Assembly (NCBI GenBank): GCA_921293015.1
Contig: OV121094.1
Coordinates: 6,562,764-6,626,763, forward strand
Source: Phorcus lineatus
Taxonomy: Eukaryota > Mollusca > Gastropoda > Trochida > Trochidae
Reading direction: 5' to 3'
Length of the DNA: 64,000 nucleotides
A program made the position numbers and the translations under genes. This document shows positions 1 to 64,000 of the stretch, piece after piece. The notes under the pieces were generated by a model. That model was not told where the DNA came from and searched no databases. It saw only the letters and a list, made by a program, of their open reading frames with translations. Positions within the stretch are counted from its first letter, which is position 1. Each line of letters opens with the position of its first letter.

Positions 1-2161
1 AGGTGCAGATAGCTGATTTTGACCAAAATCGCGGAAAAAGACTATGTCCAATGTATGCATATTGTTGTAGCGAGCGCGATAACTTTCTTAAAAATGCATA
101 TTTCTAAACCAAACTTTCATCAAATGTACATCACATCGTGTTCTATCGATTGAGCATTTAAAATTTCCTGTCAGAATCTTGGTTTGGGCTCCAGATTCGA
201 GCTTATATAGGTGCAGATAGCTGATTTTGACCAAAATCGCGGAAAAAGACTATGTCCAATGTATGCATATTGTTGTAGCGAGCGCGATAACTTTCTTAAA
301 AATGCATATTTCTAAACCAAACTTTCATCAAATGTACATCACATTGTGTTCTATCGATTGAGCATTTAAAATTTCCTGTCAGATTCTTGCTTTGGGCTCC
401 AGATTCGAGCTTATACAGGTGCAGATAGCTGATTTTGACCAAAATCGCGGAAAAAGACTATGTCCAATGTATGCATATTGTTGTAGCGAGCGCGATAACT
501 TTCTTAAAAATGCATATTTCTAAACCAAACTTTCATCAAATGTACATCACATCGTGTTCTATCGATTGAGCATTTAAAATTTCCTGTCAGAATCTTGGTT
601 TGGGCTCCAGATTCGAGCTTATACAGGTGCAGATAGCTGATTTTGACCAAAATCGCGGAAAAAGACTATGTCCAATGTATGCATATTGTTGTAGCGAGCG
701 CGATAACTTTCTTAAAAATGCATATTTCTAAACCAAACTTTCATCAAATGTACATCACATTGTGTTCTATCGATTGAGCATTTAAAATTTCCTGTCAGAT
801 TCCTGGTTTGGGCTCCAGATTCGAGCTTATATAGGTGCAGATAGCTGATTTTGACCAAAATCGCGGAAAAAGACTATGTCCAATGTATGCATATTGTTGT
901 AGCGAGCGCGATAACTTTCTTAAAAATGCATATTTCTAAACCAAACTTTCATCAAATGTACATCACATCGTGTTCTATCGATTGAGCATTTAAAATTTCC
1001 TGTCAGAATCTTGGTTTGGGCTCCAGATTCGAGCTTATACAGGTGCAGATAGCTGATTTTGACCAAAATCGCGGAAAAAGACTATGTCCAATGTATGCAT
1101 ATTGTTGTAGCGAGCGCGATAACTTTCTTAAAAATGCATATTTCTAAACCAAACTTTCATCAAATGTACATCACATTGTGTTCTATCGATTGAGCATTTA
1201 AAATTTCCTGTCAGATTCTTGGTTTGGGCTCCAGATTCGAGCTTATACAGGTGCAGATAGCTGATTTTGACCAAAATCGCGGAAAAAGACTATGTCCAAT
1301 GTATGCATATTGTTGTAGCGAGCGCGATAACTTTCTTAAAAATGCATATTTCTAAACCAAACTTTCATCAAATGTACATCACATTGTGTTCTATCGATTG
1401 AGCATTTAAAATTTCCTGTCAGATTCTTGGTTTGGGCTCCAGATTCGAGCTTATACAGGTGCAGATAGCTGATTTTGACCAAAATCGCGGAAAAAGACTA
1501 TGTCCAATGTATGCATATTGTTGTAGCGAGCGCGATAACTTTCTTAAAAATGCATATTTCTAAACCAAACTTTCATCAAATGTACATCACATTGTGTTCT
1601 ATCGATTGAGCATTTAAAATTTCCTGTCAGATTCTTGCTTTGGGCTCCAGATTCGAGCTTATACAGGTGCAGATAGCTGATTTTGACCAAAATCGCGGAA
1701 AAAGACTATGTCCAATGTATGCATATTGTTGTAGCGAGCGCGATAACTTTCTTAAACATGCATATTTCTAAACCAAACTTTCATCAAATGTACATCACAT
1801 TGTGTTCTATCGATTGAGCATTTAAAATTTCCTGTCTGATTCTTGGTTTGGGCTCCAGATTCGAGCTTATACAGGTGCAGAAAGCTGATTTTGACCAAAA
1901 TCGCGGAAAAAGACTATGTCCAATGTATGCATATTGTTGTAGCGAGCGCGATAACTTTCTTAAAAATGCATATTTCTAAACCAAACTTTCATCAAATGTA
2001 CATCACATTGTGTTCTATCGATTGAGCATTTAAAATTTCCTGTCAGAGTCTTGCTTTGGGCTCCAGATTCGAGCTTATACAGGTGCAGATAGCTGATTTT
2101 GACCAAAATCGCGGAAAAAGACTATGTCCAATGTATGCATATTGTTGTAGCGAGCGCGATA

Positions 2162-5100
2162 TCTTTCTTAAAAATGCATATTTCTAAACCAAACTTTCAT
2201 CAAATGTACATCACATTGTGTTCTATCGATTGAGCATTTAAAATTTCCTGTCAGATTCTTGCTTTGGGCTCCAGATTCGAGCTTATACAGGTGCAGATAG
2301 CTGATTTTGACCAAAATCGCGGAAAAAGACTATGTCCAATGTATGCATATTGTTGTAGCGAGCGCGATAACTTTCTTAAAAATGCATATTTCTAAACCAA
2401 ACTTTCATCAAATGTACATCACATCGTGTTCTATCGATTGAGCATTTAAAATTTCCTGTCAGAATCTTGGTTTGGGCTCCAGATTCGAGCTTATACAGGT
2501 GCAGATAGCTGATTTTGACCAAAATCGCGGAAAAAGACTATGTCCAATGTATGCATATTGTTGTAGCGAGCGCGATAACTTTCTTAAAAATGCATATTTC
2601 TAAACCAAACTTTCATCAAATGTACATCACATTGTGTTCTATCGATTGAGCATTTAAAATTTCCTGTCAGATTCCTGGTTTGGGCTCCAGATTCGAGCTT
2701 ATATAGGTGCAGATAGCTGATTTTGACCAAAATCGCGGAAAAAGACTATGTCCAATGTATGCATATTGTTGTAGCGAGCGCGATAACTTTCTTAAAAATG
2801 CATATTTCTAAACCAAACTTTCATCAAATGTACATCACATCGTGTTCTATCGATTGAGCATTTAAAATTTCCTGTCAGAATCTTGGTTTGGGCTCCAGAT
2901 TCGAGCTTATACAGGTGCAGATAGCTGATTTTGACCAAAATCGCGGAAAAAGACTATGTCCAATGTATGCATATTGTTGTAGCGAGCGCGATAACTTTCT
3001 TAAAAATGCATATTTCTAAACCAAACTTTCATCAAATGTACATCACATTGTGTTCTATCGATTGAGCATTTAAAATTTCCTGTCAGATTCTTGCTTTGGG
3101 CTCTAGATTCGAGCTTATACAGGTGCAGATAGCTGATTTTGACCAAAATCGCGGAAAAAGACTATGTCCAATGTATGCATATTGTTGTAGCGAGCGCGAT
3201 AACTTTCTTAAAAATGCATATTTCTAAACCAAACTTTCATCAAATGTACATCACATCGTGTTCTATCGATTGAGCATTTAAAATTTCCTGTCAGAATCTT
3301 GGTTTGGGCTCCAGATTCGAGCTTATACAGGTGCAGATAGCTGATTTTGACCAAAATCGCGGAAAAAGACTATGTCCAATGTATGCATATTGTTGTAGCG
3401 AGCGCGATAACTTTCTTAAAAATGCATATTTCTAAACCAAACTTTCATCAAATGTACATCACATTGTGTTCTATCGATTGAGCATTTAAAATTTCCTGTC
3501 AGATTCTTGCTTTGGGCTCCAGATTCGAGCTTATACAGGTGCAGATAGCTGATTTTGACCAAAATCGCGGAAAAAGACTATGTCCAATGTATGCATATTG
3601 TTGTAGCGAGCGCGATAACTTTCTTAAACATGCATATTTCTAAACCAAACTTTCATCAAATGTACATCACATTGTGTTCTATCGATTGAGCATTTAAAAT
3701 TTCCTGTCTGATTCTTGGTTTGGGCTCCAGATTCGAGCTTATACAGGTGCAGAAAGCTGATTTTGACCAAAATCGCGGAAAAAGACTATGTCCAATGTAT
3801 GCATATTGTTGTAGCGAGCGCGATAACTTTCTTAAAAATGCATATTTCTAAACCAAACTTTCATCAAATGTACATCACATTGTGTTCTATCGATTGAGCA
3901 TTTAAAATTTCCTGTCAGAGTCTTGCTTTGGGCTCCAGATTCGAGCTTATACAGGTGCAGATAGCTGATTTTGACCAAAATCGCGGAAAAAGACTATGTC
4001 CAATGTATGCATATTGTTGTAGCGAGCGCGATAACTTTCTTAAAAATGCATATTTCTAAACCAAACTTTCATCAAATGTACATCACATCGTGTTCTATCG
4101 ATTGAGCATTTAAAATTTCCTGTCAGAATCTTGGTTTGGGCTCCAGATTCGAGCTTATACAGGTGCAGATAGCTGATTTTGACCAAAATCGCGGAAAAAG
4201 ACTATGTCCAATGTATGCATATTGTTGTAGCGAGCGCGATAACTTTCTTAAAAATGCATATTTCTAAACCAAACTTTCATCAAATGTACATCACATTGTG
4301 TTCTATCGATTGAGCATTTAAAATTTCCTGTCAGAATCTTGGTTTGGGCTCCAGATTCGAGCTTATATAGGTGCAGATAGCTGATTTTGACCAAAATCGC
4401 GGAAAAAAGACTATGTTTAATGTATGCATATTGTTGTAGCGAGCGCGATAACTTTCTTAAAAATGCATATTTCTAAACCAAACTTTCATCAAATGTACAT
4501 CACATCGTGTTCTATCGATTGAGCATTTAAAATTTCCTGTCAGAATCTTGGTTTGGGCTCCAGATTCGAGCTTATATAGGTGCAGATAGCTGATTTTGAC
4601 CAAAATCGCGGAAAAAGACTATGTCCAATGTATGCATATTGTTGTAGCGAGCGCGATAACTTTCTTAAAAATGCATATTTCTAAACCAAACTTTCATCAA
4701 ATGTACATCACATTGTGTTCTATCGATTGAGCATTTAAAATTTCCTGTCAGATTCTTGCTTTGGGCTCCAGATTCGAGCTTATACAGGTGCAGATAGCTG
4801 ATTTTGACCAAAATCGCGGAAAAAGACTATGTCCAATGTATGCATATTGTTGTAGCGAGCGCGATAACTTTCTTAAAAATGCATATTTCTAAACCAAACT
4901 TTCATCAAATGTACATCACATCGTGTTCTATCGATTGAGCATTTAAAATTTCCTGTCAGAATCTTGCTTTGGGCTCCAGATTCGAGCTTATACAGGTGCA
5001 GATAGCTGATTTTGACCAAAATCGCGGAAAAAGACTATGTCCAATGTATGCATATTGTTGTAGCGAGCGCGATAACTTTCTTAAAAATGCATATTTCTAA

Positions 5101-8100
5101 ACCAAACTTTCATCAAATGTACATCACATTGTGTTCTATCGATTGAGCATTTAAAATTTCCTGTCAGATTCCTGGTTTGGGCTCAAGATTCGAGCTTATA
5201 TAGGTGCAGATAGCTGATTTTGACCAAAATCGCGGAAAAAGACTATGTCCAATGTATGCATATTGTTGTAGCGAGCGCGATAACTTTCTTAAAAATGCAT
5301 ATTTCTAAACCAAACTTTCATCAAATGTACATCACATCGTGTTCTATCGATTGAGCATTTAAAATTTCCTGTCAGAATCTTGGTTTGGGCTCCAGATTCG
5401 AGCTTATACAGGTGCAGATAGCTGATTTTGACCAAAATCGCGGAAAAAGACTATGTCCAATGTATGCATATTGTTGTAGCGAGCGCGATAACTTTCTTAA
5501 AAATGCATATTTCTAAACCAAACTTTCATCAAATGTACATCACATTGTGTTCTATCGATTGAGCATTTAAAATTTCCTGTCAGATTCTTGGTTTGGGCTC
5601 CAGATTCGAGCTTATACAGGTGCAGATAGCTGATTTTGACCAAAATCGCGGAAAAAGACTATGTCCAATGTATGCATATTGTTGTAGCGAGCGCGATAAC
5701 TTTCTTAAAAATGCATATTTCTAAACCAAACTTTCATCAAATGTACATCACATTGTGTTCTATCGATTGAGCATTTAAAATTTCCTGTCAGATTCTTGGT
5801 TTGGGCTCCAGATTCGAGCTTATACAGGTGCAGATAGCTGATTTTGACCAAAATCGCGGAAAAAGACTATGTCCAATGTATGCATATTGTTGTAGCGAGC
5901 GCGATAACTTTCTTAAAAATGCATATTTCTAAACCAAACTTTCATCAAATGTACATCACATTGTGTTCTATCGATTGAGCATTTAAAATTTCTTGTCAGA
6001 TTCTTGCTTTGGGCTCCAGATTCGAGCTTATACAGGTGAAGATAGCTGATTTTGACCAAAATCGCGGAAAAAGACTATGTCCAATGTATGCATATTGTTG
6101 TAGCGAGCGCAATAACTATCTTAAAAATGCATATTTCTAAACCAAACTTTCATCAAATGTACATCACATTGTGTTCTATCGATTGAGCAATACCAATTTC
6201 CTGTCAGATTCTTGGTTTGGGCTCTAGATTCGAGCTTATACAGGTGCAGATAGCTGTTTTTGACCAAAATCGCGGAAAAAGACTATGTCTAATGTATGCA
6301 TACTGTTGTAGCGAGCGCGATAACTTTCTTAAAAATGCATATTTCTAAACTTAACTTTCATCAAATGTACATCACATTGTGTTCTATCGATTGAGCATTT
6401 AAAATTTCCTGTCAAATTCTTGCTTTGGGCTCCAGATTCGAGCTTATACAGGTGCAGATAGCTGATTTTGACCAAAATCGCGGAAAAAGACTATGTCCAA
6501 TGTATGCATATTGTTGTAGCGAGCGCGATAACTTTCTTAAAAATGCATATTTCTAAACCAAACTTTCATCAAATGTACATCACATCGTGTTCTATCGATT
6601 GAGCATTTAAAATTTCCTGTCAGATTCTTGGTTTGGGCTCCAGATACGAGCTTATACAGGTGCAGATAGCTGATTTTGACCAAAATCGCGGAAAAAGACT
6701 ATGTCCAATGTATGCACATTGTTGTAGCGAGCACGATAACTTTCTTAAAAATGCATATTTCTAAACCAAACTTTCATCAAATGTACATCACATTGTGTTC
6801 TATCGATTGAGCAATACCAATTTCCTGTCAGATTCTTGGTTTGGGCTCCAGATTCGAGCTTATACAGGTGCAGATAGCTGATTTTGACCAAAATCGCGGA
6901 AAAAGACTATGTCCAATGTATGCATATTGTTGTAGCGAGCGCGATAACTTTCTTAAAAATGCATATTTCTAAACCAAACTTTCATCAAATGTACATCACA
7001 TTGTGTTCTATCGATTGAGCATTTAAAATTTCTTGTCAGATTCTTGCTTTGGGCTCCAGATTCGAGCTTATACAGGTGCAGATAGCTGATTTTGACCAAA
7101 ATCGCGGAAAAAGACTATGTCCAATGTATGCATATTGTTGTAGCGAGCGCGATAACTTTCTTAAAAATGCATATTTCTAAACCAAACTTTCATCAAATGT
7201 ACATCACATCGTGTTCTATCGATTGAGCATTTAAAATTTCCTGTCAGATTCTTGCTTTGGGCTCCAGATTCGAGCTTATACAGGTGCAGATAGCTGATTT
7301 TGACCAAAATCGCGGAAAAAGACTATGTCCAATGTATGCATATTGTTGTAGCGAGCGCGATAACTTTCTTAAAAATGCATATTTCTAAACCAAACTTTCA
7401 TCAAATGTACATCACATTGTGTTCTATCGATTGAGCATTTAAAATTTCCTGTCAGATTCTTGGTTTGGGCTCTAGATTCGAGCTTATACAGGTGCAGATA
7501 GCTGTTTTTGACCAAAATCGCGGAAAAAGACTATGTCTAATGTATGCATATTGTTGTAGCGAGCGCGATAACTTTCTTAAAAATGCATATTTCTAAACTT
7601 AACTTTCATCAAATGTACATCACATTGTGTTCTATCGATTGAGCATTTAAAATTTCCTGTCAGATTCTTGCTTTGGGCTCCAGATTCGAGCTTATACAGG
7701 TGCAGATAGCTGATTTTGACCAAAATCGCGGAAAAAGACTATGTCCAATGTATGCATATTGTTGTAGCGAGCACGATAACTTTCTTAAAAATGCATATTT
7801 CTAAACCAAACTTTCATCAAATGTACATCACATTGTGTTCTATCGATTGAGCATTTAAAATTTCCTGTCAGATTCTTGCTTTGGGCTCTAGATTCGAGCT
7901 TATACAGGTGCAGATAGCTGATTTTGACCAAAATCGCGGAAAAAGACTATGTCCAATGTATGCATATTGTTGTAGCGAGCGCGATAACTTTCTTAAAAAT
8001 GCATATTTCTAAACCAAACTTTCATCAAATGTACATCACATCGTGTTCTATCGATTGAGCATTTAAAATTTCCTGTCAGAATCTTGGTTTGGGCTCCAGA

Positions 8101-9858
8101 TTCGAGCTTATACAGGTGCAGATAGCTGATTTTGACCAAAATCGCGGAAAAAGACTATGTCCAATGTATGCATATTGTTGTAGCGAGCGCGATAACTTTC
8201 TTAAAAATGCATATTTCTAAACCAAACTTTCATCAAATGTACATCACATTGTGTTCTATCGATTGAGCATTTAAAATTTCCTGTCAGATTCTTGCTTTGG
8301 GCTCCAGATTCGAGCTTATACAGGTGCAGATAGCTGATTTTGACCAAAATCGCGGAAAAAGACTATGTCCAATGTATGCATATTGTTGTAGCGAGCGCGA
8401 TAACTTTCTTAAACATGCATATTTCTAAACCAAACTTTCATCAAATGTACATCACATTGTGTTCTATCGATTGAGCATTTAAAATTTCCTGTCTGATTCT
8501 TGGTTTGGGCTCCAGATTCGAGCTTATACAGGTGCAGAAAGCTGATTTTGACCAAAATCGCGGAAAAAGACTATGTCCAATGTATGCATATTGTTGTAGC
8601 GAGCGCGATAACTTTCTTAAAAATGCATATTTCTAAACCAAACTTTCATCAAATGTACATCACATTGTGTTCTATCGATTGAGCATTTAAAATTTCCTGT
8701 CAGATTCTTGCTTTGGGCTCCAGATTCGAGCTTATACAGGTGCAGATAGCTGATTTTGACCAAAATCGCGGAAAAAGACTATGTCCAATGTATGCATATT
8801 GTTGTAGCGAGCGCGATAACTTTCTTAAAAATGCATATTTCTAAACCAAACTTTCATCAAATGTACATCACATCGTGTTCTATCGATTGAGCATTTAAAA
8901 TTTCCTGTCAGAATCTTGGTTTGGGCTCCAGATTCGAGCTTATACAGGTGCAGATAGCTGATTTTGACCAAAATCGCGGAAAAAGACTATGTCCAATGTA
9001 TGCATATTGTTGTAGCGAGCGCGATAACTTTCTTAAAAATGCATATTTCTAAACCAAACTTTCATCAAATGTACATCACATTGTGTTCTATCGATTGAGC
9101 ATTTAAAATTTCTTGTCAGATTCTTGCTTTGGGCTCCAGATTCGAGCTTATACAGGTGCAGATAGCTGATTTTGACCAAAATCGCGGAAAAAGACTATGT
9201 CCAATGTATGCATATTGTTGTAGCGAGCGCGATAACTTTCTTAAAAATGCATATTTCTAAACCAAACTTTCATCAAATGTACATCACATCGTGTTCTATC
9301 GATTGAGCATTTAAAATTTCCTGTCAGAATCTTGGTTTGGGCTCCAGATTCGAGCTTATACAGGTGCAGATAGCTGATTTTGACCAAAATCGCGGAAAAA
9401 GACTATGTCCAATGTATGCATATTGTTGTAGCGAGCGCGATAACTTTCTTAAAAATGCATATTTCTAAACCAAACTTTCATCAAATGTACATCACATTGT
9501 GTTCTATCGATTGAGCATTTAAAATTTCCTGTCAGATTCTTGGTTTGGGCTCTAGATTCGAGCTTATACAGGTGCAGATAGCTGTTTTTGACCAAAATCG
9601 CGGAAAAAGACTATGTCTAATGTATGCATATTGTTGTAGCGAGCGCGATAACTTTCTTAAAAATGCATATTTCTAAACTTAACTTTCATCAAATGTACAT
9701 CACATTGTGTTCTATCGATTGAGCATTTAAAATTTCCTGTCAGATTCTTGCTTTGGGCTCCAGATTCGAGCTTATACAGGTGCAGATAGCTGATTTTGAC
9801 CAAAATCGCGGAAAAAGACTATGTCCAATGTATGCATATTGTTGTAGCGAGCGCGATA
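2162..9858 (+). repeat. 37-monomer higher-order block, copy 1 (about 7.7 kb)
   Basis: This block recurs immediately downstream at an offset of 7,697 bp, or 7,696 bp beyond the extra A at 4403-4408; 37 x 208 = 7,696. Rare variants recur at exactly that spacing: tatgtTTaatg near 4415, gctcAagattcg near 5184, ggtgAagatag near 6038, cgcAataactAtc at 6111, gatAcgag near 6645 and tgcaCattg near 6716. The left edge lies between the private base change at about 2161 (gatatcttt) and the next shared variant. Edges are accurate to about one monomer. Confidence 0.9.
5991..6430 (+). repeat. Variant cassette found five times, dispersed
   Basis: A run of linked variants spans two to three monomers: tttcTtgtcag, then cgcAataactAtc, then gcaatacc, then gctgTttttgacc with gtcTaatg and tatgcataCtg, then gtcAaattcttgc. 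It occurs here and again with cgcAata at 13807, 37392, 43216 and 58816. Spacings are 7,696, then 5,824 and 15,600 (75 x 208). Between 13807 and 43216 the distance is 29,409, which equals 137 monomers plus the 915-bp insertion minus the two 1-bp deletions. The cassette therefore moved in register. Confidence 0.8.
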
Positions 9859-12800
9859 ACTTTCTTAAAAATGCATATTTCTAAACCAAACTTTCATCAA
9901 ATGTACATCACATTGTGTTCTATCGATTGAGCATTTAAAATTTCCTGTCAGATTCTTGCTTTGGGCTCCAGATTCGAGCTTATACAGGTGCAGATAGCTG
10001 ATTTTGACCAAAATCGCGGAAAAAGACTATGTCCAATGTATGCATATTGTTGTAGCGAGCGCGATAACTTTCTTAAAAATGCATATTTCTAAACCAAACT
10101 TTCATCAAATGTACATCACATCGTGTTCTATCGATTGAGCATTTAAAATTTCCTGTCAGAATCTTGGTTTGGGCTCCAGATTCGAGCTTATACAGGTGCA
10201 GATAGCTGATTTTGACCAAAATCGCGGAAAAAGACTATGTCCAATGTATGCATATTGTTGTAGCGAGCGCGATAACTTTCTTAAAAATGCATATTTCTAA
10301 ACCAAACTTTCATCAAATGTACATCACATTGTGTTCTATCGATTGAGCATTTAAAATTTCCTGTCAGATTCCTGGTTTGGGCTCCAGATTCGAGCTTATA
10401 TAGGTGCAGATAGCTGATTTTGACCAAAATCGCGGAAAAAGACTATGTCCAATGTATGCATATTGTTGTAGCGAGCGCGATAACTTTCTTAAAAATGCAT
10501 ATTTCTAAACCAAACTTTCATCAAATGTACATCACATCGTGTTCTATCGATTGAGCATTTAAAATTTCCTGTCAGAATCTTGGTTTGGGCTCCAGATTCG
10601 AGCTTATACAGGTGCAGATAGCTGATTTTGACCAAAATCGCGGAAAAAGACTATGTCCAATGTATGCATATTGTTGTAGCGAGCGCGATAACTTTCTTAA
10701 AAATGCATATTTCTAAACCAAACTTTCATCAAATGTACATCACATTGTGTTCTATCGATTGAGCATTTAAAATTTCCTGTCAGATTCTTGCTTTGGGCTC
10801 TAGATTCGAGCTTATACAGGTGCAGATAGCTGATTTTGACCAAAATCGCGGAAAAAGACTATGTCCAATGTATGCATATTGTTGTAGCGAGCGCGATAAC
10901 TTTCTTAAAAATGCATATTTCTAAACCAAACTTTCATCAAATGTACATCACATCGTGTTCTATCGATTGAGCATTTAAAATTTCCTGTCAGAATCTTGGT
11001 TTGGGCTCCAGATTCGAGCTTATACAGGTGCAGATAGCTGATTTTGACCAAAATCGCGGAAAAAGACTATGTCCAATGTATGCATATTGTTGTAGCGAGC
11101 GCGATAACTTTCTTAAAAATGCATATTTCTAAACCAAACTTTCATCAAATGTACATCACATTGTGTTCTATCGATTGAGCATTTAAAATTTCCTGTCAGA
11201 TTCTTGCTTTGGGCTCCAGATTCGAGCTTATACAGGTGCAGATAGCTGATTTTGACCAAAATCGCGGAAAAAGACTATGTCCAATGTATGCATATTGTTG
11301 TAGCGAGCGCGATAACTTTCTTAAACATGCATATTTCTAAACCAAACTTTCATCAAATGTACATCACATTGTGTTCTATCGATTGAGCATTTAAAATTTC
11401 CTGTCTGATTCTTGGTTTGGGCTCCAGATTCGAGCTTATACAGGTGCAGAAAGCTGATTTTGACCAAAATCGCGGAAAAAGACTATGTCCAATGTATGCA
11501 TATTGTTGTAGCGAGCGCGATAACTTTCTTAAAAATGCATATTTCTAAACCAAACTTTCATCAAATGTACATCACATTGTGTTCTATCGATTGAGCATTT
11601 AAAATTTCCTGTCAGAGTCTTGCTTTGGGCTCCAGATTCGAGCTTATACAGGTGCAGATAGCTGATTTTGACCAAAATCGCGGAAAAAGACTATGTCCAA
11701 TGTATGCATATTGTTGTAGCGAGCGCGATAACTTTCTTAAAAATGCATATTTCTAAACCAAACTTTCATCAAATGTACATCACATCGTGTTCTATCGATT
11801 GAGCATTTAAAATTTCCTGTCAGAATCTTGGTTTGGGCTCCAGATTCGAGCTTATACAGGTGCAGATAGCTGATTTTGACCAAAATCGCGGAAAAAGACT
11901 ATGTCCAATGTATGCATATTGTTGTAGCGAGCGCGATAACTTTCTTAAAAATGCATATTTCTAAACCAAACTTTCATCAAATGTACATCACATTGTGTTC
12001 TATCGATTGAGCATTTAAAATTTCCTGTCAGAATCTTGGTTTGGGCTCCAGATTCGAGCTTATATAGGTGCAGATAGCTGATTTTGACCAAAATCGCGGA
12101 AAAAGACTATGTTTAATGTATGCATATTGTTGTAGCGAGCGCGATAACTTTCTTAAAAATGCATATTTCTAAACCAAACTTTCATCAAATGTACATCACA
12201 TCGTGTTCTATCGATTGAGCATTTAAAATTTCCTGTCAGAATCTTGGTTTGGGCTCCAGATTCGAGCTTATATAGGTGCAGATAGCTGATTTTGACCAAA
12301 ATCGCGGAAAAAGACTATGTCCAATGTATGCATATTGTTGTAGCGAGCGCGATAACTTTCTTAAAAATGCATATTTCTAAACCAAACTTTCATCAAATGT
12401 ACATCACATTGTGTTCTATCGATTGAGCATTTAAAATTTCCTGTCAGATTCTTGCTTTGGGCTCCAGATTCGAGCTTATACAGGTGCAGATAGCTGATTT
12501 TGACCAAAATCGCGGAAAAAGACTATGTCCAATGTATGCATATTGTTGTAGCGAGCGCGATAACTTTCTTAAAAATGCATATTTCTAAACCAAACTTTCA
12601 TCAAATGTACATCACATCGTGTTCTATCGATTGAGCATTTAAAATTTCCTGTCAGAATCTTGCTTTGGGCTCCAGATTCGAGCTTATACAGGTGCAGATA
12701 GCTGATTTTGACCAAAATCGCGGAAAAAGACTATGTCCAATGTATGCATATTGTTGTAGCGAGCGCGATAACTTTCTTAAAAATGCATATTTCTAAACCA

Positions 12801-15800
12801 AACTTTCATCAAATGTACATCACATTGTGTTCTATCGATTGAGCATTTAAAATTTCCTGTCAGATTCCTGGTTTGGGCTCAAGATTCGAGCTTATATAGG
12901 TGCAGATAGCTGATTTTGACCAAAATCGCGGAAAAAGACTATGTCCAATGTATGCATATTGTTGTAGCGAGCGCGATAACTTTCTTAAAAATGCATATTT
13001 CTAAACCAAACTTTCATCAAATGTACATCACATCGTGTTCTATCGATTGAGCATTTAAAATTTCCTGTCAGAATCTTGGTTTGGGCTCCAGATTCGAGCT
13101 TATACAGGTGCAGATAGCTGATTTTGACCAAAATCGCGGAAAAAGACTATGTCCAATGTATGCATATTGTTGTAGCGAGCGCGATAACTTTCTTAAAAAT
13201 GCATATTTCTAAACCAAACTTTCATCAAATGTACATCACATTGTGTTCTATCGATTGAGCATTTAAAATTTCCTGTCAGATTCTTGGTTTGGGCTCCAGA
13301 TTCGAGCTTATACAGGTGCAGATAGCTGATTTTGACCAAAATCGCGGAAAAAGACTATGTCCAATGTATGCATATTGTTGTAGCGAGCGCGATAACTTTC
13401 TTAAAAATGCATATTTCTAAACCAAACTTTCATCAAATGTACATCACATTGTGTTCTATCGATTGAGCATTTAAAATTTCCTGTCAGATTCTTGGTTTGG
13501 GCTCCAGATTCGAGCTTATACAGGTGCAGATAGCTGATTTTGACCAAAATCGCGGAAAAAGACTATGTCCAATGTATGCATATTGTTGTAGCGAGCGCGA
13601 TAACTTTCTTAAAAATGCATATTTCTAAACCAAACTTTCATCAAATGTACATCACATTGTGTTCTATCGATTGAGCATTTAAAATTTCTTGTCAGATTCT
13701 TGCTTTGGGCTCCAGATTCGAGCTTATACAGGTGAAGATAGCTGATTTTGACCAAAATCGCGGAAAAAGACTATGTCCAATGTATGCATATTGTTGTAGC
13801 GAGCGCAATAACTATCTTAAAAATGCATATTTCTAAACCAAACTTTCATCAAATGTACATCACATTGTGTTCTATCGATTGAGCAATACCAATTTCCTGT
13901 CAGATTCTTGGTTTGGGCTCCAGATTCGAGCTTATACAGGTGCAGATAGCTGTTTTTGACCAAAATCGCGGAAAAAGACTATGTCTAATGTATGCATACT
14001 GTTGTAGCGAGCGCGATAACTTTCTTAAAAATGCATATTTCTAAACTTAACTTTCATCAAATGTACATCACATTGTGTTCTATCGATTGAGCATTTAAAA
14101 TTTCCTGTCAAATTCTTGCTTTGGGCTCCAGATTCGAGCTTATACAGGTGCAGATAGCTGATTTTGACCAAAATCGCGGAAAAAGACTATGTCCAATGTA
14201 TGCATATTGTTGTAGCGAGCGCGATAACTTTCTTAAAAATGCATATTTCTAAACCAAACTTTCATCAAATGTACATCACATCGTGTTCTATCGATTGAGC
14301 ATTTAAAATTTCCTGTCAGATTCTTGGTTTGGGCTCCAGATACGAGCTTATACAGGTGCAGATAGCTGATTTTGACCAAAATCGCGGAAAAAGACTATGT
14401 CCAATGTATGCACATTGTTGTAGCGAGCACGATAACTTTCTTAAAAATGCATATTTCTAAACCAAACTTTCATCAAATGTACATCACATTGTGTTCTATC
14501 GATTGAGCAATACCAATTTCCTGTCAGATTCTTGGTTTGGGCTCCAGATTCGAGCTTATACAGGTGCAGATAGCTGATTTTGACCAAAATCGCGGAAAAA
14601 GACTATGTCCAATGTATGCATATTGTTGTAGCGAGCGCGATAACTTTCTTAAAAATGCATATTTCTAAACCAAACTTTCATCAAATGTACATCACATTGT
14701 GTTCTATCGATTGAGCATTTAAAATTTCTTGTCAGATTCTTGCTTTGGGCTCCAGATTCGAGCTTATACAGGTGCAGATAGCTGATTTTGACCAAAATCG
14801 CGGAAAAAGACTATGTCCAATGTATGCATATTGTTGTAGCGAGCGCGATAACTTTCTTAAAAATGCATATTTCTAAACCAAACTTTCATCAAATGTACAT
14901 CACATCGTGTTCTATCGATTGAGCATTTAAAATTTCCTGTCAGATTCTTGCTTTGGGCTCCAGATTCGAGCTTATACAGGTGCAGATAGCTGATTTTGAC
15001 CAAAATCGCGGAAAAAGACTATGTCCAATGTATGCATATTGTTGTAGCGAGCGCGATAACTTTCTTAAAAATGCATATTTCTAAACCAAACTTTCATCAA
15101 ATGTACATCACATTGTGTTCTATCGATTGAGCATTTAAAATTTCCTGTCAGATTCTTGGTTTGGGCTCTAGATTCGAGCTTATACAGGTGCAGATAGCTG
15201 TTTTTGACCAAAATCGCGGAAAAAGACTATGTCTAATGTATGCATATTGTTGTAGCGAGCGCGATAACTTTCTTAAAAATGCATATTTCTAAACTTAACT
15301 TTCATCAAATGTACATCACATTGTGTTCTATCGATTGAGCATTTAAAATTTCCTGTCAGATTCTTGCTTTGGGCTCCAGATTCGAGCTTATACAGGTGCA
15401 GATAGCTGATTTTGACCAAAATCGCGGAAAAAGACTATGTCCAATGTATGCATATTGTTGTAGCGAGCACGATAACTTTCTTAAAAATGCATATTTCTAA
15501 ACCAAACTTTCATCAAATGTACATCACATTGTGTTCTATCGATTGAGCATTTAAAATTTCCTGTCAGATTCTTGCTTTGGGCTCTAGATTCGAGCTTATA
15601 CAGGTGCAGATAGCTGATTTTGACCAAAATCGCGGAAAAAGACTATGTCCAATGTATGCATATTGTTGTAGCGAGCGCGATAACTTTCTTAAAAATGCAT
15701 ATTTCTAAACCAAACTTTCATCAAATGTACATCACATCGTGTTCTATCGATTGAGCATTTAAAATTTCCTGTCAGAATCTTGGTTTGGGCTCCAGATTCG

Positions 15801-17548
15801 AGCTTATACAGGTGCAGATAGCTGATTTTGACCAAAATCGCGGAAAAAGACTATGTCCAATGTATGCATATTGTTGTAGCGAGCGCGATAACTTTCTTAA
15901 AAATGCATATTTCTAAACCAAACTTTCATCAAATGTACATCACATTGTGTTCTATCGATTGAGCATTTAAAATTTCCTGTCAGATTCTTGCTTTGGGCTC
16001 CAGATTCGAGCTTATACAGGTGCAGATAGCTGATTTTGACCAAAATCGCGGAAAAAGACTATGTCCAATGTATGCATATTGTTGTAGCGAGCGCGATAAC
16101 TTTCTTAAACATGCATATTTCTAAACCAAACTTTCATCAAATGTACATCACATTGTGTTCTATCGATTGAGCATTTAAAATTTCCTGTCTGATTCTTGGT
16201 TTGGGCTCCAGATTCGAGCTTATACAGGTGCAGAAAGCTGATTTTGACCAAAATCGCGGAAAAAGACTATGTCCAATGTATGCATATTGTTGTAGCGAGC
16301 GCGATAACTTTCTTAAAAATGCATATTTCTAAACCAAACTTTCATCAAATGTACATCACATTGTGTTCTATCGATTGAGCATTTAAAATTTCCTGTCAGA
16401 TTCTTGCTTTGGGCTCCAGATTCGAGCTTATACAGGTGCAGATAGCTGATTTTGACCAAAATCGCGGAAAAAGACTATGTCCAATGTATGCATATTGTTG
16501 TAGCGAGCGCGATAACTTTCTTAAAAATGCATATTTCTAAACCAAACTTTCATCAAATGTACATCACATCGTGTTCTATCGATTGAGCATTTAAAATTTC
16601 CTGTCAGAATCTTGGTTTGGGCTCCAGATTCGAGCTTATACAGGTGCAGATAGCTGATTTTGACCAAAATCGCGGAAAAAGACTATGTCCAATGTATGCA
16701 TATTGTTGTAGCGAGCGCGATAACTTTCTTAAAAATGCATATTTCTAAACCAAACTTTCATCAAATGTACATCACATTGTGTTCTATCGATTGAGCATTT
16801 AAAATTTCTTGTCAGATTCTTGCTTTGGGCTCCAGATTCGAGCTTATACAGGTGCAGATAGCTGATTTTGACCAAAATCGCGGAAAAAGACTATGTCCAA
16901 AGTATGCATATTGTTGTAGCGAGCGCGATAACTTTCTTAAAAATGCATATTTCTAAACCAAACTTTCATCAAATGTACATCACATCGTGTTCTATCGATT
17001 GAGCATTTAAAATTTCCTGTCAGAATCTTGGTTTGGGCTCCAGATTCGAGCTTATACAGGTGCAGATAGCTGATTTTGACCAAAATCGCGGAAAAAGACT
17101 ATGTCCAATGTATGCATATTGTTGTAGCGAGCGCGATAACTTTCTTAAAAATGCATATTTCTAAACCAAACTTTCATCAAATGTACATCACATTGTGTTC
17201 TATCGATTGAGCATTTAAAATTTCCTGTCAGATTCTTGGTTTGGGCTCTAGATTCGAGCTTATACAGGTGCAGATAGCTGTTTTTGACCAAAATCGCGGA
17301 AAAAGACTATGTCTAATGTATGCATATTGTTGTAGCGAGCGCGATAACTTTCTTAAAAATGCATATTTCTAAACTTAACTTTCATCAAATGTACATCACA
17401 TTGTGTTCTATCGATTGAGCATTTAAAATTTCCTGTCAGATTCTTGCTTTGGGCTCCAGATTCGAGCTTATACAGGTGCAGATAGCTGATTTTGACCAAA
17501 ATCGCGGAAAAAGACTATGTCCAATGTATGCATATTGTTGTAGCGAGC
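9859..17548 (+). repeat. 37-monomer higher-order block, copy 2
   Basis: Tandem partner of the block at about 2162-9858. By eye only a handful of differences separate the two over about 7.7 kb: five instead of six A's before 12112, gctcCag instead of gctcTag near 13920, and AgtatgCat near 16901. Similarity at this spacing stops at 17549, where agcgagcAcg replaces the agcgagcGcg seen at 9853. This indicates a very recent large duplication by unequal exchange. Confidence 0.9.
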
Positions 17549-17659
17549 ACGATAACTTTCTTAAAAATGCATATTTCTAAACCAAACTTTCATCAAATGT
17601 ACATCACATTGTGTTCTATCGATTGAGCATTTAAAATTTCCTGTCAGATTCTTGCTTTG

Positions 17660-20600
17660 GGCTCTAGATTCGAGCTTATACAGGTGCAGATAGCTGATTT
17701 TGACCAAAATCGCGGAAAAAGACTATGTCCAATGTATGCATATTGTTGTAGCGAGCGCGATAACTTTCTTAAAAATGCATATTTCTAAACCAAACTTTCA
17801 TCAAATGTACATCACATCGTGTTCTATCGATTGAGCATTTAAAATTTCCTGTCAGAATCTTGGTTTGGGCTCCAGATTCGAGCTTATACAGGTGCAGATA
17901 GCTGATTTTGACCAAAATCGCGGAAAAAGACTATGTCCAATGTATGCATATTGTTGTAGCGAGCGCGATAACTTTCTTAAAAATGCATATTTCTAAACCA
18001 AACTTTCATCAAATGTACATCACATTGTGTTCTATCGATTGAGCATTTAAAATTTCCTGTCAGATTCTTGCTTTGGGCTCCAGATTCGAGCTTATACAGG
18101 TGCAGATAGCTGATTTTGACCAAAATCGCGGAAAAAGACTATGTCCAATGTATGCATATTGTTGTAGCGAGCGCGATAACTTTCTTAAACATGCATATTT
18201 CTAAACCAAACTTTCATCAAATGTACATCACATTGTGTTCTATCGATTGAGCATTTAAAATTTCCTGTCTGATTCTTGGTTTGGGCTCCAGATTCGAGCT
18301 TATACAGGTGCAGAAAGCTGATTTTGACCAAAATCGCGGAAAAAGACTATGTCCAATGTATGCATATTGTTGTAGCGAGCGCGATAACTTTCTTAAAAAT
18401 GCATATTTCTAAACCAAACTTTCATCAAATATACATCACATTGTGTTCTATCGATTGAGCATTTAAAATTTCCTGTCAGATTCTTGCTTTGGGCTCCAGA
18501 TTCGAGCTTATACAGGTGCAGATAGCTGATTTTGACCAAAATCGCGGAAAAAGACTATGTCCAATGTATGCATATTGTTGTAGCGAGCGCGATAACTTTC
18601 TTAAAAATGCATATTTCTAAACCAAACTTTCATCAAATGTACATCACATCGTGTTCTATCGATTGAGCATTTAAAATTTCCTGTCAGAATCTTGGTTTGG
18701 GCTCCAGATTCGAGCTTATACAGGTGCAGATAGCTGATTTTGACCAAAATCGCGGAAAAAGACTATGTCCAATGTATGCATATTGTTGTAGCGAGCGCGA
18801 TAACTTTCTTAAAAATGCATATTTCTAAACCAAACTTTCATCAAATGTACATCACATTGTGTTCTATCGATTGAGCATTTAAAATTTCCTGTCAGATTCT
18901 TGCTTTGGGCTCCAGATTCGAGCTTATACAGGTGCAGATAGCTGATTTGACCAAAATCGCGGAAAAAGACTATGTCCAATGTATGCATATTGTTGTAGCG
19001 AGCACGATAACTTTCTTAAAAATGCATATTTCTAAACCAAACTTTCATCAAATGTACATCACATTGTGTTCTATCGATTGAGCAATACCAATTTCCTGTC
19101 AGATTCTTGCTTTAGGCTCCAGATTCGAGCTTATACAGGTGCAGATAGCTGATTTTGACCTAAATCGCGGAAAAAGACTATGTCCAATGTATGCATATTG
19201 TTGTAGCGAGCGCGATAACTTTCTTAAAAATGCATATTTCTAAACCAAACTTTCATCAAATGTACATCACATTGTGTTCTATCGATTGAGCAATACCAAT
19301 TTCCTGTCAGATTCTTGGTTTGGGCTCTAGATTCGAGCTTATACAGGTGCAGATAGCTGATTTTGACCAAAATCGCGGAAAAAGACTATGTCCAATGTAT
19401 GCATATTGTTGTAGCGAGCGCGATAACTTTCTTAAAAATGTATATTTCTAAACCAAACTTTCATCAAATGTACATCACATCGTGTTCTATCGATTGAGCA
19501 TTTAAAATTTCCTGTCAGAATCTTGGTTTGGGCTCCAGATTCGAGCTTATACAGGTGCAGATAGCTGATTTTGACCAAAATCGCGGAAAAAGACTATGTC
19601 CAATGTATGCATATTGTTGTAGCGAGCACGATAACTTTCTTAAAAATGCATATTTCTAAACCAAACTTTCATCAAATGTACATCACATTGTGTTCTATCG
19701 ATTGAGCATTTAAAATTTCCTGTCTGATTCTTGGTTTGGGCTCCAGATTCGAGCTTATACAGGTGCAGAAAGCTGATTTTGACCAAAATCGCGGAAAAAG
19801 ACTATGTCCAATGTATGCATATTGTTGTAGCGAGCGCGATAACTTTCTTAAAAATGCATATTTCTAAACCAAACTTTCATCAAATGTACATCACATTGTG
19901 TTCTATCGATTGAGCATTTAAAATTTCCTGTCAGATTCTTGCTTTGGGCTCCAGATTCGAGCTTATACAGGTGCAGATAGCTGATTTTGACCAAAATCGT
20001 GGAAAAAGACTATGTCCAATGTATGCATATTGTTGTAGCGAGCGCGATAACTTTCTTACAAATGCATATTTCTAAACCAAACTTTCATCAAATGTACATC
20101 ACATTGTGTTCTATCGATTGAGCAATACCAATTTCCTGTCAGATTCTTGGTTTGGGCTCCAGATTCGAGCTTATACAGGTGCAGATAGCTGATTTTGACC
20201 AAAATCGCGGAAAAAGACTATGTCCAATGTATGCATATTGTTGTAGCGAGCACGATAACTTTCTTAAAAATGCATATTTCTAAACCAAACTTTCATCAAA
20301 TGTACATCACATTGTGTTCTATCGATTGAGCAATACCAATTTCCTGTCAGATTCTTGGTTTGGGCTCCAGATTCGAGCTTATACAGGTGCAGATAGCTGA
20401 TTTTGACCAAAATCGCGGAAAAAGACTATGTCCAATGTATGCATATTGTTGTAGCGAGCGCGATAACTTTCTTAAAAATGCATATTTCTAAACCAAACTT
20501 TCATCAAATGTACATCACATTGTGTTCTATCGATTGAGCATTTAAAATTTCCTGTCAGATTCTTGCTTTGGGCTCCAGATTCGAGCTTATACAGGTGCAG

Positions 20601-23600
20601 ATAGCTGATTTTGACCAAAATCGTGGAAAAAGACTATGTCCAATGTATGCATATTGTTGTAGCGAGCGCGATAACTTTCTTAAAAATGCATATTTCTAAA
20701 CCAAACTTTCATCAAATGTACATCACATCGTGTTCTATCGATTGAGCATTTAAAATTTCCTGTCAGAATCTTGGTTTGGGCTCCAGATTCGAGCTTATAC
20801 AGGTGCAGATAGCTGATTTTGACCAAAATCGCGGAAAAAGACTATGTCCAATGTATGCATATTGTTGTAGCGAGCGCGATAACTTTCTTAAAAATGCATA
20901 TTTCTAAACCAAACTTTCATCAAATGTACATCACATTGTGTTCTATCGATTGAGCATTTAAAATTTCCTGTCAGATTCTTGCTTTGGGCTCCAGATTCGA
21001 GCTTATACAGGTGCAGATAGCTGATTTTGACCAAAATCGCGGAAAAAGACTATGTCCAATGTATGCATATTGTTGTAGCGAGCGCGATAACTTTCTTAAA
21101 CATGCATATTTCTAAACCAAACTTTCATCAAATGTACATCACATTGTGTTCTATCGATTGAGCATTTAAAATTTCCTGTCTGATTCTTGGTTTGGGCTCC
21201 AGATTCGAGCTTATACAGGTGCAGAAAGCTGATTTTGACCAAAATCGCGGAAAAAGACTATGTCCAATGTATGCATATTGTTGTAGCGAGCGCGATAACT
21301 TTCTTAAAAATGCATATTTCTAAACCAAACTTTCATCAAATATACATCACATTGTGTTCTATCGATTGAGCATTTAAAATTTCCTGTCAGATTCTTGCTT
21401 TGGGCTCCAGATTCGAGCTTATACAGGTGCAGATAGCTGATTTTGACCAAAATCGCGGAAAAAGACTATGTCCAATGTATGCATATTGTTGTAGCGAGCG
21501 CGATAACTTTCTTAAAAATGCATATTTCTAAACCAAACTTTCATCAAATGTACATCACATCGTGTTCTATCGATTGAGCATTTAAAATTTCCTGTCAGAA
21601 TCTTGGTTTGGGCTCCAGATTCGAGCTTATACAGGTGCAGATAGCTGATTTTGACCAAAATCGCGGAAAAAGACTATGTCCAATGTATGCATATTGTTGT
21701 AGCGAGCGCGATAACTTTCTTAAAAATGCATATTTCTAAACCAAACTTTCATCAAATGTACATCACATTGTGTTCTATCGATTGAGCATTTAAAATTTCC
21801 TGTCAGATTCTTGCTTTGGGCTCCAGATTCGAGCTTATACAGGTGCAGATAGCTGATTTGACCAAAATCGCGGAAAAAGACTATGTCCAATGTATGCATA
21901 TTGTTGTAGCGAGCACGATAACTTTCTTAAAAATGCATATTTCTAAACCAAACTTTCATCAAATGTACATCACATTGTGTTCTATCGATTGAGCAATACC
22001 AATTTCCTGTCAGATTCTTGCTTTAGGCTCCAGATTCGAGCTTATACAGGTGCAGATAGCTGATTTTGACCTAAATCGCGGAAAAAGACTATGTCCAATG
22101 TATGCATATTGTTGTAGCGAGCGCGATAACTTTCTTAAAAATGCATATTTCTAAACCAAACTTTCATCAAATGTACATCACATTGTGTTCTATCGATTGA
22201 GCAATACCAATTTCCTGTCAGATTCTTGGTTTGGGCTCTAGATTCGAGCTTATACAGGTGCAGATAGCTGATTTTGACCAAAATCGCGGAAAAAGACTAT
22301 GTCCAATGTATGCATATTGTTGTAGCGAGCGCGATAACTTTCTTAAAAATGTATATTTCTAAACCAAACTTTCATCAAATGTACATCACATCGTGTTCTA
22401 TCGATTGAGCATTTAAAATTTCCTGTCAGAATCTTGGTTTGGGCTCCAGATTCGAGCTTATACAGGTGCAGATAGCTGATTTTGACCAAAATCGCGGAAA
22501 AAGACTATGTCCAATGTATGCATATTGTTGTAGCGAGCGCGATAACTTTCTTAAAAATGCATATTTCTAAACCAAACTTTCATCAAATGTACATCACATT
22601 GTGTTCTATCGATTGAGCATTTAAAATTTCCTGTCTGATTCTTGGTTTGGGCTCCAGATTCGAGCTTATACAGGTGCAGAAAGCTGATTTTGACCAAAAT
22701 CGCGGAAAAAGACTATGTCCAATGTATGCATATTGTTGTAGCGAGCGCGATAACTTTCTTAAAAATGCATATTTCTAAACCAAACTTTCATCAAATGTAC
22801 ATCACATTGTGTTCTATCGATTGAGCATTTAAAATTTCCTGTCAGATTCTTGCTTTGGGCTCCAGATTCGAGCTTATACAGGTGCAGATAGCTGATTTTG
22901 ACCAAAATCGTGGAAAAAGACTATGTCCAATGTATGCATATTGTTGTAGCGAGCGCGATAACTTTCTTACAAATGCATATTTCTAAACCAAACTTTCATC
23001 AAATGTACATCACATTGTGTTCTATCGATTGAGCAATACCAATTTCCTGTCAGATTCTTGGTTTGGGCTCCAGATTCGAGCTTATACAGGTGCAGATAGC
23101 TGATTTTGACCAAAATCGCGGAAAAAGACTATGTCCAATGTATGCATATTGTTGTAGCGAGCACGATAACTTTCTTAAAAATGCATATTTCTAAACCAAA
23201 CTTTCATCAAATGTACATCACATTGTGTTCTATCGATTGAGCAATACCAATTTCCTGTCAGATTCTTGGTTTGGGCTCCAGATTCGAGCTTATACAGGTG
23301 CAGATAGCTGATTTTGACCAAAATCGCGGAAAAAGACTATGTCCAATGTATGCATATTGTTGTAGCGAGCGCGATAACTTTCTTAAAAATGCATATTTCT
23401 AAACCAAACTTTCATCAAATGTACATCACATTGTGTTCTATCGATTGAGCATTTAAAATTTCCTGTCAGATTCTTGCTTTGGGCTCCAGATTCGAGCTTA
23501 TACAGGTGCAGATAGCTGATTTTGACCAAAATCGTGGAAAAAGACTATGTCCAATGTATGCATATTGTTGTAGCGAGCGCGATAACTTTCTTAAAAATGC

Positions 23601-23881
23601 ATATTTCTAAACCAAACTTTCATCAAATGTACATCACATCGTGTTCTATCGATTGAGCATTTAAAATTTCCTGTCAGAATCTTGGTTTGGGCTCCAGATT
23701 CGAGCTTATACAGGTGCAGATAGCTGATTTTGACCAAAATCGCGGAAAAAGACTATGTCCAATGTATGCATATTGTTGTAGCGAGCGCGATAACTTTCTT
23801 AAAAATGCATATTTCTAAACCAAACTTTCATCAAATGTACATCACATTGTGTTCTATCGATTGAGCATTTAAAATTTCCTG
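17660..23881 (+). repeat. 14-monomer tandem block, period 2,911 bp
   Basis: Self-similar at an offset of 2,911 bp, which is 14 x 208 minus 1. The missing base is a shared T deletion (gctgatttgacc at 18946-18948 and 21857-21859). Other private markers repeat at the same offset: caaatAtacatc near 18430 and 21341, ctttAggctcc near 19113 and 22024, gaccTaaatc, aaatgTatattt near 19440 and 22351, and aaatcgTgg at 20000 and 22911. One difference noted is agcgagcAcg near 19626 against agcgagcGcg near 22537. It overlaps the start of the 6-monomer block. Confidence 0.88.
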
Positions 23882-26071
23882 TCTGATTCTTGGTTTGGGC
23901 TCCAGATTCGAGCTTATACAGGTGCAGAAAGCTGATTTTGACCAAAATCGCGGAAAAAGACTATGTCCAATGTATGCATATTGTTGTAGCGAGCGCGATA
24001 ACTTTCTTAAAAATGCATATTTCTAAACCAAACTTTCATCAAATGTACATCACATTGTGTTCTATCGATTGAGCATTTAAAATTTCCTGTCAGATTCTTG
24101 CTTTGGGCTCCAGATTCGAGCTTATACAGGTGCAGATAGCTGATTTTGACCAAAATCGTGGAAAAAGACTATGTCCAATGTATGCATATTGTTGTAGCGA
24201 GCGCGATAACTTTCTTACAAATGCATATTTCTAAACCAAACTTTCATCAAATGTACATCACATTGTGTTCTATCGATTGAGCAATACCAATTTCCTGTCA
24301 GATTCTTGGTTTGGGCTCCAGATTCGAGCTTATACAGGTGCAGATAGCTGATTTTGACCAAAATCGCGGAAAAAGACTATGTCCAATGTATGCATATTGT
24401 TGTAGCGAGCACGATAACTTTCTTAAAAATGCATATTTCTAAACCAAACTTTCATCAAATGTACATCACATTGTGTTCTATCGATTGAGCAATACCAATT
24501 TCCTGTCAGATTCTTGGTTTGGGCTCCAGATTCGAGCTTATACAGGTGCAGATAGCTGATTTTGACCAAAATCGCGGAAAAAGACTATGTCCAATGTATG
24601 CATATTGTTGTAGCGAGCGCGATAACTTTCTTAAAAATGCATATTTCTAAACCAAACTTTCATCAAATGTACATCACATTGTGTTCTATCGATTGAGCAT
24701 TTAAAATTTCCTGTCAGATTCTTGCTTTGGGCTCCAGATTCGAGCTTATACAGGTGCAGATAGCTGATTTTGACCAAAATCGTGGAAAAAGATTATGTCC
24801 AATGTATGCATATTGTTGTAGCGAGCGCGATAACTTTCTTAAAAATGCATATTTCTAAACCAAACTTTCATCAAATGTACATCACATCGTGTTCTATCGA
24901 TTGAGCATTTAAAATTTCCTGTCAGAATCTTGGTTTGGGCTCCAGATTCGAGCTTATACAGGTGCAGATAGCTGATTTTGACCAAAATCGCGGAAAAAGA
25001 CTATGTCCAATGTATGCATATTGTTGTAGCGAGCGCGATAACTTTCTTAAAAATGCATATTTCTAAACCAAACTTTCATCAAATGTACATCACATTGTGT
25101 TCTATCGATTGAGCATTTAAAATTTCCTGTCTGATTCTTGGTTTGGGCTCCAGATTCGAGCTTATACAGGTGCAGAAAGCTGATTTTGACCAAAATCGCG
25201 GAAAAAGACTATGTCCAATGTATGCATATTGTTGTAGCGAGCGCGATAACTTTCTTAAAAATGCATATTTCTAAACCAAACTTTCATCAAATGTACATCA
25301 CATTGTGTTCTATCGATTGAGCATTTAAAATTTCCTGTCAGATTCTTGCTTTGGGCTCCAGATTCGAGCTTATACAGGTGCAGATAGCTGATTTTGACCA
25401 AAATCGTGGAAAAAGACTATGTCCAATGTATGCATATTGTTGTAGCGAGCGCGATAACTTTCTTACAAATGCATATTTCTAAACCAAACTTTCATCAAAT
25501 GTACATCACATTGTGTTCTATCGATTGAGCAATACCAATTTCCTGTCAGATTCTTGGTTTGGGCTCCAGATTCGAGCTTATACAGGTGCAGATAGCTGAT
25601 TTTGACCAAAATCGCGGAAAAAGACTATGTCCAATGTATGCATATTGTTGTAGCGAGCACGATAACTTTCTTAAAAATGCATATTTCTAAACCAAACTTT
25701 CATCAAATGTACATCACATTGTGTTCTATCGATTGAGCAATACCAATTTCCTGTCAGATTCTTGGTTTGGGCTCCAGATTCGAGCTTATACAGGTGCAGA
25801 TAGCTGATTTTGACCAAAATCGCGGAAAAAGACTATGTCCAATGTATGCATATTGTTGTAGCGAGCGCGATAACTTTCTTAAAAATGCATATTTCTAAAC
25901 CAAACTTTCATCAAATGTACATCACATTGTGTTCTATCGATTGAGCATTTAAAATTTCCTGTCAGATTCTTGCTTTGGGCTCCAGATTCGAGCTTATACA
26001 GGTGCAGATAGCTGATTTTGACCAAAATCGTGGAAAAAGATTATGTCCAATGTATGCATATTGTTGTAGCG
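22360..26071 (+). repeat. 6-monomer block repeated about three times, period 1,248 bp
   Basis: The set of variants gtcTgattcttgg with agaAag, aaatcgTgg with cttaCaaatg, and two gcaatacc monomers recurs at 22642, 23890 and 25138. The T of aaatcgTgg lies at 22911, 24159 and 25407, exactly 1,248 bp apart. The variant gaTtatgtcc is shared only by the last two copies (24793 and 26041), which gives an order of duplication. Confidence 0.88.
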
Positions 26072-27053
26072 AGCACGATAACTTTCTTACAAATGCATAT
26101 TTCTAAACCAAACTTTCATCAAATGTACATCACATTGTGTTCTATCGATTGAGCAATACCAATTTCCTGTCAGATTCTTGGTTTGGGCTCCAGATTCGAG
26201 CTTATACAGGTGCAGATAGCTGATTTTGACCAAAATCGCGGAAAAAGACTATGTCCAATGTATGCATATTGTTGTAGCGAGCGCGATAACTTTCTTAAAA
26301 ATGCATATTTCTAAACCAAACTTTCATCAAATGTACATCACATTGTGTTCTATCGATTGAGCATTTAAAATTTCCTGTCAGATTCTTGCTTTGGGCTCCA
26401 GATTCGAGCTTATACAGGTGCAGATAGCTGATTTTGACCAAAATCGCGGAAAAAGACTATGTCCAATGTATGCATATTGTTGTAGCGAGCGCGATAACTT
26501 TCTTAAAAATGCATATTTCTAAACCAAACTTTCATCAAATGTACATCACATTGTGTTCTATCGATTGAGCATTTAAAATTTCCTGTCTGATTCTTGGTTT
26601 GGGCTCCAGATTCGAGCTTATACAGGTGCAGAAAGCTGATTTTGACCAAAATCGCGGAAAAAGACTATGTCCAATGTATGCATATTGTTGTAGCGAGCGC
26701 GATAACTTTCTTAAAAATGCATATTTCTAAACCAAACTTTCATCAAATGTACATCACATTGTGTTCTATCGATTGAGCATTTAAAATTTCCTGTCTGATT
26801 CTTGGTTTGGGCTCCAGATTCGAGCTTATACAGGTGCAGATAGCTGATTTTGACCAAAATCGCGGAAAAAGACTATGTCCAATGTATGCATATTGTTGTA
26901 GCGAGCGCGATAACTTTCTTAAAAATGCATATTTCTAAACCAAACTTTCATCAAATGTACATCACATTGTGTTCTATCGATTGAGCATTTAAAATTTCCT
27001 GTCAGATTCTTGGTTTGGGCTCCAGATTCGAGCTTATACAGGTGCAGATAGCT

Positions 27054-27069
27054 GATTTTGACCAAAATC
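27054..27069. other. Dyad symmetry in each monomer
   Basis: GATTTTGACCAAAATC is a perfect 7-bp inverted repeat with a 2-bp spacer, at monomer positions 50-65, shown here in the representative copy. It is kept in most monomers. One variant class (gctgTttttgacc, for example near 6256, 9591, 17281, 39201, 45025 and 60208) breaks one arm, and another (ttttAacc, for example near 31011 and 36086) changes the spacer. It could bind a dimeric protein; that is inference only. Confidence 0.7.
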
Positions 27070-27093
27070 GCGGAAAAAGACTATGTCCAATGT

Positions 27094-27141
27094 ATGCATA
27101 TTGTTGTAGCGAGCGCGATAACTTTCTTAAAAATGCATATT
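27094..27141 (+). repeat. Short internal direct repeat ATGCATATT, 39 bp apart
   Basis: ATGCATATT occurs at 27094-27102 and 27133-27141 within the monomer. The ATGCAT core is itself palindromic. The flanks do not match, so this does not show that the 208-bp unit arose by internal duplication; it may be two binding sites or coincidence. Confidence 0.6.
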
Positions 27142-30100
27142 TCTAAACCAAACTTTCATCAAATGTACATCACATTGTGTTCTATCGATTGAGCATTTAA
27201 AATTTCCTGTCAGATTCTTGGTTTGGGCTCCAGATTCGAGCTTATACAGGTGCAGATAGCTGATTTTGACCAAAATCGCGGAAAAAGACTATGTCCAATG
27301 TATGCATATTGTTGTAGCGAGCGCGATAACTTTCTTTAAAATGCATATTTCTAAACCAAACTTTCATCAAATGTACATCACATTGTGTTCTATCGATTGA
27401 GCATTTAAAATTTCCTGTCTGATTCTTGGTTTGGGCTCCAGATTCGAGCTTATACAGGTGCAGAAAGCTGATTTTGACAAAAATCGCGGAAAAAGACTAT
27501 GTCCAATGTATGCATATTGTTGTAGCGAGCGCGATAACTTTCTTAAAAATGCATATTTCTAAACCAAACTTTCATCAAATGTACATCACATTGTGTTCTA
27601 TCGATTGAGCATTTAAAATTTCCTGTCTGATTCTTGGTTTGGGCTCCAGATTCGAGCTTATACAGGTGCAGATAGCTGATTTTGACCAAAATCGCGGAAA
27701 AAGACTATGTCCAATGTATGCATATTGTTGTAGCGAGCGCGATAACTTTCTTAAAAATGCATATTTCTAAACCAAACTTTCATCAAATGTACATCACATT
27801 GTGTTCTATCGATTGAGCATTTAAAATTTCCTGTCAGATTCTTGGTTTGGGCTCCAGATTCGAGCTTATACAGGTGCAGATAGCTGATTTTGACCAAAAT
27901 CGCGGAAAAAGACTATGTCCAATGTATGCATATTGTTGTAGCGAGCGCGATAACTTTCTTAAAAATGCATATTTCTAAACCAAACTTTCATCAAATGTAC
28001 ATCACATTGTGTTCTATCGATTGAGCATTTAAAATTTCCTGTCAGATTCTTGGTTTGGGCTCCAGATTCGAGCTTATACAGGTGCAGATAGCTGATTTTG
28101 ACCAAAATCGCGGAAAAAGACTATGTCCAATGTATGCATATTGTTGTAGCGAGCGCGATAACTTTCTTTAAAATGCATATTTCTAAACCAAACTTTCATC
28201 AAATGTACATCACATTGTGTTCTATCGATTGAGCATTTAAAATTTCCTGTCTGATTCTTGGTTTGGGCTCCAGATTCGAGCTTATACAGGTGCAGAAAGC
28301 TGATTTTGACCAAAATCGCGGAAGAAGACTATGTCCAATGTATGCATATTGTTGTGACGAGCGCGATAACTTTCTTAAAAATGCATATTTCTAACCCAAA
28401 CTTTCATCAAATGTACATCACATTGTGTTCTATCGATTGAGCATTTAAAATTTCCTGTCTGATTCTTGGTTTGGGCTCCAGATTCGAGCTTATACAGGTG
28501 CAGAAAGCTGATTTTAACCAAAATCGCGGAAAAAGACTATGTCCAATGTATGCATATTGTTGTAGCGAGCGCGATAACTTTCTTAAAAATGCATATTTCT
28601 AAACCAAACTTTCATCAAATGTACATCACATTGTGTTCTATCGATTGAGCATTTAAAATTTCCTGTCAGATTCTTGCTTTGGGCTCCAGATTCGAGCTTA
28701 TACAGGTGCAGATAGCTGATTTTGACCAAAATCGCGGAAAAAGACTATGTCCAATGTATGCATATTGTTGTAGCGAGCGCGATAACTTTCTTAAAAATGC
28801 ATATTTCTAAACCAAACTTTCATCAAATGTACATCACATTGTGTTCTATCGATTGAGCATTTAAAATTTCCTGTCTGATTCTTGGTTTGGGCTCCAGATT
28901 CGAGCTTATACAGGTGCAGAAAGCTGATTTTGACCAAAATCGCGGAAAAAGACTATGTCCAATGTATGCATATTGTTGTAGCGAGCGCGATAACTTTCTT
29001 AAAAATGCATATTTCTAAACCAAACTTTCATCAAATGTACATCACATTGTGTTCTATCGATTGAGCATTTAAAATTTCCTGTCAGATTCTTGGTTTGGGC
29101 TCCAGATTCGAGCTTATACAGGTGCAGATAGCTGATTTTGACCAAAATCGCGGAAAAAGACTATGTCCAATGTATGCATATTGTTGTAGCGAGCGCGATA
29201 ACTTTCTTAAAAATGCATATTTCTAAACCAAACTTTCATCAAATGTACATCACATTGTGTTCTATCGATTGAGCATTTAAAATTTCCTGTCAGATTCTTG
29301 GTTTGGGCTCCAGATTCGAGCTTATACAGGTGCAGATAGCTGATTTTGACCAAAATCGCGGAAAAAGACTATGTCCAATGTATGCATATTGTTGTAGCGA
29401 GCGCGATAACTTTCTTTAAAATGCATATTTCTAAACCAAACTTTCATCAAATGTACATCACATTGTGTTCTATCGATTGAGCATTTAAAATTTCCTGTCT
29501 GATTCTTGGTTTGGGCTCCAGATTCGAGCTTATACAGGTGCAGAAAGCTGATTTTGACAAAAATCGCGGAAAAAGACTATGTCCAATGTATGCATATTGT
29601 TGTAGCGAGCGCGATAACTTTCTTAAAAATGCATATTTCTAAACCAAACTTTCATCAAATGTACATCACATTGTGTTCTATCGATTGAGCATTTAAAATT
29701 TCCTGTCTGATTCTTGGTTTGGGCTCCAGATTCGAGCTTATACAGGTGCAGATAGCTGATTTTGACCAAAATCGCGGAAAAAGACTATGTCCAATGTATG
29801 CATATTGTTGTAGCGAGCGCGATAACTTTCTTAAAAATGCATATTTCTAAACCAAACTTTCATCAAATGTACATCACATTGTGTTCTATCGATTGAGCAT
29901 TTAAAATTTCCTGTCAGATTCTTGGTTTGGGCTCCAGATTCGAGCTTATACAGGTGCAGATAGCTGATTTTGACCAAAATCGCGGAAAAAGACTATGTCC
30001 AATGTATGCATATTGTTGTAGCGAGCGCGATAACTTTCTTAAAAATGCATATTTCTAAACCAAACTTTCATCAAATGTACATCACATTGTGTTCTATCGA

Positions 30101-32283
30101 TTGAGCATTTAAAATTTCCTGTCAGATTCTTGCTTTGGGCTCCAGATTCGAGCTTATACAGGTGCAGATAGCTGATTTTGACCAAAATCGCGGAAAAAGA
30201 CTATGTCCAATGTATGCATATTGTTGTAGCGAGCGCGATAACTTTCTTTAAAATGCATATTTCTAAACCAAACTTTCATCAAATGTACATCACATTGTGT
30301 TCTATCGATTGAGCATTTAAAATTTCCTGTCTGATTCTTGGTTTGGGCTCCAGATTCGAGCTTATACAGGTGCAGAAAGCTGATTTTGACCAAAATCGCG
30401 GAAAAAGACTATGTCCAATGTATGCATATTGTTGTGACGAGCGCGGTAGCTTTCTTAAAAATGCATATTTCTAACCCAAACTTTCATCAAATGTACATCA
30501 CATTGTGTTCTATCGATTGAGCATTTAAAATTTCCTGTCTGATTCTTGGTTTGGGCTCCAGATTCGAGCTTATACAGGTGCAGAAAGCTGATTTTGACCA
30601 AAATCGCGGAAAAAGACTATGTCCAATGTATGCATATTGTTGTAGCGAGCGCGATAACTTTCTTAAAAATGCATATTTCTAAACCAAACTTTCATCAAAT
30701 GTACATCACATTGTGTTCTATCGATTGAGCATTTAAAATTTCCTGTCAGATTCTTGCTTTGGGCTCCAGATTCGAGCTTATACAGGTGCAGATAGCTGAT
30801 TTTGACCAAAATCGCGGAAAAAGACTATGTCCAATGTATGCATATTGTTGTAGCGAGCGCGATAACTTTCTTAAAAATGCATATTTCTAAACCAAACTTT
30901 CATCAAATGTACATCACATTGTGTTCTATCGATTGAGCATTTAAAATTTCCTGTCAAATTCTTGCTTTGGGCTCCAGATTCGAGCTTATACAGGTGCAGA
31001 TAGCTGATTTTAACCAAAATCGCGGAAAAAGACTATGTCCAATGTATGCATATTGTTGTAGCGAGCGCGATAACTTTCTTAAAAATGCATATTTCTAAAC
31101 CAAACTTTCATCAAATGTACATCACATTGTGTTCTATCGATTGAGCATTTAAAATTTCCTGTCTGATTCTTGGTTTGGGCTCCAGATTCGAGCTTATACA
31201 GGTGCAGAAAGCTGATTTTGACCAAAATCGCGGAAAAAGACTATGTCCAATGTATGCATATTGTTGTAGCGAGCGCGATAACTTTCTTAAAAATGCATAT
31301 TTCTAAACCAAACTTTCATCAAATGTACATCACATTGTGTTCTATCGATTGAGCATTTAAAATTTCCTGTCAGATTCTTGCTTTGGGCTCCAGATTCGAG
31401 CTTATACAGGTGCAGATAGCTGATTTTGACCAAAATCGCGGAAAAAGACTATGTCCAATGTATGCATATTGTTGTAGCGAGCGCGATAACTTTCTTAAAA
31501 ATGCATATTTCTAAACCAAACTTTCATCAAATGTACATCACATTGTGTTCTATCGATTGAGCATTTAAAATTTCCTGTCTGATTCTTGGTTTGGGCTCCA
31601 GATTCGAGCTTATACAGGTGCAGAAAGCTGATTTTGACCAAAATCGCGGAAAAAGACTATGTCCAATGTATGCATATTGTTGTAGCGAGCGCGATAACTT
31701 TCTTAAAAATGCATATTTCTAAACCAAACTTTCATCAAATGTACATCACATTGTGTTCTATCGATTGAGCTTTTAAAATTTCCTGTCAGATTCTTGGTTT
31801 GGGCTCCAGATTCGAGCTTATACAGGTGCAGATAGCTGATTTTGACCAAAATCGCGGAAAAAGACTATGTCCAATGTATGCATATTGTTGTAGCGAGCGC
31901 GATAACTTTCTTAAAAATGCATATTTCTAAACCAAACTTTCATCAAATGTACATCACATTGTGTTCTATCGATTGAGCATTTAAAATTTCCTGTCAGATT
32001 CTTGCTTTGGGCTCCAGATTCGAGCTTATACAGGTGCAGATAGCTGATTTTGACCAAAATCGCGGAAAAAGACTATGTCCAATGTATGCATATTGTTGTA
32101 GCGAGCGCGATAACTTTCTTAAAAATGCATATTTCTAAACCAAACTTTCATCAAATGTACATCACATTGTGTTCTATCGATTGAGCATTTAAAATTTCCT
32201 GTCTGATTCTTGGTTTGGGCTCCAGATTCGAGCTTATACAGGTGCAGAAAGCTGATTTTGACCAAAATCGCGGAAAAAGACTA

Positions 32284-32309
32284 CAGTAGAACTCGGATAT
32301 AACGAACTC
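32284..32309 (+). repeat. Left terminal inverted repeat
   Basis: It begins CAGTAGAACTCGGATATAAC and pairs with the reverse complement of 33171-33196: 24 of 26 positions agree, with mismatches at positions 10 (T/A) and 20 (C/G). A CENP-B-box-like motif on the minus strand (32291-32307) lies within it. Confidence 0.93.
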
Positions 32310-32328
32310 CAAGGGACCAGCGAATCTA

Positions 32329-32345
32329 GTTCGCTATATCCGGTG
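32329..32345 (+). promoter_or_regulatory. Box-like subterminal repeat at the left end
   Basis: GTTCGCTATATCCGGTG matches eight of the nine fixed CENP-B-box positions (T for the last G). A partial copy, GTTCGCTACTCACG, follows. Inside the left TIR, 32291-32307 is another 8/9 match on the minus strand. The left end therefore has one inverted and one direct copy. Confidence 0.6.
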
Positions 32346-32445
32346 TTCGCTACTCACGTTTGGCAGCCATCTTGGATTATCAAAATGAAAACGTACATGT
32401 CTAAACACAAAAATAACAAAGATAAATTATACTGCACTTCATATC

Positions 32446-32451
32446 TTTATT
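32446..32451 (-). terminator. AATAAA polyadenylation-signal match overlapping the stop codon
   Basis: On the minus strand the last codon and stop read GAATAAAG, so an AATAAA hexamer overlaps the TAA stop at 32449-32447. A hexamer at this place could end the transcript inside the element. A chance match is possible in AT-rich DNA. Confidence 0.35.
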
Positions 32452-32779
32452 CTAATTTCGATGCTAATTCGTTTGCCTTTGTCTGCAACATTGGGCCATT
32501 TAACGGAATGTTCTCACTTCTTGCCCCTTGAAACCATTTGTAGAGAGCATCTTCTACATCTTGGTGATTGGCAGCTCTTAACTTTTTGCGGGCGGGGCCA
32601 AAATCAGACGACACAGATTGAGCCAGAATAGCTTCGCGATTCTTAATGATGCCACTCAAAGTAGATTTTGGAATATCAAAGTCCAAAGCGATGTTTTTCT
32701 TAGATTTTACACCCAAATCAACGGCCTCTATGATACGAAGTTTAGTATCAAAAGTGATAGCTTTACGTTTACCCGCCAT
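32447..32779 (-). CDS. Truncated pogo/Tigger transposase: CENP-B-type DNA-binding domain only
   Basis: 110 codons. Residues about 1-53, beginning MAGKRKAITFDTKLRIIEAV, look like the CENP-B N-terminal (psq-like) helix-turn-helix, with IPKSTLSGIIKNRE as the recognition-helix region. Residues about 65-110 (ARKKL, then DVEDALYKWFQGARSENIPL, then LQTKANELA) match the start of the second, CENPB/Tc5-type HTH. The frame stops at a TAA where that domain would continue, and no DDE domain follows. I chose the ATG at 32779 because MAGKRK-type starts are typical of the family and its context is good (A at -3, G at +4). An in-frame ATG at 32821 would add 14 residues (MVTECQFTCVSCHK) without family resemblance. 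If made, the product could bind DNA but not catalyse transposition; a trans-acting repressor is conceivable but unproven. Confidence 0.8.
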   Translation of the reverse strand: MAGKRKAITFDTKLRIIEAVDLGVKSKKNIALDFDIPKSTLSGIIKNREAILAQSVSSDFGPARKKLRAANHQDVEDALYKWFQGARSENIPLNGPMLQTKANELASKLE

Positions 32780-32827
32780 CTTGTGACAAGAAACGCAAGT
32801 GAACTGACATTCTGTGACCATGTCGGG

Positions 32828-32835
32828 TATTTAAA
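32828..32835 (-). promoter_or_regulatory. TATA-like box upstream of the transposase remnant
   Basis: The minus strand reads TTTAAATA about 50 bp before the chosen ATG (32779). A start site about 30 bp downstream would fall after the upstream ATG at 32821, which favours the MAGKRK start. Weak evidence in AT-rich sequence. Confidence 0.3.
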
Positions 32836-32882
32836 CACAACATCTGTTTACTTAACAGTTAATTTTCTAACAACGTTGAAGA

Positions 32883-33007
32883 TACCGCTGATTGACTAAG
32901 CTGACACGGAGTGAGTTTGCTCTAACAATAATGAGGAGCTTTGATTCACCACGGACAATGTTGATCTTACCGCTAATTGAGTAAAGCTGACACTGATTGA
33001 GTTCGCT
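32883..33007 (+). repeat. Imperfect direct repeat of about 40 bp in the element's leader
   Basis: 32883-32921 (TACCGCTGATTGACTAAGCT onward) and 32968-33007 (TACCGCTAATTGAGTAAAGC onward) align over their length with several mismatches and small indels; both end near GTTYGCT. They lie upstream of the transposase remnant. Role unknown. Confidence 0.65.
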
Positions 33008-33062
33008 ATAAGTGATGTTAATTGACCCTCGGGGCATGAAAATTAGTTCCCTATATCAGATA

Positions 33063-33079
33063 ATTCGCTATATCCGGGT
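33063..33079 (+). promoter_or_regulatory. CENP-B-box-like site, all nine fixed positions matched
   Basis: ATTCGCTATATCCGGGT fits NTTCGNNNNANNCGGGN, the core consensus of the vertebrate CENP-B box, at TTCG (33064-33067), A (33072) and CGGG (33075-33078). A degenerate second copy (7/9) follows directly at 33078-33094. In this element the motif is most simply read as a transposase-binding subterminal repeat. Confidence 0.6.
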
Positions 33080-33140
33080 TCGCTATACACGTATAATTTT
33101 AATGATATTATATAAAGCTTATGACGGGACTTAAAAAATG

Positions 33141-33189
33141 GTTCACTATATCCGAGTGTTCGCTATATCCGAGTTCCTTATATCCGTGT
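33141..33189 (+). repeat. Three tandem subterminal box-like repeats at the right end
   Basis: Units of about 16-17 bp share the core CTATATCCGAG or a close variant: 33141-33157 (TTCA...CGAG, 7/9 of the box), 33158-33174 (TTCG...CGAG, 8/9) and 33173-33189 (TTCC...CGTG, 7/9). The last overlaps the right TIR. Reiterated subterminal motifs next to TIRs are typical transposase-binding sites. Confidence 0.75.
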
Positions 33190-33196
33190 TCTACTG
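33171..33196 (-). repeat. Right terminal inverted repeat
   Basis: Its reverse complement begins CAGTAGAACACGGATATAAG. It is the partner of the left repeat and abuts the right-hand TA. Similarity with the left end stops after 26 bp. Confidence 0.93.
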
Positions 33197-35299
33197 TATG
33201 TCCAATGTATGCATATTGTTGTAGCGAGCGCGATAACTTTCTTAAAAATGCATATTTCTAAACCAAACTTTCATCAAATGTACATCACATTGTGTTCTAT
33301 CGATTGAGCATTTAAAATTTCCTGTCAGATTCTTGGTTTGGGCTCCAGATTCGAGCTTATACAGGTGCAGATAGCTGATTTTGACCAAAATCGCGGAAAA
33401 AGACTATGTCCAATGTATGCATATTGTTGTAGCGAGCGCGATAACTTTCTTAAAAATGCATATTTCTAAACCAAACTTTCATCAAATGTACATCACATTG
33501 TGTTCTATCGATTGAGCATTTAAAATTTCCTGTCAGATTCTTGGTTTGGGCTCCAGATTCGAGCTTATACAGGTGCAGATAGCTGATTTTGACCAAAATC
33601 GCTGAAAAAGACTATGTCCAATGTATGCATATTGTTGTAGCGAGCGCGATAACTTTCTTTAAAATGCATATTTCTAAACCAAACTTTCATCAAATGTACA
33701 TCACATTGTGTTCTATCGATTGAGCATTTAAAATTTCCTGTCTGATTCTTGGTTTGGGCTCCAGATTCGAGCTTATACAGGTGCAGAAAGCTGATTTTGA
33801 CCAAAATCGCGGAAAAAGACTATGTCCAATGTATGCATATTGTTGTAGCGAGCGCGATAACTTTCTTAAAAATGCATATTTCTAAACCAAACTTTCATCA
33901 AATGTACATCACATTGTGTTCTATCGATTGAGCATTTAAAATTTCCTGTCTGATTCTTGCTTTGGGCTCCAGATTCGAGCTTATACAGGTGCAGATAGCT
34001 GATTTTGACCAAAATCGCGGAAAAAGACTATGTCCAATGTATGCATATTGTTGTAGCGAGCGCGATAACTTTCTTAAAAATGCATATTTCTAAACCAAAC
34101 TTTCATCAAATGTACATCACATTGTGTTCTATCGATTGAGCATTTAAAATTTCCTGTCAGATTCTTGGTTTGGGCTCCAGATTCGAGCTTATACAGGTGC
34201 AGATAGCTGATTTTGACCAAAATCGCGGAAAAAGACTATGTCCAATGTATGCATATTGTTGTAGCGAGCGCGATAACTTTCTTAAAAATGCATATTTCTA
34301 AACCAAACTTTCATCAAATGTACATCACATTGTGTTCTATCGATTGAGCATTTAAAATTTCCTGTCAGATTCTTGGTTTGGGCTCCAGATTCGAGCTTAT
34401 ACAGGTGCAGATAGCTGATTTTGACCAAAATCGCGGAAAAAGACTATGTCCAATGTATGCATATTGTTGTAGCGAGCGCGATAACTTTCTTTAAAATGCA
34501 TATTTCTAAACCAAACTTTCATCAAATGTACATCACATTGTGTTCTATCGATTGAGCATTTCAAATTTCCTGTCTGATTCTTGGTTTGGGCTCCAGATTC
34601 GAGCTTATACAGGTGCAGAAAGCTGATTTTGACCAAAATCGCGGAAAAAGACTATGTCCAATGTATGCATATTGTTGTAGCGAGCGCGATAACTTTCTTA
34701 AAAATGCATATTTCTAACCCAAACTTTCATCAAATGTACATCACATTGTGTTCTATCGATTGAGCATTTAAAATTTCCTGTCTGATTCTTGGTTTGGGCT
34801 CCAGATTCGAGCTTATACAGGTGCAGAAAGCTGATTTTGACCAAAATCGCGGAAAAAGACTATGTCCAATGTATGCATATTGTTGTAGCGAGCGCGATAA
34901 CTTTCTTAAAAATGCATATTTCTAAACCAAACTTTCATCAAATGTACATCACATTGTGTTCTATCGATTGAGCATTTAAAATTTCCTGTCAGATTCTTGC
35001 TTTGGGCTCCAGATTCGAGCTTATACAGGTGCAGATAGCTGATTTTGACCAAAATCGCGGAAAAAGACTATGTCCAATGTATGCATATTGTTGTAGCGAG
35101 CGCGATAACTTTCTTAAAAATGCATATTTCTAAACCAAACTTTCATCAAATGTACATCACATTGTGTTCTATCGATTGAGCATTTAAAATTTCCTGTCAA
35201 ATTCTTGCTTTGGGCTCCAGATTCGAGCTTATACAGGTGCAGATAGCTGATTTTAACCAAAATCGCGGAAAAAGACTATGTCCAATGTATGCATATTGT

Positions 35300-38200
35300 T
35301 GTAGCGAGCGCGATAACTTTCTTTAAAATGCATATTTCTAAACCAAACTTTCATCAAATGTACATCACATTGTGTTCTATCGATTGAGCATTTCAAATTT
35401 CCTGTCTGATTCTTGGTTTGGGCTCCAGATTCGAGCTTATACAGGTGCAGAAAGCTGATTTTGACCAAAATCGCGGAAAAAGACTATGTCCAATGTATGC
35501 ATATTGTTGTAGCGAGCGCGATAACTTTCTTAAAAATGCATATTTCTAACCCAAACTTTCATCAAATGTACATCACATTGTGTTCTATCGATTGAGCATT
35601 TAAAATTTCCTGTCTGATTCTTGGTTTGGGCTCCAGATTCGAGCTTATACAGGTGCAGAAAGCTGATTTTGACCAAAATCGCGGAAAAAGACTATGTCCA
35701 ATGTATGCATATTGTTGTAGCGAGCGCGATAACTTTCTTAAAAATGCATATTTCTAAACCAAACTTTCATCAAATGTACATCACATTGTGTTCTATCGAT
35801 TGAGCATTTAAAATTTCCTGTCAGATTCTTGCTTTGGGCTCCAGATTCGAGCTTATACAGGTGCAGATAGCTGATTTTGACCAAAATCGCGGAAAAAGAC
35901 TATGTCCAATGTATGCATATTGTTGTAGCGAGCGCGATAACTTTCTTAAAAATGCATATTTCTAAACCAAACTTTCATCAAATGTACATCACATTGTGTT
36001 CTATCGATTGAGCATTTAAAATTTCCTGTCAAATTCTTGCTTTGGGCTCCAGATTCGAGCTTATACAGGTGCAGATAGCTGATTTTAACCAAAATCGCGG
36101 AAAAAGACTATGTCCAATGTATGCATATTGTTGTAGCGAGCGCGATAACTTTCTTAAAAATGCATATTTCTAAACCAAACTTTCATCAAATGTACATCAC
36201 ATTGTGTTCTATCGATTGAGCATTTAAAATTTCCTGTCTGATTCTTGGTTTGGGCTCCAGATTCGAGCTTATACAGGTGCAGAAAGCTGATTTTGACCAA
36301 AATCGCGGAAAAAGACTATGTCCAATGTATGCATATTGTTGTAGCGAGCGCGATAACTTTCTTAAAAATGCATATTTCTAAACCAAACTTTCATCAAATG
36401 TACATCACATTGTGTTCTATCGATTGAGCATTTAAAATTTCCTGTCAGATTCTTGCTTTGGGCTCCAGATTCGAGCTTATACAGGTGCAGATAGCTGATT
36501 TTGACCAAAATCGCGGAAAAAGACTATGTCCAATGTATGCATATTGTTGTAGCGAGCGCGATAACTTTCTTAAAAATGCATATTTCTAAACCAAACTTTC
36601 ATCAAATGTACATCACATTGTGTTCTATCGATTGAGCATTTAAAATTTCCTGTCTGATTCTTGGTTTGGGCTCCAGATTCGAGCTTATACAGGTGCAGAT
36701 AGCTGATTTTGACCAAAATCGCGGAAAAAGACTATGTCCAATGTATGCATATTGTTGTAGCGAGCGCGATAACTTTCTTAAAAATGCATATTTCTAAACC
36801 AAACTTTCATCAAATGTACATCACATTGTGTTCTATCGATTGAGCATTTAAAATTTCCTGTCAGATTCTTGGTTTGGGCTCCAGATTCGAGCTTATACAG
36901 GTGCAGATAGCTGATTTTGACCAAAATCGCGGAAAAAGACTATGTCCAATGTATGCATATTGTTGTAGCGAGCGCGATAACTTTCTTAAAAATGCATATT
37001 TCTAAACTTAACTTTCATCAAATGTACATCACATTGTGTTCTATCGATTGAGCATTTAAAATTTCGTGTCAGATTCTTGGTTTGGGCTCCAGATTCGAGC
37101 TTATACAGGTGCAGATAGCTGATTTTGACCAAAATCGCGGAAAAAGACTATGTCCAATGTATGCATATTGTTGTAGCGAGCGCGATAACTTTCTTAAAAA
37201 TGCATATTTCTAAACCAAACTTTCATCAAATGTACATCACATTGTGTTCTATCGATTGAGCATTTAAAATTTCTTGTCAGATTCTTGCTTTGGGCTCCAG
37301 ATTCGAGCTTATACAGGTGCAGATAGCTGATTTTGACCAAAATCGCGGAAAAAGACTATGTCCAATGTATGCATATTGTTGTAGCGAGCGCAATAACTAT
37401 CTTAAAAATGCATATTTCTAAACCAAACTTTCATCAAATGTACATCACATTGTGTTCTATCGATTGAGCAATACCAATTTCCTGTCAGATTCTTGGTTTG
37501 GGCTCTAGATTCGAGCTTATACAGGTGCAGATAGCTGTTTTTGACCAAAATCGCGGAAAAAGACTATGTCTAATGTATGCATACTGTTGTAGCGAGCGCG
37601 ATAACTTTCTTAAAAATGCATATTTCTAAACTTAACTTTCATCAAATGTACATCACATTGTGTTCTATCGATTGAGCATTTAAAATTTCCTGTCAAATTC
37701 TTGCTTTGGGCTCCAGATTCGAGCTTATACAGGTGCAGATAGCTGATTTTGACCAAAATCGCGGAAAAAGACTATGTCCAATGTATGCATATTGTTGTAG
37801 CGAGCGCGATAACTTTCTTAAAAATGCATATTTCTAAACCAAACTTTCATCAAATGTACATCACATTGTGTTCTATCGATTGAGCATTTAAAATTTCCTG
37901 TCAGATTCTTGCTTTGGGCTCCAGATTCGAGCTTATACAGGTGCAGATAGCTGATTTTGACCAAAATCGCGGAAAAAGACTATGTCCAATGTATGCATAT
38001 TGTTGTAGCGAGCGCGATAACTTTCTTAAACATGCATATTTCTAAACCAAACTTTCATCAAATGTACATCACATTGTGTTCTATCGATTGAGCATTTAAA
38101 ATTTCCTGTCTGATTCTTGGTTTGGGCTCCAGATTCGAGCTTATACAGGTGCAGAAAGCTGATTTTGACCAAAATCGCGGAAAAAGACTATGTCCAATTT

Positions 38201-41200
38201 ATGCATATTGTTGTAGCGAGCGCGATAACTTTCTTAAAAATGCATATTTCTAAACCAAACTTTCATCAAATGTACATCACATTGTGTTCTATCGATTGAG
38301 CATTTAAAATTTCCTGTCAGATTCTTGCTTTGGGCTCCAGATTCGAGCTTATACAGGTGCAGATAGCTGATTTTGACCAAAATCGCGGAAAAAGACTATG
38401 TCCAATGTATGCATATTGTTGTAGCGAGCGCGATAACTTTCTTAAAAATGCATATTTCTAAACCAAACTTTCATCAAATGTACATCACATCGTGTTCTAT
38501 CGATTGAGCATTTAAAATTTCCTGTCAGAATCTTGGTTTGGGCTCCAGATTCGAGCTTATACAGGTGCAGATAGCTGATTTTGACCAAAATCGCGGAAAA
38601 AGACTATGTCCAATGTATGCATATTGTTGTAGCGAGCGCGATAACTTTCTTAAAAATGCATATTTCTAAACCAAACTTTCATCAAATGTACATCACATTG
38701 TGTTCTATCGATTGAGCATTTAAAATTTCTTGTCAGATTCTTGCTTTGGGCTCCAGATTCGAGCTTATACAGGTGCAGATAGCTGATTTTGACCAAAATC
38801 GCGGAAAAAGACTATGTCCAATGTATGCATATTGTTGTAGCGAGCGCGATAACTTTCTTAAAAATGCATATTTCTAAACCAAACTTTCATCAAATGTATA
38901 TCACATCGTGTTCTATCGATTGAGCATTTAAAATTTCCTGTCAGAATCTTGGTTTGGGCTCCAGATTCGAGCTTATACAGGTGCAGATAGCTGATTTTGA
39001 CCAAAATCGCGGAAAAAGACTATGTCCAATGTATGCATATTGTTGTAGCGAGCGCGATAACTTTCTTAAAAATGCATATTTCTAAACCAAACTTTCATCA
39101 AATGTACATCACATTGTGTTCTATCGATTGAGCATTTAAAATTTCCTGTCAGATTCTTGGTTTGGGCTCTAGATTCGAGCTTATACAGGTGCAGATAGCT
39201 GTTTTTGACCAAAATCGCGGAAAAAGACTATGTCTAATGTATGCATATTGTTGTAGCGAGCGCGATAACTTTCTTAAAAATGCATATTTCTAAACTTAAC
39301 TTTCATCAAATGTACATCACATTGTGTTCTATCGATTGAGCATTTAAAATTTCCTGTCAGATTCTTGCTTTGGGCTCCAGATTCGAGCTTATACAGGTGC
39401 AGATAGCTGATTTTGACCAAAATCGCGGAAAAAGACTATGTCCAATGTATGCATATTGTTGTAGCGAGCACGATAACTTTCTTAAAAATGCATATTTCTA
39501 AACCAAACTTTCATCAAATGTACATCACATTGTGTTCTATCGATTGAGCATTTAAAATTTCCTGTCAGATTCTTGCTTTGGGCTCTAGATTCGAGCTTAT
39601 ACAGGTGCAGATAGCTGATTTTGACCAAAATCGCGGAAAAAGACTATGTCCAATGTATGCATATTGTTGTAGCGAGCGCGATAACTTTCTTAAAAATGCA
39701 TATTTCTAAACCAAACTTTCATCAAATGTACATCACATCGTGTTCTATCGATTGAGCATTTAAAATTTCCTGTCAGAATCTTGGTTTGGGCTCCAGATTC
39801 GAGCTTATACAGGTGCAGATAGCTGATTTTGACCAAAATCGCGGAAAAAGACTATGTCCAATGTATGCATATTGTTGTAGCGAGCGCGATAACTTTCTTA
39901 AAAATGCATATTTCTAAACCAAACTTTCATCAAATGTACATCACATTGTGTTCTATCGATTGAGCATTTAAATTTTCCTGTCAGATTCTTGCTTTGGGCT
40001 CCAGATTCGAGCTTATACAGGTGCAGATAGCTGATTTTGACCAAAATCGCGGAAAAAGACTATGTCCAATGTATGCATATTGTTGTAGCGAGCGCGATAA
40101 CTTTCTTAAACATGCATATTTCTAAACCAAACTTTCATCAAATGTACATCACATTGTGTTCTATCGATTGAGCATTTAAAATTTCCTGTCTGATTCTTGG
40201 TTTGGGCTCCAGATTCGAGCTTATACAGGTGCAGAAAGCTGATTTTGACCAAAATCGCGGAAAAAGACTATGTCCAATGTATGCATATTGTTGTAGCGAG
40301 CGCGATAACTTTCTTAAAAATGCATATTTCTAAACCAAACTTTCATCAAATGTACATCACATTGTGTTCTATCGATTGAGCATTTAAAATTTCCTGTCAG
40401 ATTCTTGCTTTGGGCTCCAGATTCGAGCTTATACAGGTGCAGATAGCTGATTTTGACCAAAATCGCGGAAAAAGACTATGTCCAATGTATGCATATTGTT
40501 GTAGCGAGCGCGATAACTTTCTTAAAAATGCATATTTCTAAACCAAACTTTCATCAAATGTACATCACATTGTGTTCTATCGATTGAGCATTTAAAATTT
40601 CTTGTCAGATTCTTGCTTTGGGCTCCAGATTCGAGCTTATACAGGTGCAGATAGCTGATTTTGACCAAAATCGCGGAAAAAGACTATGTCCAATGTATGC
40701 ATATTGTTGTAGCGAGCGCGATAACTTTCTTAAAAATGCATATTTCTAAACCAAACTTTCATCAAATGTACATCACATTGTGTTCTATCGATTGAGCATT
40801 TCAAATTTCCTGTCTGATTCTTGGTTTGGGCTCCAGATTCGAGCTTATACAGGTGCAGATAGCTGATTTTGACCAAAATCGCGGAAAAAGACTATGTCCA
40901 ATGTATGCATATTGTTGTAGCGAGCGCGATAACTTTCTTAAAAATGCATATTTCTAAACCAAACTTTCATCAAATGTACATCACATTGTGTTCTATCGAT
41001 TGAGCATTTAAAATTTCCTGTCAGATTCTTGGTTTGGGCTCCAGATTCGAGCTTATACAGGTGCAGATAGCTGATTTTGACCAAAATCGCGGAAAAAGAC
41101 TATGTCCAATGTATGCATATTGTTGTAGCGAGCGCGATAACTTTCTTTAAAATGCATATTTCTAAACCAAACTTTCATCAAATATACATCACATTGTGTT

Positions 41201-44200
41201 CTATCGATTGAGCATTTCAAATTTCCTGTCTGATTCTTGGTTTGGGCTCCAGATTCGAGCTTATACAGGTGCAGAAAGCTGATGTTGACCAAAATCGCGG
41301 AAAAAGACTATGTCCAATGTATGCATATTGTTGTAGCGAGCGCGATAACTTTCTTAAAAATGCATATTTCTAACCCAAACTTTCATCAAATGTACATCAC
41401 ATTGTGTTCTATCGATTGAGCATTTAAAATTTCCTGTCTGATTCTTGGTTTGGGCTCCAGATTCGAGCTTATACAGGTGCAGAAAGCTGATTTTGACCAA
41501 AATCGCGGAAAAAGACTATGTCCAATGTATGCATATTGTTGTAGCGAGCGCGATAACTTTCTTAAAAATGCATATTTCTAAACCAAACTTTCATCAAATG
41601 TACATCACATTGTGTTCTATCGATTGAGCATTTAAAATTTCCTGTCAGATTCTTGCTTTGGGCTCCAGATTCGAGCTTATACAGGTGCAGATAGCTGATT
41701 TTGACCAAAATCGCGGAAAAAGACTATGTCCAATGTATGCATATTGTTGTAGCGAGCGCGATAACTTTCTTAAAAATGCATATTTCTAAACCAAACTTTC
41801 ATCAAATGTACATCACATTGTGTTCTATCGATTGAGCATTTAAAATTTCCTGTCAAATTCTTGCTTTGGGCTCCAGATTCGAGCTTATACAGGTGCAGAT
41901 AGCTGATTTTAACCAAAATCGCGGAAAAAGACTATGTCCAATGTATGCATATTGTTGTAGCGAGCGCGATAACTTTCTTAAAAATGCATATTTCTAAACC
42001 AAACTTTCATCAAATGTACATCACATTGTGTTCTATCGATTGAGCATTTAAAATTTCCTGTCTGATTCTTGGTTTGGGCTCCAGATTCGAGCTTATACAG
42101 GTGCAGAAAGCTGATTTTGACCAAAATCGCGGAAAAAGACTATGTCCAATGTATGCATATTGTTGTAGCGAGCGCGATAACTTTCTTAAAAATGCATATT
42201 TCTAAACCAAACTTTCATCAAATGTACATCACATTGTGTTCTATCGATTGAGCATTTAAAATTTCCTGTCAGATTCTTGCTTTGGGCTCCAGATTCGAGC
42301 TTATACAGGTGCAGATAGCTGATTTTGACCAAAATCGCGGAAAAAGACTATGTCCAATGTATGCATATTGTTGTAGCGAGCGCGATAACTTTCTTAAAAA
42401 TGCATATTTCTAAACCAAACTTTCATCAAATGTACATCACATTGTGTTCTATCGATTGAGCATTTAAAATTTCCTGTCTGATTCTTGGTTTGGGCTCCAG
42501 ATTCGAGCTTATACAGGTGCAGATAGCTGATTTTGACCAAAATCGCGGAAAAAGACTATGTCCAATGTATGCATATTGTTGTAGCGAGCGCGATAACTTT
42601 CTTAAAAATGCATATTTCTAAACCAAACTTTCATCAAATGTACATCACATTGTGTTCTATCGATTGAGCATTTAAAATTTCCTGTCAGATTCTTGGTTTG
42701 GGCTCCAGATTCGAGCTTATACAGGTGCAGATAGCTGATTTTGACCAAAATCGCGGAAAAAGACTATGTCCAATGTATGCATATTGTTGTAGCGAGCGCG
42801 ATAACTTTCTTAAAAATGCATATTTCTAAACCAAACTTTCATCAAATGTACATCACATTGTGTTCTATCGATTGAGCATTTAAAATTTCCTGTCAGATTC
42901 TTGCTTTGGGCTCCAGATTCGAGCTTATACAGGTGCAGATAGCTGATTTTGACCAAAATCGCGGAAAAAGACTATGTCCAATGTATGCATATTGTTGTAG
43001 CGAGCGCGATAACTTTCTTAAAAATGCATATTTCTAAACCAAACTTTCATCAAATGTACATCACATTGTGTTCTATCGATTGAGCATTTAAAATTTCTTG
43101 TCAGATTCTTGCTTTGGGCTCCAGATTCGAGCTTATACAGGTGCAGATAGCTGATTTTGACCAAAATCGCGGAAAAAGACTATGTCCAATGTATGCATAT
43201 TGTTGTAGCGAGCGCAATAACTATCTTAAAAATGCATATTTCTAAACCAAACTTTCATCAAATGTACATCACATTGTGTTCTATCGATTGAGCAATACCA
43301 ATTTCCTGTCAGATTCTTGGTTTGGGCTCTAGATTCGAGCTTATACAGGTGCAGATAGCTGTTTTTGACCAAAATCGCGGAAAAAGACTATGTCTAATGT
43401 ATGCATACTGTTGTAGCGAGCGCGATAACTTTCTTAAAAATGCATATTTCTAAACTTAACTTTCATCAAATGTACATCACATTGTGTTCTATCGATTGAG
43501 CATTTAAAATTTCCTGTCAAATTCTTGCTTTGGGCTCCAGATTCGAGCTTATACAGGTGCAGATAGCTGATTTTGACCAAAATCGCGGAAAAAGACTATG
43601 TCCAATGTATGCATATTGTTGTAGCGAGCGCGATAACTTTCTTAAAAATGCATATTTCTAAACCAAACTTTCATCAAATGTACATCACATTGTGTTCTAT
43701 CGATTGAGCATTTAAAATTTCCTGTCAGATTCTTGCTTTGGGCTCCAGATTCGAGCTTATACAGGTGCAGATAGCTGATTTTGACCAAAATCGCGGAAAA
43801 AGACTATGTCCAATGTATGCATATTGTTGTAGCGAGCGCGATAACTTTCTTAAACATGCATATTTCTAAACCAAACTTTCATCAAATGTACATCACATTG
43901 TGTTCTATCGATTGAGCATTTAAAATTTCCTGTCTGATTCTTGGTTTGGGCTCCAGATTCGAGCTTATACAGGTGCAGAAAGCTGATTTTGACCAAAATC
44001 GCGGAAAAAGACTATGTCCAATGTATGCATATTGTTGTAGCGAGCGCGATAACTTTCTTAAAAATGCATATTTCTAAACCAAACTTTCATCAAATGTACA
44101 TCACATTGTGTTCTATCGATTGAGCATTTAAAATTTCCTGTCAGATTCTTGCTTTGGGCTCCAGATTCGAGCTTATACAGGTGCAGATAGCTGATTTTGA

Positions 44201-45290
44201 CCAAAATCGCGGAAAAAGACTATGTCCAATGTATGCATATTGTTGTAGCGAGCGCGATAACTTTCTTAAAAATGCATATTTCTAAACCAAACTTTCATCA
44301 AATGTACATCACATCGTGTTCTATCGATTGAGCATTTAAAATTTCCTGTCAGAATCTTGGTTTGGGCTCCAGATTCGAGCTTATACAGGTGCAGATAGCT
44401 GATTTTGACCAAAATCGCGGAAAAAGACTATGTCCAATGTATGCATATTGTTGTAGCGAGCGCGATAACTTTCTTAAAAATGCATATTTCTAAACCAAAC
44501 TTTCATCAAATGTACATCACATTGTGTTCTATCGATTGAGCATTTAAAATTTCTTGTCAGATTCTTGCTTTGGGCTCCAGATTCGAGCTTATACAGGTGC
44601 AGATAGCTGATTTTGACCAAAATCGCGGAAAAAGACTATGTCCAATGTATGCATATTGTTGTAGCGAGCGCGATAACTTTCTTAAAAATGCATATTTCTA
44701 AACCAAACTTTCATCAAATGTACATCACATCGTGTTCTATCGATTGAGCATTTAAAATTTCCTGTCAGAATCTTGGTTTGGGCTCCAGATTCGAGCTTAT
44801 ACAGGTGCAGATAGCTGATTTTGACCAAAATCGCGGAAAAAGACTATGTCCAATGTATGCATATTGTTGTAGCGAGCGCGATAACTTTCTTAAAAATGCA
44901 TATTTCTAAACCAAACTTTCATCAAATGTACATCACATTGTGTTCTATCGATTGAGCATTTAAAATTTCCTGTCAGATTCTTGGTTTGGGCTCTAGATTC
45001 GAGCTTATACAGGTGCAGATAGCTGTTTTTGACCAAAATCGCGGAAAAAGACTATGTCTAATGTATGCATATTGTTGTAGCGAGCGCGATAACTTTCTTA
45101 AAAATGCATATTTCTAAACTTAACTTTCATCAAATGTACATCACATTGTGTTCTATCGATTGAGCATTTAAAATTTCCTGTCAGATTCTTGCTTTGGGCT
45201 CCAGATTCGAGCTTATACAGGTGCAGATAGCTGATTTTGACCAAAATCGCGGAAAAAGACTATGTCCAATGTATGCATATTGTTGTAGCG
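35300..45290 (+). repeat. Block duplicated at 5,824 bp (28 monomers)
   Basis: About 35.3-39.4 kb matches about 41.1-45.3 kb at an offset of 28 x 208. Shared landmarks include the agaAag monomers at 35413, 35621, 36245 and 38117 against 41237, 41445, 42069 and 43941; the cgcAataactAtc cassette at 37392 and 43216; and gctgTttttg at 39201 and 45025. The match ends at 39471, where agcgagcAcg faces agcgagcGcg at 45295. The copies are less alike than the 37-monomer pair; 38198 (ccaatTtatg), 38898 (tgtaTatcac) and 37001-37020 (aaacTTaac) are private. Confidence 0.8.
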
Positions 45291-48060
45291 AGCGCGATAA
45301 CTTTCTTAAAAATGCATATTTCTAAACCAAACTTTCATCAAATGTACATCACATTGTGTTCTATCGATTGAGCATTTAAAATTTCCTGTCAGATTCTTGC
45401 TTTGGGCTCCAGATTCGAGCTTATACAGGTGCAGATAGCTGATTTTGACCAAAATCGCGGAAAAAGACTATGTCCAATGTATGCATATTGTTGTAGCGAG
45501 CGCGATAACTTTCTTAAACATGCATATTTCTAAACCAAACTTTCATCAAATGTACATCACATTGTGTTCTATCGATTGAGCATTTAAAATTTCCTGTCTG
45601 ATTCTTGGTTTGGGCTCCAGATTCGAGCTTATACAGGTGCAGAAAGCTGATTTTGACCAAAATCGCGGAAAAAGACTATGTCCAATGTATGCATATTGTT
45701 GTAGCGAGCGCGATAACTTTCTTAAAAATGCATATTTCTAAACCAAACTTTCATCAAATGTACATCACATTGTGTTCTATCGATTGAGCATTTAAAATTT
45801 CCTGTCAGATTCTTGCTTTGGGCTCCAGATTCGAGCTTATACAGGTGCAGATAGCTGATTTTGACCAAAATCGCGGAAAAAGACTATGTCCAATGTATGC
45901 ATATTGTTGTAGCGAGCGCGATAACTTTCTTAAAAATGCATATTTCTAAACCAAACTTTCATCAAATGTACATCACATCGTGTTCTATCGATTGAGCATT
46001 TAAAATTTCCTGTCAGAATCTTGGTTTGGGCTCCAGATTCGAGCTTATACAGGTGCAGATAGCTGATTTTGACCAAAATCGCGGAAAAAGACTATGTCCA
46101 ATGTATGCATATTGTTGTAGCGAGCGCGATAACTTTCTTAAAAATGCATATTTCTAAACCAAACTTTCATCAAATGTACATCACATTGTGTTCTATCGAT
46201 TGAGCATTTAAAATTTCTTGTCAGATTCTTGCTTTGGGCTCCAGATTCGAGCTTATACAGGTGCAGATAGCTGATTTTGACCAAAATCGCGGAAAAAGAC
46301 TATGTCCAATGTATGCATATTGTTGTAGCGAGCGCGATAACTTTCTTAAAAATGCATATTTCTAAACCAAACTTTCATCAAATGTACATCACATTGTGTT
46401 CTATCGATTGAGCATTTAAAATTTCCTGTCAGAATCTTGGTTTGGGCTCCAGATTCGAGCTTATACAGGTGCAGATAGCTGATTTTGACCAAAATCGCGG
46501 AAAAAGACTATGTCCAATGTATGCATATTGTTGTAGCGAGCGCGATAACTTTCTTAAAAATGCATATTTCTAAACCAAACTTTCATCAAATGTACATCAC
46601 ATTGTGTTCTATCGATTGAGCATTTAAAATTTCCTGTCAGATTCTTGGTTTGGGCTCTAGATTCGAGCTTATACAGGTGCAGATAGCTGTTTTTGACCAA
46701 AATCGCGGAAAAAGACTATGTCTAATGTATGCATATTGTTGTAGCGAGCGCGATAACTTTCTTAAAAATGCATATTTCTAAACTTAACTTTCATCAAATG
46801 TACATCACATTGTGTTCTATCGATTGAGCATTTAAAATTTCCTGTCAGATTCTTGCTTTGGGCTCCAGATTCGAGCTTATACAGGTGCAGATAGCTGATT
46901 TTGACCAAAATCGCGGAAAAAGACTATGTCCAATGTATGCATATTGTTGTAGCGAGCACGATAACTTTCTTAAAAATGCATATTTCTAAACCAAACTTTC
47001 ATCAAATGTACATCACATTGTGTTCTATCGATTGAGCATTTAAAATTTCCTGTCAGATTCTTGCTTTGGGCTCTAGATTCGAGCTTATACAGGTGCAGAT
47101 AGCTGATTTTGACCAAAATCGCGGAAAAAGACTATGTCCAATGTATGCATATTGTTGTAGCGAGCGCGATAACTTTCTTAAAAATGCATATTTCTAAACC
47201 AAACTTTCATCAAATGTACATCACATCGTGTTCTATCGATTGAGCATTTAAAATTTCCTGTCAGAATCTTGGTTTGGGCTCCAGATTCGAGCTTATACAG
47301 GTGCAGATAGCTGATTTTGACCAAAATCGCGGAAAAAGACTATGTCCAATGTATGCATATTGTTGTAGCGAGCGCGATAACTTTCTTAAAAATGCATATT
47401 TCTAAACCAAACTTTCATCAAATGTACATCACATTGTGTTCTATCGATTGAGCATTTAAAATTTCCTGTCAGATTCTTGCTTTGGGCTCCAGATTCGAGC
47501 TTATACAGGTGCAGATAGCTGATTTTGACCAAAATCGCGGAAAAAGACTATGTCCAATGTATGCATATTGTTGTAGCGAGCGCGATAACTTTCTTAAACA
47601 TGCATATTTCTAAACCAAACTTTCATCAAATGTACATCACATTGTGTTCTATCGATTGAGCATTTAAAATTTCCTGTCTGATTCTTGGTTTGGGCTCCAG
47701 ATTCGAGCTTATACAGGTGCAGAAAGCTGATTTTGACCAAAATCGCGGAAAAAGACTATGTCCAATGTATGCATATTGTTGTAGCGAGCGCGATAACTTT
47801 CTTAAAAATGCATATTTCTAAACCAAACTTTCATCAAATGTACATCACATTGTGTTCTATCGATTGAGCATTTAAAATTTCCTGTCAGATTCTTGCTTTG
47901 GGCTCCAGATTCGAGCTTATACAGGTGCAGATAGCTGATTTTGACCAAAATCGCGGAAAAAGACTATGTCCAATGTATGCATATTGTTGTAGCGAGCGCG
48001 ATAACTTTCTTAAAAATGCATATTTCTAAACCAAACTTTCATCAAATGTACATCACATCG
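39200..48060 (+). repeat. Block duplicated at 7,488 bp (36 monomers)
   Basis: About 39.2-40.5 kb matches about 46.7-48.0 kb at 36 x 208: gctgTttttg at 39201 and 46689, agcgagcAcg near 39471 and 46959, gctcTagattcg near 39588 and 47076, and agaAag monomers at 40197 and 47685. The match breaks near 40570, where one copy has cttgtcagattcttgc and the other a C-type monomer. Only the two outer parts of this span are the repeat; the middle belongs to the 5,824-bp pair. Confidence 0.7.
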
Positions 48061-50388
48061 TGTTCTATCGATTGAGCATTTAAAATTTCCTGTCAGAATC
48101 TTGGTTTGGGCTCCAGATTCGAGCTTATACAGGTGCAGATAGCTGATTTTGACCAAAATCGCGGAAAAAGACTATGTCCAATGTATGCATATTGTTGTAG
48201 CGAGCGCGATAACTTTCTTAAAAATGCATATTTCTAAACCAAACTTTCATCAAATGTACATCACATTGTGTTCTATCGATTGAGCATTTAAAATTTCTTG
48301 TCAGATTCTTGCTTTGGGCTCCAGATTCGAGCTTATACAGGTGCAGATAGCTGATTTTGACCAAAATCGCGGAAAAAGACTATGTCCAATGTATGCATAT
48401 TGTTGTAGCGAGCGCGATAACTTTCTTAAAAATGCATATTTCTAAACCAAACTTTCATCAAATGTACATCACATCGTGTTCTATCGATTGAGCATTTAAA
48501 CTTTCCTGTCAGAATCTTGGTTTGGGCTCCAGATTCGAGCTTATACAGGTGCAGATAGCTGATTTTGACCAAAATCGCGGAAAAAGACTATGTCCAATGT
48601 ATGCATATTGTTGTAGCGAGCGCGATAACTTTCTTAAAAATGCATATTTCTAAACCAAACTTTCATCAAATGTACATCACATTGTGTTCTATCGATTGAG
48701 CATTTAAAATTTCCTGTCAGATTCTTGCTTTGGGCTCCAGATTCGAGCTTATACAGGTGCAGATAGCTGATTTTGACCAAAATCGCGGAAAAAGACTATG
48801 TCCAATGTATGCATATTGTTGTAGCGAGCGCGATAACTTTCTTAAAAATGCATATTTCTAAACCAAACTTTCATCAAATGTACATCACATCGTGTTCTAT
48901 CGATTGAGCATTTAAAATTTCCTGTCAGAATCTTGGTTTGGGCTCCAGATTCGAGCTTATACAGGTGCAGATAGCTGATTTTGACCAAAATCGCGGAAAA
49001 AGACTATGTCCAATGTATGCATATTGTTGTAGCGAGCGCGATAACTTTCTTAAAAATGCATATTTCTAAACCAAACTTTCATCAAATGTACATCACATTG
49101 TGTTCTATCGATTGAGCATTTAAAATTTCTTGTCAGATTCTTTCTTTGGGCTCCAGATTCGAGCTTATACAGGTGCAGATAGCTGATTTTGACCAAAATC
49201 GCGGAAAAAGACTATGTCCAATGTATGCATATTGTTGTAGCGAGCGCGATAACTTTCTTAAAAATGCATATTTCTAAACCAAACTTTCATCAAATGTACA
49301 TCACATCGTGTTCTATCGATTGAGCATTTAAAATTTCCTGTCAGAATCTTGGTTTGGGCTCCAGATTCGAGCTTATACAGGTGCAGATAGCTGATTTTGA
49401 CCAAAATCGCGGAAAAAGACTATGTCCAATGTATGCATATTGTTGTAGCGAGCGCGATAACTTTCTTAAAAATGCATATTTCTAAACCAAACTTTCATCA
49501 AATGTACATCACATTGTGTTCTATCGATTGAGCATTTAAAATTTCCTGTCAGATTCTTGCTTTGGGCTCCAGATTCGAGCTTATACAGGTGCAGATAGCT
49601 GATTTTGACCAAAATCGCGGAAAAAGACTATGTCCAATGTATGCATATTGTTGTAGCGAGCACGATAACTTTCTTAAAAATGCATATTTCTAAACCAAAC
49701 TTTCATCAAATGTACATCACATTGTGTTCTATCGATTGAGCAATACCAATTTCCTGTCAGATTCTTGCTTTAGGCTCCAGATTCGAGCTTATACAGGTGC
49801 AGATAGCTGATTTTGACCAAAATCGCGGAAAAAGACTATGTCCAATGTATGCATATTGTTGTAGCGAGCGCGATAACTTTCTTAAAAATGCATATTTCTA
49901 AACCAAACTTTCATCAAATGTACATCACATTGTGTTCTATCGATTGAGCAATACCAATTTCCTGTCAGATTCTTGGTTTGGGCTCTAGATTCGAGCTTAT
50001 ACAGGTGCAGATAGCTGATTTTGACCAAAATCGCGGAAAAAGACTATGTCCAATGTATGCATATTGTTGTAGCGAGCGCGATAACTTTCTTAAAAATGCA
50101 TATTTCTAAACCAAACTTTCATCAAATGTACATCACATCGTGTTCTATCGATTGAGCATTTAAAATTTCCTGTCAGAATCTTGGTTTGGGCTCCAGATTC
50201 GAGCTTATACAGGTGCAGATAGCTGATTTTGACCAAAATCGCGGAAAAAGACTATGTCCAATGTATGCATATTGTTGTAGCGAGCGCGATAACTTTCTTA
50301 AAAATGCATATTTCTAAACCAAACTTTCATCAAATGTACATCACATTGTGTTCTATCGATTGAGCATTTAAAATTTCCTGTCTGATTC

Positions 50389-53300
50389 TTGGTTTGGGCT
50401 CCAGATTCGAGCTTATACAGGTGCAGAAAGCTGATTTTGACCAAAATCGCGGAAAAAGACTATGTCCAATGTATGCATATTGTTGTAGCGAGCGCGATAA
50501 CTTTCTTAAAAATGCATATTTCTAAACCAAACTTTCATCAAATGTACATCACATTGTGTTCTATCGATTGAGCATTTAAAATTTCCTGTCAGATTCTTGC
50601 TTTGGGCTCCAGATTCGAGCTTATACAGGTGCAGATAGCTGATTTTGACCAAAATCGTGGAAAAAGACTATGTCCAATGTATGCATATTGTTGTAGCGAG
50701 CGCGATAACTTTCTTAAAAATGCATATTTCTAACCCAAACTTTCATCAAATGTACATCACATTGTGTTCTATCGATTGAGCATTTAAAATTTCCTGTCTG
50801 ATTCTTGGTTTGGGCTCCAGATTCGAGCTTATACAGGTGCAGAAAGCTGATTTTGACCAAAATCGCGGAAAAAGACTATGTCCAATGTATGCATATTGTT
50901 GTAGCGAGCGCGATAACTTTCTTAAAAATGCATATTTCTAAACCAAACTTTCATCAAATGTACATCACATTGTGTTCTATCGATTGAGCATTTAAAATTT
51001 CCTGTCAGATTCTTGCTTTGGGCTCCAGATTCGAGCTTATACAGGTGCAGATAGCTGATTTTGACCAAAATCGCGGAAAAAGACTATGTCCAATGTATGC
51101 ATATTGTTGTAGCGAGCGCGATAACTTTCTTAAAAATGCATATTTCTAAACCAAACTTTCATCAAATGTACATCACATTGTGTTCTATCGATTGAGCATT
51201 TAAAATTTCCTGTCAAATTCTTGCTTTGGGCTCCAGATTCGAGCTTATACAGGTGCAGATAGCTGATTTTAACCAAAATCGCGGAAAAAGACTATGTCCA
51301 ATGTATGCATATTGTTGTAGCGAGCGCGATAACTTTCTTAAAAATGCATATTTCTAAACCAAACTTTCATCAAATGTACATCACATTGTGTTCTATCGAT
51401 TGAGCATTTAAAATTTCCTGTCTGATTCTTGGTTTGGGCTCCAGATTCGAGCTTATACAGGTGCAGAAAGCTGATTTTGACCAAAATCGCGGAAAAAGAC
51501 TATGTCCAATGTATGCATATTGTTGTAGCGAGCGCGATAACTTTCTTAAAAATGCATATTTCTAAACCAAACTTTCATCAAATGTACATCACATTGTGTT
51601 CTATCGATTGAGCATTTAAAATTTCCTGTCAGATTCTTGCTTTGGGCTCCAGATTCGAGCTTATACAGGTGCAGATAGCTGATTTTGACCAAAATCGCGG
51701 AAAAAGACTATGTCCAATGTATGCATATTGTTGTAGCGAGCGCGATAACTTTCTTAAAAATGCATATTTCTAAACCAAACTTTCATCAAATGTACATCAC
51801 ATTGTGTTCTATCGATTGAGCATTTAAAATTTCCTGTCTGATTCTTGGTTTGGGCTCCAGATTCGAGCTTATACAGGTGCAGAAAGCTGATTTTGACCAA
51901 AATCGCGGAAAAAGACTATGTCCAATGTATGCATATTGTTGTAGCGAGCGCGATAACTTTCTTAAAAATGCATATTTCTAAACCAAACTTTCATCAAATG
52001 TACATCACATTGTGTTCTATCGATTGAGCATTTAAAATTTCCTGTCAGATTCTTGCTTTGGGCTCCAGATTCGAGCTTATACAGGTGCAGATAGCTGATT
52101 TTGACCAAAATCGCGGAAAAAGACTATGTCCAATGTATGCATATTGTTGTAGCGAGCGCGATAACTTTCTTAAAAATGCATATTTCTAAACCAAACTTTC
52201 ATCAAATGTACATCACATTGTGTTCTATCGATTGAGCATTTAAAATTTCCTGTCAGATTCTTGCTTTGGGCTCCAGATTCGAGCTTATACAGGTGCAGAT
52301 AGCTGATTTTGACCAAAATCGCGGAAAAAGACTATGTCCAATGTATGCATATTGTTGTAGCGAGCGCGATAACTTTCTTAAAAATGCATATTTCTAAACC
52401 AAACTTTCATCAAATGTACATCACATTGTGTTCTATCGATTGAGCATTTAAAATTTCCTGTCTGATTCTTGGTTTGGGCTCCAGATTCGAGCTTATACAG
52501 GTGCAGAAAGCTGATTTTGACCAAAATCGCGGAAAAAGACTATGTCCAATGTATGCATATTGTTGTAGCGAGCGCGATAACTTTCTTAAAAATGCATATT
52601 TCTAAACCAAACTTTCATCAAATGTACATCACATTGTGTTCTATCGATTGAGCATTTAAAATTTCCTGTCAGATTCTTGGTTTGGGCTCCAGATTCGAGC
52701 TTATACAGGTGCAGATAGCTGATTTTGACCAAAATCGCGGAAAAAGACTATGTCCAATGTATGCATATTGTTGTAGCGAGCGCGATAACTTTCTTAAAAA
52801 TGCATATTTCTAAACCAAACTTTCATCAAATGTACATCACATTGTGTTCTATCGATTGAGCATTTAAAATTTCCTGTCAGATTCTTGGTTTGGGCTCCAG
52901 ATTCGAGCTTATACAGGTGCAGATAGCTGATTTTGACCAAAATCGCGGAAAAAGACTATGTCCAATGTATGCATATTGTTGTAGCGAGCGCGATAACTTT
53001 CTTAAAAATGCATATTTCTAAACCAAACTTTCATCAAATGTACATCACATTGTGTTCTATCGATTGAGCATTTAAAATTTCCTGTCAGATTCTTGGTTTG
53101 GGCTCCAGATTCGAGCTTATACAGGTGCAGATAGCTGATTTTGACCAAAATCGCGGAAAAAGACTATGTCCAATGTATGCATATTGTTGTAGCGAGCGCG
53201 ATAACTTTCTTTAAAATGCATATTTCTAAACCAAACTTTCATCAAATGTACATCACATTGTGTTCTATCGATTGAGCATTTAAAATTTCCTGTCTGATTC

Positions 53301-56300
53301 TTGGTTTGGGCTCCAGATTCGAGCTTATACAGGTGCAGAAAGCTGATTTTGACCAAAATCGCGGAAAAAGACTATGTCCAATGTATGCATATTGTTGTAG
53401 CGAGCGCGATAACTTTCTTAAAAATGCATATTTCTAAACCAAACTTTCATCAAATGTACATCACATTGTGTTCTATCGATTGAGCATTTAAAATTTCCTG
53501 TCTGATTCTTGCTTTGGGCTCCAGATTCGAGCTTATACAGGTGCAGATAGCTGATTTTGACCAAAATCGCGGAAAAAGACTATGTCCAATGTATGCATAT
53601 TGTTGTAGCGAGCGCGATAACTTTCTTAAAAATGCATATTTCTAAACCAAACTTTCATCAAATGTACATCACATTGTGTTCTATCGATTGAGCATTTAAA
53701 ATTTCCTGTCAGATTCTTGCTTTGGGCTCCAGATTCGAGCTTATACAGGTGCAGATAGCTGATTTTGACCAAAATCGCGGAAAAATACTATGTCCAATGT
53801 ATGCATATTGTTGTAGCGAGCGCGATAACTTTCTTAAAAATGCATATTTCTAAACCAAACTTTCATCAAATGTACATCACATTGTGTTCTATCGATTGAG
53901 CATTTAAAATTTCCTGTCAAATTCTTGCTTTGGGCTCCAGATTCGAGCTTATACAGGTGCAGATAGCTGATTTTAACCAAAATCGCGGAAAAAGACTATG
54001 TCCAATGTATGCATATTGTTGTAGCGAGCGCGATAACTTTCTTAAAAATGCATATTTCTAAACCAAACTTTCATCAAATGTACATCACATTGTGTTCTAT
54101 CGATTGAGCATTTAAAATTTCCTGTCTGATTCTTGGTTTGGGCTCCAGATTCGAGCTTATACAGGTGCAGAAAGCTGATTTTGACCAAAATCGCGGAAAA
54201 AGACTATGTCCAATGTATGCATATTGTTGTAGCGAGCGCGATAACTTTCTTAAAAATGCATATTTCTAAACCAAACTTTCATCAAATGTACATCACATTG
54301 TGTTCTATCGATTGAGCATTTAAAATTTCCTGTCAGATTCTTGCTTTGGGCTCCAGATTCGAGCTTATACAGGTGCAGATAGCTGATTTTGACCAAAATC
54401 GCGGAAAAAGACTATGTCCAATGTATGCATATTGTTGTAGCGAGCGCGATAACTTTCTTAAAAATGCATATTTCTAAACCAAACTTTCATCAAATGTACA
54501 TCACATTGTGTTCTATCGATTGAGCATTTAAAATTTCCTGTCTGATTCTTGGTTTGGGCTCCAGATTCGAGCTTATACAGGTGCAGAAAGCTGATTTTGA
54601 CCAAAATCGCGGAAAAAGACTATGTCCAATGTATGCATATTGTTGTAGCGAGCGCGATAACTTTCTTAAAAATGCATATTTCTAAACCAAACTTTCATCA
54701 AATGTACATCACATTGTGTTCTATCGATTGAGCATTTAAAATTTCCTGTCAGATTCTTGGTTTGGGCTCCAGATTCGAGCTTATACAGGTGCAGATAGCT
54801 GATTTTGACCAAAATCGCGGAAAAAGACTATGTCCAATGTATGCATATTGTTGTAGCGAGCGCGATAACTTTCTTAAAAATGCATATTTCTAAACCAAAC
54901 TTTCATCAAATGTACATCACATTGTGTTCTATCGATTGAGCATTTAAAATTTCCTGTCAGATTCTTGGTTTGGGCTCCAGATTCGAGCTTATACAGGTGC
55001 AGATAGCTGATTTTGACCAAAATCGCGGAAAAAGACTATGTCCAATGTATGCATATTGTTGTAGCGAGCGCGATAACTTTCTTAAAAATGCATATTTCTA
55101 AACCAAACTTTCATCAAATGTACATCACATTGTGTTCTATCGATTGAGCATTTAAAATTTCCTGTCTGATTCTTGGTTTGGGCTCCAGATTCGAGCTTAT
55201 ACAGGTGCAGAAAGCTGATTTTGACCAAAATCGCGGAAAAAGACTATGTCCAATGTATGCATATTGTTGTAGCGAGCGCGATAACTTTCTTAAAAATGCA
55301 TATTTCTAAACCAAACTTTCATCAAATGTACATCACATTGTGTTCTATCGATTGAGCATTTAAAATTTCCTGTCAGATTCTTGGTTTGGGCTCCAGATTC
55401 GAGCTTATACAGGTGCAGATAGCTGATTTTGACCAAAATCGCGGAAAAAGACTATGTCCAATGTATGCATATTGTTGTAGCGAGCGCGATAACTTTCTTA
55501 AAAATGCATATTTCTAAACCAAACTTTCATCAAATGTACATCACATTGTGTTCTATCGATTGAGCATTTAAAATTTCCTGTCAGATTCTTGGTTTGGGCT
55601 CCAGATTCGAGCTTATACAGGTGCAGATAGCTGATTTTGACCAAAATCGCGGAAAAAGACTATGTCCAATGTATGCATATTGTTGTAGCGAGCGCGATAA
55701 CTTTCTTAAAAATGCATATTTCTAAACCAAACTTTCATCAAATGTACATCACATTGTGTTCTATCGATTGAGCATTTAAAATTTCCTGTCAGATTCTTGG
55801 TTTGGGCTCCAGATTCGAGCTTATACAGGTGCAGATAGCTGATTTTGACCAAAATCGCGGAAAAAGACTATGTCCAATGTATGCATATTGTTGTAGCGAG
55901 CGCGATAACTTTCTTTAAAATGCATATTTCTAAACCAAACTTTCATCAAATGTACATCACATTGTGTTCTATCGATTGAGCATTTAAAATTTCCTGTCTG
56001 ATTCTTGGTTTGGGCTCCAGATTCGAGCTTATACAGGTGCAGAAAGCTGATTTTGACCAAAATCGCGGAAAAAGACTATGTCCAATGTATGCATATTGTT
56101 GTAGCGAGCGCGATAACTTTCTTAAAAATGCATATTTCTAAACCAAACTTTCATCAAATGTACATCACATTGTGTTCTATCGATTGAGCATTTAAAATTT
56201 CCTGTCTGATTCTTGCTTTGGGCTCCAGATTCGAGCTTATACAGGTGCAGATAGCTGATTTTGACCAAAATCGCGGAAAAAGACTATGTCCAATGTATGC

Positions 56301-57851
56301 ATATTGTTGTAGCGAGCGCGATAACTTTCTTAAAAATGCATATTTCTAAACCAAACTTTCATCAAATGTACATCACATTGTGTTCTATCGATTGAGCATT
56401 TAAAATTTCCTGTCATATTCTTGGTTTGGGCTCCAGATTCGAGCTTATACAGGTGCAGATAGCTGATTTTGACCAAAATCGCGGAAAAAGACTATGTCCA
56501 ATGTATGCATATTGTTGTAGCGAGCGCGATAACTTTCTTTAAAATGCATATTTCTAAACCAAACTTTCATCAAATGTACATCACATTGTGTTCTATCGAT
56601 TGAGCATTTAAAATTTCCTGTCTGATTCTTGCTTTGGGCTCCAGATTCGAGCTTATACAGGTGCAGAAAGCTGATTTTGACCAAAATCGCGGAAAAAGAC
56701 TATGTCCAATGTATGCATATTGTTGTAGCGAGCGCGATAACTTTCTTAAAAATGCATATTTCTAAACCAAACTTTCATCAAATGTACATCACATTGTGTT
56801 CTATCGATTGAGCATTTAAAATTTCCTGTCTGATTCTTGCTTTGGGCTCCAGATTCGAGCTTATACAGGTGCAGATAGCTGATTTTGACCAAAATCGCGG
56901 AAAAAGACTATGTCCAATGTATGCATATTGTTGTAGCGAGCGCGATAACTTTCTTAAAAATGCATATTTCTAAACCAAACTTTCATCAAATGTACATCAC
57001 ATTGTGTTCTATCGATTGAGCATTTAAAATTTCCTGTCAGATTCTTGGTTTGGGCTCCAGATTCGAGCTTATACAGGTGCAGATAGCTGATTTTGACCAA
57101 AATCGCGGAAAAAGACTATGTCCAATGTATGCATATTGTTGTAGCGAGCGCGATAACTTTCTTAAAAATGCATATTTCTAAACCAAACTTTCATCAAATG
57201 TACATCACATTGTGTTCTATCGATTGAGCATTTAAAATTTCCTGTCAGATTCTTGGTTTGGGCTCCAGATTCGAGCTTATACAGGTGCAGATAGCTGATT
57301 TTGACCAAAATCGCGGAAAAAGACTATGTCCAATGTATGCATATTGTTGTAGCGAGCGCGATAACTTTCTATAAAATGCATATTTCTAAACCAAACTTTC
57401 ATCAAATGTACATCACATTGTGTTCTATCGATTGAGCATTTCAAATTTCCTGTCTGATTCTTGGTTTGGGCTCCAGATTCGAGCTTATACAGGTGCAGAA
57501 AGCTGATTTTGACCAAAATCGCGGAAAAAGACTATGTCCAATGTATGCATATTGTTGTAGCGAGCGCGATAACTTTCTTAAAAATGCATATTTCTAACCC
57601 AAACTTTCATCAAATGTACATCACATTGTGTTCTATCGATTGAGCATTTAAAATTTCCTGTCTGATTCTTGGTTTGGGCTCCAGATTCGAGCTTATACAG
57701 GTGCAGAAAGCTGATTTTGACCAAAATCGCGGAAAAAGACTATGTCCAATGTATGCATATTGTTGTAGCGAGCGCGATAACTTTCTTAAAAATGCATATT
57801 TCTAAACCAAACTTTCATCAAATGTACATCACATTGTGTTCTATCGATTGA
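50389..57851 (+). repeat. Second zone rich in the 'agaaag' monomer class
   Basis: The same class recurs at 50389, 50805, 51429, 51845, 52469, 53301, 54133, 54549, 55173, 56005, 56629, 57461 and 57669. Monomers with ctttcTttaaaatg (near 53211, 55915 and 56539; ctAtaaaatg near 57370) precede some of them, as in the 27-36 kb zone. The spacing pattern 832 then 208 at 56629-57669 equals that at 33749-34789, so the two zones share ancestry. Confidence 0.8.
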
Positions 57852-60800
57852 GCATTTAAAATTTCCTGTCAGATTCTTGCTTTGGGCTCCAGATTCGAGC
57901 TTATACAGGTGCAGATAGCTGATTTTGACCAAAATCGCGGAAAAAGACTATGTCCAATGTATGCATATTGTTGTAGCGAGCGCGATAACTTTCTTAAACA
58001 TGCATATTTCTAAACCAAACTTTCATCAAATGTACATCACATTGTGTTCTATCGATTGAGCATTTAAAATTTCCTGTCTGATTCTTGGTTTGGGCTCCAG
58101 ATTCGAGCTTATACAGGTGCAGATAGCTGATTTTGACCAAAATCGCGGAAAAAGACTATGTCCAATGTATGCATATTGTTGTAGCGAGCGCGATAACTTT
58201 CTTAAAAATGCATATTTCTAAACCAAACTTTCATCAAATGTACATCACATTGTGTTCTATCGATTGAGCATTTAAAATTTCCTGTCAGATTCTTGGTTTG
58301 GGCTCCAGATTCGAGCTTATACAGGTGCAGATAGCTGATTTTGACCAAAATCGCGGAAAAAGACTATGTCCAATGTATGCATATTGTTGTAGCGAGCGCG
58401 ATAACTTTCTTAAAAATGCATATTTCTAAACCAAACTTTCATCAAATGTACATCACATTGTGTTCTATCGATTGAGCATTTAAAATTTCCTGTCAGATTC
58501 TTGGTTTGGGCTCCAGATTCGAGCTTATACAGGTGCAGATAGCTGATTTTGACCAAAATCGCGGAAAAAGACTATGTCCAATGTATGCATATTGTTGTAG
58601 CGAGCGCGATAACTTTCTTAAAAATGCATATTTCTAAACCAAACTTTCATCAAATGTACATCACATTGTGTTCTATCGATTGAGCATTTAAAATTTCTTG
58701 TCAGATTCTTGCTTTGGGCTCCAGATTCGAGCTTATACAGGTGCAGATAGCTGATTTTGACCAAAATCGCGGAAAAAGACTATGTCCAATGTATGCATAT
58801 TGTTGTAGCGAGCGCAATAACTATCTTAAAAATGCATATTTCTAAACCAAACTTTCATCAAATGTACATCACATTGTGTTCTATCGATTGAGCAATACCA
58901 ATTTCCTGTCAGATTCTTGGTTTGGGCTCTAGATTCGAGCTTATACAGGTGCAGATAGCTGTTTTTGACCAAAATCGCGGAAAAAGACTATGTCTAATGT
59001 ATGCATACTGTTGTAGCGAGCGCGATAACTTTCTTAAAAATGCATATTTCTAAACCAAACTTTCATCAAATGTACATCACATTGTGTTCTATCGATTGAG
59101 CATTTAAAATTTCCTGTCAAATTCTTGCTTTGGGCTCCAGATTCGAGCTTATACAGGTGCAGATAGCTGATTTTGACCAAAATCGCGGAAAAAGACTATG
59201 TCCAATGTATGCATATTGTTGTAGCGAGCGCGATAACTTTCTTAAAAATGCATATTTCTAAACCAAACTTTCATCAAATGTACATCACATCGTGTTCTAT
59301 CGATTGAGCATTTAAAATTTCCTGTCAGATTCTTGGTTTGGGCTCCAGATACGAGCTTATACAGGTGCAGATAGCTGATTTTGACCAAAATCGCGGAAAA
59401 AGACTATGTCCAATGTATGCATATTGTTGTAGCGAGCACGATAACTTTCTTAAAAATGCATATTTCTAAACCAAACTTTCATCAAATGTACATCACATTG
59501 TGTTCTATCGATTGAGCAATACCAATTTCCTGTCAGATTCTTGGTTTGGGCTCCAGATTCGAGCTTATACAGGTGCAGATAGCTGATTTTGACCAAAATC
59601 GCGGAAAAAGACTATGTCCAGTGTATGCATATTGTTGTAGCGAGCGCGATAACTTTCTTAAAAATGCATATTTCTAAACCAAACTTTCATCAAATGTACA
59701 TCACATTGTGTTCTATCGATTGAGCATTTAAAATTTCTTGTCAGATTCTTGCTTTGGGCTCCAGATTCGAGCTTATACAGGTGCAGATAGCTGATTTTGA
59801 CCAAAATCGCGGAAAAAGACTATGTCCAATGTATGCATATTGTTGTAGCGAGCGCGATAACTTTCTTAAAAATGCATATTTCTAAACCAAACTTTCATCA
59901 AATGTACATCACATCGTGTTCTATCGATTGAGCATTTAAAATTTCCTGTCAGAATCTTGGTTTGGGCTCCAGATTCGAGCTTATACAGGTGCAGATAGCT
60001 GATTTTGACCAAAATCGCGGAAAAAGACTATGTCCAATGTATGCATATTGTTGTAGCGAGCGCGATAACTTTCTTAAAAATGCATATTTCTAAACCAAAC
60101 TTTCATCAAATGTACATCACATTGTGTTCTATCGATTGAGCATTTAAAATTTCCTGTCAGATTCTTGGTTTGGGCTCTAGATTCGAGCTTATACAGGTGC
60201 AGATAGCTGTTTTTGACCAAAATCGCGGAAAAAGACTATGTCTAATGTATGCATATTGTTGTAGCGAGCGCGATAACTTTCTTAAAAATGCATATTTCTA
60301 AACTTAACTTTCATCAAATGTACATCACATTGTGTTCTATCGATTGAGCATTTAAAATTTCCTGTCAGATTCTTGCTTTGGGCTCCAGATTCGAGCTTAT
60401 ACAGGTGCAGATAGCTGATTTTGACCAAAATCGCGGAAAAAGACTATGTCCAATGTATGCATATTGTTGTAGCGAGCACGATAACTTTCTTAAAAATGCA
60501 TATTTCTAAACCAAACTTTCATCAAATGTACATCACATTGTGTTCTATCGATTGAGCATTTAAAATTTCCTGTCAGATTCTTGGTTTGGGCTCCAGATTC
60601 GAGCTTATACAGGTGCAGATAGCTGATTTTGACCAAAATCGCGGAAAAAGACTATGTCCAATGTATGCATATTGTTGTAGCGAGCGCGATAACTTTCTTA
60701 AAAATGCATATTTCTAAACCAAACTTTCATCAAATGTACATCACATCGTGTTCTATCGATTGAGCATTTAAAATTTCCTGTCAGAATCTTGGTTTGGGCT

Positions 60801-61819
60801 CCAGATTCGAGCTTATACAGGTGCAGATAGCTGATTTTGACCAAACTCGCGGAAAAAGACTATGTCCAATGTATGCATATTGTTGTAGCGAGCGCGATAA
60901 CTTTCTTAAAAATGCATATTTCTAAACCAAACTTTCATCAAATGTACATCACATTGTGTTCTATCGATTGAGCATTTCAAATTTCCTGTCAGATTCTTGC
61001 TTTGGGCTCCAGATTCGAGCTTATACAGGTGCAGATAGCTGATTTTGACCAAAATCGCGGAAAAAGACTATGTCCAATGTATGCATATTGTTGTAGCGAG
61101 CGCGATAACTTTCTTAAACATGCATATTTCTAAACCAAACTTTCATCAAATGTACATCACATTGTGTTCTATCGATTGAGCATTTAAAATTTCCTGTCTG
61201 ATTCTTGGTTTGGGCTCCAGATTCGAGCTTATACAGGTGCAGAAAGCTGATTTTGACCAAAATCGCGGAAAAAGACTATGTCCAATGTATGCATATTGTT
61301 GTAGCGAGCGCGATAACTTTCTTAAAAATGCATATTTCTAAACCAAACTTTCATCAAATGTACATCACATTGTGTTCTATCGATTAAGCAATACCAATTT
61401 CCTGTCAGATTCTTGCTTTGGGCTCCAGATTCGAGCTTATACAGGTGCAGATAGCTGATTTTGACCAAAATCGCGGAAAAAGACTATGTCCAATGTATGC
61501 ATATTGTTGTAGCGAGCGCGATAACTTTCTTAAAAATGCATATTTCTAAACCAAACTTTCATCAAATGTACATCACATCGTGTTCTATCGATTGAGCATT
61601 TAAAATTTCCTGTCAGAATCTTGGTTTGGGCTCCAGATACGAGCTTATACAGGTGCAGATAGCTGATTTTGACCAAAATCGCGGAAAAAGACTATGTCCA
61701 ATGTATGCATATTGTTGTAGCGAGCGCGATAACTTTCTTAAAAATGCATATTTCTAAACCAAACTTTCATCAAATGTACATCACATTGTGTTCTATCGAT
61801 TGAGCATTTAAAATTTCTT

Positions 61820-64000
61820 GTCAGATTCTTGCTTTGGGCTCCAGATTCGAGCTTATACAGGTGCAGATAGCTGATTTTGACCAAAATCGCGGAAAAAGAC
61901 TATGTCCAATGTATGCATATTGTTGTAGCGAGCACGATAACTTTCTTAAAAATGCATATTTCTAAACCAAACTTTCATCAAATGTACATCACATTGTGTT
62001 CTATCGATTGAGCAATACCAATTTCCTGTCAGATTCTTGCTTTAGGCTCCAGATTCGAGCTTATACAGGTGCAGATAGCTGATTTTGACCAAAATCGCGG
62101 AAAAAGACTATGTCCAATGTATGCATATTGTTGTAGCGAGCGCGATAACTTTCTTAAAAATGCATATTTCTAAACCAAACTTTCATCAAATGTACATCAC
62201 ATTGTGTTCTATCGATTGAGCAATACCAATTTCCTGTCAGATTCTTGGTTTGGGCTCTAGATTCGAGCTTATACAGGTGCAGATAGCTGATTTTGACCAA
62301 AATCGCGGAAAAAGACTATGTCCAATGTATGCATATTGTTGTAGCGAGCGCGATAACTTTCTTAAAAATGCATATTTCTAAACCAAACTTTCATCAAATG
62401 TACATCACATCGTGTTCTATCGATTGAGCATTTAAAATTTCCTGTCAGAATCTTGGTTTGGGCTCCAGATTCGAGCTTATACAGGTGCAGATAGCTGATT
62501 TTGACCAAAATCGCGGAAAAAGACTATGTCCAATGTATGCATATTGTTGTAGCGAGCGCGATAACTTTCTTAAAAATGCATATTTCTAAACCAAACTTTC
62601 ATCAAATGTACATCACATTGTATTCTATCGATTGAGCATTTAAAATTTCCTGTCTGATTCTTGGTTTGGGCTCCAGATTCGAGCTTATACAGGTGCAGAA
62701 AGCTGATTTTGACCAAAATCGCGGAAAAAGACTATGTCCAATGTATGCATATTGTTGTAGCGAGCGCGATAACTTTCTTAAAAATGCATATTTCTAAACC
62801 AAACTTTCATCAAATGTACATCACATCGTGTTCTATCGATTGAGCATTTAAAATTTCCTGTCAGATTCTTGGTTTGGGCTCCAGATTCGAGCTTATACAG
62901 GTGCAGATAGCTGATTTTGACCAAAATCGCGGAAAAAGACTATGTCCAATGTATGCATATTGTTGTAGCGAGCGCGATAACTTTCTTAAAAATGCATATT
63001 TCTAAACCAAACTTTCATCAAATGTACATCACATTGTGTTCTATCGATTGAGCATTTAAAATTTCCTGTCAGATTCTTGCTTTGGGCTCCAGATTCGAGC
63101 TTATACAGGTGCAGATAGCTGATTTTGACCAAAATCGCGGAAAAAGACTATGTCCAATGTATGCATATTGTTGTAGCGAGCACGATAACTTTCTTAAAAA
63201 TGCATATTTCTAAACCAAACTTTCATCAAATGTACATCACATTGTGTTCTATCGATTGAGCAATACCAATTTCCTGTCAGATTCTTGCTTTAGGCTCCAG
63301 ATTCGAGCTTATACAGGTGCAGATAGCTGATTTTGACCAAAATCGCGGAAAAAGACTATGTCCAATGTATGCATATTGTTGTAGCGAGCGCGATAACTTT
63401 CTTAAAAATGCATATTTCTAAACCAAACTTTCATCAAATGTACATCACATTGTGTTCTATCGATTGAGCAATACCAATTTCCTGTCAGATTCTTGGTTTG
63501 GGCTCTAGATTCGAGCTTATACAGGTGCAGATAGCTGATTTTGACCAAAATCGCGGAAAAAGACTATGTCCAATGTATGCATATTGTTGTAGCGAGCGCG
63601 ATAACTTTCTTAAAAATGCATATTTCTAAACCAAACTTTCATCAAATGTACATCACATCGTGTTCTATCGATTGAGCATTTAAAATTTCCTGTCAGAATC
63701 TTGGTTTGGGCTCCAGATTCGAGCTTATACAGGTGCAGATAGCTGATTTTGACCAAAATCGCGGAAAAAGACTATGTCCAATGTATGCATATTGTTGTAG
63801 CGAGCGCGATAACTTTCTTAAAAATGCATATTTCTAAACCAAACTTTCATCAAATGTACATCATATTGTATTCTATCGATTGAGCATTTAAAATTTCCTG
63901 TCTGATTCTTGGTTTGGGCTCCAGATTCGAGCTTATACAGGTGCAGAAAGCTGATTTTGACCAAAATCGCGGAAAAAGACTATGTCCAATGTATGCATAT
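61820..64000 (+). repeat. 6-monomer tandem block at the right edge, period 1,248 bp
   Basis: ctttAggctcc at 62041 and 63289, gcaatacc monomers near 62221 and 63469, gtAttctatcg near 62621 and 63869, and agaAag monomers at 62661 and 63909 are all 1,248 bp apart. The second copy is cut by the end of the window. The composition resembles the 18-26 kb region, so related blocks recur about 40 kb apart. Confidence 0.82.

What the first reader, a model, noticed from the sequence alone, without database searches (positions are those of the whole stretch)
32284..33196. A transposon carrying CENP-B-box-like sites and a CENP-B-like DNA-binding domain sits inside a box-free satellite
The element's ends carry a reiterated motif close to NTTCGNNNNANNCGGGN: one 9/9 match (33063-33079), three 8/9 (32291-32307 minus, 32329-32345, 33158-33174) and three 7/9 (33078-33094, 33141-33157, 33173-33189). 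Its only reading frame is the CENP-B/pogo DNA-binding domain. CENP-B is known to derive from pogo-like transposases and to bind a box in mammalian centromeric satellites. Here site and binder arrive together in a long satellite array whose monomer has one TTCG, no CGAA and no box. It looks like a snapshot of how such a pair could enter a centromere-like array. The centromere link is inference.
Basis: partly seen in the sequence, partly recalled or inferred. Interest (0 to 1): 0.8.

Follow-up and report, generated by a model that had tools for sequence, protein, structure and literature searches.

The report
Deleted pogo/Tigger transposon inside a satellite
A shortened copy of a very recently active cut-and-paste transposon happens to have landed in a long block of repeated DNA; its CENP-B-like binding sites and protein fragment are ordinary parts of that transposon family and do not show a centromere being built.

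Summary
Window 32284-33196 is a 913-bp transposon with 24-bp inverted ends (22 of 24 alike) and a TA duplication, inserted cleanly into a 208-bp satellite. All seven listed box-like sites are there; the reading frame is a CENP-B_N domain plus half of a second DNA-binding domain.

The host genome (958 Mb, unnamed) explains it. The element is a 1,270-bp internal deletion of a 2,183-bp pogo/Tigger-type transposon; a full-length copy encodes a 534-aa DD30D transposase. The family has 69 exact left and 68 exact right ends on 18 contigs. In 38 two-ended copies read (of 56) there are 7 mismatches in 41,329 aligned bases and 38 distinct structures; all 38 carry the 9/9 site. The exact 17-mer occurs 67 times genome-wide, always 110 bp from a family right end, once in the array.

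The satellite looks like one block of about 0.9-1.0 Mb on contig C29, without box-like sites outside the element in what was read. One insertion that has not spread is no evidence of a box and binder entering a centromere. The likeness of Tigger ends to the CENP-B box is already in print. Whether the array is centromeric was not testable.

The parts
32284..33196 (.). 913-bp non-autonomous pogo/Tigger-type transposon, ends CAGTAGAAC...GTTCTACTG
   Evidence: positions 1-170 and 169-913 are 100% identical to positions 1-170 and 1439-2183 of the full-length copy L017
32282..32283 (+). TA target-site duplication, left
   Evidence: joining the flanks with one TA gives a monomer that matches the 208-bp consensus at 208 of 208 positions
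33197..33198 (+). TA target-site duplication, right
32284..32307 (+). Left terminal inverted repeat (24 bp, 22 of 24 alike with the right end), holding a box-like 8/9 site on the minus strand (32291-32307)
33173..33196 (-). Right terminal inverted repeat
32329..32345 (+). Box-like subterminal repeat, 8/9
33063..33079 (+). Box-like subterminal repeat, 9/9; the exact 17-mer occurs 67 times in the genome, each time 110 bp from a family right end
33078..33094 (+). Box-like subterminal repeat, 7/9
33141..33189 (+). Three tandem box-like repeats (33141-33157 7/9, 33158-33174 8/9, 33173-33189 7/9)
32447..32821 (-). 124-aa frame (110 aa from the internal ATG at 32779): CENP-B_N plus the N-terminal half of HTH_Tnp_Tc5; a truncated transposase
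32452..32453 (.). Internal-deletion junction (2 bp shared by both sides), 1,270 bp of the parent missing; the frame meets a stop one residue after leaving the parent's sequence
   Evidence: for the junction; for the two frames
1..64000 (+). Host satellite array, 208-bp unit (299 of 302 units exactly 208 bp, these averaging 98.8% to consensus), interrupted by the element

Best explanation
The feature is an internally deleted, non-autonomous copy of a young pogo-superfamily (Tigger-type) DNA transposon that inserted at a TA in a satellite array. The TTCGCTATATCCG-type repeats at its ends are most likely the transposase's own binding sites (inferred), and the CENP-B-like frame is the transposase's N-terminal DNA-binding part, cut off by the deletion. 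It is, or very recently was, mobilised by transposase made by an intact relative elsewhere (inferred), or it inserted at full length and lost its middle in place afterwards. The deletion most likely arose by interrupted gap repair after excision (inferred from short shared bases at the junctions). Shown here: domain family, TA duplication, deletion structure, intact relative, genome-wide dispersal, near-zero divergence. Inferred: binding, mobilisation, route of the deletion.
For: Full-length 2,183-bp relative L017 with a 534-aa frame carrying CENP-B_N, HTH_Tnp_Tc5 and DDE_1 and a DD30D triad. Window copy 100% identical to it outside the deletion. 69 left and 68 right exact ends on 18 contigs, 56 pairing into copies of 463-2,183 bp. 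In the 38 of 56 read: TA on both sides in 36 of 38; 38 distinct structures (37 with deletions and the full-length one) and 7 mismatches in 41,329 aligned bases; of 40 junctions 26 share 1-4 bp, 4 share 6-14 bp, 3 share none and 7 carry 1-24 bp of filler. All 38 carry the 9/9 site and at least three 8/9 sites. Of the 38 loci held at that point (30 of them), only the window's own copy has satellite flanks.
Against: No binding or excision assay. No tree was built, so Tigger against pogoR within the pogo superfamily is open. Both ends are kept, so deleted copies should be mobile, yet only one pair among the 56 shares a length; mobilisation of deleted copies therefore looks rare. The junction overlaps come from BLAST ends and may be off by a base or so.
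Confidence: 0.93

Rival explanations
1. Snapshot of a CENP-B-box/CENP-B-like pair entering a centromeric array: the insertion seeds boxes in the satellite and the encoded domain binds them.
For: Box-like sites including one 9/9 core, homology of the domain to human CENP-B, and a long box-free array around it.
Against: One copy only, not spread in an array of about 0.9-1.0 Mb. The same sites are in 38 of 38 two-ended copies read, and the exact 17-mer is at 67 places. The fragment lacks the transposase core and matched no Pfam model beyond the DNA-binding ones at the cut-offs. The satellite was seen on one contig only. [quoted passage not shown] For 56 dispersed copies the chance of at least one landing in 1 Mb of 958 Mb is 0.057, low, but the window came to notice because it holds one.
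Confidence: 0.03
2. The truncated frame is kept as a repressor of the family (like the KP derivative of the P element, recalled): a DNA-binding fragment that occupies transposon ends.
For: The frame keeps the first DNA-binding domain whole, and 23 of 38 two-ended copies read keep a frame of 98 aa or more from the internal ATG.
Against: 15 of 38 keep less, 5 of them without the start. The two reading sets are biased in opposite ways: 25 copies were ranked by likeness to the window element, and the other 13 are ones not taken before, of which 1 of 13 keeps 100 aa or more; 18 of 56 were not read. Frame lengths include residues read on past the junction. The second DNA-binding domain is cut in half in the window copy.
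Confidence: 0.04
3. The satellite context is an assembly error.
For: The window lies on a piece of about 80 kb between two 200-N gaps, with the satellite in opposite orientation just outside both.
Against: The element is flanked by satellite within one gap-free stretch, with a perfect TA duplication and a perfect empty monomer. The gaps cast doubt on the orientation and placing of the piece, not on the insertion.
Confidence: 0.02

Closest known systems
Tigger / pogoR families of the pogo superfamily (IS630-Tc1-mariner group)
   Same: TA duplication, 24-bp inverted ends, single gene with CENP-B_N + HTH_Tnp_Tc5 + DDE_1 in the full-length relative; DD30D within the published Tigger range DD29-36D (PMC7386202, passages); 2,183 bp within the published 1,018-4,525 bp (PMC9219625, passages)
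   Different: The window copy lacks 1,270 bp and cannot make a whole transposase; a very young family in which nearly every copy is deleted differently
CENP-B and the CENP-B box of mammalian centromeric satellites
   Same: Homologous DNA-binding domain (E 9.6e-14 to 1hlv_A); end repeats share the spacing TTCG-N4-A-NN-CG and once the full 9-base core
   Different: Sites lie in a transposon, not in satellite monomers; the protein is truncated; no evidence of a centromeric role. CENPB is placed with pogoR rather than Tigger by PMC7386202 (passages)
Deletion derivatives attributed to abortive gap repair (Ds, mariner)
   Same: Both ends kept, internal sequence lost, mostly short shared bases at the junctions
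   Different: Here almost every copy is its own derivative; one pair of equal length among 56

Membership tests
pogo superfamily, Tigger or pogoR type | TA target-site duplication | tested here: met
   Window copy and 36 of 38 copies read
pogo superfamily, Tigger or pogoR type | Short terminal inverted repeats | tested here: met
   24 bp with 2 differences
pogo superfamily, Tigger or pogoR type | CENP-B_N + HTH_Tnp_Tc5 + DDE_1 transposase | tested here: met
   Met by the full-length relative L017; the window copy has only the first and half of the second
pogo superfamily, Tigger or pogoR type | DD29-36D catalytic triad | tested here: met
   D185, D290, D321, spacing 30, in L017, assigned by motif; the window copy lacks the catalytic part
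pogo superfamily, Tigger or pogoR type | Position in the transposase tree (Tigger against pogoR) | not tested
   No tree built
CENP-B-box-bearing centromeric satellite | Box in the satellite monomers | tested here: not met
   Consensus monomer best match 6/9; no site >=7/9 outside the element in the window or in 52,211 bases of 15 array loci
CENP-B-box-bearing centromeric satellite | CENP-A/CENH3 chromatin on the array | not testable with these tools
   Needs ChIP
CENP-B-box-bearing centromeric satellite | Satellite shared by many chromosomes (usual, not required) | tested here: inconclusive
   Lists capped at 100 places both begin on C29, so no exact 35-mer on C1-C28 if, as, contigs are listed in order; later contigs not seen, though the total fits the one C29 block
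CENP-B-like centromere protein | Complete protein with a dimerisation domain, as in CENP-B | tested here: not met
   124-aa truncated transposase frame with only DNA-binding matches above the cut-offs

The most novel reading that the evidence does not exclude
The C29 block is the centromere of that chromosome, and this insertion, made during a transposon burst that may still be under way, has just placed sites for a CENP-B-like DNA-binding protein into it, with intact transposase copies elsewhere in the genome able to supply the binder.
Probability: 0.03. Interest if true: 0.7.

Novelty: new member of a known kind. Interest (0 to 1): 0.22.

Why it matters
It shows that an arresting coincidence (box plus binder in a satellite) follows directly from what a pogo/Tigger transposon is. 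The more useful by-product is a very young family (7 mismatches in 41,329 aligned bases over 38 copies) in which nearly every copy carries its own internal deletion. That makes it a good natural system for asking when and how deletion derivatives of pogo elements form.

Tried and rejected
Structure prediction of the 110-aa domain without an alignment gave a poor model (mean pLDDT 49), so no fold search was run; the sequence match to 1hlv_A stands instead. A text search for the end motif together with Tigger found no paper, and one for a 208-bp mollusc satellite found none; neither the family, the satellite nor the host was identified by name. Casola 2008 and Smit and Riggs 1996 are not held; what is said of that work comes from papers that cite it. 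Searches were seen as listings, with only the papers named in the report opened at passages. Higher-order structure in the satellite was looked for by lag identity: no strong period, best lag 37 at 98.34% against 97.99% at lag 1. The idea that the frame is selectively kept was examined and not supported, on a biased sample. In the census script one left-end coordinate was mistyped (C13), giving 970 bp for a copy whose length is 770 bp as read from L088 in the same call; the range and the number of distinct lengths do not change. That call's line '36 of 38 distinct' took in weak self-matches; one search leaves out matches under 90% and gives 38 of 38. A first attempt to find both ends in the six longest loci failed because of how it fetched and scanned them and was redone.

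Full report
What was checked. The window is C29:6,562,764-6,626,763 of a 957.8-Mb, 74-contig genome of an unnamed host. It is satellite from end to end, with a 208-bp unit. After taking out the element and one TA, 299 of 302 units are exactly 208 bp and these average 98.8% to their consensus; the interrupted unit matches the consensus at 208 of 208 positions. The element at 32284-33196 starts CAGTAGAAC, ends GTTCTACTG and has TA on both sides.

The motif. All seven listed sites are confirmed, and an eighth weak one lies in the reading frame. Their number exceeds that in first-order Markov sequences (8 against 1.47 at >=7/9; 4 against 0.11 at >=8/9); the form TTCG-N4-A-NN-CG occurs 5 times against a mean of 0.10. 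This is because the ends are built of one repeat: TTCGCTATATCCG is found 472 times in the genome and its reversal 8 times, and a 58-bp stretch at the right end is itself present twice, 95 bp apart, at 77.6% identity. The 17-mer with the 9/9 core occurs 67 times in the genome, 67 of 67 exactly 110 bp from one of the 68 exact right ends. The 9/9 core as such occurs 1,110 times, fewer than the 2,547 of the reversed control, so one perfect core is no sign of function.

The frame. The 124-aa frame at 32447-32821(-) matches CENP-B_N and half of HTH_Tnp_Tc5 and human CENP-B 1hlv_A at E 9.6e-14. In the full-length relative L017 the same frame runs on to 534 aa, with both DNA-binding domains and DDE_1 and a DD30D triad assigned by motif. 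In the window copy the frame shares 123 residues with L017 and then has one residue and a stop. So the only frame is the CENP-B domain because the transposase gene begins near the right end and the deletion removed the rest.

The family. A DNA search gave 63 matching pieces, with 40 of 314 candidates scored. Exact left ends number 69 and exact right ends 68, on 18 contigs; 56 pair within 6 kb into copies of 463-2,183 bp, leaving 13 left-only and 12 right-only. Copies with a changed end are missed by this census. Letters were read for 38 of the 56 two-ended copies and 12 of the 25 one-ended ones. Among the 38 there are 7 mismatches in 41,329 aligned bases and 38 distinct structures, the full-length one among them; of 40 deletion junctions 26 share 1-4 bp, 4 share 6-14 bp, 3 share none and 7 carry filler. 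A few copies also have smaller indels inside the kept parts. Of the 56 pairs only two copies share a length (854 bp, both on C12), and their matched coordinates agree, so they may be one structure twice. TA lies on both sides in 36 of 38. The 12 one-ended copies read are 99-100% identical up to the point where the element stops; some may be broken by another insertion rather than cut short, since only 2-4 kb was read around each. A paper on mariner elements says that internal deletions are easily explained by abortive gap repair (PMC4161770, passages); applying it here is inference.

Is it special to the satellite? Of the 38 loci held, only the window copy itself has satellite flanks. In the end census one left end and one right end fall inside the array, both those of this element. 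With 56 copies the chance of at least one landing in 1 Mb of 958 Mb is 0.057, and the window came to notice because it has one. The insertion has not spread in the assembled array. The satellite runs from about C29:6.17 Mb (first exact 35-mer listed at 6,170,694) to between 7.1 and 7.2 Mb: ten of ten 801-base probes from 6.2 to 7.1 Mb are fully satellite, and the probes at 6.1 and 7.2 Mb have none. The exact 35-mer occurs 3,638 times, 258 of them in the window, which scales to about 0.9 Mb, so this block accounts for roughly all copies. The lists, capped at 100 places, begin on C29 in both orientations; if contigs are listed in order, as, there is none on C1-C28, while contigs after C29 were not seen. 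The window's piece, about 80 kb, sits between two 200-N gaps with the satellite in opposite orientation just outside; the flip may be a scaffolding choice.

What is known. [quoted passage not shown] The likeness of the box to Tigger inverted repeats is stated in PMC5857280 (passages), and to pogo inverted repeats in PMC6947457 (passages). PMC7386202 derives CENPB from pogoR and gives Tigger DD29-36D (passages). PMC9219625 gives TA duplications, inverted ends of about 20 bp and complete elements of 1,018-4,525 bp (passages).

Judgement. An element of this family brings a CENP-B-like domain and these end repeats unless a deletion has removed the domain, so finding both where such an element landed is expected. 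What deserves a note is the state of the family: near-zero divergence with nearly every copy deleted in its own way.

Noticed in passing
L075 (C5, about 40.592-40.594 Mb) and L042 (C12, about 45.672 Mb): Copies without one exact transposon end that keep all (L075, element positions 1-1874) or almost all (L042, 205-2183) of the transposase frame (204-1808); the protein search shows open frames of 537 and 539 aa there. They could be immobile sources of transposase.
   Followed up: partly
host genome, 56 two-ended copies; 38 read: Nearly every copy of the family has its own internal deletion, with almost no substitutions, as if deletion accompanied most transposition or followed it in place.
   Followed up: partly
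C1:28570475-28571587 of the host genome: A short tandem array in which TTCGGTCAACGCGGG, a 9/9 box core, recurs at about 58-bp steps or multiples of it (14 listed places); its letters differ from this transposon's repeat.
   Followed up: no
C29:6548838-6549037 and 6628724-6628923: 200-N gaps bound the satellite piece holding the window, and satellite orientation flips at both, which may be a scaffolding artefact.
   Followed up: partly
C15:24903944, C25:8372266, C7:55091367, C29:14908824, C12:49579020 of the host genome: Distant relatives of the domain (26-39% identity) in open frames of 537-1,092 aa: other pogo families or host genes derived from them.
   Followed up: no
window 1-64000: Six satellite positions have a common variant (second base in 11-40% of 299 units) without a clear higher-order period.
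   Followed up: no
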